The notes under the pieces were generated by a model. It saw only the letters and a program-made list of their open reading frames with translations. It ran no database searches and had not been told where the DNA came from. A stretch of 64,000 nt of DNA from a virus, in IMG/VR virus record IMGVR_UViG_3300046461_000342, positions 1-64,000 of that record. One strand, written 5' to 3'. The position numbers were made by a program, and so were the translations under genes. Shown here piece by piece: positions 1 to 64,000 of the stretch. Position 1 is the first letter of the stretch. The number at the start of each line of letters is the position of its first letter.

Positions 1-2
1 TA

Positions 3-191
3 GAGTTTATCTCACCACTGGACGATTTTGTCGCCCCTGTGTACCCGCAGAGGGAGTTCGACGTGACTCCGAGTGGCGACTCCTGTTGGGTGGACATGAG
101 TGGCCATTTCTCGCTCGAATCAGATGGTTTCAGCAGATGGAATTTCATCCTGCCGCTGGGCGGGGCTTCCTATCTTGTGCAGGGGATATGA
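3..191 (+). CDS. C-terminal end of a virion-type protein (partial)
   Basis: An open frame enters from the left edge and stops with TGA at 189-191, one base before the next start codon. The 62 visible residues are mostly polar and beta-prone and end in SYLVQGI. I do not recognise the family. The tight junction with the next gene and the run of fibre genes after it suggest a structural protein of the same late operon. The N-terminus lies outside the window. Confidence 0.6.
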   Translation, partial: EFISPLDDFVAPVYPQREFDVTPSGDSCWVDMSGHFSLESDGFSRWNFILPLGGASYLVQGI

Positions 192-192
192 A

Positions 193-810
193 ATGACGCT
201 AAGTCTAAAATGGGTATGGGAACTGACCCCCAACCAGGTGTTCCAGAAGAACCTCTTCATCAAACCAACGACAAGCAAGAGACCGCGCTTTTTCGAGCTG
301 CAAGAGCGCACGCCTTTCACTGTGCCAAGGGTTCCGCTAGCGGGCACTGATTTGGTTTACCAGGTGGCGCTTACCTCAAAGGGTAGGACAGAAGATACAA
401 AGGAATTGCGTAAAGCGTTCCCGACCTTTGCGGACTCCGGAGACTATCGAAGTGGGGTGCTGTTGTTCAACAGTGCCGGCGCCATCGTTGGCTCTCTTCG
501 CATGTCGGGCGGCCAGGCTCAGCAACCATTCAAGATGGTGGTCAACCCGGATTACCGCCAGAAGGGGCTCGCTGAGAACATGCTCGTCCTGTGGTGGAGC
601 AACGTGAAGCACACGTATCGCGACACGGGAAAGCAGCCCATGACGTGGCAGGTCGTGAAGGTCCTGTTGAACGCTTACAAGACCGTTGTCGAGAAAGCGA
701 TCACAGATGGGCTCCCTGTCCCGCCACAGGTGCTGGCTGACCTGGGAACGCAAAGCGAGGCCGCTGAGGTCTTGCGGCGGGCCAAGGCAGTAGACCCGAA
801 CGCCAAGTAA
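193..810 (+). CDS. GNAT-like acetyltransferase-fold protein
   Basis: A 205-residue protein. I chose the ATG at 193 because AGGGG lies 7 bases upstream and the previous gene stops at 191; the longer frame from ATG 100 would overlap that gene. A strand-turn-strand segment (GAIVGSLRM) followed by VVNPDYRQKGLAENML matches motif A of the GNAT superfamily (V.P.YR.KGL followed by a helix), which binds acetyl-CoA. The N-terminal 80 residues are not recognisable and the C-terminus is helical. Placed ahead of the fibre genes, it could modify a virion protein or be a structural protein using this fold. The acetyl-CoA pocket is not fully convincing (RQKGLA in place of R..G.G), so catalysis is uncertain. 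Confidence 0.5.
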   Translation: MTLSLKWVWELTPNQVFQKNLFIKPTTSKRPRFFELQERTPFTVPRVPLAGTDLVYQVALTSKGRTEDTKELRKAFPTFADSGDYRSGVLLFNSAGAIVGSLRMSGGQAQQPFKMVVNPDYRQKGLAENMLVLWWSNVKHTYRDTGKQPMTWQVVKVLLNAYKTVVEKAITDGLPVPPQVLADLGTQSEAAEVLRRAKAVDPNAK

Positions 811-821
811 GGAAGGCCCCC

Positions 822-2318
822 GTGTCGATCAAATTTAGGAAACAGAGCGCCGCTGCTGTGCCGACCCCGGAGGGGCCTTACATCCAGTTGTTTGTCGATG
901 TGGATGGCCAGCCGAAAGTAAAGGACAACGCAGGTCAAGTTATCCCGCTGGCGCAAGCCTCGACGCTCACGCTGACTGAACAGCCGACGGCTCCGGAACC
1001 CGCTCCCGATACGATCAAGCTGTATGCAAAAGACGTGGCGGGCAAGACCGAGCTCTTCATCAAAGACGGCACCGGAGCTGAGATACAAGTCACGAGCGAT
1101 GGGGCTGTGGCCGGTGCGTCCGGAGGTGTGATGCCGCACCCGGGTTTGTTTGGGAACCCGGCCATTGGGGAGTTTGCGGCCAGCGAAGGGGATTTGGTCA
1201 CGCTTCCCAGTGGTGCCAAAGTAGGGGATCGCGCCGGTGTGTTTGCCCTAGAAGCGAGCGATGTGAGGCCCCCTAGTGGTCAAATCTTGCTCTGGGGGAT
1301 CTCTACAGTCACAGGCCCCGCAACCATTACGTTGAAAGCTGGCGCGTACGCAGAGTGGGTATACTGCGAGCTCGAGCCGGACATCTTTGGTTGGCTTCCG
1401 TCTGGCGCCTCCAACGAAGAACCCGCGGGCGCTCCATTAGCGTATCGAGGTTCCGGCGATCCAGTGCTGCCCAATGAGTGGGTGTTATCCAGCGATCATG
1501 ACGATGAGGTGAGCCTCCCCGTGGCGCCGCAGAATGGCGACTCGTTTGCAGTCTTCGTGGACACAGAAGGTTGTGCATTGACCGCGGCCCCAGGTGTTGA
1601 CCTGTTCACGGCTGACGGGGCTAATCATGTCACCGGCCCAACGCCTCTCAACGTTCCAGGCGTCTCGTACTATGAGTGGATTTGGAACGAGGTCGACCAA
1701 CAGTGGTTCCCACGCCAGAACGTCCTCCATTTGCGGTCAGACGCCGTGCTGCAGGCAATCGTATCTGCTCCCACTTCGATAATCGACTTTGGCAGCAGAT
1801 ACCTTGGAAGCGTCTTGGCTCCAACCGCTTCTGACCAGGCGGCGACGAAGGGTTACGTGGACAACCTGGTGTTGCCCTATGACCAAACGAAAGTAACAGT
1901 CCCAGGCATAATTCTTCCGGCGGGTGGCGGGGTTGTGAGCTTCTTCACTTTCTCGGGCTTGGCGCCGTTGACAGAGTATGCATTCCAGTTCGAGTTGACG
2001 ATCAATCAGGCGAATGCGCCAGCGTTTGTCAGTGTTGGGCTGAGTGCTGATGTGTTTGCCTTCACTGAGAATATAGCTCTCGTGCGGAACGTCACGGCGT
2101 CGACTTTTGCGGTCAGCTACGCCAGCTATTCGCAGCAGGGTAACTCGCTTCTAGATGACGCGATCAGACAGCCAGGTAACTGTGCTGCCACGATCCGGGG
2201 GGGACTTCGCACCTCCAATGCCGCAAATCCCGGTCCGATAACGTTGCAAGTGGGAAGCACCGCGGGTCAGACCGGGATTCTCGCCGGCTCTTGGGGCCGA
2301 GTTTGGAAAGCAAACTAA
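822..2318 (+). CDS. Tail fibre protein 1
   Basis: A 498-residue protein starting at GTG 822, with AAGGAAGG just upstream. The first 90 residues (MSIKFRKQS, then FVDVDGQPKVKD, then KLYAKDVAGKTELFIKD) are shared with the next two genes and probably form the module that joins the fibre to the virion. The rest is rich in Gly, Pro, Ser and aromatic residues, with YAEWVY and YYEWIW motifs that recur in fibre 2. The segment TASDQAATKGYVDN near residues 340-350 resembles the connector seen in many phage fibres. There is no chaperone or enzyme motif. It is the first of three adjacent fibre genes and is probably co-transcribed with them. Confidence 0.75.
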   Translation: MSIKFRKQSAAAVPTPEGPYIQLFVDVDGQPKVKDNAGQVIPLAQASTLTLTEQPTAPEPAPDTIKLYAKDVAGKTELFIKDGTGAEIQVTSDGAVAGASGGVMPHPGLFGNPAIGEFAASEGDLVTLPSGAKVGDRAGVFALEASDVRPPSGQILLWGISTVTGPATITLKAGAYAEWVYCELEPDIFGWLPSGASNEEPAGAPLAYRGSGDPVLPNEWVLSSDHDDEVSLPVAPQNGDSFAVFVDTEGCALTAAPGVDLFTADGANHVTGPTPLNVPGVSYYEWIWNEVDQQWFPRQNVLHLRSDAVLQAIVSAPTSIIDFGSRYLGSVLAPTASDQAATKGYVDNLVLPYDQTKVTVPGIILPAGGGVVSFFTFSGLAPLTEYAFQFELTINQANAPAFVSVGLSADVFAFTENIALVRNVTASTFAVSYASYSQQGNSLLDDAIRQPGNCAATIRGGLRTSNAANPGPITLQVGSTAGQTGILAGSWGRVWKAN

Positions 2319-2338
2319 CGTCGCTTAGGTAACACCGC

Positions 2339-5014
2339 GTGTCGATCAAACTTAGAAAACAGAGTGTTGATTCTGTCCGCATTCCGACCGGGCTGCATGT
2401 CCAGTTGTTTGTCGACGTTGATGGACTACCCAAGGTCAAAGGCAGCGATGGGGCAGTTATAGCCCTCTCGCAATCCTCCGCACTCACGCTAGTAGAGCAG
2501 GAGGCAGCCCCGGACTACGACCCGAATGCGTTGAAGTTGTATGCACGAGGGGCAACCGATACCGGCGAGACAGAGCTCTTCATCAAGGATAGCAACGACG
2601 TTGAGATCCAGGTCACGAAGGACGGGTCCATCGCTGGCGGGGGCGGATTGAAGCCGCATCCGGGTTTTATAGGACAGCCAGGTGTCAATGAATTCGTGTT
2701 CGCGGATGGTTCGCAGACGATTGTGCTTCCAGCGGCGGCTGCGGCTGGAGGCCGTGCAGGCGTGTATGCTGCGCAAGCAACGGATGTGACAGTGCCCGAC
2801 GGTCAAGCGCTGTATTGGGGGCCTGTTGATAATGTCGTCGTAGGGCCTGATGTCATCACCTTGCCGTCTGGCGCATATGCAGAGTGGGTGGGGTGTGACT
2901 TTGGGGACGGCAACTTCGGTTGGGTTCCTGCCGGCGCCTCCAACGAGCAAGTCCCGGGCGGTGGCGGCGGTGGTGGTTGGCTGACCTTCTCAACCAACAA
3001 TCATCCCGAGCTGGGCGAATGGGTGATCATGGGGCAATCCCCCATTTCGTTGCCCCAAATCACAGCGGGCGGCCAACATGTCGCATTCTATGTAGCGCCT
3101 AGTTTTGGTCCGGCGCTTGTTAGCAGTCCTGACGATTTCTATTTGGGCCGGAACAACTACAATGGCGGTTCCAATGCGCCCATACAGAGCGGCGGATGGT
3201 ACGAGTGGGTGTCACAAGACCAAGGGGAAGGCTTTACATGGCGTTCTATAGCCACGGGGGACACCTCTAAACCGCCGCTCGAAAGCGCTGAGAATGCCGG
3301 TGTCAGACCCGCCTACGCTAACATGTGGTCACTCGGAAGCCGGGACACTAGTATTCCGCTCCCCTACACAAAACTCGACGGTGATGTGTACGGCATCTAT
3401 GCCGACGTTGCGTGTACGGTGTTTTGCTTCAGTCCCGGATCTAAGATCGAATCCCCGGATCTATCTCACACTGTCACGGCGCCCACGGTCATCCCGCTCA
3501 CGGCGGGCAGCTACTACGAATGGATTTACACGGCCGGAGATGACACGTGGCACCCGCGGCAAAACCAAAAGATGTCACCAGCCGGTGCGAAGTGGCTCGA
3601 GTACAGCGCCGGCTTCGATGTTGCTAACGGTCAATGGATCGTCGCCGCTGATGCGACTTCCACGTTTTTGCCTACTGCCACAGCGGCGGGCCAACACATC
3701 GGAGTGTATGTCTCTATTGGCAACTTCGCTGCAGAGTTCCGCTGCGCCGGCAGCATCGTTCAAATGGATCGGACCGTCTATGCGGCGGACAACCAGATCC
3801 CCACTCGACCCGGCGCCTGGTACGAATGGGTGTCTATTAGCATCAGCGGCGTTCTGCGCTGGGTTCCTGTCGGCGGCTCCGGCACTTCGGCACGGCCGCC
3901 ACTAGAACACCACTTGCCAGCCCAAACGAACGATCCCGTAAACAAGTGGCTGTTAGCGAGCAATCAAACAACGATTGAACTGCCTGTCCAGCTCACACAC
4001 GGCGATTGCATTGCCATCTATGCGGACGTGAGTTGTCAGGTAAGGCCCGCGCAAAGTACGTTCCTACAGCGCCCAGATCTTACGAGCGTGGTCGCTTGGC
4101 CGACTTATATCACACTGCCAGCGGGCACTTACTACGAGTGGATCTTCACGGAGCAAGACAACACGTGGCACCCGCGGCAGAACATGATCTCGTCGCCTAC
4201 TCAGGCCGTGATAAGCACGCCATACCAGCGACCGCCCACGGCACCTAATGCCTTCAACTTTGAGGCTAAGACAGCAGCCTCCGCCGACTTAGCAGCGAAT
4301 GGTTTCACCTTGCGGCGAAACTCCGACGGCGCCGCCCTCACAAGAGCCGGCGAGATCGATCGGTTTAGAGCGCGTGGCACAACAACGCCAGCGCTAGGAG
4401 CCCTGGAGTACAGGTCGTCACTCATCGATGGACGGTTGTATCTTCAGCTCCCCGCGATAAATAGCGTCGGTTTCACTCTGACTAAGCCGATCACGGTGCC
4501 GACAACGACGACCTCTCACGGGGCCACAGTATGGGGAAAGGTCATGTCCGCGGCCAACTATAATGGGAGCGGGCACTCGTTCTTGCACGTCGTCGGCTTG
4601 TACAAAGCGACGGGTGCGGTCCCTGACCCGAGCAACTTCGCAGGCTCTGGTTACTACTACCAGAATCACATACAGCAGCGATTCGCATACTTCGGGAACC
4701 AGTTCGTGGACAACGATCTTGGGTTACCAGGTTTCGACATCCGCGATATCAAGATAGTGACGGTGCAGGCGACGACGCCTGACATGACTTGGTATGCAGA
4801 CTTGGCGTCGTCATATACGAATAACTACCAGAGCTACGGGTCAGGAGTGGTTGCCGGATCTGGGTCTGCGTCTCTGGTCAAGTACGCGGGGATCAGTCTA
4901 GATGCAGGGACCAACTTCACAGCCGCGTGCAACCTCGTGCCTTGGCACTATTGCATCGATTACTTGCGGCTATACACGGGCAACCTAACCAACGTTTGGG
5001 TCAGTGACCTCTGA
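2339..5014 (+). CDS. Tail fibre protein 2 (repeats of a YYEWI-type unit)
   Basis: An 891-residue protein from GTG 2339, 20 bases after fibre 1. Residues 1-90 match the fibre 1 N-terminus (MSIKLRKQS, FVDVDGLPKVKG, TELFIKDSNDVEIQVT). The middle contains several copies of a unit of about 100 residues marked by YEWI or YEWV, ADVAC or ADVSC, and WHPRQN; the same unit occurs once in fibre 1 as YYEWIW and WFPRQN. A Gly-rich hinge (GGGGGGGW) lies near residue 205. The last 250 residues lack the repeat and probably form a distinct tip. It is likely a trimeric beta-rich fibre. The repeats suggest growth by internal duplication. Confidence 0.75.
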   Translation: MSIKLRKQSVDSVRIPTGLHVQLFVDVDGLPKVKGSDGAVIALSQSSALTLVEQEAAPDYDPNALKLYARGATDTGETELFIKDSNDVEIQVTKDGSIAGGGGLKPHPGFIGQPGVNEFVFADGSQTIVLPAAAAAGGRAGVYAAQATDVTVPDGQALYWGPVDNVVVGPDVITLPSGAYAEWVGCDFGDGNFGWVPAGASNEQVPGGGGGGGWLTFSTNNHPELGEWVIMGQSPISLPQITAGGQHVAFYVAPSFGPALVSSPDDFYLGRNNYNGGSNAPIQSGGWYEWVSQDQGEGFTWRSIATGDTSKPPLESAENAGVRPAYANMWSLGSRDTSIPLPYTKLDGDVYGIYADVACTVFCFSPGSKIESPDLSHTVTAPTVIPLTAGSYYEWIYTAGDDTWHPRQNQKMSPAGAKWLEYSAGFDVANGQWIVAADATSTFLPTATAAGQHIGVYVSIGNFAAEFRCAGSIVQMDRTVYAADNQIPTRPGAWYEWVSISISGVLRWVPVGGSGTSARPPLEHHLPAQTNDPVNKWLLASNQTTIELPVQLTHGDCIAIYADVSCQVRPAQSTFLQRPDLTSVVAWPTYITLPAGTYYEWIFTEQDNTWHPRQNMISSPTQAVISTPYQRPPTAPNAFNFEAKTAASADLAANGFTLRRNSDGAALTRAGEIDRFRARGTTTPALGALEYRSSLIDGRLYLQLPAINSVGFTLTKPITVPTTTTSHGATVWGKVMSAANYNGSGHSFLHVVGLYKATGAVPDPSNFAGSGYYYQNHIQQRFAYFGNQFVDNDLGLPGFDIRDIKIVTVQATTPDMTWYADLASSYTNNYQSYGSGVVAGSGSASLVKYAGISLDAGTNFTAACNLVPWHYCIDYLRLYTGNLTNVWVSDL

Positions 5015-5048
5015 CCCATGACTAGCTTTTTCATTCTAAGGGGAGCCA

Positions 5049-8000
5049 ATGTCAGTCAAGCTTAGAACGCCTTTCGTGCTCACGTTGCTTGACGCCGGGA
5101 GCGCCCCCGCCGCAGAGTCCAATATCGTCAAGCTGTACGCGCGAGACGTTAGCGGCAACACTGAACTATTTGTCCTAGGTGAAAGTGGCACCCCTTCGCA
5201 GATCACCGCTGCCGGAGGTCAGCTGGTAGCAGGGGCTCTGAAGACTTCGACCGGAGCAGTCTCGATTTCGAGCTCGGCTAGTCCACCTGGTTCGGGATAC
5301 TCGCTGGTCTCAACATCAGCTACGACTGCAACGTGGCAAGCCGTGAGCGGCGGGGTTGGATTAACCGGAACCCCTCCAGTGACCGTTGACGCAGGTTCCG
5401 CTGTCTTGGGCGCAGCGACGACCGCCGCGAGAGGAGATCACAAGCACAGTGTTTCAACAGCGGCGCCGATAGCTCTAACGGTGGGCGGTTCTAACACCAC
5501 TGGTACGTCGACAAGTTTAGCAACAGCCGACCACGCTCATGGTTTGCCAAATTTTGGAAATACCACGGGGACCTTCGCTCAGGGCGACGACTCTAGACTG
5601 TCAAACGACAGAACCGCCTCCGGCATCCGAACTGCCTCGGGGATAGTGAGCGTTTCGACGTCTACTGCACCGACAGTCGGGCAGAGTTTAGTCGCCACAA
5701 GCGGTACGCAAGCTACATGGCAGAACACAGCTGGTTCTCTTCCACCTTCTGGCGCAGCGGGTGGAGACCTAGGTGGAACATACCCTAATCCTACTGTCTC
5801 TACTTCCGCAGCGCTGAAGTCTGCGACCACCAGCGTAAGTACCTCTGCGGCTACAGCTCCGACCTCGGGTCAGGTTCTTACTGCGACCTCTAACACCACG
5901 GCGAGCTGGCAGAGCCCCGCAACTAGCTTGCCTCCCTCGGGTGCAGCGGGCGGGGACTTGAGTGGCACATACCCAGATCCGATTGTCACTGCATCAGGTG
6001 CTCTTAAGTCTGCCACAAGCAGTGTTACCACCTCTGGAGCTGCTGCGCCGACGGCTGGGCAAGCACTAATCGCGAGCAGCCCGTCTTCCGCAACGTGGCA
6101 AAGCCCATCCACGGATCTAGGCGGCACGTGGTCGGCACCAACCGTCACACAAGCGCGTGGCCTCAAGTCGGCAACCACAACGGTCAGCGTGTCAACCGCC
6201 CCGGCTCCTAGCACTGGGCAGGTCCTCACCGCGACTTCAAGCTCAGGAGCGACGTGGCAGAGCCCCGCTACCTCGTTACCCCCATCGGGAGCGGCTAGTG
6301 GTGATCTGGGCGGGAGTTACCCAAACCCGACCGTCTCGACATCCGCCGCACTGAAGTCCGCGACTACCAATGTCATCACTTCGGCGGCCACGGCCCCGAC
6401 ATCAGGGCAGGTCCTGACGGCGACTTCGAGTACCGCCGCGACATGGCAGAGTCCAGTTACTTCGTTGCCACCTTCTGGGGGTGCCGGCGGTGACCTGGGT
6501 GGGAGTTACCCGAATCCCACTGTCTCGACATCTGCCGCGCTGAAGTCTGCGACTAGCAGTGTAGTTACTTCAGCATCGAGCGCGCCGACAGTAGGGCAGG
6601 TCCTTACTGCGACATCTGCGACGACGGCGAACTGGCAATCCCCAGCAGCGGTGCTGCCGCCTTCTGGTGCGGCCGGGGGCGATCTAAGCGGGACCTATCC
6701 CAACCCAACCGTAGAAGCGTCCTCGGGCATCAAATCCGCATCCACTACGGTAACTACCGTAACAGCGGCACCTCCTTCCAATGGTCAAGTTCTAACCGCT
6801 ACTAGTTCATCCACTGCAGTGTGGTCAACACCGAGTGGAACTCCCACCGGAGCGGCCGGCGGAGATCTAAGCGGCACTTACCCGAATCCGACCGTAGCCA
6901 CCTCGACGGCAATCAAGTCTGCAACCACCAACGTTGTGACTGGCAGCGCGCCCGCACCGAGTGTTGGTCAAGTGTTGACGGCCACATCGAGCACTGCCGC
7001 GAACTGGCAGAGCCCAGCGACCACACTGCCGCCCTCGGGCGCTGCAACTGGAGATTTGAGCGGTACCTATCCGGCACCTACGGTCACCGTATCTAGCGGC
7101 CTCAGGACAGCCACCACGATCGTTTCAGTGGCTTCCGCCACGGCGCCGGCTTCTGGTCAGATACTAACGGCGACTTCTGGGACCACGGCAAATTGGCAAG
7201 ATCCGCCAGCCGGTGGAGGTGGTGAACCGCCAACAGGTGCTGCAACCGGAGACCTGGATGGGTTTTATCCAAACCCCACCGTCACGCAGGCTCGGGGGCT
7301 GAAGACGGCGACCACCACGGTCGCAATCGCGACCGCAGCCGCTCCGACCACAGGCCAGGTGCTGACCGCGATTAATGGCTCGAGTGCTTCCTGGCAAGAC
7401 TTTGCTGGTTCCGCGCCTACAGGTCCGGCGGGCGGGGAGCTCAGCGGGACGTATCCGAACCCTTCCGTGGCCACGTCGGCCGCATTGAAGTCAGCGACCA
7501 CCAACGTAATCACTTCAGCGGCGACGGCACCGAGCTCGGGTCAGGTTCTCACCGCAACTTCCAGCACGGCAGCGATTTGGCAGAATCCAAGCGGTACCCC
7601 CACAGGTGCAGCAGGCGGGGACCTTAGTGGCACATACCCCAACCCAAACGTAATCACGTCCCCCGCACTGAAGTCGGCGACGACCAACGTTAGCACCACT
7701 GCGGCAACAGCTCCCACCTCCGGTCAGGTGCTCACGGCCACATCGAGCACTACGGCAACGTGGCAAACGCCGAGCGCCACTCCAACAGGAGCGGCGAGCG
7801 GAGATTTGAGCGGGACGTATCCGAGCCCCACGGTTGTGACTTCGGGAGCCCTAAAGTCAGCGACAACCGACGTTAGCGCCTCTGCCGCTACGGCTCCGAG
7901 CTCGGGTCAGGTACTAACGGCTACAAGTTCTACAACAGCCATTTGGCAGAGCCCACCGAGCTCATTACCTCCCACTGGACCCGCAGGCGGAGACCTGGGG

Positions 8001-9455
8001 GGCACTTATCCGGACCCCACAGTTACTGCTTCTAGTGGTCTGAAAACTACTGCCGATACCGTAGTTTTCGTAGACGGCTCAGAGCCCCCATTACCTGGGC
8101 AAGTTCTCACAGCAATCGATGATGAGACGGCTGAGTGGCAGGACCCCGCCAGCGGCTCACCGTCGGGAGATGCTGGCGGAGATCTAGGCGATAGCTATCC
8201 GAATCCTACCGTCTTGCGGGCACGCGGCCTAGTAACTCTGGACACGACGGTAGACGTCGCATCAGCAGCGGCACCACTGCCTGGTCAGGTGCTGACAGCG
8301 ATCGATGAGGAAACCGCAGAGTGGCAAGATCCAAGCGGCGGCGTGCCATCAGGGGCAGCCGGACCGACATATTTAGACGGCAGCTACCCAGACCCCATCG
8401 TGATGGCCTCCGATGGGCTGAACTCTGCCTCGACACTAATTTATGTGGCTGGTTCGGCCCCACCGCTACCTGGTCAAGTGCTGACGGCAATCGACGACTC
8501 AAACGCTGAGTGGCAAGACGCAGCAGGCGGCTCACCGTCGGGAGATGCTGGCGGAGATCTAAGCGGCACATACCCGACCCCCTTAGTGGTCGCTTCAGGT
8601 GGATTGAAGTCATCGAGCTCCACCGTAGCTACCTCGTCGGCAGCGGCTCCAAGCTCTGGACAGGTTCTAACCGCTACTTCAAGTAGTTCCGCGACTTGGC
8701 AGACTCCGAACAGATCACCAACAGGAACAGCGGGCGGTGAACTGAGCGGCACATACCCGAATCCAAATGTGGCGACGTCTGCCGCGCTGAAATCTGCGAC
8801 TACGAACGTCAGCACGTCGGCAGCCACAGCTCCGAGCTCTGGTCAAGTCCTGACAGCCACATCTAGCACCACAGCCATCTGGCAAACCCCGAGCTCCGCT
8901 CCAACAGGAGCGGCGAGCGGGGACCTGGGCGGAACATACCCGGCGCCTACAGTCACACAAGCACGCGGGCTCAAGACGTCGACCACCACGGTTGCGATCG
9001 ACACCGCCACGGCGCCTTCTGCAGGTCAGGTCCTGACGGCGACAAGTTCCAGCGCCGCGAATTGGCAGACCCCAACAGGCGGCGGCGGGGGAGGAAGCAG
9101 CTTTCTCAACTACAGCTTCGATCTAACTAGAGGCAATACAGACCAAACAACAGGAGACGAAATCGCTAGCACTCTATTCAACCCCACCGGTCTCAGTGGT
9201 GTAGTTAGGTTCATCGCGGTTCTTGAGTGCGCGACGGGGAGCCAAACCGCTTCCCTTGAGCTGTACAACACCAGCGATGGGGTGACCGTTCAAACGATAT
9301 CGACGAGCAACACCACGCCCACTCGGGTGACCACCAGTACGCTAACTCTACCAAGCGCAGAGAAACTGTATGGCGCAAGGCTTTCGAGGACGGGCGGTAC
9401 CACGGGCGACCGAGTCACGTGCCGACTCATCCGATTCGAAAACACGGCCTCATAA
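5049..9455 (+). CDS. Long repetitive tail fibre protein 3 (GDLSGTYPNPTV repeats)
   Basis: A 1468-residue protein. The ATG at 5049 has a strong AAGGGGAG site. Residues 1-50 carry a short form of the shared fibre module (KLYARDVSGNTELFV). From about residue 230 to 1345 there are some 18 repeats of roughly 62 residues, each with GGDLSGTYPNPTV, ALKSATT, PTSGQVLTA and a WQ-rich closing strand. These repeats are known from phage fibres and bacterial surface proteins and are thought to form long thin shafts. After a Gly-rich hinge (TGGGGGGSS), the last 115 residues form a non-repetitive domain that ends in RLIRFENTAS and is likely the tip. DNA identity between repeats makes this region prone to recombination. 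Confidence 0.85.
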   Translation: MSVKLRTPFVLTLLDAGSAPAAESNIVKLYARDVSGNTELFVLGESGTPSQITAAGGQLVAGALKTSTGAVSISSSASPPGSGYSLVSTSATTATWQAVSGGVGLTGTPPVTVDAGSAVLGAATTAARGDHKHSVSTAAPIALTVGGSNTTGTSTSLATADHAHGLPNFGNTTGTFAQGDDSRLSNDRTASGIRTASGIVSVSTSTAPTVGQSLVATSGTQATWQNTAGSLPPSGAAGGDLGGTYPNPTVSTSAALKSATTSVSTSAATAPTSGQVLTATSNTTASWQSPATSLPPSGAAGGDLSGTYPDPIVTASGALKSATSSVTTSGAAAPTAGQALIASSPSSATWQSPSTDLGGTWSAPTVTQARGLKSATTTVSVSTAPAPSTGQVLTATSSSGATWQSPATSLPPSGAASGDLGGSYPNPTVSTSAALKSATTNVITSAATAPTSGQVLTATSSTAATWQSPVTSLPPSGGAGGDLGGSYPNPTVSTSAALKSATSSVVTSASSAPTVGQVLTATSATTANWQSPAAVLPPSGAAGGDLSGTYPNPTVEASSGIKSASTTVTTVTAAPPSNGQVLTATSSSTAVWSTPSGTPTGAAGGDLSGTYPNPTVATSTAIKSATTNVVTGSAPAPSVGQVLTATSSTAANWQSPATTLPPSGAATGDLSGTYPAPTVTVSSGLRTATTIVSVASATAPASGQILTATSGTTANWQDPPAGGGGEPPTGAATGDLDGFYPNPTVTQARGLKTATTTVAIATAAAPTTGQVLTAINGSSASWQDFAGSAPTGPAGGELSGTYPNPSVATSAALKSATTNVITSAATAPSSGQVLTATSSTAAIWQNPSGTPTGAAGGDLSGTYPNPNVITSPALKSATTNVSTTAATAPTSGQVLTATSSTTATWQTPSATPTGAASGDLSGTYPSPTVVTSGALKSATTDVSASAATAPSSGQVLTATSSTTAIWQSPPSSLPPTGPAGGDLGGTYPDPTVTASSGLKTTADTVVFVDGSEPPLPGQVLTAIDDETAEWQDPASGSPSGDAGGDLGDSYPNPTVLRARGLVTLDTTVDVASAAAPLPGQVLTAIDEETAEWQDPSGGVPSGAAGPTYLDGSYPDPIVMASDGLNSASTLIYVAGSAPPLPGQVLTAIDDSNAEWQDAAGGSPSGDAGGDLSGTYPTPLVVASGGLKSSSSTVATSSAAAPSSGQVLTATSSSSATWQTPNRSPTGTAGGELSGTYPNPNVATSAALKSATTNVSTSAATAPSSGQVLTATSSTTAIWQTPSSAPTGAASGDLGGTYPAPTVTQARGLKTSTTTVAIDTATAPSAGQVLTATSSSAANWQTPTGGGGGGSSFLNYSFDLTRGNTDQTTGDEIASTLFNPTGLSGVVRFIAVLECATGSQTASLELYNTSDGVTVQTISTSNTTPTRVTTSTLTLPSAEKLYGARLSRTGGTTGDRVTCRLIRFENTAS

Positions 9456-9472
9456 ATGTTGGAGCTCTGGTC

Positions 9473-10588
9473 ATGCCGAACGCATATGTGATCAATCAAA
9501 AGCCTACGACCTACGGTCAAGCTTTTTCACTGCTGACTGAGATGTTGGCTGGCGCGGGGTGGACCTACGTTCAATCTGGCGATGGGCTCGCCAGTTTTGG
9601 CGCAGGGAAAGTGTTCACGAACTTCGTCTCCAATACGGCGAACAGTTGGAACAACAGCAGGGCGTGGGTCCGTATGCAAGACCCGAGTGGCACCAAGGAG
9701 TTCGTATTTCAGACTGGCCCAGGTGGTGGCGGGATCATCGATCGGACCGTAAGGATGAAGTACAGTCCAGGCGCGAAGTTTGTATCCGGGAGCCCTTCCG
9801 CAGCGGTCGCCGGCTCGGCAACGGATGAAAAAATATTCTGGGGGCCGGGGACTGATGCCTCATTTACTTCGATAAATTGGCACGATTCGGGTGTGCCCTC
9901 CGGGACTCTGGTCTACCAGGGGGCCGCAATGGGAACTGCTCCATACGGGTTTTGGTTCAGTTCGCAGATTCAGGGGGTTTCTCTTCTCAATCAACAGAAG
10001 AGTGCCACTTTGATGTGGGACCCGGTTGTGGCCGTTGCCGCAGACTTAGATCCCTATGTGATTCACGTGGCGACCAACAGAGGGTTCTCCATTGTAGGCG
10101 GCCAATCATTCGGTCAAGACGGCGGGCTAGCCAATTCTACGTGTTGGAGCCAGTCTGCTTCCAGTTCCACTGACAATCAGTGGGCTCACATTACCCCGGA
10201 CCTTTCGCAGCTATTCTATGTGCAACCAGCGATGTACTATGGGGGAATACAGACCGGAAGCCTGCAAACTGGGACGAACGCAGTCAACGTCATCGCCGGG
10301 GGTGGGGCGCAGATGACTACCAGCTTGGGCTTGAACTCATTCAACGGAAAAGCGGATATGCTGCCTATCCCTTACCTAAGAGTAGCTTCGCAAGGCCACA
10401 ACGCACAATCTGGTTCCAGCTTCCAAGGCATTGGCACTAGATATCCACTGCTCAAGGGTTGGTCAACAATGATGCGCTGGACCGGGCTATCACGAAACTC
10501 CTTCATGGACACCGTAAACGATAAGACATGGATCTGTGCCGGGTCTGTATGGTTGCCATGGGACGGTGCTACTCAGCCAATAGGGTGA
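9473..10588 (+). CDS. Fibre-tip paralogue 1 (WLPWDG family)
   Basis: A 371-residue protein. The ATG at 9473 (MPNAYVINQ) has GGAG 8 bases upstream; a longer frame from 9419 would overlap fibre 3. It is the first of five tandem paralogues that share an N-terminal YGQAFSLLTEMLAGAGW, a central KYSPGAKF, APYGFWF and DPYVIHV, and a C-terminal KGWSTMMRWTG followed by WLPWDGATQPIG. This copy has no inserted module, so it shows the basic scaffold. The role is probably a receptor-binding or fibre-tip subunit encoded as a set of variants. No enzyme motif is seen. Confidence 0.7.
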   Translation: MPNAYVINQKPTTYGQAFSLLTEMLAGAGWTYVQSGDGLASFGAGKVFTNFVSNTANSWNNSRAWVRMQDPSGTKEFVFQTGPGGGGIIDRTVRMKYSPGAKFVSGSPSAAVAGSATDEKIFWGPGTDASFTSINWHDSGVPSGTLVYQGAAMGTAPYGFWFSSQIQGVSLLNQQKSATLMWDPVVAVAADLDPYVIHVATNRGFSIVGGQSFGQDGGLANSTCWSQSASSSTDNQWAHITPDLSQLFYVQPAMYYGGIQTGSLQTGTNAVNVIAGGGAQMTTSLGLNSFNGKADMLPIPYLRVASQGHNAQSGSSFQGIGTRYPLLKGWSTMMRWTGLSRNSFMDTVNDKTWICAGSVWLPWDGATQPIG

Positions 10589-10592
10589 CCAT

Positions 10593-11735
10593 ATGCCGAA
10601 CGCTTACGTCGTCAATAAAAGACCTTGGTTCGACACCGTCAGCAGCACGATCTCTTCGTCAGGCGAGCCGCTTTCATTGTTGGTCGACATGTTGGAAAGC
10701 GCCGGCTGGAAATATCAAGGCTCGGGGGATGGTCTAGCCGCGGTCGGCACGACTACAAAAGTGTTCACTCGCGCTGGGCAGGGAGCAGGCGGATGGAACA
10801 ACTCCCGATCGTGGGCGAGACTCCAGGACCCTGGTGGGCTTAGAGAGTTCGTGTTCCAGTTAGTCAGCACAAGTGCCAGCTTCGGGAACAATACGGTTAG
10901 GATTAAGTACAGCGCGAGCGCGAAATTTACCGGTGGGTCGCCAACCTCGACCGTCACCCCTTCCGCAACAGACGAGCGAATAATCTGGGGGTCGGGTACT
11001 GACGCCAGCCCATCAGGCAGCCAATGGTTCAACACGACCGCCGCCGCGACCACCTATGGGGGAGCAAACTCTGGTGCGAACGTTGTAAACGGTAACACCA
11101 TCTACCAAGGAGCGGCCTTGGGAACAGCCCCGTATGGCTTCTGGTTCGCATCGATGGGGCAAGACACATCCAAAGCAAAGTTCGCTAGCATTCTCTTTGA
11201 CCCTGTTATCTCGGCACCACAGGACGGGGACCCATGCGTGATCGCGATCGGTACCGCCAACACGTTGGCTGCGACCTCTAGTTGCTTGTGCCGCGACGGC
11301 AATACTGCCGCAACGTGGACAACGACTCAAAGCGGGAACATAGAGGGCGCATGGGCGCATATGGACGCAACGAGCACCAACTGGTTGTACGTCCAGCCAG
11401 CGGGTTTCGCGGCCAACGTGGGGCCGAATCTTGCCGGAACTGGCCAAACCATCACTATGAGCGGAGCGGGTGGTTTACAGGTGAATCCATTCAACGGAAA
11501 GTTCGATGCCATGCCCGTTGCTTGGTTCCGTGCATCTACTGCGGCAACTTTTCCAGGCCTGAAGGGATGGTCGACGATGGCACGGTGGGCGACGACGTCA
11601 GGCATTAGCACGACCGGCACTATTGGTAGTGCCGCGAATAGAGTCACCTTCCGCGAGACCCTCGATAACAAGCAGTGGATCTTGGTCGGCGCGTTCTGGT
11701 TGCCTTGGGACGGGGCCACTCAACCAATCGGGTAA
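10593..11735 (+). CDS. Fibre-tip paralogue 2 (WLPWDG family)
   Basis: A 380-residue protein starting at ATG 10593, four bases after the previous stop, so the two are probably translationally coupled. It begins MPNAYVVNKRP and has the family blocks SLLVDMLESAGW, KYSASAKF, APYGFWFA, KGWSTMARW and WLPWDGATQPIG. Like paralogue 1 it lacks the inserted HGL module. A short extra segment rich in Gly, Ala and Asn precedes the IYQGAALGTAPYG block. The function is unknown; by position it is a virion tip protein. Confidence 0.7.
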   Translation: MPNAYVVNKRPWFDTVSSTISSSGEPLSLLVDMLESAGWKYQGSGDGLAAVGTTTKVFTRAGQGAGGWNNSRSWARLQDPGGLREFVFQLVSTSASFGNNTVRIKYSASAKFTGGSPTSTVTPSATDERIIWGSGTDASPSGSQWFNTTAAATTYGGANSGANVVNGNTIYQGAALGTAPYGFWFASMGQDTSKAKFASILFDPVISAPQDGDPCVIAIGTANTLAATSSCLCRDGNTAATWTTTQSGNIEGAWAHMDATSTNWLYVQPAGFAANVGPNLAGTGQTITMSGAGGLQVNPFNGKFDAMPVAWFRASTAATFPGLKGWSTMARWATTSGISTTGTIGSAANRVTFRETLDNKQWILVGAFWLPWDGATQPIG

Positions 11736-11739
11736 CACT

Positions 11740-13245
11740 TTGGCAGTTTCATATATACAGAATCAAGTGCCAACCTCCTACGGACAAGCTGTCAGCTTGT
11801 TGGTCGAGAACCTAGTTAGTGCAGGCTGGAGTTACCAAGCTTCCGGTGATGGGCTATCAGGCTACAGCTCCTCTTCAAAGGTGTTTACAGGGACAGCGAC
11901 TGGTGCCTTAGGGTGGAACAACCCGAATGCCTGGGCACGCATCCAAGATCCTAGCGGCACTCGTGAGCTTGTATTTCAACACAATGGTGTCGGAGGTACA
12001 GGGATCAAATATTCCCCGTTCGCTAAATTCACGAGTGGCGGGTCAGCGACTGCGGTCCCTACTGCGACAGACGAAAGGAACATGCGGTCACTGTCAACCT
12101 CGACAACGACAGTAACCATCTCAGCAGCCAATCCGGGCGTGGTAACCTGGGCGTCCCATGGCCTCGTTTCCGGTTCAGTCGTCACTTTCACCACTACCGG
12201 GTCTCTGCCAACGCCCCTCACGGCTAACACGCTCTACTACGTGAGCCAGACGGGAAACACCTCCGGCAACTTCCAGCTCGCGACAACGCCAGGAGGTGCT
12301 TCGATCGACACCACTGCGGGCGGGGGCTCGGGCACCCACACGGCGTATGCTCAACAGCTCGCCAGTTCATGGCTTCCGCCAGGTATCGTGAATGGGCTCG
12401 GTGTCCTCTACGGCACGGCGAAGGACACAGCGCCCTACGGCTTTTGGTTCGCAGCGTCGCAAAACTTTGCAGTGACCTTCGCAAACGGGAGCTCGACGAT
12501 CACGGGCGTCGCGCATGGCTTGGCCGTGGGTTCCTTGATCACGTTTTCCCCACCCGGAACTCTGCCGACCAACTTCACGGCCGGAGTGACCTATTTTGTC
12601 GTCTCAGTGCCGGCAGCCAACACATTCACCGTTTCCACATTAGTCGGTGGCACGGCCATCACCGCGGGTAGCGCTGGGACCGGGACGGCGACGGGGCCGC
12701 GCACGAGCCTGGTATTCGATCCTGTTACTTCCGTGGCTGAAGATCCGGATCCTTACGTGATCCACATCGGAGCGACCAACGCGTTTTCACTGAGCACTAG
12801 CAACTACGGGAGAGACGGCGGGACAGGTGGGGGCTCCACAACATGGTCGGTTACAGCCACGGCTAACGGAGGCACCACTGAAGGGTGCTTCGCAATCATG
12901 GACGTGTCTCGCGCGAACTTCCTATATGTGCAGCCTGCCGGCTACGCATTGTCTGCCACGGCGGGCTCAGCAGCCAGTGGTTTCGTTATCAACATGACTG
13001 GTGCAGCAGTTAACCCATTCAACAGTAAGTATGATGCCCTGCCATTTCCCTATGTTCGAATCCAGGAGGTTGCCTCTAGCGCTTCACAGACAACCGTTCA
13101 GCCGGGCGTGAAGGGGTGGTCGACTCTCTGTAGGTGGACCGGGCTTCGGAAAGCAACTTTGCTTGACACCCTCGATGGTCTGAAATGGGTATGTCTTGGC
13201 GGCATGTGGCTGCCATGGGACGGGACTACAACCCCTATAGGGTGA
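11740..13245 (+). CDS. Fibre-tip paralogue 3 with two inserted HGL modules (TTG start)
   Basis: About 501 residues if translation starts at TTG 11740 (reading AVSYIQNQVPTSYGQ), which aligns with the starts of the other family members; an in-frame ATG at 11623 lies inside the previous gene and is unlikely. The family blocks SLLVENLVSAGW, KYSPFAKF, APYGFWFAA, KGWSTLCRWTG and WLPWDGTTTPIG are present. Two modules of about 80 residues (VVTWASHGL...GTHTA and TITGVAHGL...GTGTAT) interrupt the scaffold at roughly 12094-12350 and 12463-12705, sites different from those in the two following paralogues. Confidence 0.65.
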   Translation: MAVSYIQNQVPTSYGQAVSLLVENLVSAGWSYQASGDGLSGYSSSSKVFTGTATGALGWNNPNAWARIQDPSGTRELVFQHNGVGGTGIKYSPFAKFTSGGSATAVPTATDERNMRSLSTSTTTVTISAANPGVVTWASHGLVSGSVVTFTTTGSLPTPLTANTLYYVSQTGNTSGNFQLATTPGGASIDTTAGGGSGTHTAYAQQLASSWLPPGIVNGLGVLYGTAKDTAPYGFWFAASQNFAVTFANGSSTITGVAHGLAVGSLITFSPPGTLPTNFTAGVTYFVVSVPAANTFTVSTLVGGTAITAGSAGTGTATGPRTSLVFDPVTSVAEDPDPYVIHIGATNAFSLSTSNYGRDGGTGGGSTTWSVTATANGGTTEGCFAIMDVSRANFLYVQPAGYALSATAGSAASGFVINMTGAAVNPFNSKYDALPFPYVRIQEVASSASQTTVQPGVKGWSTLCRWTGLRKATLLDTLDGLKWVCLGGMWLPWDGTTTPIG

Positions 13246-13249
13246 ATTT

Positions 13250-14830
13250 ATGCCGAATGCTTACGTCCTCAACCAACGAACGACGGGCTACGGTCCCGCA
13301 ATGGGGGCGTTCGTCAACATGTTGACGAGTGCGGGATGGACAGTCCAAAGCTCCGGTACCGGGTTCAATGGAGTCGTAAGCAACTCCGCTACGGTAACCA
13401 TTACCAACGCGTCTCCGGCTGTCGTGACGTGGGCTTCCCACGGGTTATTGATTGGGAGTGCGGTCGTGTTTTCGAGCACTGGGGTGCTTCCAACAGGAAT
13501 CACGGCAGGTACTACGTACTATGTGATTACTACTGGATATGCCGTGGGTAGTTTTCGAATCTCACTAACCAGGGAAGGTACCGCGATCAATACCAGCAGC
13601 GCTGGCTCCGGGACCCATACGGCTTCAGTGCGAAATGTCTTTTTAAGCAACAACGCACCCACCGTAGTAAAGGTGGCCTTCGCTACTCCGACGGTTATTT
13701 ATTGGCCAAGCCACGGATTGCCGGTGGGCGCCTCCGTTGGGTTCTTGTTTGCTGGTAACAACCCCACTGGCATAACCGTGAACGTTAGCTACTACGTGAT
13801 GAGTGCTGGCTACACGAGTAACTCGTTTCAGATCTCATCCACTATTGGCGGTGCAGCGGTAGCCACGACTAGCTCGGGAAGTGGCATCGTTAGGTGTTTC
13901 CCGACATGCGGATGGGGCCTTGGCAGCACCGCGGGCGCATCTTGGCCTTGGATGAGACTTCAAGAACCTGCGGGCGTCCGAGAGTTGGTTATACAGATGG
14001 ACAGCGCGGGTCAGGTCCGAATCAAATACTCAGCGTCGGCTAAGTTTACTGGAGGTACCATCGCCGCTGGCACGTGTCCATCGGCCACAGATGAACGATA
14101 TCTGTGGGGGAGCAGTGCCTCGCTAAGTGCTTTCATGCAAACCACCGGGACCAGCCCCAGTCACGCGGCAGTCCCGATGATCTGGCAGGGTGCGGCAATA
14201 TCAACACCACCATATGGGTTTTGGTTCGCCGGGATGACGCTCGGGACGGGATACCTGTATACAGCTTTTGTGATGGACCCTGTTGTCTCGGTGGCAGAGG
14301 ATCCCGACCCGGTGGTGTTCCATATCGGTGCGAAATGCCTAGAGGGCTTGAGTTTGTCTGACATGAACGGTGCCGCGATAGGTGCACAAATCAGCGCCTC
14401 ATCGATATGGACCTCGGCATGCGGAGGGACGACGGCCGGCAACTTCGCCTATATAGATAGTGGAAAGACGGCTTTTGTGCGCGTGCAGCCGTTGCAGTAC
14501 GTGTGCACCGGGCCACAGAACTACTATTTGGCACCAGTTGGAGGTGCTCCTCAAATCACAGTGTCCGGTAGCAATGGATACTCTGCGATCTTCCTAGGCC
14601 CAAATCAGTTCAACTCACAATATGACGCTCTACCAGTTCCATGGGTTCGCGCAGCGCTTCCGGATGGTACCGGCACCTTTTGCGGCGGACTAAAGGGCTG
14701 GTCCACCATGTTGCGTTGGACGACCGTCTATAGAACGTCTTTTTCAGACACGATGGATGACAAACGATGGATCTGTGTGGGACCGTTCTGGTTGCCTTGG
14801 GATGGCGCGACAACCCCGAGGAATGACTGA
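13250..14830 (+). CDS. Fibre-tip paralogue 4 with two HGL modules near the N-terminus
   Basis: A 526-residue protein starting at ATG 13250, four bases after the previous stop. It keeps MPNAYVLNQ, FVNMLTSAGW, KYSASAKF, PPYGFWFAG, KGWSTMLRWT and WLPWDGATTPRND. Two tandem modules (VVTWASHGL..GTHTA and VIYWPSHGL..GSGIV) sit together after the first 40 residues, at about 13373-13895. In paralogue 3 the same module type sits further downstream. It is probably a receptor-binding variant. Confidence 0.65.
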   Translation: MPNAYVLNQRTTGYGPAMGAFVNMLTSAGWTVQSSGTGFNGVVSNSATVTITNASPAVVTWASHGLLIGSAVVFSSTGVLPTGITAGTTYYVITTGYAVGSFRISLTREGTAINTSSAGSGTHTASVRNVFLSNNAPTVVKVAFATPTVIYWPSHGLPVGASVGFLFAGNNPTGITVNVSYYVMSAGYTSNSFQISSTIGGAAVATTSSGSGIVRCFPTCGWGLGSTAGASWPWMRLQEPAGVRELVIQMDSAGQVRIKYSASAKFTGGTIAAGTCPSATDERYLWGSSASLSAFMQTTGTSPSHAAVPMIWQGAAISTPPYGFWFAGMTLGTGYLYTAFVMDPVVSVAEDPDPVVFHIGAKCLEGLSLSDMNGAAIGAQISASSIWTSACGGTTAGNFAYIDSGKTAFVRVQPLQYVCTGPQNYYLAPVGGAPQITVSGSNGYSAIFLGPNQFNSQYDALPVPWVRAALPDGTGTFCGGLKGWSTMLRWTTVYRTSFSDTMDDKRWICVGPFWLPWDGATTPRND

Positions 14831-14832
14831 CC

Positions 14833-16206
14833 ATGCCAGACGCGTATGTTTTGAATCAGTTTCCCGATAGCTACGGTGGCGTCATCTCAACGCTGGTTGA
14901 GATGTTGGTTCGTGCGGGCTGGCGCTACCTGGGCTCTGGGAATGGGTTCCTCACTGCCCCTATCTACTCTGTGGCATCAGGCACGTCCACGATCACGATA
15001 TCTATTTCAGTGAATGCAGTAGTAACGTGGGTAAACCATGGTATGCCTTCGAACTCGAATGCCCCCTTCGTAATTACGACGACAGGGACTCTTCCGACTG
15101 GGATTACTGCCGGTGCGACATATTATGTGTTGCCTACGGGGTGGACAACCAACTCCTTCCGAATATCGGCGAGTCCAGGCGGAATCGGTATCAGTACGAG
15201 TGGTGGTACCCAGTCTGGTACCCACACAGGAACGAATTCAGCCAAGTTGTTCACCGGCACAGGAACAGGGGCGTTTGGATGGGACAACCCGTCAGCGTGG
15301 GCAAGATTGCAGGATCCTGCTGGCGTCCGCGAACTGGTGGTCCAACATGATGCCGTGGGGAGAGTGAAGATCAAATATTCTCGGGCGGCGAAGTTCACGG
15401 GCGCGTATGGAGGTGCCGTGGCCTTCGACTTGCCACCGACTGCAACCGATGAAGCGTACATCGCGGGGCAGGTTGGTACGTCGTCCAATAATGACTATTA
15501 CAGCGGGGTCGCGAGTTCTACCCCTGGTCAATGGATATCTCAAGGAGTCACGAAATCGCAAGTCATCTGTCAAGGGTTCGCTTCCGGTACGGCGCCGTAC
15601 GGTTTCTGGTTCGCCATGCAAGAGTTCCCACGCGGCGCCTTGCGAGGTGGAATCATCATGGATCCTGTAAGATCTGTGCCTGAAGATCCCGACCCTTTCG
15701 TCTTTCATATCGGGGGAGCCAACGTGTTCTCCGCAGTTGGCGGCTATACGGGGACCACGGGTCTTGGATATATCAAGGACGCGACCCAGCCTCTTACGAC
15801 GTGGGGGTTAGCTCCTGGCATTATCAACGATGGTTGTTGGGCCTTTATGGACCCAGCGGCTACACAATTCTTGTTTGTGCAACCGTGCTTCTATGGAATC
15901 GGCAACACCAGTACAACCCAGATGCTGGTTCAGGCGGCCCGTGGACTGGCCTCGAATCCGTTTAGCGGAAAGCCAGAAGCTCTTCCCATCGTGTATATGA
16001 GGGCAAGCCCCTGGACTTTCCCAACCTCGGGTGGAACTGGTGGGATTATAGCCGTTCCTTACTCAGGGGTGAAGGGCTGGTCAACCATGGTTAGGCATAC
16101 CGGTGGGCCAAGAGCTACGTTCAAGGATACTATCGAGGGTAAGTCCTTCATCGCTGTGGGGGATTTCTGGCTTCCCTGGGATGGGGTCACAACTCCGGCG
16201 GGGTGA
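14833..16206 (+). CDS. Fibre-tip paralogue 5 with one HGL module
   Basis: A 457-residue protein starting at ATG 14833, two bases after the previous stop. It begins MPDAYVLNQFPDSYGG and has STLVEMLVRAGWRY, KYSRAAKF, APYGFWFAM, KGWSTMVRHTG and WLPWDGVTTPAG. One HGL-type module (VVTWVNHGM..SGTHTG) occupies about 14980-15240 near the N-terminus. It closes the five-gene paralogue array and is followed five bases later by a small virion gene. Confidence 0.65.
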   Translation: MPDAYVLNQFPDSYGGVISTLVEMLVRAGWRYLGSGNGFLTAPIYSVASGTSTITISISVNAVVTWVNHGMPSNSNAPFVITTTGTLPTGITAGATYYVLPTGWTTNSFRISASPGGIGISTSGGTQSGTHTGTNSAKLFTGTGTGAFGWDNPSAWARLQDPAGVRELVVQHDAVGRVKIKYSRAAKFTGAYGGAVAFDLPPTATDEAYIAGQVGTSSNNDYYSGVASSTPGQWISQGVTKSQVICQGFASGTAPYGFWFAMQEFPRGALRGGIIMDPVRSVPEDPDPFVFHIGGANVFSAVGGYTGTTGLGYIKDATQPLTTWGLAPGIINDGCWAFMDPAATQFLFVQPCFYGIGNTSTTQMLVQAARGLASNPFSGKPEALPIVYMRASPWTFPTSGGTGGIIAVPYSGVKGWSTMVRHTGGPRATFKDTIEGKSFIAVGDFWLPWDGVTTPAG

Positions 16207-16210
16207 TAAG

Positions 16211-16564
16211 ATGGCAGATTCGGCGCTAAACATCGATTGGCTGGCAAGCGCGTCTAGCACTGCGTCAACGTGCAAGTTGAACGTGTACGCAAACGTTCAG
16301 ACTGCTAATGACAGCTTGGCCGCGGCGGCAACGAACCAGCTCTCATGTTGGATCAACGATACGGTAGGCGACTTGAGCAAGAACACAACGAAGTGGTCTG
16401 CTGGAGCCACGTACTACAAGATGCGAGGGATGGATCAGACGACAAATGGCCTCTATGCGACCTGGGTCGTCACCGGTGCGCCTGACTATTCAGCGGGGAG
16501 CTACACAGGAGCCCTGAACCGCCCGCTCAGAGATGTTCACGTCGTCGATACTTGGACCGTGTAG
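16211..16564 (+). CDS. Small probable virion protein
   Basis: A 117-residue protein starting at ATG 16211, just after the stop of paralogue 5. It is rich in Ala, Thr and Asn, with two aromatic patches (WINDTVG, ATYYKMRGMDQTTNG), and ends in VDTWTV. No known motif is visible. As the last gene of the late fibre block it could be a tip or a small decoration protein. An upstream in-frame ATG at 16103 lies inside the previous gene and is unlikely. Confidence 0.55.
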   Translation: MADSALNIDWLASASSTASTCKLNVYANVQTANDSLAAAATNQLSCWINDTVGDLSKNTTKWSAGATYYKMRGMDQTTNGLYATWVVTGAPDYSAGSYTGALNRPLRDVHVVDTWTV

Positions 16565-16589
16565 CCGGCGACCGTCTGGCGTTCAGGAG

Positions 16590-16609
16590 ACTTTGGTGTA
16601 ATCGGCCAA
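16590..16609 (+). promoter_or_regulatory. GGTGTA motif before the phosphatase gene
   Basis: The intergenic gap holds CTTTGGTGTAATCGG about 12 bases before the ATG at 16610. The same GGTGTA core recurs in many short gaps in this window (for example near 29468, 41711, 42999, 52083, 56041, 57786 and 61616). A phage promoter element or leader motif is possible but untested. Confidence 0.3.
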
Positions 16610-17353
16610 ATGGGCCGTACTATCATCATAGGCGACGTTCACGGGTGCTTGGAAGAGTTCCGGGCGTTGTTGACATTGGTCTCGTACGAGCTCGGGCGCG
16701 ACCGAGCAGTGCAGCTCGGAGATCTGATGGACCGCGGACCCGACCCCGTGGGGTGTGTGCGTCTCGCGCAAGAGCAGCGGATCGAGGTGTTGCGCGGCAA
16801 TCATGAAGACAAGCACATCCGCTGGCGTCGACACGAGCAAACACGCGGCGCCAAAAAGAATCCGGTTCAGGGGATACATGGAGTACGTGCCGAGCAGAAC
16901 CTGGCCCTGTCAGACCAGGACCTTCAGTGGCTCAACGGCAACCCCCTGATGCTCGATTTAGGGGAGGGCCTGGTCGCAGTGCACGGCGGGCTCGAGCCGG
17001 CATACCCCGTGGCCAAGCAATCCAATGCGGTCGCACGGGTGCGGTACGTGGATGCAGAGGGTAAGATGGTCGGCTTTCAAGAGGGGCGTCTCGAGCAGCC
17101 CGCCGACACGGTCTTTTGGTCGAGCCGCTGGACAGGTCCGGAGTCTGTCGTGTACGGGCACGCGATCTACTCGTTGACCGAGCCGCGCATCGATCGGTTC
17201 GCGGGCGGGGCCTGCTATGGGATCGACACGGGGTGCGTGTACGGCGGCCAGTTGACGGCGATGATCGTGACCCCGGGCCACCCAAGAGTGGAATTTGCGC
17301 ATGTGCCCGCTAAAGCCGTGTATTACGACGGGTTTCAGCCGACCAGCACTTGA
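16610..17353 (+). CDS. Calcineurin-like PPP-family phosphatase
   Basis: A 247-residue protein with the full set of PPP metallophosphatase motifs: GDVHG (residues 8-12), GDLMDRGPD (about 36-44), GNHE (about 63-66), VHGG (about 124-127) and YGH (near 180). These residues bind two metal ions and the phosphate. The family includes phage lambda protein phosphatase, bis(5'-nucleosyl)tetraphosphatase ApaH and bacterial PrpE-like enzymes; the size and motif spacing fit these. The substrate cannot be decided from sequence and could be phosphoprotein or dinucleoside polyphosphate. It stands between the fibre block and the helicase genes. Confidence 0.85.
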   Translation: MGRTIIIGDVHGCLEEFRALLTLVSYELGRDRAVQLGDLMDRGPDPVGCVRLAQEQRIEVLRGNHEDKHIRWRRHEQTRGAKKNPVQGIHGVRAEQNLALSDQDLQWLNGNPLMLDLGEGLVAVHGGLEPAYPVAKQSNAVARVRYVDAEGKMVGFQEGRLEQPADTVFWSSRWTGPESVVYGHAIYSLTEPRIDRFAGGACYGIDTGCVYGGQLTAMIVTPGHPRVEFAHVPAKAVYYDGFQPTST

Positions 17354-17417
17354 CGCATAAGCGCTTGAAGTTTCCCGACGCCTGACGTGTATAGGGCGGG
17401 CTAAGTCGGGAGTGTAG

Positions 17418-18224
17418 ATGCGCAACGTCTGGATAGAACCCAAGAGCGAAGGTAAGGGCCGCACGTTTCGTGCTGTCCTGCTGGCCACGGTAGAGGCCGA
17501 TCTGCTCTGGAGTGGCGGTGCGTCCGGGTCTGACAACATGCGTCCGGTCTGGGCGATGTTCGGCGGGTCCGATCAGGAGCTCCGGGCCTTCATGGCGAAT
17601 TTGACGTCGGGGCGGCGGGTAACCTGCGAGAAACGTTACGGATACTACCGCAGTGGTAAGGAAGATCGCTTCGAGTTCTTGCGGTCGGCACACTATCAAA
17701 CGATCTGGCAAAAAGAGGAAGAAGGATCCCTGGCCACGATTTTCTTGCCTGAGCTCTTCAAGATAGATCCCGGAATGGTTGACCCACAGGGGATCGGCTT
17801 CGTGCTCTTGCCGACGCAAGAGTGGCACGAGCAACAGAGTCTACCCACGGCGGCGCTCGCGCGGCACCTTGAACGATGTGGCTATGAGCTCGGGCCGGAG
17901 TGGGTCAAGCAGTGGGCTACAACCGCGTACTTGTTTGCGGCTTACTTGGATCGCCGCACGCGGTGCCCTCTGATCGCTGATGGCCGATTCTACATGCAAC
18001 TGATGACAGCATGCCTCAAAAATAGCCTCGCCTCGTTCGCCCCGAAAGATAGCTTTTCTGTTGGGCGTGACTTTGGCACCCATCAGGAACACAGCTATTA
18101 TGAGACAGACGTGCAAACAGTTGGCTTCAGGCAAGGGCTAGTGTTCCGCTCCAACCACGAGAATTTCGAGACAGTCTTGGCACGAGAAGTTGAAACTTTT
18201 TTCAAGCACGCGGGGAGTCGCTAG
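17418..18224 (+). CDS. Unknown protein coupled to the methylase-helicase
   Basis: A 268-residue protein whose TAG stop directly abuts the ATG of the next gene, so it is probably translated and used together with it. I do not recognise a domain. It has a mixed alpha/beta composition, a Trp-rich N-terminal half and few Cys residues. The gap before it carries GTGTATAGGG and GAGTGTAGATG, related to the recurring GGTGTA motif. A partner or specificity subunit for the downstream enzyme is an inference from position only. Confidence 0.6.
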   Translation: MRNVWIEPKSEGKGRTFRAVLLATVEADLLWSGGASGSDNMRPVWAMFGGSDQELRAFMANLTSGRRVTCEKRYGYYRSGKEDRFEFLRSAHYQTIWQKEEEGSLATIFLPELFKIDPGMVDPQGIGFVLLPTQEWHEQQSLPTAALARHLERCGYELGPEWVKQWATTAYLFAAYLDRRTRCPLIADGRFYMQLMTACLKNSLASFAPKDSFSVGRDFGTHQEHSYYETDVQTVGFRQGLVFRSNHENFETVLAREVETFFKHAGSR

Positions 18225-21200
18225 ATGGCACGCCTTGAATCCGTTGCAATCGGCGGCTACTTTCCTACCCCGGGCCACCTGATCCCGCGTATCGCACACC
18301 TCGTGAAACCCTACCTGGGTAAAGACACCCAGGTGTCGTTCATGGACCCGTGTGCGGGCGACGGCGAAGCCATACACGCGTTGATGAAGTCGCTGTCAAA
18401 AGGGGCGTCGTCACGTCTCTACGCCTGCGAGATGGAAAGCACTCGTTATGAGGTGCTTCGGTCGACGGGCGGCATGATCAAGCATGCGTTGCACAGTGAC
18501 GCGTTCCGAATCACTTACAAGCGGGGCACGGGGATCTCGCTGTTGTACCTCAATCCGCCCTACGACACAGACAAGGTGCACGGGCGACTCGAAAACAAGT
18601 TCCTCGTTCGCTTCACTGGCGCGCTCGCGGACCAAGGGATCCTGCTTTTCGTGGTGCCGTTCTACGCCTTGAAGGCTTCCGCGACTGAGCTCGCCACGCA
18701 CTACCATAACCTCCACTGCTTCAAGTTCCCCGATCAGGACTTCGACGCGTTCAAACAGGTCGTCCTATTTGCCCAACGTGTCGAGGCTCGCATGCAGCCA
18801 GACCCGAAGATCGTGAGCCAGGTCGAGCGCTTCGCGACGGGCAAAGGGCTTCCCGAGCTCCCGCGTTTTGGGGATGCGCCGCTGGCGGCAATGCCTGAAG
18901 TTGCTCGCCATGGGGATATCCTGACCGAGTGGAAGGAGCGCCCGGCGGATGTCGCGGGGTTGCTCAAGAAAGTCAGGCCGTGGGTGCAGACGGGGCGCAA
19001 CGGCTCTTGGGTCAGGGTCCCGGGGATACTTCCAGAGCTCCCGCTCGATGAGCTGCTGCTTCGCACGTACCCCGTGGCCACGCCGCCTAGGCCGGCGCAT
19101 ATCGCGAGTGGTATCGCGTCGGGGATATTCAATGGCTCGCGCGTAACCTCCGATGATGCGACGCTGCCGCCGCTGCTGGTCAAGGGAGTCTTTACTCAAG
19201 AATACCGGACCGTTGAAGAGAAGCAGGACAAGCACGGCGAGGTCAAAGCGTGGGTTCAAGTTCAGCAACCCAAGCTTGACGTCACGGTCCTCGACCTCTC
19301 GACTTACCAGTACCGTACGTTGAACAGCGAAGGGGACTTCGCGGGGACGATCGACACGCTATCGGTGTCGGGGTTGCTCAAGCACTACGGCAACAGCCTC
19401 ACGCGTGTCATGGAGCAACAGTGTCCGATCCTGTACGACCCTCGACGGGATCGTGACTCGATCCCACTGGCACCTACGGCACGGACTCCTTTCCTGGCGC
19501 AACAGGACGCCGCGAAGGCGCTCGTGATGCTGCTCGGCGGTCACGGGTTACCCATTAGGAAACGGCGCGGCAAGTCTGCCTTCTTGCTCGGCGAGATCGG
19601 GTCGGGCAAGACCACGGTCGCCCTGGTGGTCGCCAAAACTGTCGGCTCTAAACGCCCGCTTGTGGTGTGTCCGCCTCATCTTTTGAAGTCCTGGTCGGAT
19701 GAAGTTGCCGCTGTCATCCCGGAAGCCGAAGTCAGGATCCTGACCGAGGTGAGTGAGCTCGAGGCGGTCGCGCGAGACACATCCGAGCGGATGATCATCT
19801 CGGTTCTGTCTCGAGAAACCGCCAAGCTTGGCCACGGCTGGATCAGTGTTGGCGACATTTGCCCGCGGTGCGGGGCACTCACGCCCACGGAGGACCACGC
19901 CAAAAAACGGACCCGCTGCGAGGCAAAGACTCTGCACGGCACGGGCGTGATCTCTCGCACGGTCCTGCAGCTGGTGCATTACTTGAAGCGGTTCGCTCCG
20001 GGTAACGACACCATCGAGAGCCTGGTTAAGCAGCGCTGGGGCTTGCGCTCGCTGGCATGGCACAAGGACAACGTTCAGGCGTTCGCCGGGTTGCCTAGCG
20101 GCTACTTGGACGCCGCGATCGAACAGCTCAAGAGTACCGCGCAAGCGGACGAAGCTGCGAACGAGTCTCTCCGGCGTGCCATCGCTTGGTCCTTGGTTGC
20201 CTTGAATGACCAGACCAAGACGGCCGATATGGCCGACTATTTTCTAAAGCAGATCATCTACTCGGATCAGGAGTTCGGCCGTCAACTGCTCCATCTCTTG
20301 ACTCCCGGCTGCGCGCTACAGACCGAGCTGGTGGCGCGGCACCGTAAACCGTCGGCTACGACAATCTACAACCCTTGGACGGGTTTTGAGAGCTCGGTCG
20401 AGGATGTTAAGAATGGTGCGACCCATGTCAGGGTCCTAGACCTCGGGGTGTCCTGGGAGGGCGGGAAGCTCAAGCTTGGCGGTGTGGAGGCCACCAGTCT
20501 AGAGGCTTGTTGCCGGGCAACCCGCGCTCTCACGTCTCGTTCTAATCTCCATTGGGGGGCCGAGTGTGGCGAGTTTCTGTTTCAGGCCGTGCCAGAACCA
20601 CGGCGCATTGCCCTCGCAAAGCACATTCAGACCCGCTATCCCTCGACGTTCGATTTCCTGGTCTTGGATGAGTGTCACGAGTACGGATCAGAGTCGTCGG
20701 CTCAAGAGAAGTCCGCTCACCGGCTCACGGGGCTGGCACTGCCTACGATTCAGATGTCCGGGTCAATCATGAATGGTTACGCCGAACACCTATTCATGAC
20801 CATGTGGTCGTGTTCTACGGCGTTTCGGGCTGAGTTTTCACGGGCCGACAAGCAGCGCTTCATCGATCGCTACGGCTACCGCAAGCGTCTCGTAACGGAG
20901 CGCTCGGATAAAGACGATGAAGTGATCACCTTCGGGGCAGTCTCGGATCGCGTGACGACCACGGAGAGGGTGATCGGCAACGCTCCCGGTGTTCTGCCGC
21001 TGTTCCTGCTGCGGCACTTGTTGCCGATCTCCGTGACTCTACACAAGGCCGATCTAGCTCTGGACTTGCCGCAGTGCATCCAGGAGCGGCACCTTATCGA
21101 GCCGGGGCCGGTTCTTAAGGCGCGCTACGACAGGCTCAAGAGCGAGTTGATCGCGCGTATCAAAAAGGATAAGTTCACTCCCGATCTGTCGGGTAAGCTC

Positions 21201-21986
21201 TTCGGCCAGCTGGCGGAGTTTCCCAGCTTCTTGGATCGGGCCACGGTTGACTTGGGTAACTCCGATTCGGGTGCCTATGAGATCAGGTACCCGAAATCAG
21301 CGAGCGGCGAGCTGGTCACTTCTCAAGAAGGGCTACCGGCGAGTACCATCCTGCCTAAAGAGCAGTGGATGCTCGATCGCATCAAGAGCGAGCTCGCGGA
21401 GGGGCGTAACGTCATGGTGTTCCCATGGCACGTTAGCTTGTTGCCCCGTATCGCGGGGCTCATCTCTGCCGCCATCGGCGAGAAGGTCCCGATTCTGTAC
21501 GCCGATAAGGTCGGGACGGCCAAGCGGCAGGAGTGGATCACTAAGAATGTGGTCAAGAAGAAGGCGCGCGTGCTGGTTACGAATCCGGTCGCCATTCAGA
21601 CCGGTCTCAACAACCTGGTGCATTTTTCCACCGAGATCTGGCTGGAGAACCCGACCTGTAACCCCTTGATTTACCGTCAAGCGACGGGCCGTGTTGACCG
21701 TATCGGACAGGACAAAGAAACCCGGATCCTGTTTGCCATCTACAAAGACACGTTGCAGGAGCAACTACACGAGCTCCTGCTCCACAAGGTGGCGGTCAGC
21801 ACCGCCACGGACGGATTGGATCCCGAGTCCTCGTTGCTCGCTTCCGGTGTCGGGCCGGACAACTACCTGACCGGGCTCAGTATTGGTAAGCAGCTGTGGG
21901 CAATGCTGTCGAGCGGCACGGTGGCGGAAGCAAAGCCGACGAAGCGTGCAAAGGCTCGGAACGTGGCGACCGCCGTCAATCGCTAA
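18225..21986 (+). CDS. Fused N6-adenine methyltransferase and SNF2-like helicase
   Basis: A 1253-residue fusion. Residues 1-200 are a class I DNA methyltransferase, with motif I DPCAGDGEA (about 40-48) and catalytic NPPY (about 110-113). A superfamily 2 helicase follows: Walker A GEIGSGKTT (about 456), a four-Cys CPRC...C zinc-like loop (about 546), DECH (about 813) and motif VI RQATGRVDRIGQ (about 1150), the last typical of SNF2 proteins. The methylase end resembles proteins from mobile elements and the layout recalls methylase-helicase fusions such as phage P1 DarB, an anti-restriction protein carried in the virion. A role in DNA modification, anti-restriction or replication is likely. There is no nuclease motif. 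Confidence 0.85.
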   Translation: MARLESVAIGGYFPTPGHLIPRIAHLVKPYLGKDTQVSFMDPCAGDGEAIHALMKSLSKGASSRLYACEMESTRYEVLRSTGGMIKHALHSDAFRITYKRGTGISLLYLNPPYDTDKVHGRLENKFLVRFTGALADQGILLFVVPFYALKASATELATHYHNLHCFKFPDQDFDAFKQVVLFAQRVEARMQPDPKIVSQVERFATGKGLPELPRFGDAPLAAMPEVARHGDILTEWKERPADVAGLLKKVRPWVQTGRNGSWVRVPGILPELPLDELLLRTYPVATPPRPAHIASGIASGIFNGSRVTSDDATLPPLLVKGVFTQEYRTVEEKQDKHGEVKAWVQVQQPKLDVTVLDLSTYQYRTLNSEGDFAGTIDTLSVSGLLKHYGNSLTRVMEQQCPILYDPRRDRDSIPLAPTARTPFLAQQDAAKALVMLLGGHGLPIRKRRGKSAFLLGEIGSGKTTVALVVAKTVGSKRPLVVCPPHLLKSWSDEVAAVIPEAEVRILTEVSELEAVARDTSERMIISVLSRETAKLGHGWISVGDICPRCGALTPTEDHAKKRTRCEAKTLHGTGVISRTVLQLVHYLKRFAPGNDTIESLVKQRWGLRSLAWHKDNVQAFAGLPSGYLDAAIEQLKSTAQADEAANESLRRAIAWSLVALNDQTKTADMADYFLKQIIYSDQEFGRQLLHLLTPGCALQTELVARHRKPSATTIYNPWTGFESSVEDVKNGATHVRVLDLGVSWEGGKLKLGGVEATSLEACCRATRALTSRSNLHWGAECGEFLFQAVPEPRRIALAKHIQTRYPSTFDFLVLDECHEYGSESSAQEKSAHRLTGLALPTIQMSGSIMNGYAEHLFMTMWSCSTAFRAEFSRADKQRFIDRYGYRKRLVTERSDKDDEVITFGAVSDRVTTTERVIGNAPGVLPLFLLRHLLPISVTLHKADLALDLPQCIQERHLIEPGPVLKARYDRLKSELIARIKKDKFTPDLSGKLFGQLAEFPSFLDRATVDLGNSDSGAYEIRYPKSASGELVTSQEGLPASTILPKEQWMLDRIKSELAEGRNVMVFPWHVSLLPRIAGLISAAIGEKVPILYADKVGTAKRQEWITKNVVKKKARVLVTNPVAIQTGLNNLVHFSTEIWLENPTCNPLIYRQATGRVDRIGQDKETRILFAIYKDTLQEQLHELLLHKVAVSTATDGLDPESSLLASGVGPDNYLTGLSIGKQLWAMLSSGTVAEAKPTKRAKARNVATAVNR

Positions 21987-22009
21987 CAGGGCGGGGGGAC
22001 GTTGAATCG

Positions 22010-22050
22010 ATCAGGGCGGGGCGCGCTATGCGTCCCGCCCTGATTGCGTT
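22010..22050 (+). terminator. Strong hairpin after the helicase gene
   Basis: An 11-base perfect inverted repeat (ATCAGGGCGGG with CCCGCCCTGAT) around a 13-base loop begins 24 bases after the helicase stop and is followed by TGCGTTT. The T tract is short, so termination is likely but not certain. Confidence 0.6.
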
Positions 22051-22122
22051 TGGAGACCGTCGAGCTCGACGTGCCCAAACGCGACCCGGCGTTGACGGAT
22101 CCTTCGTTCGGATCCCTCAAGC

Positions 22123-22554
22123 GTGAGCCCCAAGCAGGCATACAAAAAACGCACCAAAGGCGTCCCGGTCAAAAACAAGGATACGGGGCGCACGGTCTAC
22201 GTCTTGCCAGAGACGCTCAAGGAGAACCCGAGTGACTTCGGCAAGGTTCCGAAGGACCGGGCGGGCGACCCACGCTGGCGAGGCAAAGCAAAGCCTCCCA
22301 GACGCCCCAGGAAGCCCGATAAGCCCGAGGTGCCACGCAAGTCACCCCCAGCCCCGATCCACCCCCAGGACGAAAAGAAGCCGTTCAAGCTCACCGAGCC
22401 CGTCGTCGAGGTGCCCGAGGTCAAGCCCATGAAGGTGCCCGAGCCTTCACCGAAGCGCCGGTGGAAAAAGCTCAAGAAGTTTTCCCCCGTAGTCACAGCT
22501 TCCGCTAGGGCAGTCCTTTGGCGTTACCTAGAGGCCATGAAGCGGGAAGCGTGA
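22123..22554 (+). CDS. Basic proline-rich small protein
   Basis: A 143-residue frame from GTG 22123. It is very rich in Lys, Arg and Pro (PRRPRKPDKPEVPRK and PSPKRRWKKLKKF), with a short helical C-terminus. No fold is recognised. It could bind nucleic acid or be a flexible virion linker. It converges with, and overlaps by 27 bases, the minus-strand gene that ends at 22528. The start codon is a guess because there is no clear ribosome site. Confidence 0.5.
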   Translation: MSPKQAYKKRTKGVPVKNKDTGRTVYVLPETLKENPSDFGKVPKDRAGDPRWRGKAKPPRRPRKPDKPEVPRKSPPAPIHPQDEKKPFKLTEPVVEVPEVKPMKVPEPSPKRRWKKLKKFSPVVTASARAVLWRYLEAMKREA

Positions 22555-22824
22555 CGGTGGCGGATTCTTGATAGACCTCCACCCGGGTGCTACGCCGGTG
22601 GCAGACACGTGAACGAGTTGCCGCGGTGCGCCTCGAGTCGTGTCGACTACCAAAGAAATCACCTTGTACTCGCCGGACACACAGAGTTCTTCGGTCCGAC
22701 CAGAGTTTCGCCGTTGAAGGTTGAATCGTAGTTCCAGCCTGTCCCCTAGCCTAAGCAGTGGCAAATCCATGCGTACCTTGGGCTCTCCCAAGACATCCGA
22801 GAGGGTCAAAAAAGCAGGGGTCAT
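22528..22824 (-). CDS. Small conserved-type protein, minus strand
   Basis: About 98 residues from ATG 22824, reading MTPAFLTLSDVLGEP. It contains LRLGDRLELRFNLQRRNSGRTEEL followed by a VSGEYKVISL strand, the alternating pattern of a small beta-barrel. The sequence looks coding and has few rare residues. The function is unknown. Its promoter side faces the gene-free region at 22825-23600, and GGTGTA lies upstream on the same strand. Confidence 0.55.
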   Translation of the reverse strand: MTPAFLTLSDVLGEPKVRMDLPLLRLGDRLELRFNLQRRNSGRTEELCVSGEYKVISLVVDTTRGAPRQLVHVSATGVAPGWRSIKNPPPSRFPLHGL

Positions 22825-22869
22825 GGTCGAATTAGTACACCAGGGCGCCGCCCCACGGTGTACGGGGAT

Positions 22870-23215
22870 GATAACCCGTGGCCGCACGGGTCTAGGTCCT
22901 AAGCCCCTTGGTCACCGCGGTGACCCCATCAACCTGAGAGCTTACTCGGGATCTGAGAGGAAAGGCCTCGTTGCTCCAACCGACGCTTACGAGGGTCGGA
23001 TGCTTCGAACACCGCCAGAGTAGATAAGCACTACAAGGTGTTCGATGGTTATGGGTACCCAGGGGATCGTTCTTCCCCAGAGACAGGGTATCCCAGCTAA
23101 GTAGGCTGAGAGAGTCTGAACGTATCCCTAAGAGATAAGACTTTCCCCTTAGACAGAAGAGATCTTTAGTTCTTTTCCACTCTAGGGTTAGCTGAAGTTG
23201 GAGTTACTCAAAATC
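22870..23215. ncRNA. Candidate large structured RNA
   Basis: No convincing gene lies here, but inverted repeats are dense and nested: ACCCGTG/CACGGGT with a GCCG loop (22874-22891), a 16-base palindrome GGTCACC-GC-GGTGACC (about 22910), CCTCGT/ACGAGG (22967-22994), CGAACACC/GGTGTTCG (23006-23044), TGGGTACCC/GGGTATCCCA (23052-23095) enclosing GGGGA/TCCCC, and CAGCTAA/TTAGCTG (23094-23194). Folding by eye gives a multi-arm RNA on either strand. Large phages often carry big structured RNAs such as GOLLD or ROOL, but I cannot match it to one. Confidence 0.45.
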
Positions 23216-23515
23216 CCAGTCCCACCGCTCATCTCAGAACTGCCTCTCTTTCAACTCCTCCATCAACCCATGATTCACTTCAACCAAATCAACCAGCTCA
23301 AGAAGCAACGCGTTCTCAACTCACGATAAGAAGACCGGCTCCCGCTACTCCTTCAAATCAACCGACACAATCGACTCAACCAAATCATCCGACACCGAGA
23401 GAAACAGCTTCAATGAGTTCACCTGCTCCCTCCCGCTAAACACAAAACATTCACAATCATCCTTTTGGTCACACGAGTGATCCACTTCGTTCAGGTCTTC
23501 GTTGACACACTTCAC
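23204..23515 (-). pseudogene. Possible decayed minus-strand gene
   Basis: Reading the minus strand from GTG 23515, one frame gives protein-like sequence (about 56 residues ending in SIVSVDLKE) but meets TAG at 23347-23345, TGA at 23323-23321 and TGA at 23236-23234 before TAA at 23206-23204. Between the stops the frame still reads well (VENALLLELVDLVEV and DERWDWDFE), and Trp at the two TGA sites and Gln at the TAG would be natural. The plus strand is strongly G-poor here. Decay by transitions is the simplest view, but the skew could also create a false coding look. Confidence 0.3.
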
Positions 23516-23602
23516 TCGACTTCGTAGAGATGTTTCCCAGAGACCGATTCGCCCGAGTTTGAGTCAGCTGAGCTGAGTCAATCGACGTTCTTAGAGAAAG
23601 CT

Positions 23603-24568
23603 ATGATGTCGTCCGAGCGATTCATCGTCCCGAGTTCTTACCCAGAGCTTCAAAGGCTGTATGGATCACACATCAAAAAGCTTCTTCAGCGATCAAACCA
23701 AGTGGAGAGTAACTTCGAGGATCTTCACAGCTACGTGTGGGTAAAAATCTTGGAAGCCCGCCTCTTAGAGCGATTTGAGGCTCACCTTCAAAAGCAAACA
23801 CCAAAGGTGCTCACAGCGATCGGAGCTTGTGACCTTCTTGGGGTGAGCTGGTTTCAATGGGTTCAGGCGGCAAAGGCGTACCACACCGGCAAATGCCGGG
23901 TGTGGATGCCAACGCCGGTGAACATCGCGGACTTCAGGATTCGAGGGGTCGATTGGCTCACCGCCAAGGACGCATGCTTTGCCTATGAAGATGTGATCGC
24001 GCTCACATGGGGAGAGATCATCAAGGGGAAGCTTCGGTACCCGTTTAAGGTCTGGGGGCTGGATGTAAAAGATGGCGGCATCTATGGGATGAGTCGCCCC
24101 GAGGGGAATGCAAAGATCCCTGAGCCGCGAGCGACCCAGAGCCAGTTCAAAAATTACTTGACCACGGCAGTCCTCAATCACTACGCGAATTTCTGTCGCA
24201 CCCTCAAGCGACGCCACAAGGAGCGCCCCCAAGCGCTTCGCGGGCAGGAGGGGGACGCGATACCTTGGGAGGATACCTTGGAGGAGGTGAGGCAAGCGCC
24301 CCCCGAGGTGAAGATCGCTTTGAGCGAGGCTCGAGCTCTGCTCGCTGAGACCCTTCAATCGTGCCTCGTGGCGTTTGGGGTCCCACCAGACGGCACTGCT
24401 GAAGAGCGGGTCTTCGCCCAACTTCAGGAGGGGGCGACGCTACCGCAGGCGCTCAGGGGGGCCGGCTTCCCAATACGAGTGCGCAAGTCTGTGATCAGAT
24501 CCATCCAGCTGGGCGGGGGCTTGCCCGCTGACGACGTGATCGAAAGCGATGAAGCCGCTGAGGGGTGA
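23603..24568 (+). CDS. Divergent sigma-70-like factor 1
   Basis: A 321-residue protein. The N-terminal segment YPELQRLYGSHIKKLLQR...NFEDLHSYVWVKILEARLLERF resembles sigma region 2.1-2.2, which docks on core RNA polymerase. A second segment, FKNYLTTAVLNHYANFCRTLKRRHKER (about 178-205), resembles region 2.3-2.4, which reads the -10 element. Between them lies a lineage-specific insert that includes an HTH-like stretch. The C-terminal 90 residues could hold a weak region 4. It would redirect host polymerase to phage promoters. The similarity is distant, so the call rests on the pattern of helices. Confidence 0.55.
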   Translation: MMSSERFIVPSSYPELQRLYGSHIKKLLQRSNQVESNFEDLHSYVWVKILEARLLERFEAHLQKQTPKVLTAIGACDLLGVSWFQWVQAAKAYHTGKCRVWMPTPVNIADFRIRGVDWLTAKDACFAYEDVIALTWGEIIKGKLRYPFKVWGLDVKDGGIYGMSRPEGNAKIPEPRATQSQFKNYLTTAVLNHYANFCRTLKRRHKERPQALRGQEGDAIPWEDTLEEVRQAPPEVKIALSEARALLAETLQSCLVAFGVPPDGTAEERVFAQLQEGATLPQALRGAGFPIRVRKSVIRSIQLGGGLPADDVIESDEAAEG

Positions 24569-24583
24569 GTTAGTGCTTTTGTG

Positions 24584-24595
24584 CCCCTGCAGGGG
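24584..24595. repeat. 12-base palindrome between the sigma-like genes
   Basis: CCCCTGCAGGGG sits between the stop of the first sigma-like gene and the start region of the second. It could be an operator or a weak hairpin. It contains the AGGGG that would serve as a ribosome site for ATG 24598. Confidence 0.35.
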
Positions 24596-24597
24596 TA

Positions 24598-25431
24598 ATG
24601 GAACGCGTCGCACAGCTGATTAGGACCGCCGCACAGATCCGGCGCATGATTTGGGCCTCCCTCCCTTTATGGGAGCGCTTCGCACAGGTCGTATGCCGAC
24701 TAGCCAGTAGCACAACCGACGCTTTCGGCGTCGCCATGTACGGCCTGTTCGTTGAGAACGGGGTCGAGGGGATGCCGGCGATCAATGGGAAGCCCGCGAG
24801 TGAGTGGGTCGCGCAGCATTCTGTGAACCGCTTGCCGGCGGCCTACGGCCGCGAGTTCGGCAAGAAGGCGTTCTTGTCGCTGATGCGCAAGTACCACAAG
24901 CCAGAGATCGTCGAGGACATCCTGAGCGCGTTCCTGGTGAAGTTCATGGGGAAGGCGGACCAGTACATCAAAGCCGGCACTTCGCTCCGGCAGGCTGAGG
25001 CCTACGTCATGCGCAGTCTGTACAACGACGGGATCAACCTTCTGCGGCGGAAGCGGTTCGAGCTCGGTGAGTCGACTCTGCGGCGTGATGATGAAGATGA
25101 AGGGCCTGGGTTCCTCGATCGATCTCCGAGCCAAGGCATGGAGCCAGGGGACGAGGAAACCGTCCTAGACTCTCCCGAGATGAAAGCGAAGCTCCGTCGC
25201 ATTCACCCGTCGGCCGAGCAGTACGTTCGGCTCTTGATGGAAGGCTTTAGCGATGTTGAGATCCTTGGTAACCCTGCACGGGGGAAGCCGTCGATGCTGG
25301 ACCATGCGACGAATGCGTCGGGCGGCCCGCTAACGGCGACGGCTTGGGTCCGATACAAGAAGCTCATCTTCCAAGCGATCAAGGGCGAGTATCCGGCGAT
25401 GGTCGAGGAGTTGGAGGATGCTGCGGAGTAG
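24598..25431 (+). CDS. Divergent sigma-70-like factor 2
   Basis: A 277-residue frame. The segment EIVEDILSAFLVKFMGKADQYI followed by EAYVMRSLYNDGINLLRRKRFE resembles sigma region 2 (core binding, then DNA reading), as in ECF-type factors. An acidic linker (RRDDEDEGPGF) follows, then a helical C-terminus (EQYVRLLMEGFSDVEIL...GGPLTATAWVRYKKLIFQAIKGEY) that may be a region 4-like HTH. The start is uncertain: ATG 24598 has AGGGG only 2 bases away, while ATG 24736 (MYGLFVENGVEG) would give 231 residues. It follows another sigma-like gene, which suggests staged transcription. Confidence 0.55.
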   Translation: MERVAQLIRTAAQIRRMIWASLPLWERFAQVVCRLASSTTDAFGVAMYGLFVENGVEGMPAINGKPASEWVAQHSVNRLPAAYGREFGKKAFLSLMRKYHKPEIVEDILSAFLVKFMGKADQYIKAGTSLRQAEAYVMRSLYNDGINLLRRKRFELGESTLRRDDEDEGPGFLDRSPSQGMEPGDEETVLDSPEMKAKLRRIHPSAEQYVRLLMEGFSDVEILGNPARGKPSMLDHATNASGGPLTATAWVRYKKLIFQAIKGEYPAMVEELEDAAE

Positions 25432-25433
25432 CT

Positions 25434-27224
25434 ATGGCGCAGTCATCGTCGAGCCTGATTTACATCGCTGATAGTCCTGCTCTCCGGGTGGCAGAGCGCT
25501 TCCGTTTGGCGGCCGATGAGGTTGTGCCCAAGAAATGGTTTGCGACCAAGCTGGCCGAGCTGAAGGCACTCTTGAAGACCCCACATCACGAGAGCGCTCG
25601 GGCTTGGGGGTGGGTCATCGAAGATCGGCTGGTCTCGTACTTCAGGAAGTTTCAGTCCGAGTTCGATGCCATGGTTAGCAACGACCAGGCCCGTCTCGTG
25701 ATCAAGCGAGCGGTCGACTTTGCCATAGAGTATCTCGAGGCGGTGGCGGCCAAGCACAGAAGACAGGGTGAGCTGTCGTCGCAGTACTACGGCTCTGACG
25801 AGCAGCGGGACCCTGTCCGATCCTTGAAACAGTTTGGGTGGTCTGAGGTCACGTCGAGAATGGAGAAGGCTTGCCCGACCATTGCGGACCTCATCAAGTA
25901 TGAGTGGACGGTCGATCAGAGCGTCCTTGATAAGCTTGCGCAGAAGACCGTCAAGAAGGCGACGCCCGTTGAGATCGCGTCCATCATGGGTGACTCTGAC
26001 AGTGAGTGGCGCGTCAAGTGGGAGTTTCTCACGCGGGTCGGTTTCTATGCCGCGGCCGGCAAGGCTGCGAAGAAGAGCAAGCTCGACTGGAGCCCGCTGG
26101 AGTGGTTCGAGAAGACGCGCGAGATCTTCGAGGAGAACTACGGGCAAGGGCTGACAACCGCGTATCGGAACTTCGACCTGCTCGGCATGAAGATCGTGGT
26201 GGACGACTCGACCGTCATCGACAAAGAGGTCCGCGAATATATTGGCTACCTGAGGGAGGCACACGCACGGCTCAAGATCCGAGGTCTGGAGAGCGCGTGG
26301 TACGGGACCACGTTCATCAAGTGCAATGATTGCGGCGGTGCGAACCAGAACACGGGTGGCGGCGTTGGAGGCCATTACTTCATTGGTCCGGACACGGTCC
26401 GGATCTACTCTCGGCCGAGCACGTTCATTGTTGAGCTGGTTGTACACGAACTTGGTCACCGCTACTGGTTCAAGCAGATGCGGCCCGAGCAGCGCCATCG
26501 GTTCTCCGAGTTGGTGAAAGCTCGAACTGTTCCACGGCCCGCCAACGCTCCGAAGGATGTCGCGCTCTACAGCGAGAACCATCTCAGTAAGCCCAAGTAC
26601 CTGATACGGACTGCAGAGCGTGCTATCCTAGCGCTGGTCTCTGCAGTAGCGACAGGTGTCTCGACTCCCGAGGAGGAAGATGGGCACAGGAAACAGATTC
26701 GAGATCTTTCGTCGGACATAACCGACGCTCTGTCTGGGGTCCGCGGCTTGCGCGACGCCTTCAAGAACCCGGATGTTGAGAAGTTGAATAGAGCCACCTG
26801 GAGCGAGGGGGTCAGCGTCAGGTGGCATGCCGACGACCTCTCCAAGGTGAGGCCCGCGCAACGAGATCAGTGGGTCACTACCGCGAGAGTTCTGCTCAAG
26901 CAGTTGGTCGATAATGCCATGGCGACCCTTGACCTCGCGCTCAAGGTCCACAACGCGGAAGCGGAAGCTAAACTTGACCCCAAGTCCAAGGCTTGGCAGC
27001 AAAGTTACTTCGACAACCCAGCGCCGGTTGAGGCAGTGTCTGACTACGGGAAGAGCGACATCGATGAAGCCTTCGCCGAAGTGTTCGCGCACTACGTGCT
27101 GAACTACGACATCACGCGAGACCAGATGGAATCGTTCCGGTCGGTGTTGTCCAAGCCGGGCGCTCATCGCCGGGGTAACGTGGTTGAGCGCGTCGCGCAC
27201 CGCTTCCTTGTGGCAGTGGTGTAG
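25434..27224 (+). CDS. HExxH zinc metalloprotease-like protein
   Basis: A 596-residue protein. The ATG at 25434 has GGAG upstream and immediately follows the sigma-like gene. The motif VVHELGHRYWF (about residue 336-346) is a HExxH zinc site, and DEAFAEVFAHY (about 542-552) provides the likely third ligand Glu, as in gluzincins. CNDCGG near residue 300 adds a Cys pair. The N-terminal 250 residues are helical and unrecognised, and the C-terminus is helical. Phages use such proteases for head maturation or to act on host proteins. There is no signal peptide, so it is cytoplasmic or packaged. Confidence 0.7.
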   Translation: MAQSSSSLIYIADSPALRVAERFRLAADEVVPKKWFATKLAELKALLKTPHHESARAWGWVIEDRLVSYFRKFQSEFDAMVSNDQARLVIKRAVDFAIEYLEAVAAKHRRQGELSSQYYGSDEQRDPVRSLKQFGWSEVTSRMEKACPTIADLIKYEWTVDQSVLDKLAQKTVKKATPVEIASIMGDSDSEWRVKWEFLTRVGFYAAAGKAAKKSKLDWSPLEWFEKTREIFEENYGQGLTTAYRNFDLLGMKIVVDDSTVIDKEVREYIGYLREAHARLKIRGLESAWYGTTFIKCNDCGGANQNTGGGVGGHYFIGPDTVRIYSRPSTFIVELVVHELGHRYWFKQMRPEQRHRFSELVKARTVPRPANAPKDVALYSENHLSKPKYLIRTAERAILALVSAVATGVSTPEEEDGHRKQIRDLSSDITDALSGVRGLRDAFKNPDVEKLNRATWSEGVSVRWHADDLSKVRPAQRDQWVTTARVLLKQLVDNAMATLDLALKVHNAEAEAKLDPKSKAWQQSYFDNPAPVEAVSDYGKSDIDEAFAEVFAHYVLNYDITRDQMESFRSVLSKPGAHRRGNVVERVAHRFLVAVV

Positions 27225-27232
27225 CCCCACGG

Positions 27233-28825
27233 GTGAACCAGATCCTGCTTGGCGACTGCCTGGACGTTCTTAAGACGTTGCCGGATGAGTCGGTGCACTC
27301 GGTCGTGACCGACCCGCCCTATGGGCTAGGCACGAGAGAGCCGACCTCGGACGAGATCATCGCGTACCTGCAGGGCGGCGAGCTCGATACGTCGGGCGAC
27401 TTCATGGGTCGTGATTGGAGCATCCCGCCGATCTCGGTTTGGCGTGAGTGCCTCCGTGTTCTGAAGCCTGGTGGGCACCTGGTCTCATTCGGCGGAACGC
27501 GTACTTTCGATCTGATCTCGATCGGGATCCGCGCTGCGGGTTTCGAGTGTCGCGACACGATCGCGAGTCAGTTCGGGGTCCAGTGTTTTCAGTGGTTGAA
27601 CGGGTCTGGTTTTCCCAAAGCGCTATCTGTTCAAAAAGCACTTGAGAAGGCTGGGCTCAGTGCTGAGGAAGCTTCCTCTTGGGAGGGCTGGGCCACGGCG
27701 CTCAAGCCTAGTTGGGAGCCGGCGCTGATTTTTCGTAAGCCGCTCGCTGAGTCGACGGTCGCCAAGCAAGTGCTCGCGACTGACACCGGGGCGATGAACA
27801 TCGATGCTTGTCGCGTTGGTGTCCAGACCCGCACCAATAGCTCAAAACCTAGAGCGGAGCGCACTAGTGGGCCGGGGTCGAAGCAGACTGGCGGCATGAC
27901 TCAAGGGACTGAAACCGTGGTTCACAATCACGGTCGATGGCCCGCCAACCTCCTGCTTACCCACGCGGCCGATTGCAAAATCACCGGGACCAAGCGTTTG
28001 CCCGCGCCCGTCATCAACCGTTTCGACGACGGGATGAAGCCCTTCGGTGAGGGTGCCGGCCACGCCTACACGTCGGAGCAGACGGGCGACGCGGACGGCA
28101 TGGAGGAGGTGCCTGTCTATGAATGCGAGGTTGGGTGTCCGGTCAAGGCGCTCGATGGGCAGAGCGGGCCGGCGGGTGGGGCTCCGGGGATTCGAAACAA
28201 CTCGGCGTGCGAGACAAACGTAGCCAAGGGCCGAGAATACGCGCGGACGTCGCAAGGCTACTCGGATGCTGGAGGGGCCTCCCGCTTCTTCAGCCAGTTT
28301 GAATCCGACGCCGCTGAAGTACCCTTCTATGAGTGCGCTGACGGTTGCCCCGTAAAGACCCTGGATGAGCAGAGTGGGCACACTACATCGGGAGTCCGAC
28401 ATGACATGCGAGCGTCTGCACTTGGTCGGATGAACGACGATTCATGGAAGCCTCAAGTGACGCCGCGGAATGGTTTCCCTGACTCTGGGGGCGCGTCCCG
28501 CTTCTTTGGCCAGTTCGAGCCCGACGCACCATTCTTCTACTCGGGCAAGGTCAGCAAGGCCGAGCGCGATCGCGGGCTGCCGAAGGGGACCAACAAGCAC
28601 CCGACGGTGAAGCCGCTCGCTGTGATGCGTTGGCTGGTCAGGCTCGTCACGCCCAAGGGCGGCACGGTCCTGGACCCGTATTGCGGAAGCGGCACCACAT
28701 GCTTGGCGGCGCTCGAGGAGGGCTGCCGGTTCATTGGCATCGAGCGCGACCCGGAGTCGCATCAGGTTGCGGTGCTTCGCACGACTCGTGAGCCCGACCT
28801 CTTTGACGAGCTCGCGGGGCTATGA
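27233..28825 (+). CDS. DNA N4/N6 methyltransferase
   Basis: A 530-residue protein from GTG 27233. The catalytic motif DPPYGLG (about 25-31) comes first and the AdoMet motif DPYCGSGTTCLAA near the end, the order of beta-class DNA methylases. WLVRLVTPKGGTVLDPY precedes motif I, and IGIERDPE gives the acidic ribose-binding strand. The middle is unusually long and contains a duplicated block with YECE or YECA, GCPVK.LD.QSG and GGASRFF..FE, common in this family. The target site is unknown. Together with the methylase-helicase and the MT-A70-type gene it suggests heavy DNA modification. Confidence 0.85.
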   Translation: MNQILLGDCLDVLKTLPDESVHSVVTDPPYGLGTREPTSDEIIAYLQGGELDTSGDFMGRDWSIPPISVWRECLRVLKPGGHLVSFGGTRTFDLISIGIRAAGFECRDTIASQFGVQCFQWLNGSGFPKALSVQKALEKAGLSAEEASSWEGWATALKPSWEPALIFRKPLAESTVAKQVLATDTGAMNIDACRVGVQTRTNSSKPRAERTSGPGSKQTGGMTQGTETVVHNHGRWPANLLLTHAADCKITGTKRLPAPVINRFDDGMKPFGEGAGHAYTSEQTGDADGMEEVPVYECEVGCPVKALDGQSGPAGGAPGIRNNSACETNVAKGREYARTSQGYSDAGGASRFFSQFESDAAEVPFYECADGCPVKTLDEQSGHTTSGVRHDMRASALGRMNDDSWKPQVTPRNGFPDSGGASRFFGQFEPDAPFFYSGKVSKAERDRGLPKGTNKHPTVKPLAVMRWLVRLVTPKGGTVLDPYCGSGTTCLAALEEGCRFIGIERDPESHQVAVLRTTREPDLFDELAGL

Positions 28826-28837
28826 CCCGGCTCCTTT

Positions 28838-29413
28838 TCAGTCGTCGCCCGGGAAGCGCCACGCGCCTTCATAGACTTCGTCGACTGAGAAACTGGTCCC
28901 GTTTGCCAGAGTAACCTTGGCTTCAGCGCCAGCTTCAACAAGCACCCAGGTGGAATCGCGGCGCTGAAAATGCTCGATCAGCGCCGCACGCTGCGACACC
29001 AGAAGGTAGTCAAGAAGGGACGGGCGAGCCCGGTAGAGGCGGAACTTGTCGCCTCGGTCAAAAGCCTCGGTGCCCTTGGACAGGATTTCCACAAGCACCG
29101 TCGGGTTCAAGAGGGCCTGGCCGACCTCGTCAAAATTAGGCTCTCCGCACACGATGCTCATGTCTGGGTAGACGTAACCTGACTCAGTCTCTACGCAGAC
29201 CCGTTGATTCGATTCTAACGCATCGCACGGCGTGCCCCGGAGAAGACGCCCTAGAACAGAGTGCAGGTTAGAGGCGAGTTTGTTGTGGCGCGGGGAAGCA
29301 CCGGCCATTGCGAAGACTTCACCGCCAACAAACTCATGCCTGTCTAGCTGCGTCTTCTCCCATTCGATGAACTCTGCCGGAGTCAGCTTGGGGGTTGGGA
29401 GTGCGCTAGCCAT
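28838..29413 (-). CDS. Uma2-family (DUF820) nuclease-like protein
   Basis: About 191 residues from ATG 29413. The pattern LTPAEFIEWEKTQLDRHEFVGGEVFAMAGAS, then HN.LASNLHSVLGRLL, YVYPDMSIVCGEP, PTVLVEILSKGTEAFDRGDKF and YLLVSQ matches the Uma2 family of the PD-(D/E)xK nuclease fold: P-D in the YPDMS strand and VEILS as the E-x-K-like strand. The family is very common in Cyanobacteria and some Myxococcota, and its cellular role is poorly known. It sits on the opposite strand between two methylase genes and may be a recent arrival from a host genome. Confidence 0.8.
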   Translation of the reverse strand: MASALPTPKLTPAEFIEWEKTQLDRHEFVGGEVFAMAGASPRHNKLASNLHSVLGRLLRGTPCDALESNQRVCVETESGYVYPDMSIVCGEPNFDEVGQALLNPTVLVEILSKGTEAFDRGDKFRLYRARPSLLDYLLVSQRAALIEHFQRRDSTWVLVEAGAEAKVTLANGTSFSVDEVYEGAWRFPGDD

Positions 29414-29483
29414 TACAGGTAAGGATAGCACAAATGGGTGGTTCCGTCGAACGGCGCGCCAACCCCTTGGTGTAGCCGGTGAC

Positions 29484-30212
29484 ATGTCAGCCGCAGCCGC
29501 AGAAAAGAGCGGCCCGTACGAGATCATCTACGCGGACTTCCCGTGGCCGTACACGTCATTCGGCACTGCCAAGCTCACGTACGAGCAAATGCCGGAGCTC
29601 GAGATCGCAGCGTTCGATTGGTCTCGGTTCATGGCCAAACGCTGCGCTGTCTTTTCGTGGGTCACGGGTCCAAAGCTCGCCCTTGCGATGCGTTGCGGCG
29701 AGCAATGGCGTGAGCGGCACGGTCTGCACTACCAGGGCATCGCGTACATCTGGGTTAAGACCACGAAGGACGGCACGCCCATCAGGGCAAGCGGCCCACG
29801 GCCCCGATTCGTAAAGCCGCTCGATGAGCTGCTGCTGGTCTTCTCGACGCATCCGAATGAGCGTGTGTTCCCGCTGCTCAGTGAGAGCCAGGTCCAGCAT
29901 GTGTTTGAGCTCGACCACGATGGTTATGAGGTGCTGCCGCCAGAGTGGCCGGTCGATTACGTGCTGGCGCCCAAGCAGCAGGTGCACTCGCGCAAGCCCG
30001 CCATCTTCCGCGACTTGATCGTCGAGCTCCTGGGCGACAGGCCCCGCATCGAGCTCTTCGCGAGGGAGGCGTGGCCCGGCTGGGACACGTGGGGATCGGA
30101 GGCACCTCCAGCTGTAAGCGAGGCGGTCCCTTCAAAAGAAGAAGCTGTGTCGGACGATGATCTCGACCTTTTCTTACGATGGCAATGGTACCGGCATGGA
30201 CCCAGAGATTGA
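29484..30212 (+). CDS. MT-A70-type adenine methyltransferase
   Basis: A 242-residue protein starting at ATG 29484, 16 bases after a GGTGTA motif. YADFPWPYTSFGTAKLTYEQMPE matches the MT-A70 pattern, where DPPW is followed by a conserved Y..M stretch; here the catalytic tetrapeptide is DFPW. FSWVTGPKLALAMRCGEQWRERHG, GIAYIWVKT and KPLDELLLVFST also fit, as does VHSRKPAIFRDLIVELLGDRPRIELFARE near the end. Bacterial and phage members methylate adenine in DNA, and eukaryotic ones act on RNA. The Pro-to-Phe change may affect specificity. Confidence 0.8.
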   Translation: MSAAAAEKSGPYEIIYADFPWPYTSFGTAKLTYEQMPELEIAAFDWSRFMAKRCAVFSWVTGPKLALAMRCGEQWRERHGLHYQGIAYIWVKTTKDGTPIRASGPRPRFVKPLDELLLVFSTHPNERVFPLLSESQVQHVFELDHDGYEVLPPEWPVDYVLAPKQQVHSRKPAIFRDLIVELLGDRPRIELFAREAWPGWDTWGSEAPPAVSEAVPSKEEAVSDDDLDLFLRWQWYRHGPRD

Positions 30213-30342
30213 ACCTGTAGAGACCAAGGGTCCTTTGGTCCGCACGCCTCGTGCTGATTGGATCGCCCTGCCGATATTGCTATTCATGCTCGCGCTGTCC
30301 TTTGGTGCTGGAGTGGCGCTGGCGATGCTGCTGCATCACTGA
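30196..30342 (+). CDS. Small single-span membrane protein
   Basis: A 48-residue protein from ATG 30196 (61 residues if ATG 30157 is used), overlapping the end of the methylase gene. A polar N-terminus (MDPEIEPVETKG) is followed by one hydrophobic span (WIALPILLFMLALSFGAGVALAMLL). It could be a holin, a spanin-type component or a host-membrane effector. Nothing more specific can be read. Confidence 0.45.
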   Translation: MDPEIEPVETKGPLVRTPRADWIALPILLFMLALSFGAGVALAMLLHH

Positions 30343-30680
30343 TTCTCGACGCGCCGGATGATCTCTTGAGCTCGCTTGCTGGGCTGCTTGGTTAAGAACC
30401 CTCTGCCTCGACCTTGGGCGTAGATCTCTTTTCGCGTCTCGCTATCGAACTGCGCGCCCGTGGGATCGAGCCGGGTTCCGCCTTGCTGTATCCACCAATG
30501 CACGCCGCCGGGGCAGGGGGCCGAGTAGGGTTTGGCCCCCGCCACACTCCCGCCGATCATGTGAAATAGAGATTCGGCGGCTGCGTAGCAGTGCCCCGCC
30601 AATGGGTGAGGGTTGCCGCGCCACTGAGGTAGGAGAAGATCTGGCGTGAGCACCCGTTGAATGCTCTTGATCAGAGACAC
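30336..30680 (-). CDS. Conserved phage protein with C-H-D triad pattern
   Basis: A 114-residue protein. The pattern NPHPLAGHCYAAAESLFHMIGG, GGVHWWIQQGG and RLDPTGAQF is seen in small conserved phage proteins. Cys, His and Asp in this order would suit a papain or transglutaminase-like fold, but activity is not established. It is the second of two minus-strand genes (after the metalloprotease-like gene at 30690) and converges with the membrane protein gene, overlapping it by 7 bases. Confidence 0.55.
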   Translation of the reverse strand: MSLIKSIQRVLTPDLLLPQWRGNPHPLAGHCYAAAESLFHMIGGSVAGAKPYSAPCPGGVHWWIQQGGTRLDPTGAQFDSETRKEIYAQGRGRGFLTKQPSKRAQEIIRRVENQ

Positions 30681-30689
30681 GGTCTGTGA

Positions 30690-31316
30690 TCACCAGGTGA
30701 GGTTGCCTTCAGCCTTCCGCTGCCGGAATGTGGCGATCACGTACGGGCCGTACGCGTGCATCATGTAGACGCCTCCGGCCCATCTCTTGCGGTCGTAGTC
30801 GCTGCCGGTTCTCAGAGCTCGCTCACGGCGATTGCGGATGTTGTCCGCCGCAGCCTGGATCATTTCTTGGCGATACGGCTCCCACAGAGGCGCGTGTGCC
30901 AGTACCCACGTCCCGTAATCAGCGACGGCTTCTTCGTAGAACGGGTCACCCTCGGGGAAGTCGGCCAGCGAGCCGTGGATCATCTCGTGCGTGAGCTTCT
31001 CGAGCGTGGCCCCAGGCTGGTCAAAGAGATGAGAGCCTAAGCAGATCTGGCCTGACACGAGATCGAAGCTCGCGTTTGCGCAGGCCATGTGAAAGCCGTC
31101 CGACAGGGGTAGGATCTTGCTCTTGGGCTGGGTTCCGTACGGACCCAGGGCGTCTTCAACGAACGCGTGAATTTTGGGCGCCCAGAGCTCGACGAATGCG
31201 TTCCAGTGGTCTGGGTAAAAGGCACAGGTGAAACTCTGGGTCGGCAGCGCCGTGCTGGCGGTGCGGAGAGTCTCGCGCACCCCCTCGGGGATAGAGGTCA
31301 TGCCATAGCGTGACAA
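30690..31316 (-). CDS. HExxH metalloprotease-like protein 2
   Basis: About 208 residues from ATG 31316; ATG 31301 (MTSIPEG) is an alternative start. LEKLTHEMIHGSLADF carries a HExxH zinc site and FYEEAVADYGTWVL offers the third Glu ligand, a gluzincin arrangement. It has no similarity to the other HExxH protein at 25434 beyond the site. No signal peptide is seen. Its start overlaps the divergent virion-like gene region, so the two may share a control region around 31300. Confidence 0.6.
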   Translation of the reverse strand: MSRYGMTSIPEGVRETLRTASTALPTQSFTCAFYPDHWNAFVELWAPKIHAFVEDALGPYGTQPKSKILPLSDGFHMACANASFDLVSGQICLGSHLFDQPGATLEKLTHEMIHGSLADFPEGDPFYEEAVADYGTWVLAHAPLWEPYRQEMIQAAADNIRNRRERALRTGSDYDRKRWAGGVYMMHAYGPYVIATFRQRKAEGNLTW

Positions 31317-31342
31317 AAGAACTTTTATGGGATTGCTTGGGT

Positions 31343-31951
31343 ATGCCGGACCTCTTCATCCCTAGTTCCACCGGAATGGTGCAGACCAGCAACCAGATCC
31401 TGACCCGTGTGAATGGGACCGACGCATTCAACGGCTACGTGTATCGGCCAGTCCCTGGTCAATTGCTTCAGACCCGTGGCCTTGGACAGTTCGAGGTAGA
31501 GCACATTGGAACCTGTGGATCGCTGACCGCGGAGGTTGTCACAGGGCCGCCCGGCGCGGCCCGTGCGCTCATCAAACTCACTTCCGAGTTGACCAGTCCC
31601 CCTCGGGATACGGTCCAGCTTTCGCTCGATACGCAGAATCGGCCGGTGCTAACGATTGCCTTTCAAGGTGCCGCTATCATTACAGCGTCGACGCCTGGCG
31701 GTCCGGCGCTCCCCGCTGGGGCCACAGTCCAGGTCCGCGTTTCGTGGAATTCGATAAACCCGCTCCCTAGTGGCCAGTACGTGGACTTCACGCTTCTGAA
31801 CGGTGCCCCTGTTCCTGGCGGCATGGGTGATATCCCGAACGACCCTTGGGCAACGGACTATATGAGATACGTCCGCGTCGGCTACGGCACCCTCCTGGCC
31901 GATTTTAACGGAACACTCCTGAACTTTCAGGTTGGCGACCAACCCATGTGA
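31343..31951 (+). CDS. Probable virion beta-sandwich protein
   Basis: About 202 residues from ATG 31343 (MPDLFIPSSTG); a longer frame from 31310 is less likely because it overlaps the divergent gene. The sequence is rich in Gly, Pro, Thr and alternating hydrophobic strands (TVQVRVSWNSINP, DFTLLNGAP, LLNFQVGD), as in fibre-tip or jelly-roll domains. The family is not recognised. The next gene starts 8 bases after the stop. Confidence 0.45.
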   Translation: MPDLFIPSSTGMVQTSNQILTRVNGTDAFNGYVYRPVPGQLLQTRGLGQFEVEHIGTCGSLTAEVVTGPPGAARALIKLTSELTSPPRDTVQLSLDTQNRPVLTIAFQGAAIITASTPGGPALPAGATVQVRVSWNSINPLPSGQYVDFTLLNGAPVPGGMGDIPNDPWATDYMRYVRVGYGTLLADFNGTLLNFQVGDQPM

Positions 31952-31958
31952 CCCCTTC

Positions 31959-33050
31959 ATGATTAGAGAGCGAATTGCAAATCGTGTTGCGCGGCGCTAT
32001 GCCGCAGCGGCAATGTCCGAAGAGAAGTTCCGGGAGCTGCTCATCAAGATACGCAAGGGCGCGACCACGAGCTTGACGATCAAGCAGTGGTTGGAGGTGC
32101 TGGCTCGGTTGGGCGGGGGCTGGAAGGTGGAAAAGACCGTCGCCTTCGTTACCACCCGGGGCTATGAGACGGCGGATAACCGGCCCCAACACCACTTCGA
32201 GTATGGCCTTGAGCAGATTCAGGCGCGGCACGCGCAGCTGAAGCACCTCGAGGTTTCGAGCAAGCCCTCTGCTCCGAAGTTCGGGCAAAAGTACGTGATG
32301 GACCTCTCGGATGTGAAGGAGGGACAGCCGGGATCTTGGTATGTCACCTATCACGAGTTCGTCGGGACCGACGGGTTCCTTATTACGTCACCGGAGGGAC
32401 AAGTCTTCGAGCTGGGCGCCGATCTAAATCAGGTGGAGCGTGGCGACTACAAAAAGATGACGCCTTACGCACTCGCCGCTTGGCTCGACAAGAAGACCAA
32501 GCTGAAAGAGCAGGCCTCTAACTACCTTGGCTTGGAAACGCACGAGGCCGAGCGAGAGAAGAAGAAGCCCAAGACGCGTAGCGCCAGCGGGACGTGCTCG
32601 TGCTGTTTTCGCAACATCAAGCTGAAGGCCCGCAGTAGTGCGCCGCCCACTGTCGTGCTCCACGGCTACCAGCGGCCCGGTTGGGGGCAGATTCAGGGTA
32701 GTTGCTACGGGGTTGGCTACCAGCCTTTCGAGCTCTCATGCGAAGGCACTGAGCATCTAGTGGGCGTGCTCGACAAGAGTGAAGCTCACCACAAGGACTT
32801 CCTTCGACGCCTCGAGAATGGAGAGGTCGACCAGCTGGCCTATGAGTTGTCCGGCAATGTAAAAATGGTCAAGCCAGGAGAGCCGGCTTGGGACCGCTTA
32901 CTCAAGGGCCGGATTGACGACACGAAGCACATCCTACAGCGGCTTGTGAAAGACCTGCAGGTACTCCGCAAGCTCATCGCAGAATGGAAGCCGCAGCCGT
33001 TGCCCGAAGAGGGCCAGGCGATCAAACCGCCTCCCACGCAGTTTCGGTAG
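31959..33050 (+). CDS. Conserved phage protein with a Cys cluster
   Basis: A 363-residue protein from ATG 31959. The N-terminus has MSEEKFRELLIKIRKGA and the middle a basic stretch. The most telling part is CSCCFRNIKL, followed by VLHGYQRPGWGQIQGSCYGVGYQPFELS, a zinc-finger-like block known from conserved phage proteins of unknown function. The C-terminal third is helical. There is no enzyme motif. It ends the operon before the first tRNA region. Confidence 0.6.
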   Translation: MIRERIANRVARRYAAAAMSEEKFRELLIKIRKGATTSLTIKQWLEVLARLGGGWKVEKTVAFVTTRGYETADNRPQHHFEYGLEQIQARHAQLKHLEVSSKPSAPKFGQKYVMDLSDVKEGQPGSWYVTYHEFVGTDGFLITSPEGQVFELGADLNQVERGDYKKMTPYALAAWLDKKTKLKEQASNYLGLETHEAEREKKKPKTRSASGTCSCCFRNIKLKARSSAPPTVVLHGYQRPGWGQIQGSCYGVGYQPFELSCEGTEHLVGVLDKSEAHHKDFLRRLENGEVDQLAYELSGNVKMVKPGEPAWDRLLKGRIDDTKHILQRLVKDLQVLRKLIAEWKPQPLPEEGQAIKPPPTQFR

Positions 33051-33167
33051 GAGCTCGGAGCCTACACCCCTTAATCTTTACCCTTGGCCCGTGATTCCAG
33101 CCGTCCTTTCAACAACTTGCAACTTTCTCAAGAAACCTTTGCACTTTTCTTTATGAAACCGCTTGCG

Positions 33168-33176
33168 TGCTAGGCT
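33168..33176 (+). promoter_or_regulatory. Possible extended -10 promoter before the first tRNA region
   Basis: TGCTAGGCT fits an extended -10 box and lies in a locally A/T-rich gap (33080-33170). GGTGTAAC follows eight bases later and a hairpin (ACCAG-TAG-CTGGT) lies in the leader. No good -35 is seen. It is placed to drive the small gene at 33249 and, if the terminator is read through, the tRNA genes. Confidence 0.35.
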
Positions 33177-33248
33177 CGCAGGTGTAACAACCCACGAACC
33201 AGTAGCTGGTGGGCTCGGCGCCCGCCCTTGGTTCAAGAGAACACGGAC

Positions 33249-33443
33249 ATGACGACTCAGCTCACATCAAGACCCTTATCCCAGTCGGTGAAAACCGCGG
33301 GGATGTGGTGCGTCCTGAGCTTGGGCTCTGAAGGTCTGTCGGCGAGCTATCTCGGCGGTAAGAACATTACGTCCCACCAAGCCTCGGTGTTTAGCACCCG
33401 CAATCCGCGACCCGAGGCAGATCATAGGGCGGTACTCGACTAA
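33249..33443 (+). CDS. Small unknown protein
   Basis: A 64-residue frame from ATG 33249 reading MTTQLTSRPLSQSV, between a possible promoter and a clear terminator, which supports a separate transcript. There is no recognised motif and no strong ribosome site. It may instead be a leader region. Confidence 0.45.
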   Translation: MTTQLTSRPLSQSVKTAGMWCVLSLGSEGLSASYLGGKNITSHQASVFSTRNPRPEADHRAVLD

Positions 33444-33471
33444 CCAATCCACGAAAGTAGGATTGAATCGA

Positions 33472-33506
33472 GAGCCGCCCGGGAAACCAGGCGGCTCTTT
33501 TCGTTT
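33472..33506 (+). terminator. Rho-independent terminator
   Basis: GAGCCGCC and GGCGGCTC pair perfectly around a 10-base loop and are followed by TTTTCGTTT. This is the clearest intrinsic terminator in the window. Confidence 0.85.
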
Positions 33507-33585
33507 CTAGGGCTCGAATCATGATCACGCGACACGAACCGCTACACGAACGCTATCGACGCTCAGCCGCTACCCAGATGATTCT

Positions 33586-33666
33586 GGTGGGGCTGGGCAC
33601 GAGTGAGCCCAACTGACTGTAAATCAGCCGTTAATCCTGTGGCGGTGCAAATTCCGCCCCCCACCA
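33586..33666 (+). tRNA. tRNA-Tyr (GTA)
   Basis: Acceptor GGTGGGG pairs with CCCCACC; D-arm GGGC/GCCC; anticodon loop CTGTAAA; long variable region as expected for Tyr. The T-loop appears to have 8 bases and the first anticodon-stem pair is A-C. CCA is not encoded. Confidence 0.8.
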
Positions 33667-33687
33667 CTAGAGAGAAAATAGGTATCC

Positions 33688-33741
33688 ATGAGACGACTCA
33701 AACGAACGCTGCGACGCCGCCTATTTTGGGGTCGTAGCTAA
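33688..33741 (+). CDS. Very short Arg-rich peptide frame
   Basis: ATG 33688 opens a 17-residue frame MRRLKRTLRRRLFWGRS that runs into the next tRNA gene. Another tiny frame of the same kind (MKRLRRRR) follows the tRNA at the right end of the window. Translation is not shown, and there is only an A-rich stretch upstream. Confidence 0.25.
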   Translation: MRRLKRTLRRRLFWGRS

Positions 33742-33800
33742 GTGGACAAAGCAGCCGACTTTTAATCGGACGATCGAGGGTTCGATCCCCTCCGACCCTA
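33728..33800 (+). tRNA. tRNA-Lys (TTT)
   Basis: Acceptor GGGGTCG/CGACCCT, D-arm GCTAAGTGGACAAAGC, anticodon loop CTTTTAA, T-arm GAGGG-TTCGATC-CCCTC. CCA is not encoded. Confidence 0.92.
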
Positions 33801-33804
33801 CAAC

Positions 33805-33876
33805 GCCGCGCACGCTCAACGGTCGAGCACCATCCTCTTAAGATGGCTCCACAGGGTTCGACTCCCTGGTGCGGCA
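33805..33876 (+). tRNA. tRNA-Lys (CTT)
   Basis: Acceptor GCCGCGC/GTGCGGC, D-arm GCTC/GAGC, anticodon arm CCATC-CTCTTAA-GATGG, T-arm CAGGG-TTCGACT-CCCTG. Confidence 0.92.
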
Positions 33877-33880
33877 CTGT

Positions 33881-33939
33881 GAAGACGCGAAAGGCCCCGA
33901 ATACCGGGATCAGCCTGGATAAGCGATTGTGGCGTCTTC
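33881..33939 (+). ncRNA. Structured element between tRNA genes
   Basis: GAAGACGC at the left end pairs with GCGTCTTC at the right end and encloses further G/C-rich short pairings. The 59-base unit is too short and lacks a T-arm, so it is not a tRNA. It may be a small RNA or a processing signal. Confidence 0.4.
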
Positions 33940-34040
33940 GTTCGTTGACAACTGAATATAGGAATTCGAGATGACCACGTCATTGGGGTCGTACCGGGCG
34001 GATCCCTGGGCGATGAGTGTGACGTGTGTCATCCGTCTTA

Positions 34041-34105
34041 GCGGGGGTCTTGGGCTCCTAAGGCCCGAGGCCCCCGCGAAAGACATGTAGCTCCATTGCG
34101 GAGCT
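34041..34105 (+). ncRNA. Two strong hairpins between tRNA genes
   Basis: GCGGGGG/CCCCCGC (34041-34077) continues inward with GGGC/GCCC; then AGCTCC-ATTGC-GGAGCT (34089-34105). There is no T tract. They lie in the 244-base gap between tRNA-Lys and tRNA-Asp, which has no gene. Confidence 0.4.
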
Positions 34106-34120
34106 ATCGCAACGTGTTGT

Positions 34121-34192
34121 GCCCTCGTACGCATCGGGTGAGGCGGGCTGATTGTCGATCAGCTGAGGCAGGTTCGACTCCTGTCGGGGGCG
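34121..34192 (+). tRNA. tRNA-Asp (GTC)
   Basis: Acceptor GCCCTCG/CGGGGGC with wobble pairs, anticodon arm GCTGA-TTGTCGA-TCAGC, T-arm GCAGG-TTCGACT-CCTGT. Confidence 0.9.
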
Positions 34193-34196
34193 CCTA

Positions 34197-34290
34197 GACG
34201 GCTGCAGAGCCAATCTGACAGAGGGTCTGTTAGATCACAGCGAGTGTCGAGAATCTAGCCGGTAGCCGCGACCGTACTCGCAGCGGCGTC
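34197..34290 (+). ncRNA. Structured element between tRNA-Asp and the next tRNA
   Basis: GACG-GCTGC at the left pairs with GCAGC-(GG)-CGTC at the right. Inside is a 10-base hairpin ATCTGACAGA-GGG-TCTGTTAGAT (34213-34235). There is no T-arm and no coding frame. Confidence 0.4.
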
Positions 34291-34293
34291 GAC

Positions 34294-34368
34294 GGGGGGT
34301 GACAGGCAAGGGGCCGGCGCTGTTTCGCATTCAGCGGTTGGCGGGTTCGATTCCCGTGCTCTCCACCA
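34294..34368 (+). tRNA. tRNA, probably Ala (CGC), weak fold
   Basis: GGGGGGT/GCTCTCC acceptor with several wobble pairs, T-arm region GCGGG-TTCGATT-CCCGT and an encoded CCA are good. The anticodon loop TTCGCAT has a mismatched closing pair, and the D-arm is irregular, so the anticodon reading is tentative. Confidence 0.6.
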
Positions 34369-34379
34369 GATCAATGCTC

Positions 34380-34451
34380 GGGGTCATCGTCCAATTGGGA
34401 AGACACCTGGTTTGCACCCAGGAAATCGGGGATCGTGTCCCCGTGACTCCA
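34380..34451 (+). tRNA. tRNA-Ala (TGC)
   Basis: Acceptor GGGGTCA/TGACTCC, anticodon arm CCTGG-TTTGCAC-CCAGG, T-arm CGGGG-ATCGTGT-CCCCG. The T-loop starts ATC rather than TTC. Confidence 0.88.
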
Positions 34452-34470
34452 CCGTCTCTGAACACTCAGT

Positions 34471-34505
34471 GGGGATAAGGGCCAGATGTGGGCACCCTTA
34501 TCCCC
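34471..34505 (+). terminator. 11-base-pair hairpin, terminator or processing signal
   Basis: GGGGATAAGGG and CCCTTATCCCC pair perfectly around a 13-base loop immediately before tRNA-Arg. No T tract follows, so RNA processing is as likely as termination. Confidence 0.45.
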
Positions 34506-34508
34506 GTT

Positions 34509-34579
34509 GTCCCCGTCGTCTAAAGGAAAGGCGCAGTCCTACGGAGGCTGCTATGAAGGTTCGAGTCCTTCCGGGGACG
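34509..34579 (+). tRNA. tRNA-Arg (ACG)
   Basis: Acceptor GTCCCCG/CGGGGAC, anticodon stem CAGTC/GGCTG with loop CTACGGA, T-arm GAAGG-TTCGAGT-CCTTC. Its 3' half is echoed by a tRNA fragment at 35598. Confidence 0.88.
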
Positions 34580-34594
34580 CCAAGGCACTGAATC

Positions 34595-35368
34595 CTAGGC
34601 GTGCTGCTCGGCCTGAACGAGGGGGATGTTCGGGCGAACTGTAGCGATGAACTTCCTGAGCTTCCGGAAAGACTCGATGTCCGCCTGGATTTTCACTAGG
34701 GCGGCCAGCTTCGCGGCGGCTTCCTCTTCGACCTCTCTCCGGAGTTCCTCCAGCTCCTTGGTCTCTGCTTTGAGATCTTTTTCCTTGGCGGCTAGCTGAT
34801 CAAGGATTGTTTCGCCGTTCTCAAGCCAGGCAGCGATGTTGTCAGTTTTGCGCTTCCTCGGTGCCGCTACCGGTGTCGGCACGGGCACTGGCGTCGCTTC
34901 GAGCTCTGGCGTCGCTTCGAGCTCTGGCTGCGCCGGTATGACTCGCGGTGCTGCGGACCGTGGGGCGAGCCTGACGAGTTTCTGTTCTTCTACAGGCGCG
35001 GGACTGGGAGCGAGAGTGGGCTCGGCTGTCACCACGGCTGATGCGGGCGTGAGTGCCTCAGCGAGACCTGCAAGCGCTGGTGGGACTGCTCTCAGCCCCG
35101 GCACCGACGGCGGCAAGGGCAACGATTGTTGCGCCGCTTGTGGGTTCGGGACACGGCGGGTTGGCCTGGCGACTGGTCTCAGGCGTTTGTAGGGGATCTT
35201 CTGATTCCCGCCATTTTCGACCCGGACTGTCGCGAACGCCGACTCCTTGTCCACTATGCGGCCAGCTTTCACCGAGCTCGTTACGCCGCCATAACCTGGA
35301 TATTCAACCAGGACATCGTCGCCGACGGCCCAGTCGTCCCTTAAATCCTGCAGGCTGTTTTCTGGCAT
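34595..35368 (-). CDS. Protein with N-terminal SH3-like part, Pro/Ala linker and coiled coil
   Basis: 257 residues on the minus strand. The ATG at 35368 has a strong GGAGG site. Residues 1-65 (DDVLVEYPGYGGVTSSVKAGRIVDKESAFATVRVENG) look like a small SH3 or KOW-type barrel. Residues 70-175 are a flexible Pro/Ala/Val linker with a short internal repeat (PELEATPELEATP). Residues 180-257 form a charged coiled coil (LAAKEKDLKAETKELEELRREVEEE). It may bridge nucleic acid or protein partners. The family is unknown. Confidence 0.65.
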   Translation of the reverse strand: MPENSLQDLRDDWAVGDDVLVEYPGYGGVTSSVKAGRIVDKESAFATVRVENGGNQKIPYKRLRPVARPTRRVPNPQAAQQSLPLPPSVPGLRAVPPALAGLAEALTPASAVVTAEPTLAPSPAPVEEQKLVRLAPRSAAPRVIPAQPELEATPELEATPVPVPTPVAAPRKRKTDNIAAWLENGETILDQLAAKEKDLKAETKELEELRREVEEEAAAKLAALVKIQADIESFRKLRKFIATVRPNIPLVQAEQHA

Positions 35369-35400
35369 GGTTACGCTCCTCCAAGCGCAATGCCCTGAAC

Positions 35401-35469
35401 GTTACCGCCGAACTGGCCCTGCGCGCAAGCTCTCAAGTTACCGCCAGAATGTGTCCGCGCGCAAGCTCT
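35401..35469. repeat. Two tandem copies of a 33-base unit
   Basis: GTTACCGCC, a variable 11-base middle and GCGCGCAAGCTCT occur at 35401-35433 and again at 35437-35469, a 36-base period. They lie upstream of the minus-strand gene that starts at 35368 and could be operator sites. Confidence 0.6.
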
Positions 35470-35488
35470 TGGCGGCACAACCTTTCGT

Positions 35489-35572
35489 CGCCGCGGTGTA
35501 GAGCCGCACAAAGGAACGCAACTGCCACTGGCCATCGGCCGGTCGACCGAATCAGGCGTGACCTACCGGGGA
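35489..35572 (+). repeat. Copy 1 of an 84-91-base intergenic repeat
   Basis: Nearly identical to 36610-36700. It contains a small hairpin (GCGG-TGTAGAG-CCGC) that includes the GGTGTA motif, then ACTGCCACTGGCC, the palindrome GGTCGACC and AGGCGTGACCTACCGGGGA. The second copy lies just before tRNA-Asn; this copy lies before a tRNA fragment. Confidence 0.8.
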
Positions 35573-35597
35573 TGGAAAGGCGCCACGAAGGCTGGCG

Positions 35598-35628
35598 TGA
35601 AGGTTCAAATCCTTCCGGGGACGCCAGC
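35598..35628 (+). pseudogene. 3' fragment of a tRNA gene
   Basis: GTGAAGG-TTCAAAT-CCTTC followed by CGGGGACGCC matches the T-arm and acceptor 3' half of tRNA-Arg at 34509, but no partner acceptor strand or anticodon arm precedes it. It looks like a remnant left by recombination. Confidence 0.6.
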
Positions 35629-35649
35629 CCTCGTCAGAGTACGCCCCTC

Positions 35650-36063
35650 TCAAAATACGAAGTACGCACTTAGGAATGGCGTGGGTCGCCATTGTTCCCA
35701 GGGCGTGTTGGCCAGGATTGCTAGGCCGAAGTGCGGAGTGACATCGTGGCCGAGACCTATTCCAACGGAGCGAAAGCTTGCGAACGCGTTCAGGTTAGCG
35801 CGGTAAAAGTGGAGCGGCTCAATCATTATTCCGACGTCTCCGGAGTCAAGAAGTCTCCGCCCGTCGACTATGTCGCGAGCGTGGACACCGACAGCAGCTT
35901 TCAAGCGAAGCCCGAACCCGAATTTGTGCTCTGTGTCGGAATGGTGGCTTGGGGTTGATGTTACCTCGGTCGATCCTCCCGTCGCAGCAGGGGTGTTTTC
36001 CTGTGCGTTAGCTGAGAAGGGCGCGATGAGGGCGAATAGTAGAGCGAGACCTATGGTACGCAT
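35650..36063 (-). CDS. Exported small beta-barrel-like protein
   Basis: A 137-residue protein. The ATG at 36063 has GAGG upstream. It begins with a classic signal peptide (MRTIGLALLFALIAPFSANA, cleavage before QE). A Thr/Ser-rich linker follows, then alternating strands (KFGFGLRLKAAVGV, VGIMIEPLHFY, ASFRSVGIGLG, FGLAILANT) that end in the aromatic tail SAYFVF, typical of outer-membrane barrels. A phage product in the host envelope could alter adsorption or act in lysis. It is short for a complete 8-strand barrel. Confidence 0.6.
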   Translation of the reverse strand: MRTIGLALLFALIAPFSANAQENTPAATGGSTEVTSTPSHHSDTEHKFGFGLRLKAAVGVHARDIVDGRRLLDSGDVGIMIEPLHFYRANLNAFASFRSVGIGLGHDVTPHFGLAILANTPWEQWRPTPFLSAYFVF

Positions 36064-36224
36064 GCATAAGGCCTCAAATCAGAGATTTATGGGGTCCACT
36101 CAGGGTCCCGCGCCGGGGTAGTTCGATGGAGGGGTCAGTGTGGGCAAGGGTGCGTTCTGGAAAACGCATCTTGAGCTTGAAGAATGGCCCCTGTGGATTG
36201 TTCCTAGACCGGAAGGTAAAGAAC

Positions 36225-36608
36225 ATGTCCAAGTCAGCAACCGAGTCCTCCGATCCCCGCACCGACACTAGCAAGTCCTTCAACGACTACCTGAAGCGCG
36301 CTGAAGCGGAGTTCCTCGGGGAAGTTGGCAGGATTGTGAATGCCAAGCAGAAGTACTGTACATGTAGGGTCCGCGATGGCATCTCGATGAGTTTCCTCAT
36401 CGTCGAGGGCACGGACATCAGCGACTTCGACTTGAGTGGCTCGGTGTCCCTCACGTTGGCGTCGGCGAACTTCGAGGCGACGGTCCATCTGGACTTCGAT
36501 TCCATGTACAAGCGGAAGGTTCAGCGGTCGCACGCGGCCAAGATCGGCCTCATCACTGTCGACATGGTTGCCGAAATGGTTCTTGAGATTATCGGCGCTC
36601 GCAGGTAG
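36225..36608 (+). CDS. Unknown small protein
   Basis: 127 residues from ATG 36225 (MSKSATESSDPRTD), with GGAAGG upstream; the longer frame from 36126 seems unlikely. A helical start (NDYLKRAEAEFLGEVGRIV) is followed by a beta-rich part (YCTCRVRDGISMSFLIVEG, GSVSLTLASANFEATVHLDF) and a C-terminal helix. No motif is recognised. Confidence 0.55.
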   Translation: MSKSATESSDPRTDTSKSFNDYLKRAEAEFLGEVGRIVNAKQKYCTCRVRDGISMSFLIVEGTDISDFDLSGSVSLTLASANFEATVHLDFDSMYKRKVQRSHAAKIGLITVDMVAEMVLEIIGARR

Positions 36609-36609
36609 G

Positions 36610-36700
36610 CGCCGCGGTGTAGCGCCGCACGAAGGAACGCCACTGCCACTGGCCAGAGGCCAGAGGCCGGTCGACCGAATCAGGCGTGACCTACCGGGGA
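36610..36700 (+). repeat. Copy 2 of the intergenic repeat
   Basis: Matches 35489-35572 with a 7-base insertion in the middle (a doubled AGAGGCC). It ends at CTACCGGGGA, 13 bases before tRNA-Asn. Confidence 0.8.
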
Positions 36701-36713
36701 GAGTCCCGGTTTT

Positions 36714-36804
36714 TCCAGGTTAGCACAACGGTAGTGCGACGGCCTGTTAAGCCGTGTATGGCAGCAATGCCTCGATGGAGGTTCGATTCCTTCACCTGGA
36801 GCCA
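36714..36804 (+). tRNA. tRNA-Asn (GTT) with a long variable arm
   Basis: Acceptor TCCAGGT/ACCTGGA, D-arm GCAC/GTGC, anticodon arm ACGGC-CTGTTAA-GCCGT, T-arm GGAGG-TTCGATT-CCTTC, CCA encoded. The 21-base variable region holds a hairpin GGCA-GCAA-TGCC, unusual because Asn tRNAs have short variable loops. Confidence 0.85.
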
Positions 36805-36845
36805 ATCCTCGCTCTCACTTTCTTTTGGTGTAAGTTCTCTACATG

Positions 36846-36916
36846 GCGGCCGGGGAAGACGGCAATCCGCCGGCCTCATAAGCCGGAGAAACCTGGTTCG
36901 ACTCCAGGGGTTCGCA
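36846..36916 (+). tRNA. tRNA with CAT anticodon (Met or Ile2), imperfect acceptor
   Basis: Anticodon arm CCGGC-CTCATAA-GCCGG and T-arm CCTGG-TTCGACT-CCAGG are perfect, but the acceptor GCGGCCG/GGTTCGC has two mismatches and the D-arm is irregular. It may be partly degenerate. Confidence 0.55.
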
Positions 36917-36943
36917 TCCGAGAGCGTTCACTTCATCAGGCAT

Positions 36944-37016
36944 ACACGCGTAGCTCATTTGGTAGAGCATCTGTCTTGTACACAGAATGTTGCTGGTTCG
37001 ATCCCAGTCGCCCTCG
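36944..37016 (+). tRNA. tRNA-Thr (TGT) with broken acceptor stem
   Basis: D-arm GCTC/GAGC, anticodon arm TCTGT-CTTGTAC-ACAGA and T-arm GCTGG-TTCGATC-CCAGT are good, but only three acceptor pairs form. An outer ATCAGGCA/TGCCTGAT pairing encloses the gene. A second Thr (TGT) gene lies at 44525. Confidence 0.6.
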
Positions 37017-37063
37017 AAAGAGGTTATCCTGCCTGATTCCTCGAGCGCTCTCTATTTTTTCGT

Positions 37064-37255
37064 ATGACCGTCGGCGAGCTCATCCGCATCTTGAGTCAAT
37101 GCACGGACCCTGACCGGCCCGTGACCATCGGTATCAAGAGGCAGAGGTACTCGGCGTCGCTTGATGAGGTCTACCTCAACGCCGAAGGCATCGGGCCGAA
37201 TGGTACCGAGCTCGTGGTGGCGTTGGTCAACTCAGAGGAAGATCTCCCGAACTGA
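37064..37255 (+). CDS. Small conserved-type protein
   Basis: A 63-residue protein MTVGELIRILSQCTDPDRPV.. with alternating strands after an N-terminal helix. The pattern resembles many small phage proteins that start with TVGELI..L and end in acidic residues. The function is unknown and there is no clear ribosome site. Confidence 0.6.
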   Translation: MTVGELIRILSQCTDPDRPVTIGIKRQRYSASLDEVYLNAEGIGPNGTELVVALVNSEEDLPN

Positions 37256-37288
37256 GCTCATCCGCCATGTGCGGAAGGAGCAACGAGG

Positions 37289-37308
37289 CCGTCTCGCGAG
37301 AGGCGGCT
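37289..37308 (+). terminator. GCGA-tetraloop hairpin
   Basis: GCCGTCTC-GCGA-GAGGCGGC (8-base stem, G2-G7 mismatch tolerant) is followed by TTT and lies between the small gene and tRNA-Ile. A short T tract makes this a weak terminator or processing hairpin. Confidence 0.45.
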
Positions 37309-37315
37309 TTAGCCA

Positions 37316-37388
37316 CGGCCGTTATAACTAGGGTTTAGTTTGCCACGCTGATAACGTGGAGAAAGAGGTTCAACTCCTCTACGGCCGA
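37316..37388 (+). tRNA. tRNA-Ile (GAT)
   Basis: Acceptor CGGCCGT/ACGGCCG, D-arm AACT/AGTT, anticodon arm CCACG-CTGATAA-CGTGG, T-arm AGAGG-TTCAACT-CCTCT. Confidence 0.92.
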
Positions 37389-37410
37389 CCGAGAATGTTG
37401 TGACGAGTAT

Positions 37411-37487
37411 CTAGATGTAGCACAGCCTGGTAGTGCGCACCGTTTGGGGCGGTGAGGCCGTGGGTTCGAATCCCTCCATCTAGACCA
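37411..37487 (+). tRNA. tRNA-Pro (TGG)
   Basis: Acceptor CTAGATG/CATCTAG, anticodon arm CACCG-TTTGGGG-CGGTG, T-arm GTGGG-TTCGAAT-CCCTC, encoded CCA. Confidence 0.9.
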
Positions 37488-37488
37488 A

Positions 37489-37563
37489 CGAGCTGTAGTC
37501 AATCGGTATGACGCCTGTTTCGGGAACAGGAGGCAGCGGGTTCAATTCCCGCCAGCTCGACCA
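37489..37563 (+). tRNA. tRNA-Pro (CGG)
   Basis: Acceptor CGAGCTG/CAGCTCG, anticodon arm CCTGT-TTCGGGA-ACAGG, T-arm GCGGG-TTCAATT-CCCGC, encoded CCA. It starts two bases after the previous tRNA. Confidence 0.92.
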
Positions 37564-37586
37564 ACCACGTCCAGCACCAAAGCCGC

Positions 37587-37641
37587 GTAAGTCGTTCTAA
37601 GAACGTTGCGGTTACTCTGGGTAAGTCGTCCTCTGGACGTT
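37587..37641 (+). ncRNA. Tandem hairpins with compensatory changes
   Basis: GTAAGTCGTTCTAAGAACGTT (37587-37607) and GTAAGTCGTCCTCTGGACGTT (37621-37641) are two copies of one hairpin. The stem CGTTC/GAACG in one is CGTCC/GGACG in the other, so pairing is kept while sequence changed. They lie between tRNA-Pro and tRNA-Trp. Confidence 0.55.
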
Positions 37642-37662
37642 CCAGCGGTGCCCGTGGGTTTT

Positions 37663-37731
37663 ACGTCGCGGGCTAAGGTAGCCAAGCAGATTCCAAATCT
37701 GCAGGACAGCGTTCGATTCGCTGGCGGCGTG
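37663..37731 (+). tRNA. tRNA-Trp (CCA)
   Basis: Acceptor ACGTCGC/GCGGCGT, D-arm GGCT/AGCC, anticodon arm GCAGA-TTCCAAA-TCTGC, T-arm CAGCG-TTCGATT-CGCTG. Confidence 0.9.
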
Positions 37732-37851
37732 CCGAGAACCACCTACGTGAGAGATAGGCCCGAGAGTGCCGGGTGCGGCCCGAACAAATCAGTAGGCAAC
37801 CGCATATTTTGGTTTCCGCCGCGGCCGGCATGGGACGGCGGGAGTTCTCGG
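37732..37851 (+). ncRNA. Structured 120-base element
   Basis: CCGAGAAC at the left pairs with GTTCTCGG at the right. Inner pairs include CCTA/TAGG and CCGCC/GGCGG. No coding frame or tRNA arms are present. It directly follows tRNA-Trp and ends about 25 bases before the ATG of the next gene. Confidence 0.45.
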
Positions 37852-37876
37852 TGTACCAAGGTCCAAAGGACGACCG

Positions 37877-38491
37877 ATGGCTTACCAAATCACTAAGAAT
37901 GTGCCCGGGGGCTTCCCGGCCCTCACTACCTCTTGGCCAAACATCGAGGTTCTTGAGGCGCAGATCGGTGCGGCCATTACCAGTGCCAAGTGCGTGAGCA
38001 CTTTTTCCACTGTGGCGACTGGGACCCTCGTCCTTCAGTTCAACGTTACCCCGAGCGCTGCAGATCTGACCGCCATCGACAATGTCTGTAATACTCACAC
38101 TGGTGTCGGGTACGTGCGTGGAGCTCAGACGTTGTTTTCGGAGGGCGTTCAAACGGAGCCGGGCACGACTTACGTTACCAAGGCTACGCTGCAGTCAGGG
38201 CTTCTGGCAGGCGGAAACTATCTGGTCTCCTTTTACAGCGAGCTAGCCGTCGTGACCGCGGATTCAACATCAGGGGTCTCGGCTAGAATCTTGTGGGCGG
38301 GGGTGGAGCGGGCTGAAAGCTCCAACAACCTGACTTTCTACACTTCTTTTTCTGGGTCTGTTATCTTGGCGGCTAACGCACTCGACGCACCTTCGCTTGT
38401 GCTGCAGCTGCGCAGAGTGGGAACGGCGAATACGGCTCAGGTCCGCCGTATCCGCTTCGCAATCGCTCCGATAGAGAGCCCCGTGACTTGA
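37877..38491 (+). CDS. Probable virion or fibre-tip protein
   Basis: A 204-residue protein. The ATG at 37877 has AAGGA upstream. The N-terminus (MAYQITKNVPGGFPALTTSWPNIEVLEAQIG) is followed by beta-rich Ser/Thr/Ala sequence that ends in AQVRRIRFAIAP, similar in style to the C-terminal domain of fibre 3 (RLIRFENTAS). It is probably a trimeric tip domain encoded on its own, away from the late cluster. The function is inferred from composition. Confidence 0.5.
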   Translation: MAYQITKNVPGGFPALTTSWPNIEVLEAQIGAAITSAKCVSTFSTVATGTLVLQFNVTPSAADLTAIDNVCNTHTGVGYVRGAQTLFSEGVQTEPGTTYVTKATLQSGLLAGGNYLVSFYSELAVVTADSTSGVSARILWAGVERAESSNNLTFYTSFSGSVILAANALDAPSLVLQLRRVGTANTAQVRRIRFAIAPIESPVT

Positions 38492-38512
38492 GCGTGATCG
38501 CCTTATGATTCT

Positions 38513-38586
38513 GCCCGTGTCGCCTCAATGGTGAGGCACCGCACTCGTACCGCGGACTTCGGTGGGTTCGATCCCCATCACGGGCT
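38513..38586 (+). tRNA. tRNA-Thr (CGT)
   Basis: Acceptor GCCCGTG/CACGGGC, D-arm GCCTC/GAGGC, anticodon loop CTCGTAC with an A-C closing pair, T-arm GTGGG-TTCGATC-CCCAT. Confidence 0.85.
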
Positions 38587-38590
38587 CTAT

Positions 38591-38668
38591 GGGTTGTGAG
38601 CTAGTACGGTTATTCAGCGACCGCCTGAAGAGCGGTAGAACCGGGTTCGACTCCTGGACAACCCACCA
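38591..38668 (+). tRNA. tRNA-Phe (GAA)
   Basis: Acceptor GGGTTGT/ACAACCC, anticodon arm ACCGC-CTGAAGA-GCGGT, T-arm CCGGG-TTCGACT-CCTGG, encoded CCA. Confidence 0.9.
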
Positions 38669-38673
38669 CACGC

Positions 38674-38865
38674 CTAGTTCGAAGCTGGCGGCAGTTTGAC
38701 CGCACGTTTACGTCCGACCGAGCTCGAATGGTCGAGGCTGATCCAAGTGGCGAGAAAATAGTTCACCCAGCCAAGTGCCTCGGTTACCTCTTTGGCTCCG
38801 GCTTCTAAAGAGGCGAAGGTTCGTACAAGCAAGGTGCAAGTGAGGGCAGTCATGCGTGGCTTCAT
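38674..38865 (-). CDS. Small unknown protein, minus strand
   Basis: A 63-residue protein from ATG 38865, with AGGAG at the right distance. It reads MKPRMTALTCTLLVRTFASLEAGAKEVTEALGWVNYFLATW and has a basic end. It is possibly amphipathic. No family is recognised. Confidence 0.55.
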   Translation of the reverse strand: MKPRMTALTCTLLVRTFASLEAGAKEVTEALGWVNYFLATWISLDHSSSVGRKRAVKLPPASN

Positions 38866-38957
38866 GGCGACTCCTGTTCGGTTTGCGTGACCCTGCGAAT
38901 ACAATCGGGCGCCGGTGAATGTTCAAGCGCCTGCATGATGTAGGTTGCAGGTTACAT

Positions 38958-39031
38958 GCCCCCATCGTCTACGTTGGTTAGGATACGTCATTCTCAGTGA
39001 CGTGAACGGGGATCGTCGCCCCGTGGGGGTG
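38958..39031 (+). tRNA. tRNA-Glu (CTC)
   Basis: Acceptor GCCCCCA/TGGGGGT, anticodon arm CGTCA-TTCTCAG-TGACG, T-arm CGGGG-ATCGTCG-CCCCG. The T-loop starts ATC. Confidence 0.88.
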
Positions 39032-39158
39032 CCGGTTCGTGACACAGGCTTTAAGAATACGCGGCGACCTTCTAAGTCGTAGTGGCGGCGCTCGCTTGAT
39101 CAACGAGGTTTGCGCCCGGCTGCGAGGCTTGCGTTCTATGCCGCCGTCACGGACCTCT

Positions 39159-39230
39159 GCACACGTCGTCTAATGGTAGGACCCTTGGTTTTCACCCAGG
39201 ATAATGCCCGTTCGAGTCGGGTCGTGTGCG
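39159..39230 (+). tRNA. tRNA-Glu (TTC)
   Basis: Acceptor GCACACG/CGTGTGC, anticodon loop TTTTCAC between CTTGG and CCAGG, T-arm GCCCG-TTCGAGT-CGGGT. The preceding gap 39032-39158 holds a stem-loop like an Arg (TCT) anticodon arm but no full tRNA. Confidence 0.9.
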
Positions 39231-39246
39231 CCAGCTGTGCCGGGAG

Positions 39247-39414
39247 TCAACGCCTTCGAATCCAGTCATCCCACTCTTCGGCTTCAGAATAGTAGGGAAC
39301 CTCGATCGGCTTGGCTTCGTTGGGGTCGCAATCGCAGGCAAGGACAGGCCGGCCTTCCGGGTGTTCATCGTGATGGACGCCGGCGCCGCAACTAGAGCAA
39401 ACGAAATGAGTCAT
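39247..39414 (-). CDS. Small zinc-ribbon protein
   Basis: A 55-residue protein from ATG 39414 with AGGG upstream. CSSCG near the start and CDCD about 20 residues later give a four-Cys zinc ribbon; the rest is acidic and ends EEWDDWIRRR. It may act as a transcription or nucleic-acid adaptor. The exact role is unknown. Confidence 0.6.
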   Translation of the reverse strand: MTHFVCSSCGAGVHHDEHPEGRPVLACDCDPNEAKPIEVPYYSEAEEWDDWIRRR

Positions 39415-39686
39415 GAGAGCCCTTCTTATGAGCGGGCTCACCAGAGGATTACGGCGCGTAGGGTGCCTCCCTGCCCGCGCCAGAAGCAGCGCACAGAGCG
39501 CAATGACCACCAGCCGAGCCGGGGGCTTGGCGAATGGGCGTCCGCTAGGGGACGCGGTGGGAAAACCTAGCGCTTTTCACTCGAGATGTAGGTGCAAAAT
39601 AGTCTGGCAAATAGTCTGCAATAGATCTTCATAGATTGGGACGTTGCCCACTAACTGCCATAGGCTTCTTATGTCACGTTCTAGAC

Positions 39687-40760
39687 ATGACCTACGACTT
39701 TCGAGTGCGCACCGCCAGCAGCAAGAAACCTCTGTACGGACACGATAGCCCTCAGAACGCTTATGTGATCGACGACTATCCTAGTGGCTTCAAAGCCAGG
39801 TGCCGCAAGCGTGTATGGCTAGAGTTCAAGGCGAGGCAGGGCTTTCGCCTTGTCGAGCAGACTTCGAAGGCGTGGTATCCGGGTGGTGAGCCTGAGAAGG
39901 ATGCCGCGTTGAGCTGGAACAAACCCAAGGCCAGTACGTATGCGGGTGTGGCAGGGTGTCTGTATCTGGATGCACAAGACCACGTTCAGTGGGCTGGTCT
40001 TACCGGGTACTCGAATGCCTCTGCTGTCTCGGAGTTCATGAAAGAGTTTCCGAAGGCTGACTTTGATGGGATCAAGGCGCTGGTATTTGCGCAGACCAAG
40101 CACCTGGTAGCCCAACTGAAGGGGGCGACTTGGGTCATCAACGGGGAGCCGAAGCCAGCGTCGATGCACGAGCTCGGCGAGGCGCGCAAGGAATTGGAAA
40201 CTTGGTCGGCGATCGGCAAGGAAGTTGGGCTGAAGGCCGCGCCGCTTGTGCAGGACCTGATCGATGGCAAGGTCGCTCCGACGGTTGTCGATCCCGAAGA
40301 GATGAAAGCAAAGATGAAGGTCGAGCAGGAGGAGGCCGCGGCGGCGAAGGCTGAAGAGGTCAAGAAGACTCCCGGCGCGATGAGCTTCAACAAGTTCGCC
40401 GATTGGCTCGAATCGAAGGTCAAGGTCAAGGGTGACGCAGAGTTTACGATCGACCGGTCGGAGCACCAGCTCGGTGGAAGTGGGGCGCTGTACTGCAAAC
40501 TCTTCATCAAAGATAAGGGCCGCCTGCAGTTCACCATTGCTGGGTTTGATCGGAAGGATCGCGACCAGGCGGTGGTCAAGGTCAAGGTCGAGCAGTTCAC
40601 GAACTTCTTCGGCGGTGACCGCGCCAAGACATTGCTCCGCGCCAAGTCAGGCACGCCCGCCAAGATTGCGGAGTATCTGGCAGCGCATCTCAACAAGGTG
40701 TTGAGTGAGGCCGGTGAGGAGAAGACGGCGTCATCAGCGTTATTCGACTACTCCTTTTGA
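39687..40760 (+). CDS. Unknown protein with MTYDFR N-terminus
   Basis: 357 residues from ATG 39687. The first six residues, MTYDFR, are the same as in the J-domain gene at 41797. Residues 1-130 contain a Trp- and Tyr-rich domain. A helical Ala/Glu/Lys stretch (EEMKAKMKVEQEEAAAAKAEEV) sits near residues 205-230. The C-terminal 130 residues (FADWLESKVKVKGDAEFTIDRSEHQLGGSGALYCKLFIKDKGRLQFTI) look like a compact alpha/beta domain. No family is known. It may be a virion or host-takeover protein. Confidence 0.65.
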   Translation: MTYDFRVRTASSKKPLYGHDSPQNAYVIDDYPSGFKARCRKRVWLEFKARQGFRLVEQTSKAWYPGGEPEKDAALSWNKPKASTYAGVAGCLYLDAQDHVQWAGLTGYSNASAVSEFMKEFPKADFDGIKALVFAQTKHLVAQLKGATWVINGEPKPASMHELGEARKELETWSAIGKEVGLKAAPLVQDLIDGKVAPTVVDPEEMKAKMKVEQEEAAAAKAEEVKKTPGAMSFNKFADWLESKVKVKGDAEFTIDRSEHQLGGSGALYCKLFIKDKGRLQFTIAGFDRKDRDQAVVKVKVEQFTNFFGGDRAKTLLRAKSGTPAKIAEYLAAHLNKVLSEAGEEKTASSALFDYSF

Positions 40761-40776
40761 GTAGTGGCAGTAGTTT

Positions 40777-40847
40777 CGCGGGTATAGTTCAACGGTCGAA
40801 CGCATGCTTGCCAAGCATGAGGTGAGGGTTCAATTCCCTCTACCCGC
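40777..40847 (+). tRNA. tRNA-Gly (GCC)
   Basis: Acceptor GCGGGTA/TACCCGC, D-arm GTTC/GAAC, anticodon arm CATGC-TTGCCAA-GCATG, T-arm GAGGG-TTCAATT-CCCTC. Confidence 0.92.
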
Positions 40848-40882
40848 ACTGCGGCACCCTAGTGGTGTAGCTCGCTGAGGTG

Positions 40883-40946
40883 CTGCCACGTCGCCAAAGA
40901 GTTGCCCAGCTCCGCCGAGTACCTGGGTCGAACGACGGCGCGGCAG
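40883..40946 (+). ncRNA. Structured element before an expanded tRNA-like gene
   Basis: CTGCC/GGCAG closes a unit that contains GTCGCC with GGCG and CCCAG with CTGGG. No gene or tRNA arm is present. It lies between tRNA-Gly and the expanded tRNA-like gene. Confidence 0.4.
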
Positions 40947-40964
40947 TCAGGGACTCGGTCCATT

Positions 40965-41098
40965 GGGGGGTTGGGGGTTGGCCCCACTTCGACGGTAAAT
41001 CGAAAGCATCGACCAGCACCGCACACTCGTTTTCGGCAGTCGTCGGGAACCCTTTCGGGTGCTTTCAAGCATAGAAGGTTCGACTCCTTCATCCCCCA
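40965..41098 (+). tRNA. tRNA-like gene with about 70-base variable-region insert
   Basis: Acceptor GGGGGGT/ATCCCCC, D-like GGGG-TTGG-CCCC, stem TTCGA/TCGAA with loop CGGTAAA (GTA anticodon position, G in place of U33) and T-arm GAAGG-TTCGACT-CCTTC are all present. Between the anticodon arm and the T-arm lies a structured insert (AAAGCA/TGCTTT at 41003-41065 with inner hairpins). An HNH endonuclease gene begins seven bases after its end. Confidence 0.55.
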
Positions 41099-41104
41099 CT
41101 AACG

Positions 41105-41611
41105 ATGACAAGGGTCTGTAGAGTTTGTCAGGTTGAGAAGCCGTTGTCCGGCTTTGACCTTTCGTCCTCTGGGTACCGACGGAGGACGTGTAGCAATTGC
41201 CGTACGCAGCGCAAAAGGGCTCTCCATCCGGAGGCGCGAAGCAAAAAAGATGCTCGGTACAGAGCTAACCATCCTGTTGTGGTTCTGGTTACGGATTCTA
41301 GAAGTTCTGACAAGAAGCGCGGTAGGCCGGGTAACGATCTGAATCGCGATTTTGTGGCCGCGTTGATTAGGCAGGGGTGCTGCTATTGTGGTGAGACCGA
41401 GATGCGGATCACTCTTGACCGTATCGACAACTCGCTGGCGCATACTCGAGCCAACGTCCTGCCCGCCTGCTTGAGATGTAACTATATGCGGGGATCCATG
41501 CCCTACGAAGCTTGGTTGCATCTCGTCCCAGCCGTCCGCCAGGCGCGAGAGTTTGGGCTCTTTGGGGCTTGGCGATCGCAGCCTTTCAATCGACGCGTTG
41601 ACTTGACCTAG
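41105..41611 (+). CDS. HNH endonuclease
   Basis: A 168-residue protein from ATG 41105. N-terminal CRVCQVEKPLSGF...CSNCR is a zinc-finger pair common in phage HNH proteins. CCYCGETEMRITLDRIDNSLAHTRANVLPACLRCNYMRG carries the HNH core: D-R-I-D in place of the first His, Asn in HTRANV, and the Cys pairs that hold zinc. Such genes are often homing endonucleases. Here it starts seven bases after an expanded tRNA-like gene, which may be its target or its carrier. Confidence 0.8.
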   Translation: MTRVCRVCQVEKPLSGFDLSSSGYRRRTCSNCRTQRKRALHPEARSKKDARYRANHPVVVLVTDSRSSDKKRGRPGNDLNRDFVAALIRQGCCYCGETEMRITLDRIDNSLAHTRANVLPACLRCNYMRGSMPYEAWLHLVPAVRQAREFGLFGAWRSQPFNRRVDLT

Positions 41612-41682
41612 TCCTGCTTCGCTGCGGCGCTTCCAAATTACGCAACAGGCTGCGGCCCTCCACCGCTTTTCTATTGTTGGAT

Positions 41683-41698
41683 CGACCTGAACAGGTCG
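41683..41698. repeat. 16-base palindrome
   Basis: CGACCTG-AA-CAGGTCG lies in the 185-base gap between the HNH and J-domain genes, 13 bases before a GGTGTA motif. It may be an operator or a weak terminator. Confidence 0.4.
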
Positions 41699-41796
41699 AG
41701 CTCTGCGCGCTCCGGTGTAGCGCTAGAGCTCAACCTGGGGAGTCGGGCGCGCCACCCCTTCTTTGGCCGCCTACTGCGCTTCTGAGGCTCCAACGT

Positions 41797-42963
41797 ATGA
41801 CGTACGATTTTCGCGAAGCTCGAATCACGATGACCAGGCAGGAAGCTCTGGCTTTGCTTGGTTTCGGGCCTCACGACGCTCCGACCGAGGCAGACGCTAA
41901 GAAAGCGGTTCGGTCGAAGCTACGCGATGTGCACCCCGATAGCGGCGGTTCTACCTTCGCGATGCAAGAGGTCAATCGGGCGTACGATCTGCTCTTTCCG
42001 AAAAAGCCTCAGCCTCTGTACCGTGAGGATCCGGGGTCATCACAGCCAGTCCCGCAGACAGAACCTTCGTGGGCTGATGATGCGCCACCACGGCAGCAGT
42101 GGACGCCGCCGAAGGATGTGGTGGTCACTTGGGAGCAGGCCCGAGCTGGCGCTGGTATCCCGGGTGGGGTGGAGTGGCAGTTCACGACCGCGACACAGCG
42201 GGATAAGGGGGGCTACTCGGGTGACGAGTCATCGTTCTCGCGACACGCGTATGCGTACTATGGGCGAACGGCTGACCAGCATGTGTTTGTGGTTGCTGTC
42301 CATGTCTCAAGAAGTGACTACTACGTTGGCGGCGGTGGGCGGCGTGATGTCTGGGATATGCAGACACACAAGCTGCCGATCAAGAAGGACGAGCAGAGTA
42401 ACCCGGCGTGGCTGCATCGCCAGATCTCGACGGCGTTCGGGCTACCGACCGGCGACTTCGAGTACAACGGGCGCTTCAACTCCAAGGTACGGGATGCGAG
42501 AGGCTGGAGCCTCTCCGAGAAACTGCCGGCCAGCCCAGAGATCTCTCTCAAGCACTGGCTAGTAGAGTCCGGCCAAGTTGCCGGTGACGCGCCAGCAGTG
42601 GCGGGCCGCAAGCAGGTTGTCGAGCTCAAGCTGCATGTGGCGACTTTTGGGCCGGAGCCCGGTCATTACAATGACCCCAAGGCTGGCGCGTATAACAAGG
42701 ATGGGTATCAGGTCACACTCGTTCTCAATGGCAAGCCTGTTGTGTTGGGTGAGCACGATACTGTGGCGTTGATCTCCGTGAGACTTGGCGGCAAACGCCT
42801 GCTGAACGCGGTTTTTGGCGAGTACTTCTATCAAGGTGGCTCCAAGGTCCTCACGCGCATGCAGAAGGGCAAAGTCATTCTTGAGTGGATGGTGCAGAAA
42901 CTGACGGGAATTTCAGATGACACGCGTGCGGTTCTGCAAGCCGCGGCTGCTCAGATGAAGTGA
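41797..42963 (+). CDS. J-domain (DnaJ-like) protein
   Basis: 388 residues from ATG 41797. It begins MTYDFR, as does the gene at 39687. Residues 10-75 form a J-domain with the invariant HPD (about 46-48) and helix SKLRDVHPDSGGSTFAMQEVNRAYDLLF. J-domains stimulate Hsp70 ATPase. The rest (residues 100-388) is not a known DnaJ C-terminal region: it has WTPPKDVVVTWEQARAG, a HVFVVAVHV strand and a YYVGGGGRRDVWD loop. It may recruit host DnaK to phage proteins during assembly or replication. Confidence 0.75.
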   Translation: MTYDFREARITMTRQEALALLGFGPHDAPTEADAKKAVRSKLRDVHPDSGGSTFAMQEVNRAYDLLFPKKPQPLYREDPGSSQPVPQTEPSWADDAPPRQQWTPPKDVVVTWEQARAGAGIPGGVEWQFTTATQRDKGGYSGDESSFSRHAYAYYGRTADQHVFVVAVHVSRSDYYVGGGGRRDVWDMQTHKLPIKKDEQSNPAWLHRQISTAFGLPTGDFEYNGRFNSKVRDARGWSLSEKLPASPEISLKHWLVESGQVAGDAPAVAGRKQVVELKLHVATFGPEPGHYNDPKAGAYNKDGYQVTLVLNGKPVVLGEHDTVALISVRLGGKRLLNAVFGEYFYQGGSKVLTRMQKGKVILEWMVQKLTGISDDTRAVLQAAAAQMK

Positions 42964-43041
42964 CTTTTTTGGTGCGTCGCGCGGTTTTGTGATCTTTCGG
43001 TGTATGAAGGGATGGCACTGTGGCGCGACGGAGTTATAGAG

Positions 43042-43266
43042 ATGAACGCATTGATTGCGCTGTCGGTTGTCCTGTTCGGCACCGGCTGTGTAGCAAGCAC
43101 GCAAGGAGTTAGCTTGTGTCACCCTCTATCTAGAGTGACATCGAGCGAGTTGAGTGACAGGCCGGAAAGACGGTCACATGGGGCTTTTGGCGGGTGGCCG
43201 CCTACTGACACGGCACTAGTACCTCGGGTCTGCAAGGATCCCTCTCGAGTGCCCACAAGACCTTGA
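43042..43266 (+). CDS. Possible small lipoprotein
   Basis: 74 residues from ATG 43042 with GGAG upstream. MNALIALSVVLFGTGC looks like a lipoprotein signal with Cys 16 as the lipid site. The rest is polar. Its 3' part overlaps the tRNA-like gene at 43180-43292, which weakens the call. If real, it could be an outer-membrane spanin-type protein. Confidence 0.35.
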   Translation: MNALIALSVVLFGTGCVASTQGVSLCHPLSRVTSSELSDRPERRSHGAFGGWPPTDTALVPRVCKDPSRVPTRP

Positions 43267-43292
43267 AAGTTCGACTCTTTCAGGCCCCACCA
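43180..43292 (+). ncRNA. tRNA-like RNA lacking a normal anticodon arm
   Basis: Acceptor GGGGCTT/AGGCCCC, D-like GGCGG-GTGG-CCGCC, T-arm GAAAG-TTCGACT-CTTTC and an encoded CCA are clear. In place of the anticodon arm is a longer stem GGCACT/AGTGCC (43212-43253) with a 30-base inner part. It may be a tRNA mimic, for example a Y-RNA-like partner for the Ro60-like protein at 58767. Confidence 0.5.
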
Positions 43293-43433
43293 GTTCTCGT
43301 TCACTAGCATGACCTTACACGCACAGGTTCGAATCCTGACATAAGGCGCAAGCCCTATGAACGCGAGATGGTACTCGCACCCGGCTATTAACCAGGCATA
43401 CAAGCTAACCAGGTCCGGCACTCGAGCGAGAAC
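43293..43433 (+). ncRNA. Structured 141-base element with T-arm-like hairpin
   Basis: GTTCTCG at the left end pairs with CGAGAAC at the right end. Inside are CAGG-TTCGAAT-CCTG set within CCTTA/TAAGG (about 43320-43350), and GCGAG/CTCGC. It has a T-loop-like TTCGAAT but no complete tRNA. Confidence 0.45.
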
Positions 43434-43441
43434 GAAGTCTT

Positions 43442-43574
43442 GGCCGCCTACAGGGGATCGGTTCCCCGCCAGCCTACGGAGCTGGAGCGCAAGCTCCCAG
43501 AGTGATGAACTCGTTCCCGCGAGGGGACACCGCATCGCTCTTACAAGTCAGTGGTTCGACTCCACGGGCGGCCT
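43442..43574 (+). tRNA. tRNA-Arg-like (ACG) gene with about 64-base variable insert
   Basis: Acceptor GGCCGCC/GGCGGCC, D-like GGGGA/TCCCC, anticodon arm CCAGC-CTACGGA-GCTGG and T-loop TTCGACT are present. The variable region is expanded to some 64 bases with hairpins GGAGC-GCAA-GCTCC and GTTCCC-GCGA-GGGGAC. The T-stem has one mismatch. Confidence 0.55.
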
Positions 43575-43597
43575 CTAAGAAGTGATTGTGATTGTTT

Positions 43598-43673
43598 GGC
43601 GACGTAGCCCAACGGCAGAGGCGACACGTTTAGGCCGTGTTTAGTGGAGGTTCAAATCCTCTCGTCGCTACCA
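43598..43673 (+). tRNA. tRNA-Leu (TAG) with short variable loop
   Basis: Acceptor GGCGACG/CGTCGCT, anticodon arm ACACG-TTTAGGC-CGTGT, variable TTAGT (5 bases), T-arm GGAGG-TTCAAAT-CCTCT, encoded CCA. Leu tRNAs normally have a long variable arm. Confidence 0.88.
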
Positions 43674-43674
43674 T

Positions 43675-43750
43675 CGCTCCGCGCCCATGGTGGGTGCCCC
43701 ACTCTCATAAGGTGGCAAGGCTGCGGGATCGTTACCCGACGGAGCGACCA
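43675..43750 (+). tRNA. tRNA with CAT anticodon (Met or Ile2)
   Basis: Acceptor CGCTCCG/CGGAGCG, anticodon arm CCACT-CTCATAA-GGTGG, T-loop ATCGTTA, encoded CCA. It has no initiator features (no GGG/CCC stem). The CCA overlaps the ATG of the next gene. Confidence 0.8.
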
Positions 43751-44118
43751 TGCCTGATTTTATAGAGGTTCTGAAGGGTCTGCCAACCCATGTGTCGTTG
43801 TGCTACGCCGATAGCAAGGCGGGCGTACCCAAGGACGGGGGGCGAGAGTGGGACACTCCGCCGGAGATGGTTGTGGTCGGGCTCCAGTTCAGCGAGAGTG
43901 GCTTCGGTTTCGGCGAGATCACGATCAAGCAAACCGCTCAAGGCGTGTTTCTCAACACGGAGTGTATGAGCTCAGAGCGGGTCAAGAAATACCTGGCGGC
44001 GCTAGTAGACTTAGCCATCACGGACAATGATCAAGACCCCGAGAAACACGCTCTCTACAACGAGGTCATGGGGCGCGGATGCGGCCCGCGATGTCGTGTC
44101 TGTTTCCCGGAAGAGTGA
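43750..44118 (+). CDS. Unknown protein, first of a tandem pair
   Basis: A 122-residue protein starting at ATG 43750, inside the CCA of the preceding tRNA. It has a beta-rich middle (EMVVVGLQFSESGFGFGEITIKQTAQGVF), then DPEKHALYNEVMGRGCGPRCRVCFPEE at the end. The next gene is a paralogue with the same plan. The C-terminal Cys cluster suggests a metal site. The function is unknown. Confidence 0.6.
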   Translation: MPDFIEVLKGLPTHVSLCYADSKAGVPKDGGREWDTPPEMVVVGLQFSESGFGFGEITIKQTAQGVFLNTECMSSERVKKYLAALVDLAITDNDQDPEKHALYNEVMGRGCGPRCRVCFPEE

Positions 44119-44144
44119 ACGACCACGAAATAGGGATTGCCGAT

Positions 44145-44516
44145 ATGAGGACAAGCTTTCGAGAACTCTTGGATGGTTTGCCAACACGAGCGCGGCTGCA
44201 ACATGCGTATTACAAAGAGGGTGTCCCCAAGGCCGGGCAATATAGGGGGCAGGTCGAGCCCGAACGGCTTGCCGTAGTGTTGCAGCACTCTGAGAGCGGA
44301 GTCGGATGGGGGGAGTTCACGATCGTGCAGACGCCTCAAGGCGTGTTTGTCGATACCGAGCACACAAGCCTAGACCGGGTCAGGAAGCAGCTGACAACAC
44401 TTCTGGAGTCAGCCATCACAGACAACGAGTTGGACCCGGCAAAGCACGCTCTCTACAATAGAGTGATGGGACGGGTATGCGGCTTGTGGTGCCGAGTCTG
44501 TGACTCTGGGGAGTGA
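44145..44516 (+). CDS. Unknown protein, second of a tandem pair
   Basis: About 123 residues from ATG 44145 (MRTSFRELLDGLPTRARLQ), with AGGG upstream. It is similar to the preceding gene throughout: GVPK, LQHSESGVGWGEFTIVQTPQGVFV, DPAKHALYNRVMGRVCGLWCRVCDSGE. The pair arose by duplication. The conserved C-terminal C-x3-C-x2-C block may bind metal. Confidence 0.6.
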   Translation: MRTSFRELLDGLPTRARLQHAYYKEGVPKAGQYRGQVEPERLAVVLQHSESGVGWGEFTIVQTPQGVFVDTEHTSLDRVRKQLTTLLESAITDNELDPAKHALYNRVMGRVCGLWCRVCDSGE

Positions 44517-44524
44517 AGAAGTTT

Positions 44525-44596
44525 GCCCAGTTAGCACAATAGGCAGTGCACCGGATTTGTACCCCGGTGATGCGGGATCGTGCCCCGCACTGGGCT
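44525..44596 (+). tRNA. tRNA-Thr (TGT)
   Basis: Acceptor GCCCAGT/ACTGGGC, D-arm GCAC/GTGC, anticodon loop TTTGTAC with an A-C closing pair, T-arm GCGGG-ATCGTGC-CCCGC. Confidence 0.82.
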
Positions 44597-44620
44597 CTGA
44601 CGTAGTGAAGGCTCATTCGG

Positions 44621-45091
44621 ATGACTATGGACCAGCCAGAAGCCGCTACTCATAATCCGACGACCCAATCCATCCTGTTCTTTCGCCTGCGGGATCATCT
44701 CCCGCAGCTGGAGGAGCTGTATAGGCGTATCGATGATGGGTGGATCTACGAAGATCACGTGTATCGGTTCTACCACCAGAGCTTCAAGGTCTATAAGATT
44801 CAGCCGTACACGGTAGAGATCGTCGAGGCGCTGCAGGCGCTCGCTCCCGACGCCACGCTCAATCCCTTCTTTCTCGAGATATATCAGCGGGGCATCGGGC
44901 ACACGTTCGAGTGGTGCCATAACGAGAATTGGCTAGAGCGAGCTCGGCCGATGGTCGAGGCATTTTTCCACGCGAAATTCATGCTGGAGATGGCGGTCCG
45001 GCACGGTCGGAAGTTCAGGGAGCAGGATACGGCGCCGCAGTTGCTGGAGTCGGGGTGGGCTGCGTTTCTGTACTTCTTCAATCTCCGGTGA
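44621..45091 (+). CDS. Conserved phage-type protein
   Basis: A 156-residue protein. ILFFRLRDHLPQLEELYRRIDDGWIYEDHVYRFYHQSFKVY and RPMVEAFFHAKFMLEMAV form a conserved, mostly helical pattern that I recognise from phage and bacterial hypothetical proteins. No catalytic motif is clear. It opens a run of three small genes that overlap or abut. Confidence 0.6.
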   Translation: MTMDQPEAATHNPTTQSILFFRLRDHLPQLEELYRRIDDGWIYEDHVYRFYHQSFKVYKIQPYTVEIVEALQALAPDATLNPFFLEIYQRGIGHTFEWCHNENWLERARPMVEAFFHAKFMLEMAVRHGRKFREQDTAPQLLESGWAAFLYFFNLR

Positions 45092-45361
45092 ATGATGCGT
45101 GTCCTGGTGAATTTCACCGAGTTCGGGCAGAGAGTGGCCGACGGGGGTTGTTCCGAGATTCGCGGCATTAGTCGCGATCCGAATGGCTGGGAGTACTGGT
45201 CGGTTAAGGTCACGTTCTGGGCAGATGATCGCGACCATTGTGTTGTTGGCGTCGCTACATTCTTGATGCCTGAAGTCGAGGGGCGCTTCTCCCAAGAGTT
45301 CGAGGTGTTTCGCGGCGCCACTGTGTTTGCCCGGTGTACCCCCGTCCATGGAAGCGACTGA
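45092..45361 (+). CDS. Unknown small protein
   Basis: An 89-residue frame starting directly after the previous stop (ATG 45092 or 45095). It is beta-rich (WEYWSVKVTFWADD, GVATFLMPEVEG), with no motif. It overlaps the next gene by 14 bases, suggesting coupled translation. Confidence 0.5.
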   Translation: MMRVLVNFTEFGQRVADGGCSEIRGISRDPNGWEYWSVKVTFWADDRDHCVVGVATFLMPEVEGRFSQEFEVFRGATVFARCTPVHGSD

Positions 45362-45554
45362 GCAGCAAATCTATCTCTTGCGTGTCGCGCTCGGTGATGA
45401 GCTGTTCGAGCTCATGGCGCGGAGCCTAGGGGCTGACCCGAGGGTCCAGGACGCCCATACGATCGACATCGTGGTCCGGAAGGACGCGGTGGAGAAGCGC
45501 ATCGAGGGGGACTGGGTCAAGCACCTTGCTCGGATTGTCTTGCCGCCGCGCTAG
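45348..45554 (+). CDS. Unknown small protein
   Basis: 68 residues from ATG 45348 (MEATEQQIYLLRVALGDELFELMARSLG), helical at first and then ending in a strand and the basic DWVKHLARIVLPPR. The 3' end meets the convergent minus-strand gene. Confidence 0.5.
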   Translation: MEATEQQIYLLRVALGDELFELMARSLGADPRVQDAHTIDIVVRKDAVEKRIEGDWVKHLARIVLPPR

Positions 45555-46081
45555 GTCGGGCAACCTTGCGATGGCATCCGCGGGTCCGGGATCCCGTCCC
45601 AGAATGTCGTGATGATCATCGCGCCCGCGCTCTTCATGGCGAAAACCACGGTGAGGCCGGAGGGGCTCTCAAAACGAATTTCGTCGCCGTACGTCAGCTT
45701 TGTCGTGAGCTGTGTGTGCAGCTTGGGGTTTCGGGTCAGGTGCTCTTCGAGCTGTTTGTTGAACATACCCAATGCGCTCCGTACATCGTCGACCGTAACT
45801 GACCGGAGGTCCATTCGGTATTGAGCGTGGGGGCCAATCAGGAGCTGCCTGATGAAGCCCGCGCCGGGCTCACGATCGAGCTGATAGATCTTGGCTGCCT
45901 CCGGGTTAGAGAGGTCGTCTCCGTGTTCGACCTCGTCTATTAGGTGCTTTTGTAGTGCCGGGGAGGGTACTTCGTCTCGAATCCGCCGAACCACTTGACA
46001 TGGGCCACCCGGATCGCCTAGCGGTGGTTGCAGGTCGGCAGCAAGAAATCTGGCCAAGACTTTTCGCGCGGAGTGGCTCAC
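45551..46081 (-). CDS. Unknown conserved-type protein, minus strand
   Basis: 176 residues. VLARFLAADLQPPLGDPGGPCQVVRRIRDEV is followed by a helical middle and then ELTYGDEIRFESPSGLTVVFA-type strands. I recognise the PPLGDPGGPC style from phage hypothetical proteins but not a function. It is the only minus-strand gene between the tRNA region and the kinases. Confidence 0.55.
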   Translation of the reverse strand: MSHSARKVLARFLAADLQPPLGDPGGPCQVVRRIRDEVPSPALQKHLIDEVEHGDDLSNPEAAKIYQLDREPGAGFIRQLLIGPHAQYRMDLRSVTVDDVRSALGMFNKQLEEHLTRNPKLHTQLTTKLTYGDEIRFESPSGLTVVFAMKSAGAMIITTFWDGIPDPRMPSQGCPT

Positions 46082-46257
46082 GCTTCAGAGACGGCAGAAA
46101 AAGAACAATGGGGCCGCGGCTCCGCTGGGTGTCATGAGTGCGTCGCGGGACGGTGGCTAGCTACAGCGGCCACAAGCGTCTGTAGTGCTTGTGGTTTTTG
46201 ATAAGCCGATCGAAACATGCACTGGACGAGCGCAGTCATGAGCATGTAAAGAGACAC

Positions 46258-49200
46258 ATGGGTACTGAACCAGGGGCCTGCGACCCTCAACTAGAGCTGT
46301 CACGATTGACGGCACAGACCCTCGAGTGTAAACGACTGGAGGCCGCTCTGCAGGCCGAAATCGCCGAACGCGAGCGCGTAGAAGCAGCGCTCCGTAAGAG
46401 CGAGTTGCGGTTCCAGCGCCTCGCCGATACCGGGCTCATCGGCATTTTCACGACCAACTCTCAAATGACCGTCCTAGAGGCGAATGCCGCTTTTCTGGGT
46501 ATGGTTGGTTACTCGCGAGACGAACTGATCTCGCGGAAAATCCGTTGGGACCGGCTGACTCCTCCGGAGTTATTGGACCGGGACATGAGGGTGAAGGCGG
46601 ACGGCCGGGGCACAGGCGTGGTCCTCCCGTACGAGAAAGAACTCGTACATAAAGACGGCCGGCGAATCCCAGTCTTGATCGGTGGTGCCCATCTCGACAG
46701 TACCGCGGACGAAGCCATCTGCATTGTCCTGGACCTGAGTGGTCAGAAGCGCGCTGAGGAGGTCAAGAAGGCGCAAGCGATTGCTGAGGCAGAAATCGCT
46801 GAACGTCAGCGCGTAGAAGCGGAGCTCGTCAAGAGTAAAAGACGCTTCAAGCGACTGGCCGATGCGGGGATTCTTGGCATCGTGTCGGCCGACCTGGATC
46901 GGAACATCGTGGATGTCAATGAGGCGTTCGTGACGATGCTGGGTTACTCGCGGGAGGAATTCTGCCGACTTGGCGGGAGGCGGCTCACGCCTCCGGAGTA
47001 TTGGGAGAGAGACGATCGTGCGTGCGAACAACTAGAGCGCACGGGAGTGCTTCACGGGTACGAGAAAGAGTACTTCCACAAGGACGGTAGCCGAGTCCCA
47101 GTTCTGATTGGTACTGCGGTGCTTGATGAGCCTGGGCAGGGGCGCGAGGCTATCAGCTGTGTTCTCGACCTGAGGGAGCACAAGCGGACCGAAACTGCGC
47201 TCCGTAGGAGCGAGTCGCGCTTCCACAGACTTGCTGAGTCCGGAGTCATCGGGATTATTACCGCCGGATATGATGGGACCATCGTGGAAGCCAACGCCGC
47301 ATTCTTGGAGATGCTCGGCTATTCGCGAGAGGATGTGGCCTCTGGATCGCTCCGTTGGGATCGACTCACGCCTCCGGAGTTCTGGGAGCAGGATGCGCGT
47401 GTGACGGCGGCCTGTCGGGACACGAGAGTGGCTCCCGTGTACGAGAAAGAGTACTTCCACAAGGACGGCAGCCGAGTCCCTGTCTTGATTGGCGGTGCCC
47501 AGATCGACGACGACCCCGATGAGGGTGTTTGTTTCGTCTTGGACCTGAGCGACCGCAAGCGTGTGGAGGCCGAACGTAAGCGCGCCGAGCTCGAGCTACG
47601 CAAGAGTGAACGGCGTTTTCAAAGACTCGCCGAGTCCGGGATCATCGGGATCATTACGGGCGACCTCAAGGGGAACATCCTGGATGTTAATGGGGCGTTT
47701 CTGGATATGCTTGGTTACTCGCGAGAGGATTACACCTCTGGCCAGATACGCTGGGATCAAATCACGCCACAGGAGTTGCGGGCGCAAGATGCGCTGATGG
47801 TGGAGCGATGTCAGAGCACGGGTGTGATTCCCGTGTACGAGAAGGAATATCTACACAAAGACGGCCACCGAGTACCCGTTTTGATCGGTGGGGCTCAGAT
47901 CGAGGACGCTGCACAGGGCACATGCTTCGTGCTGGACCTAACTGGGTTTAAGCGCATCGAAGCTGCGCTCCACCAGAGTGAGGCGCGTTTCGAAAGGCTC
48001 GGTGCCAGCGGGATCATCGGCATTTTCACGGCGGGCACGCAAGGAGACATCCTGGATGCCAATGATGCGTTTCTGAATCTGCTCGGTTTCTCGCGAGACG
48101 ATTTGGCCTCCGGACAAATGCGCTGGGACGACCTCACACCCAGAGAGTATCGGGAGCTAGATGCGAGTGTGATTAAGCTGTCTCGGGCCTCCAGTACGAG
48201 ATCGCATCCGGCGTACGAGAAAGAATTTATCCATAAAGACGGCCGCCGAATCTCCGTCCTGATCGGCTCTGCCCTGACTGACGACGCTGGGAGCGAGGGC
48301 ATCTGCTTTGTGCTGGATCTGACCGATCGCAAGCGGGCAGAGCAGTTGCGCGGGGCGCATGCAGTTGCTGAAGCTGAAACAGCCGAACGCCTACGTGTAG
48401 AAACCGCGCTGCGCCATAGTGAGTCCCGCTTCCAAAGACTGGTTGAGTCTGGGATTTTCGGCGTTGTCACGGGCAACTATGAAGGGACGATCTTGGATGC
48501 CAATGCTTCGTTCGCGGAGATGATCGGATACTCGCGCGAGGAACTGGCCTCCGGACAACTCAGCTGGCGTGACTTCACGCCTCCGGAGTATTGGGAGCAA
48601 GGCGCTCTTGTGGCGGAGCAGTGTCGGCGCACGGGGGTGATTCCCGTGTACGAGCAAGAATTCGTCCACAAGGACGGCCACCGGATCCCTGTCTTGATGG
48701 GTGGCGCTCTGCGCGATGGCACCGGGGACGAGGGTATCTGCTTTGTATTGGACCTGAGTGATCGCAAGCGAGCTGAGGAACTGCGTGCGGCGCACGCCAT
48801 CGCCGAAGCTTCAAGCAGAGCCAAGAGCGAGTTTCTCTCGCTAGTGAGCCACGAGCTGCGTACGCCGCTCAATTCCATCCTGGGGTTCACCCAGCTCTTG
48901 TTGCAAGACAGGAAGACGCCGCTGCCTGAACGCCAACGCGAGCGAGCTCAACACGTGCTCAAAGGCGGCGAGCACTTGCTGCGCTTGATCGAGGACATTT
49001 TGGACTTGTCGCGGATCGAATCGGGGGGCATGTCGATGTCTATCGAACCGACGAGCGCGTACGATGCCATGGAAGAGCTGATGCCTACGCTTGAGCCATT
49101 GGCAGCTCAGTCCGACATCACGATCACTCTGGAACCCGCTCCCGAGAAGTTGCCGTTGGTGGCTGCCGACCGCACACGCCTTAATCAAATCGTGATGAAC

Positions 49201-49950
49201 TTCGCTACGAACGCGATCAAGTACAATCGGCCTGGGGGCAAAGTCGGGCTGCACCTCTCGGTTGTGGATGCGAACCACGTGCGACTCGCGGTATCGGATA
49301 CGGGCTGCGGTATTCCGAAAGATAAGCAAGACAAACTCTTCCAAGCCTTCCAACGCGCTGGACAGGAAGCGGGAGTGATCGAAGGCACGGGCGTCGGTCT
49401 GTTCGTTGCAAAACGGTTGGTGCAACTCATGCACGGCGAGGTGGGCTTTCGCAGTGTGCTCGGTGAGGGCTCGGAGTTTTGGGTTGACATCCCGATCGCG
49501 TCTCCTGACGACCGAAGTCGCTTACCGGACCGCCCACTGCAGTCAAAAGTTGCGTCGGTGAACGCACGGCGCATCCTTTATGTGGAGGATAACCCTGCCA
49601 ATCTCGTGCTCATGCAGGACTTGGTAAGCAACTTTTTTGAAGATGTTGCGTTGCTGACTGCGACGACCGGTGAGCTTGGCCTCGAGATCGCTCGGGCTCA
49701 CAGGTTGGATGTGATACTCATGGATATCAACCTGCCGGGAATGTCGGGGCTTGAGGCGCTCTACGAACTTCGCAATGACCCAAAGACGCAACATGTGCCG
49801 GTGATTGCGATTTCGGCAGCTGTATCGGAGCGCGATAAACAGCGAGGAGTGCGGGCTGGCTTTGTGGCGTACCTCACGAAGCCCTTGGTTGTTGAGGAGT
49901 TCGTGAGTGTGATCAGGCGCCAATTCGCTTCGCGTCCCGTGACCGAATGA
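46258..49950 (+). CDS. Hybrid histidine kinase with six PAS domains
   Basis: About 1230 residues from ATG 46258 (a frame from 46189 would add 23). Six PAS domains follow each other between residues 50 and 820, each marked by a GxxGIxT or GxxGVVT strand, LGYSREE, TPPE and a KDGxRxPVLIG strand. Then come a HisKA helix with SHELRTPLNS (His about 864), an HATPase with NFATNAIKYN (about 980) and DTGCGIP, and a receiver domain with phospho-Asp in VILMDINLPG (about 1154). There are no membrane spans. Large PAS kinases are bacterial and rare in phages, so the gene was probably acquired from a host. Confidence 0.85.
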   Translation: MGTEPGACDPQLELSRLTAQTLECKRLEAALQAEIAERERVEAALRKSELRFQRLADTGLIGIFTTNSQMTVLEANAAFLGMVGYSRDELISRKIRWDRLTPPELLDRDMRVKADGRGTGVVLPYEKELVHKDGRRIPVLIGGAHLDSTADEAICIVLDLSGQKRAEEVKKAQAIAEAEIAERQRVEAELVKSKRRFKRLADAGILGIVSADLDRNIVDVNEAFVTMLGYSREEFCRLGGRRLTPPEYWERDDRACEQLERTGVLHGYEKEYFHKDGSRVPVLIGTAVLDEPGQGREAISCVLDLREHKRTETALRRSESRFHRLAESGVIGIITAGYDGTIVEANAAFLEMLGYSREDVASGSLRWDRLTPPEFWEQDARVTAACRDTRVAPVYEKEYFHKDGSRVPVLIGGAQIDDDPDEGVCFVLDLSDRKRVEAERKRAELELRKSERRFQRLAESGIIGIITGDLKGNILDVNGAFLDMLGYSREDYTSGQIRWDQITPQELRAQDALMVERCQSTGVIPVYEKEYLHKDGHRVPVLIGGAQIEDAAQGTCFVLDLTGFKRIEAALHQSEARFERLGASGIIGIFTAGTQGDILDANDAFLNLLGFSRDDLASGQMRWDDLTPREYRELDASVIKLSRASSTRSHPAYEKEFIHKDGRRISVLIGSALTDDAGSEGICFVLDLTDRKRAEQLRGAHAVAEAETAERLRVETALRHSESRFQRLVESGIFGVVTGNYEGTILDANASFAEMIGYSREELASGQLSWRDFTPPEYWEQGALVAEQCRRTGVIPVYEQEFVHKDGHRIPVLMGGALRDGTGDEGICFVLDLSDRKRAEELRAAHAIAEASSRAKSEFLSLVSHELRTPLNSILGFTQLLLQDRKTPLPERQRERAQHVLKGGEHLLRLIEDILDLSRIESGGMSMSIEPTSAYDAMEELMPTLEPLAAQSDITITLEPAPEKLPLVAADRTRLNQIVMNFATNAIKYNRPGGKVGLHLSVVDANHVRLAVSDTGCGIPKDKQDKLFQAFQRAGQEAGVIEGTGVGLFVAKRLVQLMHGEVGFRSVLGEGSEFWVDIPIASPDDRSRLPDRPLQSKVASVNARRILYVEDNPANLVLMQDLVSNFFEDVALLTATTGELGLEIARAHRLDVILMDINLPGMSGLEALYELRNDPKTQHVPVIAISAAVSERDKQRGVRAGFVAYLTKPLVVEEFVSVIRRQFASRPVTE

Positions 49951-50108
49951 GTTGAGATCGCAGACGGCTTAGCTGCTCATCTGTATCGAGGCTCGATACA
50001 ATCGCAACGGCGCTAGAGCCATTCGATCCGATGCCCAACTGAGGCAGTCGTGCGCCAATTGCCTCACGTACTGGACGTGGCCATGGGAGGGCGGCTAAAA
50101 CATCGCGT

Positions 50109-52067
50109 ATGGGCGCTGACTACCCCGTTGAAGACGAACTGCGTTCCGAGCTCGTTGAATGCAAACGCGTAGGAGCGGCACTCAGCAAGAGTGAGGCGCG
50201 GCTTCAGAGATTTTTCGACTCTGGAGGTCTTGGCCTCGTTACGGTTGACGGCCGTGGGATCCTCCTGGACGCGAATGCGGCCTTCTTGGAGATGACTGGT
50301 TACTCGCAAGAAGAATTGTTGTCTGGACAAGTCCGCTGGGACCAACTCACCCCTTTGGGGTTGTTGTCGCAAGAGGCGGAGGGGGCGAAAGAGGGGCCTC
50401 CGTATGAGAGCGAACTCATCCATAAGGGCGGTCGCCGAATCCCCATCTTGCTTGGCGGTTCCGTGAGCGACGGAAGTGAGGGCATCTGCTTCGTACTCGA
50501 TCTGAGCGATCGCAAGCGTGCCGAGCAGCTCCGCGAGGCGCACATACGCATAGACGCTGCGCTCCGCAAGGGCGAATTGCTCCTCCAAGGCCTCGTCAGC
50601 TCCGGGATTATCGGCATTGTCACGACTGACTATGAGGGGTGGATACTGGACGCCAATACGGCGTTCTTGGATATGATCGGTTACTCCGCGGCCGAACTGG
50701 CCACCCAACAAGTGCGGTGGGATCAAGTCACGCCACCGGAGTGGTGGGAGCTAGACGCACGTGCGCTGGAGCAGAGTCGGGCTACGAAAGTGGTTCATCC
50801 CTACGAGAAAGAACTCCTAAACAAGGATGGCCGACGTATTCCGATTTTGGTCGGCGGAACCACTTTTGACAACAACCCGGATAAGGGGCTGCGCTTTGTT
50901 TTGAATCTGAGCGATCGCAAGCGTGCGGAGGAGCTGCGTGCTGACGCGGATAGCAGGGCAAGGAGCGAGTTTTTCTCGTTGATTAGCCACGAGCTACGCA
51001 CGCCGCTGAGTGTCATCCTGGGGTTCGCACAACTGATGCAGCTCGACCAGAAGCAGCCGCTGTCCGGCCTACAGCGGGAACGAGTCGCTCGGATCTTGAC
51101 CAGCGGCGAGCACTTGCGGTGCTTGATCGAGGACATCCTGAACTTGTCGCAGATCGATTCGGGCGGCGTGACCGTCTCCATCGAGCCGACGAATCCGTAT
51201 GAGGTCCTTGTGCAAGTGCTGCCCACCCTTGAGCCGCTCGCGGTGCGCTCAGAGGTTGAAATTACGTTGGAGCCGCCAGCCGCGGAGCTGCCGCTGATAG
51301 CCGCCGATCGTCTGCGGTTTACGCAGATCTTGATGAACTTCGCTACGAACGCGATCAAGTACAATCGGCCTGGGGGCAAAGTTGGGCTGCACCTCTCGGT
51401 TGTGGATGCGAACCACGTTCGGTTGACGGTGTCGGATACGGGCATCGGAATCCCGCTCGACAAGCAAGGCAAGCTCTTCCAGGCATTTCAACGCGCTGGA
51501 CAGGAGCTCGGGCCAATCGAAGGTACGGGCGTCGGTCTGTTCATCACGAAGCGCCTTGCTCAGCTTATGCACGGCGATGTGGGGTTCCGCAGTGTGCTCG
51601 GTGAGGGCTCGGAGTTCTGGGTGGACCTACCGGCTGTGCGCACCAAGCAGCAGCAAGTGCGTCGGACCGTTTTGTACGTAGAAGACAGTCCAGACAACCT
51701 CGCGTTCATGCAAGATATCGTCGCCAGTCTTCTCGAGGACGTCTCGTTGATGAGCGCGACCACCGGCGAGCTCGGTTTGCAGCTGGCACGGGCTCACAGG
51801 TTGGATGTGATCGTCATGGACATCAACCTGCCGGGAATGTCAGGGTTTGATGCGCTACGCGAACTTCGCAATGACCCGAAGACGCAACACGTGCCGGTGA
51901 TCGCGGTGTCGGCGGCAGCCTCGGAGCAGGACAAGCAGCGCGGTTTGCGTGCAGGATTCTTGGACTACCTGACGAAGCCCGTGAACTTGGAAGACTTCGT
52001 GAGGGTGATCAGGCGCCAATTCGCGTCCAGTGATCGTACGAGTGACGTAGGGTCCCCACCCGTCTGA
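50109..52067 (+). CDS. Hybrid histidine kinase with two PAS domains
   Basis: 652 residues: PAS 1 (about 30-140), PAS 2 (about 155-265), HisKA with SHELRTPLSV (His about 293), HATPase with NFATNAIKYN (about 411) and DTGIGIP, and a receiver with VIVMDINLPG (about 571). It is a paralogue of the upstream kinase; the HATPase and receiver parts are so close at the DNA level (for example at 51340-51420 against 49200-49280) that the duplication or a conversion is recent. It is soluble. A partner regulator is not seen nearby. Confidence 0.85.
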   Translation: MGADYPVEDELRSELVECKRVGAALSKSEARLQRFFDSGGLGLVTVDGRGILLDANAAFLEMTGYSQEELLSGQVRWDQLTPLGLLSQEAEGAKEGPPYESELIHKGGRRIPILLGGSVSDGSEGICFVLDLSDRKRAEQLREAHIRIDAALRKGELLLQGLVSSGIIGIVTTDYEGWILDANTAFLDMIGYSAAELATQQVRWDQVTPPEWWELDARALEQSRATKVVHPYEKELLNKDGRRIPILVGGTTFDNNPDKGLRFVLNLSDRKRAEELRADADSRARSEFFSLISHELRTPLSVILGFAQLMQLDQKQPLSGLQRERVARILTSGEHLRCLIEDILNLSQIDSGGVTVSIEPTNPYEVLVQVLPTLEPLAVRSEVEITLEPPAAELPLIAADRLRFTQILMNFATNAIKYNRPGGKVGLHLSVVDANHVRLTVSDTGIGIPLDKQGKLFQAFQRAGQELGPIEGTGVGLFITKRLAQLMHGDVGFRSVLGEGSEFWVDLPAVRTKQQQVRRTVLYVEDSPDNLAFMQDIVASLLEDVSLMSATTGELGLQLARAHRLDVIVMDINLPGMSGFDALRELRNDPKTQHVPVIAVSAAASEQDKQRGLRAGFLDYLTKPVNLEDFVRVIRRQFASSDRTSDVGSPPV

Positions 52068-52129
52068 TTCGATCGCGTCCCCTCGGTGTACGAAAGCGGT
52101 TGCCCCACCAGCTCGGTGTACTGGTTGGG

Positions 52130-52675
52130 GTGACCTGCATCGTAGCGCTCAAGGTCAAGAGAGACTCGCGCCACCAAGTGGTGATGGGCGGTGATTCAGC
52201 CGGTGTCTCCCACCTGGATGTCACGGTCCGGAAGGACCCTAAGGTATTTAGGAATGGGGAGTGCTTGATTGGCTACACGAGCAGCTTTCGGATGGGTCAG
52301 CTGCTGCGGTTCAAGTTTCAACCACCTCCGATGAAGCAAGGCACGGACCCGTTCCGATACATGTGTACGAGCTTCGTGGATGCGGTGCGGCGAACGCTCA
52401 AGAAGGGTGGTTTCTCCCAGGTTGACAGCAACGTCGAGCGTGGTGGGCACTTCTTGGTCGGCTTTCGGGGGCGCATCTTTGAGGTCGACTCGGATTTTCA
52501 GGTCGGCGAGGCTATCGCTGACTACGCCGCCATAGGGTGCGGTGACTGTTATGCCTTGGGAGCTCTTGAGGCATCTTCAGTCATCGATCCCGAGAAGCGC
52601 GTTAGGCAGGCATTGGCAGTAGCAGAGAAGTTCTCAGGGGGAGTCAGACAGCCATTTGTTGTGTTGCGCGCATGA
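52130..52675 (+). CDS. Ntn-hydrolase of proteasome beta / HslV type
   Basis: About 181 residues if GTG 52130 is the start, giving Met-Thr-Cys-Ile-Val-Ala; removal of Met would expose Thr as the N-terminal nucleophile, as in HslV and proteasome beta subunits. The pattern TCIVALKV...VVMGGDSAGVS...RKDPKVFRNGECLIGYTSSFRMGQLL matches the first strands of that fold (HslV: TTIVSVR, AGDGQ, KVRR, GFAG). ATG 52100 would add 10 residues and would need processing. It may degrade or process tagged proteins. No ATPase partner is seen in the window. Confidence 0.75.
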   Translation: MTCIVALKVKRDSRHQVVMGGDSAGVSHLDVTVRKDPKVFRNGECLIGYTSSFRMGQLLRFKFQPPPMKQGTDPFRYMCTSFVDAVRRTLKKGGFSQVDSNVERGGHFLVGFRGRIFEVDSDFQVGEAIADYAAIGCGDCYALGALEASSVIDPEKRVRQALAVAEKFSGGVRQPFVVLRA

Positions 52676-52830
52676 GTGACGGTTCTTAGGAATGGCCGAT
52701 TGGCAGGAGTCATGTGGCGTTAGGGGTAAGCTGGTACTTGGATCACCTTGTGTTACCAAGATCTTGAGACCACTTAAAAAGGGTTCTGCAGAAGGTTGCA
52801 TGGAGCGGTTGTACGGGTAGCATCTGCTCT

Positions 52831-53154
52831 ATGAATAGAGACACTCACGCGGCCCCCCAGCCACGCAGGATGCGGGAAGTTGCTCGGGGATGTCGTGAAA
52901 TATCCGTCAAGGTCGCCTATGTACACTTTAGAGCTCGTTGCCCTAAAGATTGTGGAGACTGCCGTCTCTGCAATCTATGGATCTGCGGGCGCTGCGGGGG
53001 TGTGGAGGGCACGTTGACCAAGGCCGGGTGCCCGGGTTTTGAGCTCACTCAAGAGGAGCGGGACCTGGTTTTCGAGGGCTGGCTTTCGGCGCGCGACGTC
53101 CAGGCGTTGCGAGTAGCTGCGGAGCAAAGGCAAGATTTCGGTACGCGGGGTTAA
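52831..53154 (+). CDS. Cys-rich conserved phage-type protein
   Basis: A 107-residue protein with a dense Cys block, CPKDCGDCRLCNLWICGRCGGVEGTLTKAGCPG, which could bind two zinc ions. The C-terminal part is acidic then basic. The gap before it (52676-52830) has a CTTGG/CCAAG hairpin and an A-rich stretch. The gene end overlaps the following tRNA by 10 bases. Confidence 0.55.
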   Translation: MNRDTHAAPQPRRMREVARGCREISVKVAYVHFRARCPKDCGDCRLCNLWICGRCGGVEGTLTKAGCPGFELTQEERDLVFEGWLSARDVQALRVAAEQRQDFGTRG

Positions 53155-53219
53155 CTCAGCGGTAGAGTGGTTGCCCTACAAGCAACTGGCCGGGGGTTCG
53201 AATCCCTCACCCCGTACCA
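53145..53219 (+). tRNA. tRNA-Val (TAC) with C33
   Basis: Acceptor GCGGGGT/ACCCCGT, anticodon arm GTTGC-CCTACAA-GCAAC, T-arm GGGGG-TTCGAAT-CCCTC, encoded CCA. Position 33 is C instead of the near-invariant U. Confidence 0.85.
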
Positions 53220-53221
53220 AT

Positions 53222-53305
53222 GCATGGGTGGCGTAATAGGCAAACGCGGTCGGCTCAGGTCCGACTGGTCGCAAGACCGTGGAGGTTCGAGTCCTCTCTC
53301 ATGCA
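53222..53305 (+). tRNA. tRNA-Leu (CAG), type II
   Basis: Acceptor GCATGGG/CTCATGC, anticodon arm GTCGG-CTCAGGT-CCGAC, long variable arm GGTC-GCAA-GACC, T-arm GGAGG-TTCGAGT-CCTCT. Confidence 0.9.
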
Positions 53306-53313
53306 CTGATGAT

Positions 53314-53386
53314 GCGGATGTAGCCCAACGGCAGAGGCAACGGTTCGAGAAGCCGTCCAGTGGAGGTTCGACTCCTCCTATCCGCA
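53314..53386 (+). tRNA. tRNA-Leu (GAG) with short variable loop and C33
   Basis: Acceptor GCGGATG/TATCCGC, anticodon arm ACGGT-TCGAGAA-GCCGT, variable CCAGT, T-arm GGAGG-TTCGACT-CCTCC. Its D-arm matches the other short-variable Leu genes. Confidence 0.78.
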
Positions 53387-53388
53387 CT

Positions 53389-53461
53389 GTGGCCGAACGC
53401 AACTAGGATCGCGGCGTGATTGTGGATCACGTGTTAGCGGGTTCGATTCCCGTCGGTCACC
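53389..53461 (+). tRNA. tRNA-His (GTG)
   Basis: Acceptor GTGGCCG/CGGTCAC with discriminator C73, as expected for His; anticodon arm CGTGA-TTGTGGA-TCACG; T-arm GCGGG-TTCGATT-CCCGT. Confidence 0.9.
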
Positions 53462-53478
53462 CTGGTGTAGGGATCGGG

Positions 53479-53661
53479 ATGCTATACGATGTTGAGGCCT
53501 TCGCTATGAGCGCATACAACGCCTATGGGGAGGTCACTGGTTTCAAAAACTATGCGGGGCTGCCCATGCCGAAGTGGGAGGAGCTCACGCCTAGGATTCA
53601 GGAAGCATGGCGGGCCGCGGTTAGTAATGTCGCGACCAACCTGCTCAAAATGCGGACGTAG
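53479..53661 (+). CDS. Small conserved phage-type protein
   Basis: 60 residues from ATG 53479, after GGGATCGGG. It reads FAMSAYNAYGEVTGFKNYAGLPMPKWEELTPRIQEAWRAAV, a pattern seen in small phage proteins of unknown role. A GGTGTAG motif lies just upstream, and its end overlaps a broken tRNA gene. Confidence 0.6.
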   Translation: MLYDVEAFAMSAYNAYGEVTGFKNYAGLPMPKWEELTPRIQEAWRAAVSNVATNLLKMRT

Positions 53662-53698
53662 CCCAATTGGCAGGAGGCGGCTCCCTCAAGATAGCACG
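53657..53698 (+). pseudogene. 5' part of a tRNA-Leu-like gene
   Basis: GCGGACG-TA-GCCCAATTGGCAGGAGGC matches the start and D-arm of the short-variable Leu tRNAs here, but no paired anticodon arm or T-arm follows. The next 60 bases instead form hairpins (AGCAC/GTGCT and GCCTCG/CGAGGC). It looks like a truncated gene. Confidence 0.5.
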
Positions 53699-53865
53699 CA
53701 GCTTTCAACTCGGTGCTGTGGTCCTGCCTCGCCTTCCAGAACGAGGCGCCGACCTGTGCTGAGCTGTGCGGCGGGAGGGGTGCGCGGCATTGACACTCGG
53801 CTTGTGGTTTGAATTTTGGAGGGTGCCTAAGCGTACTAGCGATGGGGCATCTTCAAGTATGTGTT

Positions 53866-53949
53866 GCGAGCGTGGCGTAACGGCAAACGCGGTCGGCTCA
53901 AACCCGACTACCCTAGTGGCACCTGCAGGTTCGACTCCTGTCGCTCGCA
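53866..53949 (+). tRNA. tRNA-Leu (CAA), type II
   Basis: Acceptor GCGAGCG/CGCTCGC, anticodon arm GTCGG-CTCAAAC-CCGAC, 16-base variable region, T-arm GCAGG-TTCGACT-CCTGT. Confidence 0.9.
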
Positions 53950-54001
53950 CTGAAGGGCAGACTAGGCGCAAAGGCACTTATGCGCCATCTGGGTCGTGGT
54001 C

Positions 54002-54769
54002 ATGACGGATCACCACTCAAGACAGTCCCTTGAAAGAGCGGTCTCCGGCAACGTTTCAATGGCGGGAGTGCTTCGCGCGTTGGGGCTAAAGCAAGGAGGT
54101 GGCACCCAAAGGCACCTGAAGCAGAAGATCCAATCTTTGGGGATCAGCACTGCTCACTTCAGAAGGCTGGCCACTAATTACGGGGCGGCGCACAAAGGAG
54201 GCGTGCCTCGGAAACGGACGTATGATTCCTCTGGGCAGGCCCTGCTCTATTGCGCGAAGTGTGACGCTTACAAGCACCAAGATCAGTTCGGGTTCAAGCG
54301 AAAGGCGTCAGGGGTACGGCAGTCGCAATGCAAGCAGTGTCATAAAACCTACGCAGCCGGGCATTATAAGTCCAACAAGGCAGCGTACGCTCAGCGGGCG
54401 CGGTGTAGCGCCCCTAGGGTCGCGGCTCGTAATAGGGAGTGGCTGCAGGAGCACAAAGCCACGAAACCCTGCATGGATTGTGGGGGAAAATTTCATCCGT
54501 GTGCCATGGACTTCGATCATCGAGAGGGCGAGGCGAAGAGGTTTAACGTCTCTAGGATGGCGAGTCGCTTGTCCCTTGAGGCCATCCAGACTGAGATTGC
54601 GAAGTGCGATCTGGTCTGTTCCAACTGTCACAGAGTGCGCACATTTGTTCGTTATCATGCCCGCGTAGCCCAAAGCAGAGGCAACCGGCTTAAGCCCGGT
54701 GTAGTGTCGGTGCGAGACCGTCCGCGGGTACCAGAATTTGCCTACGTTGCTCCGGAGGCGGAGCGCTAA
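54002..54769 (+). CDS. HNH endonuclease
   Basis: Up to 255 residues from ATG 54002. The N-terminal part (SLERAVSGNVSMAGVLRALGLKQGGGTQRHLKQKI) is a DNA-binding HTH-like region typical of this family. CAKC...CKQC is a zinc pair, and CMDCGGKFHPCAMDFDHREGEAKRFNV...CDLVCSNCHRVRT holds the HNH core with FDH. The natural end is probably near RVRTFVRYHAR; the frame continues through tRNA-Leu (54659-54733), so the last 35 residues may be read from tRNA sequence. It is a probable homing gene within the tRNA array. Confidence 0.75.
   Translation: MTDHHSRQSLERAVSGNVSMAGVLRALGLKQGGGTQRHLKQKIQSLGISTAHFRRLATNYGAAHKGGVPRKRTYDSSGQALLYCAKCDAYKHQDQFGFKRKASGVRQSQCKQCHKTYAAGHYKSNKAAYAQRARCSAPRVAARNREWLQEHKATKPCMDCGGKFHPCAMDFDHREGEAKRFNVSRMASRLSLEAIQTEIAKCDLVCSNCHRVRTFVRYHARVAQSRGNRLKPGVVSVRDRPRVPEFAYVAPEAER
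54659..54733 (+). tRNA. tRNA-Leu (TAA) with short variable loop
   Basis: Acceptor GCCCGCG/CGCGGGT, anticodon arm ACCGG-CTTAAGC-CCGGT, variable GTAGT (5 bases), T-loop TGCGAGA, encoded CCA. It overlaps the 3' end of the HNH frame. Confidence 0.82.
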
Positions 54770-54812
54770 CTTGGTATGTTAGAGTTTGCTGGTTCGACTC
54801 CAGTCGTAGGCT
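54740..54812 (+). tRNA. tRNA-Thr (GGT)
   Basis: Acceptor GCCTACG/CGTAGGC, D-arm GCTCC/GGAGC, anticodon arm CTAAC-TTGGTAT-GTTAG, T-arm GCTGG-TTCGACT-CCAGT. Confidence 0.9.
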
Positions 54813-54822
54813 CTAGGCTTGT

Positions 54823-54897
54823 GGGCCGTTAGAAATCTGGTCGAATTCACCCGCCTTATATGCGGGCATCAGGCTGGTTCAATTCCAGCACGGCCTA
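54823..54897 (+). tRNA. tRNA-Ile (TAT)
   Basis: Acceptor GGGCCGT/ACGGCCT, anticodon arm CCCGC-CTTATAT-GCGGG, T-arm GCTGG-TTCAATT-CCAGC. Confidence 0.9.
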
Positions 54898-54901
54898 CCG
54901 A

Positions 54902-54988
54902 GGAGAGTGAAGCAGGCAGGGCCTGTCACCGCCTGGAAAGCGGAGGGCACCCCGCAAGGGGGGCGCGTTTCGAGTACGTCTCTCTCCG
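54902..54988 (+). tRNA. tRNA-Ser (GGA)
   Basis: Acceptor GGAGAGT/TCTCTCC (last pair T-T), anticodon loop CTGGAAA between CCGC and GCGG, long variable arm with ACCCC-GCAA-GGGG, T-loop TTCGAGT. Confidence 0.85.
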
Positions 54989-55072
54989 CTGCGGTAAAGC
55001 TCTTATCTTTCGCCATTTTCTGCGAGGCAAGGCACGGCGTGACGTGCGGTCCGAGCCCAAAGGATTTGACCG

Positions 55073-55807
55073 ATGCAGAAGATCGCCAACACCAGTGAGT
55101 TGCAACGCGAGCTCCGCCGCCTGCTGAGTTATGCGCAGAGCCAGCGCCCCTCACGTCTACAGCTGGCCAGTGCTTGTCAGGAGCTCGGAGAACGGGTCGC
55201 GGGGCAACATGAGGCTCGGATCGCTCCCACACGGTACTTGCCGCCTCAAGCCCGCGACACGGAACCAGTTGATCCGCAAGGCACCGATGTCTCGGCCTGG
55301 ACGTACGATGGGACCGATAAGACTGGCAGGGTCATCTATTATGCAATCGCCTTCGTGGGTAAGCAGAGCAAGCCCATCTGGCACCATTCGTTCGGGACTC
55401 GTGCGCATGAGCGCGATGAAGCCATCCAGAAGCTTATAGACAGCCGCAAGGCTCGGATGAAGGTCAAGGAGGAGGAGCAAGCAGAGAAGCGGAAGTTCTC
55501 GACCGACCTTTTCATGGGTGACATCCTGTATACGAGTTGGGGCTACGACCAGACGAACGTCGATTGGTACGAGGTCGTCGAGGTCACAGGGCCGCAGTCA
55601 GTTATTATCCGCGAGATCGGCGCAACAACTAGGCGGACTGATAGCGCCGGCAACGACTACATGATGCCGACCCCGGGAGACTATATTGGCCCCGAGATGA
55701 AGAAGCGTGTGTCGCCTGGGAACTCGATCAAGATCACGAGTTTCGCGTATGCTCATAAATGGGACGGCAAGCCCAAGTACGAGACCGGCGCGCACGGCGG
55801 GCACTAA
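55073..55807 (+). CDS. Conserved phage protein of unknown function
   Basis: 244 residues from ATG 55073. The most conserved-looking part is STDLFMGDILYTSWGYDQTNVDWYEVVEVTG followed by SVIIREIGA, a block seen in many phage proteins. The C-terminus has SPGNSIKITSFAYAHKWDGKP. The N-terminal 90 residues vary and are helical. No catalytic motif can be named. It lies between two tRNA groups. Confidence 0.65.
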   Translation: MQKIANTSELQRELRRLLSYAQSQRPSRLQLASACQELGERVAGQHEARIAPTRYLPPQARDTEPVDPQGTDVSAWTYDGTDKTGRVIYYAIAFVGKQSKPIWHHSFGTRAHERDEAIQKLIDSRKARMKVKEEEQAEKRKFSTDLFMGDILYTSWGYDQTNVDWYEVVEVTGPQSVIIREIGATTRRTDSAGNDYMMPTPGDYIGPEMKKRVSPGNSIKITSFAYAHKWDGKPKYETGAHGGH

Positions 55808-55813
55808 GATTCT

Positions 55814-55884
55814 GCGGGTAAGATGTAACGGCTGCATGGCTGGCTTCCAACCAGTTCGAGTGGGTTCGACCCCCTCTACCCGCA
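55814..55884 (+). tRNA. tRNA-Gly (TCC)
   Basis: Acceptor GCGGGTA/TACCCGC, anticodon arm GCTGG-CTTCCAA-CCAGT, T-arm GTGGG-TTCGACC-CCCTC. Confidence 0.9.
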
Positions 55885-55888
55885 CCGC

Positions 55889-55959
55889 GCGAGCATCGTT
55901 CAGTGGTAGGATGGCTGGTTCCCAACCAGTAGACGGGATTTCGATTATCCCTGCTCGCA
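55889..55959 (+). tRNA. tRNA-Gly (CCC)
   Basis: Acceptor GCGAGCA/TGCTCGC, anticodon arm GCTGG-TTCCCAA-CCAGT, T-arm GGGAT-TTCGATT-ATCCC. Confidence 0.92.
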
Positions 55960-55968
55960 CTAGATAAC

Positions 55969-56039
55969 GGCGCGGTGGTCGAATGGTTAGGCAGCTGGTT
56001 GCAACCCAGCCTACGTCGGTTCGATTCCGGCCCGCGCCT
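55969..56039 (+). tRNA. tRNA-Cys (GCA)
   Basis: Acceptor GGCGCGG/CCGCGCC, anticodon arm GCTGG-TTGCAAC-CCAGC, T-arm GTCGG-TTCGATT-CCGGC. Confidence 0.92.
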
Positions 56040-56057
56040 CCGGTGTACTGACACCAT

Positions 56058-56133
56058 GCTCCCGTAGCTCAGAGGAAGAGCGCCGAGTTTCTACCTCGGG
56101 ACCGCGAGGGTTCGATTCCTTCCGGGAGCGCCA
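56058..56133 (+). tRNA. tRNA-Arg (TCT)
   Basis: Acceptor GCTCCCG/CGGGAGC, anticodon arm CCGAG-TTTCTAC-CTCGG, T-arm GAGGG-TTCGATT-CCTTC, encoded CCA. Confidence 0.92.
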
Positions 56134-56138
56134 CGAAT

Positions 56139-56212
56139 GCCCTCGCAGCTCGATGGACGAGCGGCGGTTTCCTAAGCCGATGGTGAAGGTTCAATTCCTT
56201 CCGGGGGCGCCA
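56139..56212 (+). tRNA. tRNA-Arg (CCT)
   Basis: Acceptor GCCCTCG/CGGGGGC, D-arm GCTC/GAGC, anticodon loop TTCCTAA with one mismatch in the stem, T-arm GAAGG-TTCAATT-CCTTC, encoded CCA. Confidence 0.88.
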
Positions 56213-56225
56213 AAGGAGTCTGGCC

Positions 56226-56414
56226 ATGTTGAGTGTGTTCAAGCCGAATGAGAAAGAGCACAAGGCGCTCATTGGGTTCGAGAAGCGCCACTCAAAAAAA
56301 TGTCAGGGGACGATGGAGGTGACATTCACCATCACCGGCATTGGGCTCGGGGTCCACGTGCGATGCTGTTACTGCCACAAGGAGAAGAACGTCACAGACT
56401 ACGATTCTTGGTGA
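56226..56414 (+). CDS. Small Cys-containing conserved protein
   Basis: 62 residues from ATG 56226, with a strong AAAGGAG site. HSKKCQGTMEVTFTITGIGLGVHVRCCYCHKEKNVTDYDSW shows one Cys and then a CCYCH cluster, a zinc-ribbon-like pattern ending in the conserved-looking DYDSW. The role is unknown. Confidence 0.65.
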   Translation: MLSVFKPNEKEHKALIGFEKRHSKKCQGTMEVTFTITGIGLGVHVRCCYCHKEKNVTDYDSW

Positions 56415-56417
56415 TAT

Positions 56418-56492
56418 GTCCTCGTAGCCTAGTGGATCAGGCACGACTCTCCGAAGGTCGCTACACAGGTTCGAGTCCTGTCGAGGACGCCA
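56418..56492 (+). tRNA. tRNA-Arg (CCG)
   Basis: Acceptor GTCCTCG/CGAGGAC, anticodon arm CGACT-CTCCGAA-GGTCG, T-arm CAGG-TTCGAGT-CCTG, encoded CCA. Confidence 0.9.
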
Positions 56493-56493
56493 C

Positions 56494-56568
56494 GCCCGCG
56501 AAGCTCAATGGACGAGCGCTGCGCTTCGAACGCAGATGCTGAGAGTTCGAGTCTCTCCGTGGGCGCCA
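56494..56568 (+). tRNA. tRNA-Arg (TCG)
   Basis: Acceptor GCCCGCG/CGTGGGC, anticodon arm CTGCG-CTTCGAA-CGCAG, T-arm GAGAG-TTCGAGT-CTCTC, encoded CCA. Confidence 0.92.
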
Positions 56569-56584
56569 TGGTGTAGCGACTCTT

Positions 56585-56872
56585 GTGAACCAAGCAGTCG
56601 CAGACAAGATTAGAGAGCTCGGGCACCTCATGGCGCACGCCACTGAAGCGGACCGCCATAAGCTCCCCGAGATGAGCCACTGGTTTGAGCAGTACATGGC
56701 GAGCGCTTCGCCGGCAGAGGTCCGAGCTGTACGGGCGGAGGTCCGCAAGCTGTGGCCGCTGTGTGCCGTGCTGCTGATGCTGCAGGCTGAGTCTTCGAAT
56801 CCGGAGGTCTCTGCGGCGGCGCTGCTCGAGCTCGAGAAGATGAAGTCGCTCCGAGAGGGCGGCAAGAATTAG
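56585..56872 (+). CDS. Small helical protein (GTG start)
   Basis: 95 residues from GTG 56585, 13 bases after a GGTGTA motif. It is almost fully helical (IRELGHLMAHATEADRHKL, LWPLCAVLLMLQAESS, AAALLELEKMKSL). There is no known motif. The ribosome site is weak, so the start is uncertain. Confidence 0.5.
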   Translation: MNQAVADKIRELGHLMAHATEADRHKLPEMSHWFEQYMASASPAEVRAVRAEVRKLWPLCAVLLMLQAESSNPEVSAAALLELEKMKSLREGGKN

Positions 56873-56876
56873 ACAT

Positions 56877-56966
56877 GGAAGCTGAATCGGCCAAGGGCCG
56901 AGCCCGTTTCGAAAACGGTGCGGACCCCGAAAGGGGTCTGGGGATCGAGACCTCCGGCTTCCGCCA
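56877..56966 (+). tRNA. tRNA-Ser (CGA)
   Basis: Acceptor GGAAGCT/GGCTTCC, anticodon arm CCGT-TTCGAAA-ACGG, long variable arm GACCCC-GAAA-GGGGTC, T-loop ATCGAGA, encoded CCA. Confidence 0.88.
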
Positions 56967-56967
56967 C

Positions 56968-57052
56968 GGAAGATCAACTCGCAAGGTGCGGGACCCGCCT
57001 TGAAAGCGGTGGGCAGGCGAAAGTCTGTGGGGGTCGGGACCTCGATTTTCCG
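56968..57052 (+). tRNA. tRNA-Ser (TGA)
   Basis: Acceptor GGAAGAT/ATTTTCC, anticodon arm CCGC-CTTGAAA-GCGG, long variable arm, unusual T-loop region GGGGTCGGGACCTC. Confidence 0.82.
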
Positions 57053-57061
57053 CTAGTAACT

Positions 57062-57147
57062 GGAGAGTGAATTCGCCGTGGGGCGAAGCCTGTTTGCTAA
57101 ACAGTGCGGACCTGCAAGGGTCTGGAGTTCGAGCCTTCCTCTCTCCG
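57062..57147 (+). tRNA. tRNA-Ser (GCT)
   Basis: Acceptor GGAGAGT/TCTCTCC (last pair T-T), anticodon arm CTGT-TTGCTAA-ACAG, long variable arm GGACC-TGCAA-GGGTC, T-loop TTCGAGC. Confidence 0.87.
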
Positions 57148-57184
57148 CCGAATGTCGCGAATGGTTTTGTGCGCCTGCAAGGGC

Positions 57185-57553
57185 ATGGATGCCAGACAAG
57201 CCTTTGAGAGCGCACTAGTGGTGGATCGGGTAGCTCAACGCTTCGCGAAGGAGGACGATGCGCCAGCCGATGACAAAAAGAGCGGCAAGCCGAAGACCTT
57301 CATGGAAGCTCGGAACCGTCTGCTCGATTACCTTGAATCCAAGCACTGGAAGCTTTCGAGCCGAACGCTGAAGATCCCGTACGCGACATCGCCGGACGGC
57401 AAGCATCGTCTATGGTTCAAGACGCAGGCCGTGTATCTGTCGAGCGGCGGGGGGCGTCACGACTTCGGAGACGCACGAACTGTTTCGTATGACACGAATG
57501 ATCTGAAGAACATGTCGCCAGAGCAGTATGTGCGGCACGCGATTCGGGAGTGA
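57185..57553 (+). CDS. Conserved phage-type protein
   Basis: 122 residues from ATG 57185, with AAGG just upstream. TFMEARNRLLDYLESKHWKLSSRTLKIPYATSPDGKHRLWFKTQAVYLSSG is a pattern I recognise from phage hypothetical proteins; an alpha/beta fold is likely. The end (DLKNMSPEQYVRHAIRE) is helical. The function is unknown. Confidence 0.6.
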   Translation: MDARQAFESALVVDRVAQRFAKEDDAPADDKKSGKPKTFMEARNRLLDYLESKHWKLSSRTLKIPYATSPDGKHRLWFKTQAVYLSSGGGRHDFGDARTVSYDTNDLKNMSPEQYVRHAIRE

Positions 57554-57557
57554 TTAT

Positions 57558-57628
57558 TGGGGCGCGCCACGGGTTGGTAGCCGGGTCTCTGACACCTGTG
57601 CTCGAAAGTTCGAGTCTTTCCGCCCCAA
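57558..57628 (+). tRNA. tRNA-Gln (CTG)
   Basis: Acceptor TGGGGCG/CGCCCCA, anticodon arm CGGGT-CTCTGAC-ACCTG, T-arm GAAAG-TTCGAGT-CTTTC. Confidence 0.85.
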
Positions 57629-57634
57629 CAAAAT

Positions 57635-57706
57635 AGGCCTGTAACTCACTGGTAGAGTGTTTCCTCGACAAGGAAAAAGCAGCGGGTTCGATCCCCGCCA
57701 GGCCTA
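57635..57706 (+). tRNA. tRNA-Val (GAC) with C33
   Basis: Acceptor AGGCCTG/CAGGCCT, D-arm ACTC/GAGT, anticodon arm TTTCC-TCGACAA-GGAAA, T-arm GCGGG-TTCGATC-CCCGC. Position 33 is C, as in tRNA-Val (TAC). Confidence 0.85.
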
Positions 57707-57710
57707 CTAT

Positions 57711-57784
57711 TCGGGGTTCGTCTAATGGTAGGACGCGAGTCTTTGGAACTCGCTGTGGGAGTTCGATCCTCTCACCCCGAACCA
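57711..57784 (+). tRNA. tRNA-Gln (TTG)
   Basis: Acceptor TCGGGGT/ACCCCGA, D-arm GTC/GAC, anticodon arm CGAGT-CTTTGGA-ACTCG, T-loop TTCGATC, encoded CCA. Confidence 0.9.
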
Positions 57785-57801
57785 GCGGTGTAACCAGCCG
57801 C

Positions 57802-58374
57802 ATGCTCATCGGCAAGAACGCTGCACCCGCGGGCGTCGCCCCGGCAATCGCGCTCATCGATCCACGGTTCGCCTACAACGTCGGAATGGTCGTGCGGCTC
57901 GCGAGCTGCTACGGGCTCCAGCAGGTCTGGTACACAGGCGACCGCGTCCGCATGGAGGTCGAGCGCCGCGGCAAGCTCCCACGTGAAGAGCGGATGAAGG
58001 GCTACAAGGAAGTGGAGATCGTCCAGTTCGATCGTCCGCTTGAGCAGTTTCGCGACTGCACGCCCGTGGCTGTCGAGGTGCGTCCGAGCTCGGAGCGGCT
58101 GCAGGACTTCGAGCACCCGAAGAACGCCGTCTATGTGTTCGGCCCCGAGGACGGCTCCATCCCGCAATCGGTGCTCCGGCATTGCCATCGCTTCGTGATC
58201 ATCCCGACGCGCAACCGGTATTGCCTCAACCTTGCGACAGCTACGGCGACGATCCTATGGGACCGAGCCCTCAAGCTTGGGGAGATTCCTGAAGAGGAAC
58301 CAGAGCTGCCATACGTGGAGACCGACCCCAAGGGGATGGGGCTCTACGATGATTGTGGTTGGCCGGGGTCTTGA
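57802..58374 (+). CDS. SPOUT-family RNA methyltransferase (TrmH/TrmL-like)
   Basis: A 190-residue protein. PRFAYNVGMVVRLASCYG holds the N..R motif 1 of SpoU enzymes, VFGPEDGSIP motif 2 and IPTRNRYCLNLATATATILWDR motif 3; together they form the knotted AdoMet site. The family methylates 2'-O ribose in tRNA or rRNA. It starts 18 bases after tRNA-Gln and is the only RNA-modifying enzyme seen in the arrays, so phage tRNAs are a natural substrate. Its TGA overlaps the ATG of the next gene. Confidence 0.85.
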   Translation: MLIGKNAAPAGVAPAIALIDPRFAYNVGMVVRLASCYGLQQVWYTGDRVRMEVERRGKLPREERMKGYKEVEIVQFDRPLEQFRDCTPVAVEVRPSSERLQDFEHPKNAVYVFGPEDGSIPQSVLRHCHRFVIIPTRNRYCLNLATATATILWDRALKLGEIPEEEPELPYVETDPKGMGLYDDCGWPGS

Positions 58375-58673
58375 TGGTCGAAACCACCTGGACGGATCTA
58401 TTTTCGATGCTTGAGGATGTTCGCAAGCACGTGCTGGCTGGCGAGCACGTCGTGTCATGCAACGATCCTGTGAGTCGTATGCTTGGCATGCGAAGCTCTG
58501 AGAACGTCTGGTGGATCAGCCTGGTTTCGGTGAAGAGTGCTTGCCCTAGCTGTCACCGGGAAGAGCTTCTCTTTGAACAGTTCCGGACTCGGGAAGGTCG
58601 TGAGCAGCTCTTGCAGGCGTTCGCAGTGGGGCGCCCACGCAAGACGATCTGGCAGCACCTCAAAGAGGTGTAG
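58374..58673 (+). CDS. Unknown protein coupled to the SPOUT methylase
   Basis: 99 residues from ATG 58374 in a TGATG overlap with the methylase stop. WTDLFSMLEDVRKHVLAGEHV is helical, and CPSCHRE is a Cys pair that might bind metal with the upstream Cys. No family is recognised. Coupling suggests a related role. Confidence 0.6.
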   Translation: MVETTWTDLFSMLEDVRKHVLAGEHVVSCNDPVSRMLGMRSSENVWWISLVSVKSACPSCHREELLFEQFRTREGREQLLQAFAVGRPRKTIWQHLKEV

Positions 58674-58766
58674 TGATGGTCTCGAATTCCTATTCAGTTG
58701 CCAGCTCGATGTCTATTTGGGCACGCGTCGGCCCACTCTTATTTGGCGCGCAGATCGGATGGTAAT

Positions 58767-60638
58767 ATGGCAAACGAAAACCTAGGCCCGGCAGAGCGCA
58801 TTCTCGAGACTGTGATTGGGTATTCGGATCACTGTGTCCACAATCGCGCGGGTATTGTGATCCCGGACGTCGGCTCTGTGATCGGGGTAAAGTGGCTTCC
58901 GGTCACCCACGTCGTTGAAGACGGGGATAAGGTCGTCTACGAGCTCCGCAAGGTTGGGAAGAAGACCGCCAAGGTTAAGCTTGGCAAGCTCAAGGATGAC
59001 GGTCGCATCAAGGATGTGAATCGGGTCGTTGGCCGCTACCAGCCGGCAGGGATCTTCGCAGACGTGGCGGTTTGGTTGTATCGCCAGGTTGCTGAGGTCT
59101 GGAAACTCGACAACGAGTTTGCGGCTCGCTGGGCGTCGCACGAGTTCTTGCTATTGCAGGAGCGCCGTGACCTCAAGGTGATCATGGCGGCATTTCTCTT
59201 GGTTCAGTCTCGCAAGGGCGACCCGGTGATCGATGCTGGCAAAGTCGCCTTCTTTGATGACGATCTACGCGACGTCGGCGAGGCGATGTTGCTCTTGGGC
59301 GGCAAGGACTTTAAGGATGTAAAGACGTTCAACCCGAAGCTCTTGCTCCGGGTGCACGACGTGTTGATGCTGCCAGGCGTGGCGGAGATCAACCGCGAGC
59401 TCGGCTTTGGGAGCTCGGCGCGCAATCCATTCTTGGGTCGTTGGACTAAGGCTGTAGAGAAGTGGTTGCTTTACCGTGAGGAAAACCCAAAGCTGCTCGA
59501 CGGGCTGGTGAAGGCTGGCTTCCGTCGTACGGTGATGGAGCTCGCGCGTCGCATTCACTATCGGCCGGCGACGCCTCGATTCTTTGAGGCTCTGCGCTGG
59601 AAGCAGGTGCAGGCCCAGGACGGCCGTCGCTCGATTGCGATTGGCCAGGCGGTGCAGGCGGCTGAATCTTGGGAAGGCTTCACCGAGCAACAGATTTGTG
59701 AGGCGATTGTTCGCACCAGGCCAAGCTTCAAGCGCGTGGTCGGGCTTCTACCGAAGGGTCAGGGGCTCACTCGTGCGATCGTCGCTGCGGCAATCGAGGT
59801 TGGGTCGATGTCTGACAAGGATTTGATCATCGCCACTCCGACGCTTGAGGAGCTCGGGCTCTTGGAGGTCCAGGAGGTTCGAGGGCGTTGGGAGAGGGCG
59901 ATCCAGGCTGCTGAGGATATGCGTGCTGCGAACATCGCGACTCGCGTCAAGTCTTTGGCCACTCAAGATAAGCTACACGAAGCGGCGGATAACGCGGTCA
60001 AGCTAGCTGTGGCTGAGGTCGTCAAGGGTCTCCGCATCTATGTGATCGTGGATATCTCGGGATCAATGAACAACGCGATCGTTCAGGCCAAGCAGTATAT
60101 CGCAAAGTTCCTGCAGGCGTTCCCACCGGAGCAGCTGCATGTCTCGGTGTTCAGCACCTCGGGTCGTGAGGTCAAGATCACTCACGCATCAGCAGCTGGC
60201 GTTGAGAACGCGTTCCGCGGCATTACAGCGGGCGGCGGCACATTGCACTCCCAGGGCGTGCGGGTTCTTAGCAAGTACAAGCCAACGGCAGATGAGGATG
60301 CGCTGATGATTTTCGTCGGCGATGAAGAAGAGCACTCAACATTCGAAGTGGCCGTGCGCGAGTCTGGTATCAACCCGGTTGCGTTCGGTCTACTCAAGGT
60401 GCGTGAGTGCGTGTCGTCTAGTGTGCGCGACACTGCAGCAAGACTGGGGATCCCCTGCTTCATGATCGAACCGCAGACCTTTTCCGACGTCTATGCTATC
60501 CCTCGTGTTCTGCGTGCGTTGATCTCAGCTACTCCAGTGGGTAAGACTCACGGCGGCCCGGTCTTTGTTCCGCGGGTGTCCCTGGTAGACACGATCTTGA
60601 AGACTAAGCTGCTGGTGAAGCCCACGTGGGCGGCATGA
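58767..60638 (+). CDS. Ro60/Rsr-like TROVE-vWA RNA-binding protein
   Basis: 623 residues from ATG 58767. Residues 60-420 are a helical-repeat region of TROVE type (for example FNPKLLLRVHDVLMLPGVAEINRELGFGSSARNPFL and LEVQEVRGRWERAIQAAEDMRAANIATRV). The C-terminal third is a vWA domain with the MIDAS motif DISGSMN (about 428), GGGTLHSQG and IFVGDEEEH. Ro proteins form a ring that binds misfolded RNA ends in the centre and Y RNAs outside; bacterial Rsr works with Y RNAs that mimic tRNA. It heads an operon with ubiquitin-like genes. Confidence 0.75.
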   Translation: MANENLGPAERILETVIGYSDHCVHNRAGIVIPDVGSVIGVKWLPVTHVVEDGDKVVYELRKVGKKTAKVKLGKLKDDGRIKDVNRVVGRYQPAGIFADVAVWLYRQVAEVWKLDNEFAARWASHEFLLLQERRDLKVIMAAFLLVQSRKGDPVIDAGKVAFFDDDLRDVGEAMLLLGGKDFKDVKTFNPKLLLRVHDVLMLPGVAEINRELGFGSSARNPFLGRWTKAVEKWLLYREENPKLLDGLVKAGFRRTVMELARRIHYRPATPRFFEALRWKQVQAQDGRRSIAIGQAVQAAESWEGFTEQQICEAIVRTRPSFKRVVGLLPKGQGLTRAIVAAAIEVGSMSDKDLIIATPTLEELGLLEVQEVRGRWERAIQAAEDMRAANIATRVKSLATQDKLHEAADNAVKLAVAEVVKGLRIYVIVDISGSMNNAIVQAKQYIAKFLQAFPPEQLHVSVFSTSGREVKITHASAAGVENAFRGITAGGGTLHSQGVRVLSKYKPTADEDALMIFVGDEEEHSTFEVAVRESGINPVAFGLLKVRECVSSSVRDTAARLGIPCFMIEPQTFSDVYAIPRVLRALISATPVGKTHGGPVFVPRVSLVDTILKTKLLVKPTWAA

Positions 60639-60650
60639 CCGGAGACAATC

Positions 60651-61610
60651 ATGGGCTGGAGAGACTTGCTTGAGACAGAGGGCAGCTCAATCGTGCTGCC
60701 TTGGGTTGGTGGTAGGTCTCTCTGTTCCGGCGTTCGAGTTTGGTCTATCGAGGGGGTTCTTCCCAAGGAACACGCTTGGGTCAAGTTCCAGTTGACTGGC
60801 CGTAAAGCGAGGGTGATGGAGGTCTGTTACCCGGAGCCGGACAGCTTGTCTCAGCGGGTCGTCGGGTACTTGGTGGGCGACCGAATCATGGCCGCCGATG
60901 TTCGGGTGGACCCTCATCCTAAAGTCATCGCCGCTTATTCCGAGCGCGTGCATTTGATCGACCCTGGCTTGGATCGGTTTGTTCGGATCTCAGCGGGTCG
61001 CGCCCATGAGGGTGGGCCGCTGGTCTTCATTCAACAGGAGATGCCTCTTGGGCCGGATGTGGAGGTGCGAGCGGCCTATTATGATCGCAAGGCAACCGTC
61101 GATGACGTCCCTGGGGTCACGCCTGCGTTGGACGCTGCTTTTCGCATGGCGCGCTGGCAGCGTATCGAGGCCGACCGCAGGCGAGCGGAGGTAGAGATCC
61201 AGCTCCGTCGAGAGGAAGAAGCGAGAGATCAAGAGGCCCGTCGTCGGGATCTTCTCTCGAGGCTGGGTGATGGTGCATCGCGTCGGGAGATGGCTGGTGT
61301 CGATTTCGAGGCGGCGGCGCGAGCTGCACTGACGGTTGGCGGCGTGACGTATCTGGAGTACCGGAGGTCGCATCGTCCGGAAGAGATGGTGGTGCGGTTT
61401 CGGCTCGACGGTCGTCGCTTTGAATGCACCTGCGATCGCCGCAGTCTGCGGATTCTCGATGCTGGTATCTGTCTGACAGCTCACGGGGACGACGATGATT
61501 TTGAGCGTGGTACCAAAGGTGATTCATTCTTCACTCTCGAGAGTTTGCCGGCAGTCATTAGGCAAGCGGACCGGGAGGGGAAGCTCGTTGTGTTCCGCCA
61601 CGTCGATTAA
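60651..61610 (+). CDS. Unknown protein with central coiled coil
   Basis: A 319-residue protein from ATG 60651, 12 bases after the Ro-like gene. Residues 1-150 are beta-rich, residues 165-205 form a charged helix (RIEADRRRAEVEIQLRREEEARDQEARRR), and the C-terminal 100 residues contain YLEYRRSHRPEEMVVRFRLDGRRFECTCDRRSLRI. The FECTCD segment resembles a position that could hold a reactive or metal-binding Cys. It could be an adaptor or an E2-like partner of the nearby E1, but no motif proves this. Confidence 0.6.
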   Translation: MGWRDLLETEGSSIVLPWVGGRSLCSGVRVWSIEGVLPKEHAWVKFQLTGRKARVMEVCYPEPDSLSQRVVGYLVGDRIMAADVRVDPHPKVIAAYSERVHLIDPGLDRFVRISAGRAHEGGPLVFIQQEMPLGPDVEVRAAYYDRKATVDDVPGVTPALDAAFRMARWQRIEADRRRAEVEIQLRREEEARDQEARRRDLLSRLGDGASRREMAGVDFEAAARAALTVGGVTYLEYRRSHRPEEMVVRFRLDGRRFECTCDRRSLRILDAGICLTAHGDDDDFERGTKGDSFFTLESLPAVIRQADREGKLVVFRHVD

Positions 61611-61633
61611 CGATTTCGGTGTAATAGGTGAAG

Positions 61634-62008
61634 ATGAGCCTCGAAGCCGGCGTACTAGTCAATCTCGATAGCGAGCCCCTTTTTTGGCATCTCCCCGAGG
61701 GCCGCGCAGTCGGATCGCTGCCGGATAGTCGGGACCTGTGGACCATCATCTGGGATCACAGAGACGAGGTGCTGGGCTTCGCGCATAGTCACCCAGGTTC
61801 GGGTGTGCCTGTACCGTCAGATGAGGATTTGACGACATTTGCGGCGGTTGAGTCGGCTCTTGGTAAGCGGCTCGTGTGGTGGGTCACCAGCCGAGACGAG
61901 TCTGTGGAGTTGTTTTGGTCGGGGCCTGGCAAGCTTTCGTACGGCACGGTGCCAGTGATGTACGAGCCCGAATGGATGTCGGAGCTGCGCACGCTCTCTA
62001 GATTTTGA
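61634..62008 (+). CDS. JAMM/MPN+ metallopeptidase
   Basis: About 124 residues from ATG 61634 (GTG 61628 would add two). GFAHSHPGSGVPVPSDEDL is the JAMM signature H-x-H-P-x7-S-x2-D, with Glu upstream in DEVLGF; these bind zinc. Such domains cut ubiquitin-like tails. A GGTGTA motif lies before the gene. The next gene encodes a small protein with a Gly-containing C-terminus, a likely substrate. Confidence 0.85.
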   Translation: MSLEAGVLVNLDSEPLFWHLPEGRAVGSLPDSRDLWTIIWDHRDEVLGFAHSHPGSGVPVPSDEDLTTFAAVESALGKRLVWWVTSRDESVELFWSGPGKLSYGTVPVMYEPEWMSELRTLSRF

Positions 62009-62019
62009 TTGGAGGATCG

Positions 62020-62283
62020 ATGGAAGACTTTGAAGCTCGTGTCAACGTTACCTATGCTGGGGTCAACGCGGACCTCCCGGATCCTGTGCCTTTCGACACG
62101 ACGGATTCTGTAGTCAAAGGTCTTGTTGAGGAGGCGATCCGGACGGGCAGCCTTCCTGGCATCCCTCTGGATAAGGATGTCGAGCTCAGCGATTACATGG
62201 TGGATCGGTTCAGCGCTTCTGCTGAGCGAGGGCATCACGTCATGTTTTTGAGACCCAAGACGCCTTTTGGTGCCGGGGCCTGA
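62020..62283 (+). CDS. Ubiquitin-like beta-grasp protein
   Basis: 87 residues from ATG 62020 with an ideal GGAGG site. The order of strands and helix fits a beta-grasp: ARVNVTYAGV, VPFD, helix SVVKGLVEEAIRTG, DVELSDYMV, HVMFLRPKTPFG. It ends TPFGAGA: cleavage by the adjacent JAMM peptidase after FG would expose a terminal Gly for conjugation. Sitting between JAMM and E1-like genes strongly supports the call. It has no Lys-rich or DNA-binding features. Confidence 0.65.
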   Translation: MEDFEARVNVTYAGVNADLPDPVPFDTTDSVVKGLVEEAIRTGSLPGIPLDKDVELSDYMVDRFSASAERGHHVMFLRPKTPFGAGA

Positions 62284-62456
62284 TGTATTTCCTAGGTTGG
62301 GAAGGCTGGCAGAGGGTGCACAGATATAGCTGTCTAGCGTGTGGCGCCATAGTAGAGAGTCCGCACGGGTGGGGCGGTGGTCCACCGCCTAAATGCCCCG
62401 AGGGTTGCGTGCTTGATCCGGAGACTAGGACATGGACAAGGCGAAAGACAGAATGA
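62283..62456 (+). CDS. Small zinc-ribbon protein
   Basis: 57 residues from ATG 62283 in a TGATG overlap with the ubiquitin-like gene: YSCLACGAIV...PKCPEGCVLDPETRTW. Four Cys (C-x2-C and C-x3-C) should bind one zinc. Its end overlaps the start of the E1-like gene by 25 bases, which suggests tight coupling. It might act as an adaptor for substrate choice; this is inference. Confidence 0.65.
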   Translation: MYFLGWEGWQRVHRYSCLACGAIVESPHGWGGGPPPKCPEGCVLDPETRTWTRRKTE

Positions 62457-63022
62457 GAAAGGTCACGGTCATCGGAGTGGGAGCCCTTGGCTCCCATTTC
62501 ATTTTGTGCGCACGGAACTTCGCAGAGCTGACAGTCATCGATGATGGTCGTGTGAAGTCGAAGAGCCCTCTGTCACAGTTCCATAGCAAGACGCAGGTTG
62601 ATCGCAGCAAGGCACCGGCTCTCCAGCAGACCATGCAGTTCTTGTTTGGGGTTAAGCTCGTGGCAGTGCCGCACCGGCTCACCCTGTACAATCAACAGAA
62701 GCTGCTTGGGGATGCGGACCTCTTGGTCGATTGCTTGGACAACGCGCCTTCACGTGAGCTCGTTCAGTCCTTTGCTCGCTCTAGGGGCACCCCGTGTCTG
62801 CATGGTGCGTTGGCAGCGAATGGGCAATATGGACGCGTCGTCTGGGATGAGTACTTCGTGATCGATGCCGCGGCTCCGGGGGCGGCCACCTGCGAGGATG
62901 GGGAGCACCTGCCTTTCATCTCTCTAGTGTCATCCCTCTTGTCTCGCGCTGCTCAAGAGTTTTTGAGGGACGGCCGTAAGATTGGCTTCGAGGTCCATCC
63001 TACTGGTGTAACCAGGACCTAG
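62432..63022 (+). CDS. E1/ThiF-like adenylating enzyme
   Basis: 196 residues. RKVTVIGVGALGSHFILCARNF is the Rossmann ATP-binding loop of the E1/ThiF/MoeB family, VIDDGRV the following strand, and LVDCLDNAPSRELV the conserved D-x2-x-N stretch. CLHGALAANGQYGRVVW matches the strand before the catalytic Cys, and TCEDGE may supply it. It is smaller than most E1s (about 250-330 residues) and lacks the zinc-binding CxxC pairs. It should activate the ubiquitin-like protein by adenylation. Confidence 0.8.
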   Translation: MDKAKDRMRKVTVIGVGALGSHFILCARNFAELTVIDDGRVKSKSPLSQFHSKTQVDRSKAPALQQTMQFLFGVKLVAVPHRLTLYNQQKLLGDADLLVDCLDNAPSRELVQSFARSRGTPCLHGALAANGQYGRVVWDEYFVIDAAAPGAATCEDGEHLPFISLVSSLLSRAAQEFLRDGRKIGFEVHPTGVTRT

Positions 63023-63033
63023 GAGGGATTGAC

Positions 63034-63525
63034 ATGGCGTGGACCTGGAATGACCCAGAGCGCAGCCCGCATCCGCGTCTCAAGGAAGCTGCCTTGGACG
63101 TGATCACTAAGGTGCGGGTGATGTTGGAGAACAAGCGCGCAATCATCGAGTTCATGTTGGGGGTCGAGGCGATGATGGGCCTCACCGATTACCACAAGGG
63201 TCACGTGAGCTCTATGCACCAGACGATCGCTGATCTAGAGGCGATGCTCGGGGGCAAGTGGGTCGTGACGGAATCCAGGCTCATCGATGCTTGGAACGGC
63301 GCGGATGGGCAGGAGCGGAGGCCGGGTGAGGGCGAGATGGGCTTCACGCTTTCGTGGACGGCGATCGGCGTCGGGGACGGGGAGACCAGCTTCTACATGG
63401 GCAAGGATGGGCTCATTCATTGCGACAATGAGAGCATGAATCGAGACTTCTTTGCCCAGGTGCTGGCGAAGTTCTTGGAGGGGGTCAAAATGGACCATCA
63501 AGAAAGTCCCGATCCTGGGGCGTGA
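63034..63525 (+). CDS. Unknown protein after the E1-like gene
   Basis: A 163-residue protein from ATG 63034, with AGGAGGG upstream. The N-terminal half is helical (HPRLKEAALDVITKVRVMLENKRAIIEFMLGVEAM). The C-terminal half is beta-rich, then FYMGKDGLIHCDNESMNRDFFAQVLAKFLEGV. A single Cys in LIHCDN is a possible active site, so an E2-like role could be tested. The family is not recognised. Confidence 0.6.
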   Translation: MAWTWNDPERSPHPRLKEAALDVITKVRVMLENKRAIIEFMLGVEAMMGLTDYHKGHVSSMHQTIADLEAMLGGKWVVTESRLIDAWNGADGQERRPGEGEMGFTLSWTAIGVGDGETSFYMGKDGLIHCDNESMNRDFFAQVLAKFLEGVKMDHQESPDPGA

Positions 63526-63551
63526 GATTGTTCTGGTGTCACGGCTAGGGT

Positions 63552-63767
63552 GTGGGTAAAGACCTCACCGCAACAGCTATTCCTTCCGCGCTGGCATATG
63601 TTTGCCTGAGCTGCGGCAGGCTCGCGGTCGAGAAGGCCGGGCTTGGTTGGTGCGCTCACGGCGCCGTGCAGCTCCCGTTGAGCGCCCTCGAGGTTGGCGC
63701 TGCTGGACGGGTAGTCGCGATCAGCCGCCAGGCAATCTTGAAGCTCAAACTTTCACGTCTGAATTAG
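63552..63767 (+). CDS. Small protein with Cys/His cluster (GTG start)
   Basis: 71 residues from GTG 63552. YVCLSCGRLAVEKAGLGWCAHGAVQLPLSAL has C-x2-C and C-x-H, a plausible zinc site. The C-terminus is a short basic helix. It precedes the last tRNA. Confidence 0.5.
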   Translation: MGKDLTATAIPSALAYVCLSCGRLAVEKAGLGWCAHGAVQLPLSALEVGAAGRVVAISRQAILKLKLSRLN

Positions 63768-63794
63768 CCTGGCATCTTATGTTAGGCAAACTAC

Positions 63795-63882
63795 GCTCGG
63801 GTGGTGGAATTTGGTAGACACGGCAGGGTCTAGTTGGCCCGGCTGCGGAAACGCATGCAGGTTCGAACTCCTGCCCCGAGTA
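63795..63882 (+). tRNA. Type II tRNA, Leu-like, anticodon uncertain
   Basis: Acceptor GCTCGGG/CCCGAGT, D-arm GTG/CAC with the Leu-like GGTAGACAC, long variable arm TGCG-GAAA-CGCA, T-arm GCAGG/CCTGC with an 8-base loop. The anticodon region GGGTCTAGTTGGCCC pairs best with loop CTAGTTG (reads AGT); a Leu TAG reading would leave the stem unpaired. Confidence 0.7.
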
Positions 63883-63917
63883 CCGACACGTTCATTGACA
63901 CAACAGAGAGGCGCCAG

Positions 63918-63944
63918 ATGAAGCGGTTAAGACGCAGGCGGTAA
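63918..63944 (+). CDS. Eight-residue Arg-rich peptide frame
   Basis: ATG 63918 opens MKRLRRRR and stops at TAA, just after a tRNA and five bases before the next start codon. GAGAGG lies upstream. A related frame (MRRLKRTLRRR) follows the first tRNA at 33688. It may be a leader peptide. Confidence 0.3.
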   Translation: MKRLRRRR

Positions 63945-63948
63945 TTGC

Positions 63949-64000
63949 ATGGAACATCACACACTTCTACTAACGTCTTGGATGCAACCTCACAGAATCG
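63949..64000 (+). CDS. Start of a probable HNH endonuclease (partial)
   Basis: ATG 63949 begins MEHHTLLLTSWMQPHRI and leaves the window. The pattern LLLxxxxxPxRI is the usual beginning of a common HNH endonuclease group. With only 17 residues the call is tentative. Confidence 0.35.
   Translation, partial: MEHHTLLLTSWMQPHRI

Follow-up and report, generated by a model that had tools for sequence, protein, structure and literature searches.

A long variable arm is usually the mark of tRNAs for Ser, Leu, Tyr and Sec, and for some of these it is a signal to the synthetase. What does such an arm mean on a tRNA-Asn carried by a virus, and does it change the amino acid that the tRNA receives? The locus that raises this question lies in a stretch of 64,000 nt (positions 1 to 64,000 in a virus record of 86,580 bases), referred to here as the window.

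Structure of the window tRNA-Asn

According to ARAGORN the window contains 37 tRNA genes, among them a tRNA-Asn(gtt) predicted at exactly 36714-36804 on the plus strand. The Rfam tRNA model scores this gene at 59.7 bits over 36714-36801 with a gathering cut-off of 29, and thus the canonical tRNA fold is present. Both programs and our reading of the sequence agree with the initial annotation, which had described a tRNA-Asn (GTT) with a 21-base variable region. The acceptor strands TCCAGGT/ACCTGGA give U1-A72, the D stem is GCAC/GTGC, the anticodon arm ACGGC-CTGTTAA-GCCGT and the T arm GGAGG-TTCGATT-CCTTC; the acceptor, D, anticodon and T arms are all intact, so that the description of everything outside the variable region as a good tRNA-Asn is also confirmed (Table 1). 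An archaeal-type intron is ruled out, because the anticodon stem closes right after the loop.

The variable region is parsed as GTAT-GGCA-GCAA-TGCC-TCGAT, with 4 and 5 bases flanking the stem. The minimum-energy fold of the gene is the cloverleaf with GGCA-GCAA-TGCC as a fifth arm, which is the proper hairpin that had been claimed for it. The fold energy was equalled in 5 of 200 shuffles (z -2.1). When the 21 nt of the variable region were shuffled alone 20,000 times, a 4-bp Watson-Crick hairpin appeared in 19% of the shuffles and one with a GNRA loop in 0.15%. Taken by itself the hairpin is only mildly unlikely by chance; it is its recurrence in phages that convinces.

Class I tRNAs are defined by a variable loop of 4-5 nt and class II tRNAs by one of 10 nt or more (PMC7609411). 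With 21 nt the window tRNA-Asn falls outside class I, and with a hairpin in a variable region of at least 10 nt it belongs structurally to class II. It resembles bacterial class I tRNA-Asn(GUU) in its cloverleaf, CUGUUAA loop, U1-A72, G73 and CCA but differs by the 21-nt hairpin region, which measures 4-6 nt in the 124 distinct short-arm phage tRNA-Asn collected here. With the class II tRNAs (Ser, Leu, Tyr, Sec) it shares a hairpin-forming variable region of at least 10 nt, whereas its isotype is Asn, its core is that of class I (C13-G22), and its arm is flanked by 4 and 5 bases; in phage tRNA-Ser the commonest flanks are 1 and 1.

Table 1. Features of the armed tRNA-Asn(GUU) gene and its immediate surroundings (window positions).
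Feature	Position	Strand	Basis
tRNA-Asn(GUU) gene, class-II-like variable arm, CCA encoded	36714..36804	+	ARAGORN, Rfam, fold
Acceptor stem, 5' strand (U1, C2)	36714..36720	+	sequence
D arm; C13-G22 pair and A15 (opposite U48), in the style of a class I core	36723..36737	+	sequence
Anticodon arm; anticodon GTT at 36746-36748	36739..36755	+	ARAGORN, sequence
Variable region, 21 nt, GTATGGCAGCAATGCCTCGAT	36756..36776	+	sequence
Hairpin GGCA-GCAA-TGCC, 4 bp, GNRA loop	36760..36771	+	fold, shuffles
T arm	36777..36793	+	sequence
Acceptor stem, 3' strand (A72), discriminator G73 (36801), CCA (36802-36804)	36794..36804	+	sequence
Segment replaced in sibling L010 (6214-7123) by 910 nt with two type I tRNA-Asn	36712..36810	+	blastn break points
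Terminator-like hairpin ACCGGG-GAGAGT-CCCGGT with T run, directly upstream	36693..36714	+	by eye; scan did not call it

Armed tRNA-Asn genes in other phages

A strict pattern applied to viral records gave one further case, L009, with the stem GAGG-AAAA-CCTC. A relaxed pattern matched at least 119 stretches, and the phage total is accordingly a lower bound. From 118 relaxed-pattern loci, 7 without an acceptable cloverleaf were set aside, and together with the window and L009 this left 113 long-arm genes, which comprise at least 98 distinct phage tRNA-Asn (window included) with variable regions of 13-27 nt. These genes keep the marks of tRNA-Asn: G73 is present in 96 of the 98, U1-A72 in 90 and the CTGTTAA anticodon loop in 92. 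Patterns with a fixed GGTA overlook other tRNA-Asn. In a viral scan that was not ascertained on the arm, 4 of 120 stretches were known long-arm loci and 116 were new; of 102 further distinct tRNA-Asn in the new loci, 2 had a variable region of at least 10 nt.

Searches of 50,697 phage records with an armed tRNA-Asn query matched 386 and 317 of the records, by similarity alone. Fifteen tRNA-Asn genes of named phages were dissected and 12 were armed, a proportion that is not a rate since the genes were taken from matches to the armed query. The armed ones are those of AV124, PVP-SE1, Seu621, nepoznato, Aeh1, 44RR2.8t.2, T2P, Psa21, Hena1, FENT2, Ro1 and pEp_SNUABM_01 (the last read from locus L047, which is identical over the 281 bases compared), while the tRNA-Asn of ECML-4, Ea35-70 and Kc263 are without arm. 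In the Vequintavirinae examined the gene is flanked by tRNA-Lys and tRNA-Asp. The tRNA-Asn of Vequintavirinae, Phapecoctavirus, Straboviridae (Aeh1, 44RR2.8t.2), Phikzvirus (T2P) and Tepukevirus (Psa21) are, like that of the window, phage-borne GUU tRNAs with a hairpin arm, but their arms measure 15-16 nt and have other stem sequences, and a sequence link to the window gene was not found. Public records annotate the armed genes as plain tRNA-Asn.

Pairing and covariation of the arm

Of the 98 long-arm genes, 87 have a Watson-Crick stem that is 3 bp or longer, against a shuffled mean of 36%, and 11 are without one; when G-U pairs are counted, the figure is 90 of 98 against 62% in shuffles. GNRA caps account for 74 of 98 tetraloops of gained arms. 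For covariation we aligned 32 genes with a 15-nt variable region, namely all 26 distinct genes and 6 from named phages, which were picked by length and not by pairing, so that the alignment represents the 15-nt length only. Paired cells make up 77.3% of it, compared with 44.8% in shuffles, and cells changed on both sides number 45 versus 16.4. The covariation score is 0.764 versus 0.210, with slid controls reaching at most 0.297. None of 500 shuffles was as high in any of these three measures. The number of pairs (4 vs 3.8 in shuffles, 413/500) and of pair types (12 vs 12.3, 347/500) did not rise above shuffles, measures that saturate with only 4 pairs. The outermost pair fails in 15 of the 32 genes. 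Among Vequintavirinae the stem of PVP-SE1 shows compensation, GAGC/GCUC having become GAGU/ACUC. The covariation comes from other phage lineages and not from the window's own arm.

The tertiary pair 15-48 also covaries. In the genes with A14 and a purine at 15 it is A-U in 35, G-C in 13 and A-A in 1, and neither A-C nor G-U occurs (p = 5e-12, calculated on the 48 A-U and G-C genes). Left unscored were 37 of the 98 in which position 14 is not A in the register chosen, and 12 with a pyrimidine at 15.

Cellular genomes

A stricter pattern run on a collection of 84,980 species gave 64 hits. Read by eye, most are archaeal genes with an insert at the usual intron site. The others include pattern overruns (L136, L155, L161, L181), tandem repeats (L147, L186), a non-tRNA (L190), a bacterial gene whose insert looks like an intron (L150) and an archaeal gene with an insert in the variable region (L180). 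One bacterial hairpin arm was found, on the tRNA-Asn of L140. This gene lies on a contig binned to a Verrucomicrobiia genome (L140 3390-7445) that carries 11 tRNAs in about 4 kb, and the contig may be phage DNA or a mobile tRNA array.

Because only 7 of the 118 viral loci match the stricter pattern, the relaxed phage pattern was rerun on 398 + 398 bacterial genomes of two phyla, in which it found no hairpin arm. Its two hits are in the centre genomes, an Azoarcus tandem duplication near a normal copy and a Blautia pattern overrun. Sensitivity on the normal tRNA-Asn gene was 50 of 60 genomes, measured in the first phylum only. The initial annotation had held that Asn tRNAs elsewhere are of type I; this stands for the cellular genomes tested but not for phages, with their 98 or more distinct long-arm genes. 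The armed tRNA-Asn is a real feature.

The sibling phage and the surroundings of the gene

A sibling phage (L010, a 255-kb record) is 99% identical by blastn on either flank of the window tRNA-Asn. Identity ends at 36711 and restarts at 36811, and the swapped window segment is thus 99 nt long. The sibling's two tRNA-Asn in the replacing segment have variable regions of 6 and 5 nt, and the T loop of the second is odd. That tRNA-Asn takes the place of tRNA-Asn at the same site is a hint that the armed copy would serve as a tRNA-Asn. The two copies in the sibling led us to consider a fusion of two tandem tRNA-Asn genes, which was rejected since the window gene and the 910 nt of the sibling do not match in blastn. 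Outside the swapped site, too, the sibling record gave no match to the armed gene, and a loose tRNA-Asn pattern matched only the first of the sibling's two type I genes.

No homologue of the window's own arm was found, and the closest sibling is without the gene. L080 is the sole other match to the layout of this arm; it does not match the gene at the DNA level, and its 10 kb share no protein match with the open frames of the window. Window positions 33500-45000 gave no near DNA match among phage records, and a promoter scan around the armed gene returned zero matches.

Several other features of the window were observed. Upstream of the tRNA-Asn, a stretch of some 85-90 nt (36610-36700) is repeated about 1.1 kb earlier (35489-35572), the copies matching at 87-88% across window and sibling. 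Three tRNA-like genes are found by Rfam with ARAGORN silent: 36846-36916 (CAT anticodon, by eye), 36948-37011 (TGT anticodon, by eye; its acceptor stem looks poor) and 33805-33876, directly after a tRNA-Lys. Two long frames at 46189-49950 and 50109-52067, named by eye from their translation, read as repeated PAS modules followed by a histidine kinase and a receiver, an unusual cargo for a phage. A 1253-aa protein at 18225 has 6 matches, one of them full-length, in an uncultured 485-kb phage.

Origin of the arm

We compared tRNA bodies after removing the variable region and masking the anticodon; the nearest-body and class counts use 99 and 100 armed genes, respectively, which are the ARAGORN genes of all viral loci. 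For 71 of the 99 armed genes the closest body outside the armed group is an ordinary tRNA-Asn. Among the top ten neighbours ordinary Asn is enriched 8.9-fold, as opposed to 0.89 for Tyr, 0.45 for armed Ser and 0.44 for armed Leu; some small classes are also enriched (armed Met 3.0-fold, armed Gly 2.7-fold, armed Lys 2.2-fold and Gln 2.1-fold). A Ser, Leu or Tyr tRNA remoulded by an anticodon change was rejected, as the armed bodies are Asn-like. For the window body Asn is nearest by a small margin, with a score of 45.0 versus 44.5 for a Trp.

On a tree of 223 tRNA-Asn bodies, parsimony counts 28 changes of arm state, of which at least 4 are forced by well-supported branches; the tree is weak, having few columns (64). 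The three rows nearest to the window body are short-arm tRNA-Asn, without branch support. Taken together, the tree and the nearest-body comparison argue for repeated gains of an arm by Asn bodies, of which that of the window is probably a separate one. The cores differ as well: C13-G22 is found in 95 of 124 short-arm phage tRNA-Asn and in 6 of 100 long-arm ones, in which the 13-22 pair shifts towards U-A, G-A, A-C and C-A. Unlike most armed genes, the window tRNA retains C13-G22.

Aminoacylation

Would the arm change the enzyme that charges this tRNA, as the initial annotation proposed? Bacterial Asn identity consists of the anticodon and G73, with U1-A72 as a determinant for the Asn amidotransferase (PMC9976931). 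The window tRNA has the GUU anticodon and G73, and U1-A72 is also present. According to the same source, the long variable arm is the main determinant of serine identity and G73 a further one that is weaker in E. coli; G1-C72 and G2-C71 occur together in most bacterial tRNA-Ser; C2-G71 acts against SerRS in the tRNA-Leu of E. coli; and E. coli LeuRS tolerates loss of the variable arm (PMC9976931).

G1-C72 and G2-C71 are both present in 1 of the 98 long-arm Asn genes, the window tRNA having U1-A72 and C2-G71 instead. An arm geometry like that of serine tRNAs, taken as a stem of at least 4 bp with at most 1 unpaired 3' base, occurs in 106 of 126 phage tRNA-Ser and in 8 of 98 tRNA-Asn. Phage tRNA-Ser arms mostly have stems of 4-7 bp; the window arm has a stem of 4 with flanks of 4 and 5 and is not of the Ser type. 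Most of the Asn arms have a short stem and about 3 unpaired 3' bases, and in this they resemble phage tRNA-Tyr and not tRNA-Ser. TyrRS needs the variable arm. With the Asn identity bases intact, the serine acceptor pairs absent and the arm unlike that of tRNA-Ser, charging would seem to be unchanged; a change of synthetase is unlikely, and the proposal is not borne out by the sequence comparison. Class II synthetases approach the tRNA from the variable-loop side, so the arm could get in the way of AsnRS. The idea that the phage brings its own arm-reading synthetase, with a domain of the AsnRS/AspRS/LysRS type, is unsupported, as PF00152 was found in none of 10 phage records, which are possibly fragments.

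Variable arms on other phage tRNAs

Arms on other isotypes were counted as distinct genes in the same viral loci, which were chosen for tRNA-Asn and are in many cases long-armed, and a few of the ARAGORN calls look mis-assigned. On this basis a variable region of at least 10 nt was seen in tRNA-Lys (9/114), Cys (7/55), Trp (6/62), Met (8/107), Thr (6/152) and Pro (5/109), and in none of the tRNAs for Phe (0/56), Val (0/69) and His (0/49). An arm is present in 126 of 128 tRNA-Ser and 70 of 71 tRNA-Tyr, while 63 of 177 tRNA-Leu have none. In loci not picked for long arms, 12 of 459 distinct tRNAs reach 10 nt, excluding Ser, Leu, Tyr, Asn, Ile and Sec. Within the window itself, three tRNA-Leu have 5-nt loops (TAG 43598-43673, GAG 53314-53387 and TAA 54659-54733) and two have longer regions (CAG at 53222, 15 nt; CAA at 53866, 16 nt); arm-less tRNA-Leu are common in other phages too. 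Phages thus blur the divide between class I and class II. As far as the gene sequences tell, the arm varies where a synthetase need is unrecorded and is constant where SerRS and TyrRS require it. A mycobacterial tRNA cluster, argued to be phage-derived, includes a short-loop tRNA-Leu(TAG) (PMC6582537); it is comparable to the window tRNA in being mobile and of the "wrong" variable-loop class, but there the anomaly is a short loop on Leu and here an arm on Asn.

Two further cases were noted. In Caulobacter phage Ccr10 (L435 123-305) both tRNA-Lys have hairpin arms, the variable regions measuring 15 and 19 nt. In phage tRNA-Ile(UAU) the variable region is very often 20-26 nt long and forms a stem of 3-5 bp under a loop of 7 nt, for example CAGAUUA, CAGAUAA or UAGAUNN (viral loci L027, L046, L114, L198, L227, L234, L258, L285 and others). 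A motif-free Ile(UAU) scan, among the 80 stretches listed, returned 46 already found with CAGATWA and 34 new ones; of the latter, 8 are long, 7 of these having AGAU or UGAU, while 17 are short and 9 undissected. Over all new Ile(UAU) loci, AGAU or UGAU is present in 24 of 26 distinct long genes, and 28 are short. The anticodon loop of tRNA-Ile(GAU) is CUGAUAA. The arm loop of tRNA-Ile(UAU) resembles it, like a second GAU, and could be an aid to IleRS in accepting a tRNA with UAU or a decoy.

Discussion

We cautiously favour, as probable by a little on balance, that this is a working phage tRNA-Asn which the host charges with Asn as usual and whose added arm AsnRS ignores. The tRNA would read AAU and AAC and would receive Asn by the host's ordinary route, either AsnRS or AspRS followed by the GatCAB amidotransferase, since the bases that those enzymes read are unchanged. 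The arm itself would be a short hairpin added to the variable loop of a class I tRNA-Asn and projecting from the folded core. Because Asn identity is independent of the variable loop, phages would be free to gain such arms, and an arm once gained would stay folded through its base pairing, often under a GNRA cap. For the window tRNA we infer transcription, charging with Asn and a near-neutral arm. That tRNA-Leu is often arm-less whereas tRNA-Ser and tRNA-Tyr are nearly always armed fits the identity rules in the literature, and near-neutral tolerance is most simply the account of the pattern across isotypes. Neutrality alone leaves unexplained why arms are frequent in phages and went unseen in the sampled bacteria.

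The best rival we regard as possible though unlikely: the arm would be favoured by selection as a shield from host defences that cut tRNAs, altering the region that the nuclease grips or cuts so that the phage copy survives. Long arms recur in phages, with no hairpin arm in 796 bacterial genomes, and they have arisen repeatedly (the 28 parsimony changes, at least 4 of them forced). The tRNAs that phages carry rescue them from defences of this kind (PMC11555353), and Septu and retron-Eco7 cleave the variable loop of tRNA-Tyr, the T5 tRNA-Tyr being reported as resistant through its distinctive variable loop (PMC13096335). The same sources also hold cases that speak against a need for shape: the tRNA-Tyr of phage T6 does not escape cutting and acts through gene dosage (PMC13096335), and E. 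coli tRNA-Tyr expressed from a phage promoter rescues too, so that supply can outweigh shape, while against PrrC170, which targets tRNA-Lys, the phage SP15 tRNA-Asn (arm state not seen) gave no rescue (PMC11555353). The arm varies freely in tRNA-Leu as well, which the near-neutral account covers. We know of no defence that cuts the variable loop of tRNA-Asn. A further explanation starts from the core. In class I tRNAs m7G46 makes core contacts, and the arm might replace them and steady the core when host modification lags behind infection. The departure of the 13-22 pair from C13-G22 in long-arm genes, as if the 13-22-46 contact had been abandoned, and the stable GNRA caps are in line with such a role, but the window's own tRNA still has C13-G22, and we consider this explanation distinctly improbable.

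The two remaining alternatives are less probable still. A gene in decay, or one that took up an insertion by chance not long ago, without role and confined to this phage, would account for the absence of the gene from the sibling, for the short-arm tRNA-Asn nearest to it on the tree and for the ease with which a bare 4-bp hairpin arises in shuffles; we think it very improbable, given that the other arms, A15 opposite U48, G73 and CCA are all intact, that a GNRA-capped 4-bp stem is rare and that the design recurs with covariation elsewhere. Lowest of all we place the idea that the arm turns the tRNA into a SerRS substrate, with Asn codons partly read as serine. A long arm and G73, both serine determinants (PMC9976931), are indeed on the window tRNA, and what makes this scarcely credible is the combination of its acceptor pairs and arm flanks, neither of the serine kind in it nor, with few exceptions, in the other armed tRNA-Asn.

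A broader and decidedly speculative proposition, which we hold to be doubtful, is that the variable arm is a swappable phage module selected by tRNA-targeting immunity, one that the tRNAs for Asn, Lys, Cys, Trp, Met, Thr and Pro have acquired, that those for Leu have shed and that is fixed in Ser and Tyr alone, whose synthetases have to read it. If that were true, the armed tRNA-Asn would be an immune-evasion tRNA, charged with Asn yet no longer a target. The GAU-type loop on the arm of tRNA-Ile(UAU) suggests that some arms carry a recognition signal of their own.

Our literature search, with subscription papers mostly outside its scope, found no paper describing a long-arm tRNA-Asn. The sequences are already in public records, and what seems new is remarking on the arm. 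The repeated arms on phage tRNA-Asn, including that of a phage whose recorded host is E. coli K-12 (MG1655, in the nepoznato record), provide a natural experiment on arm-reading synthetases. They also offer a cheap and concrete way to ask whether phages reshape their tRNAs to evade tRNA-cutting immunity.
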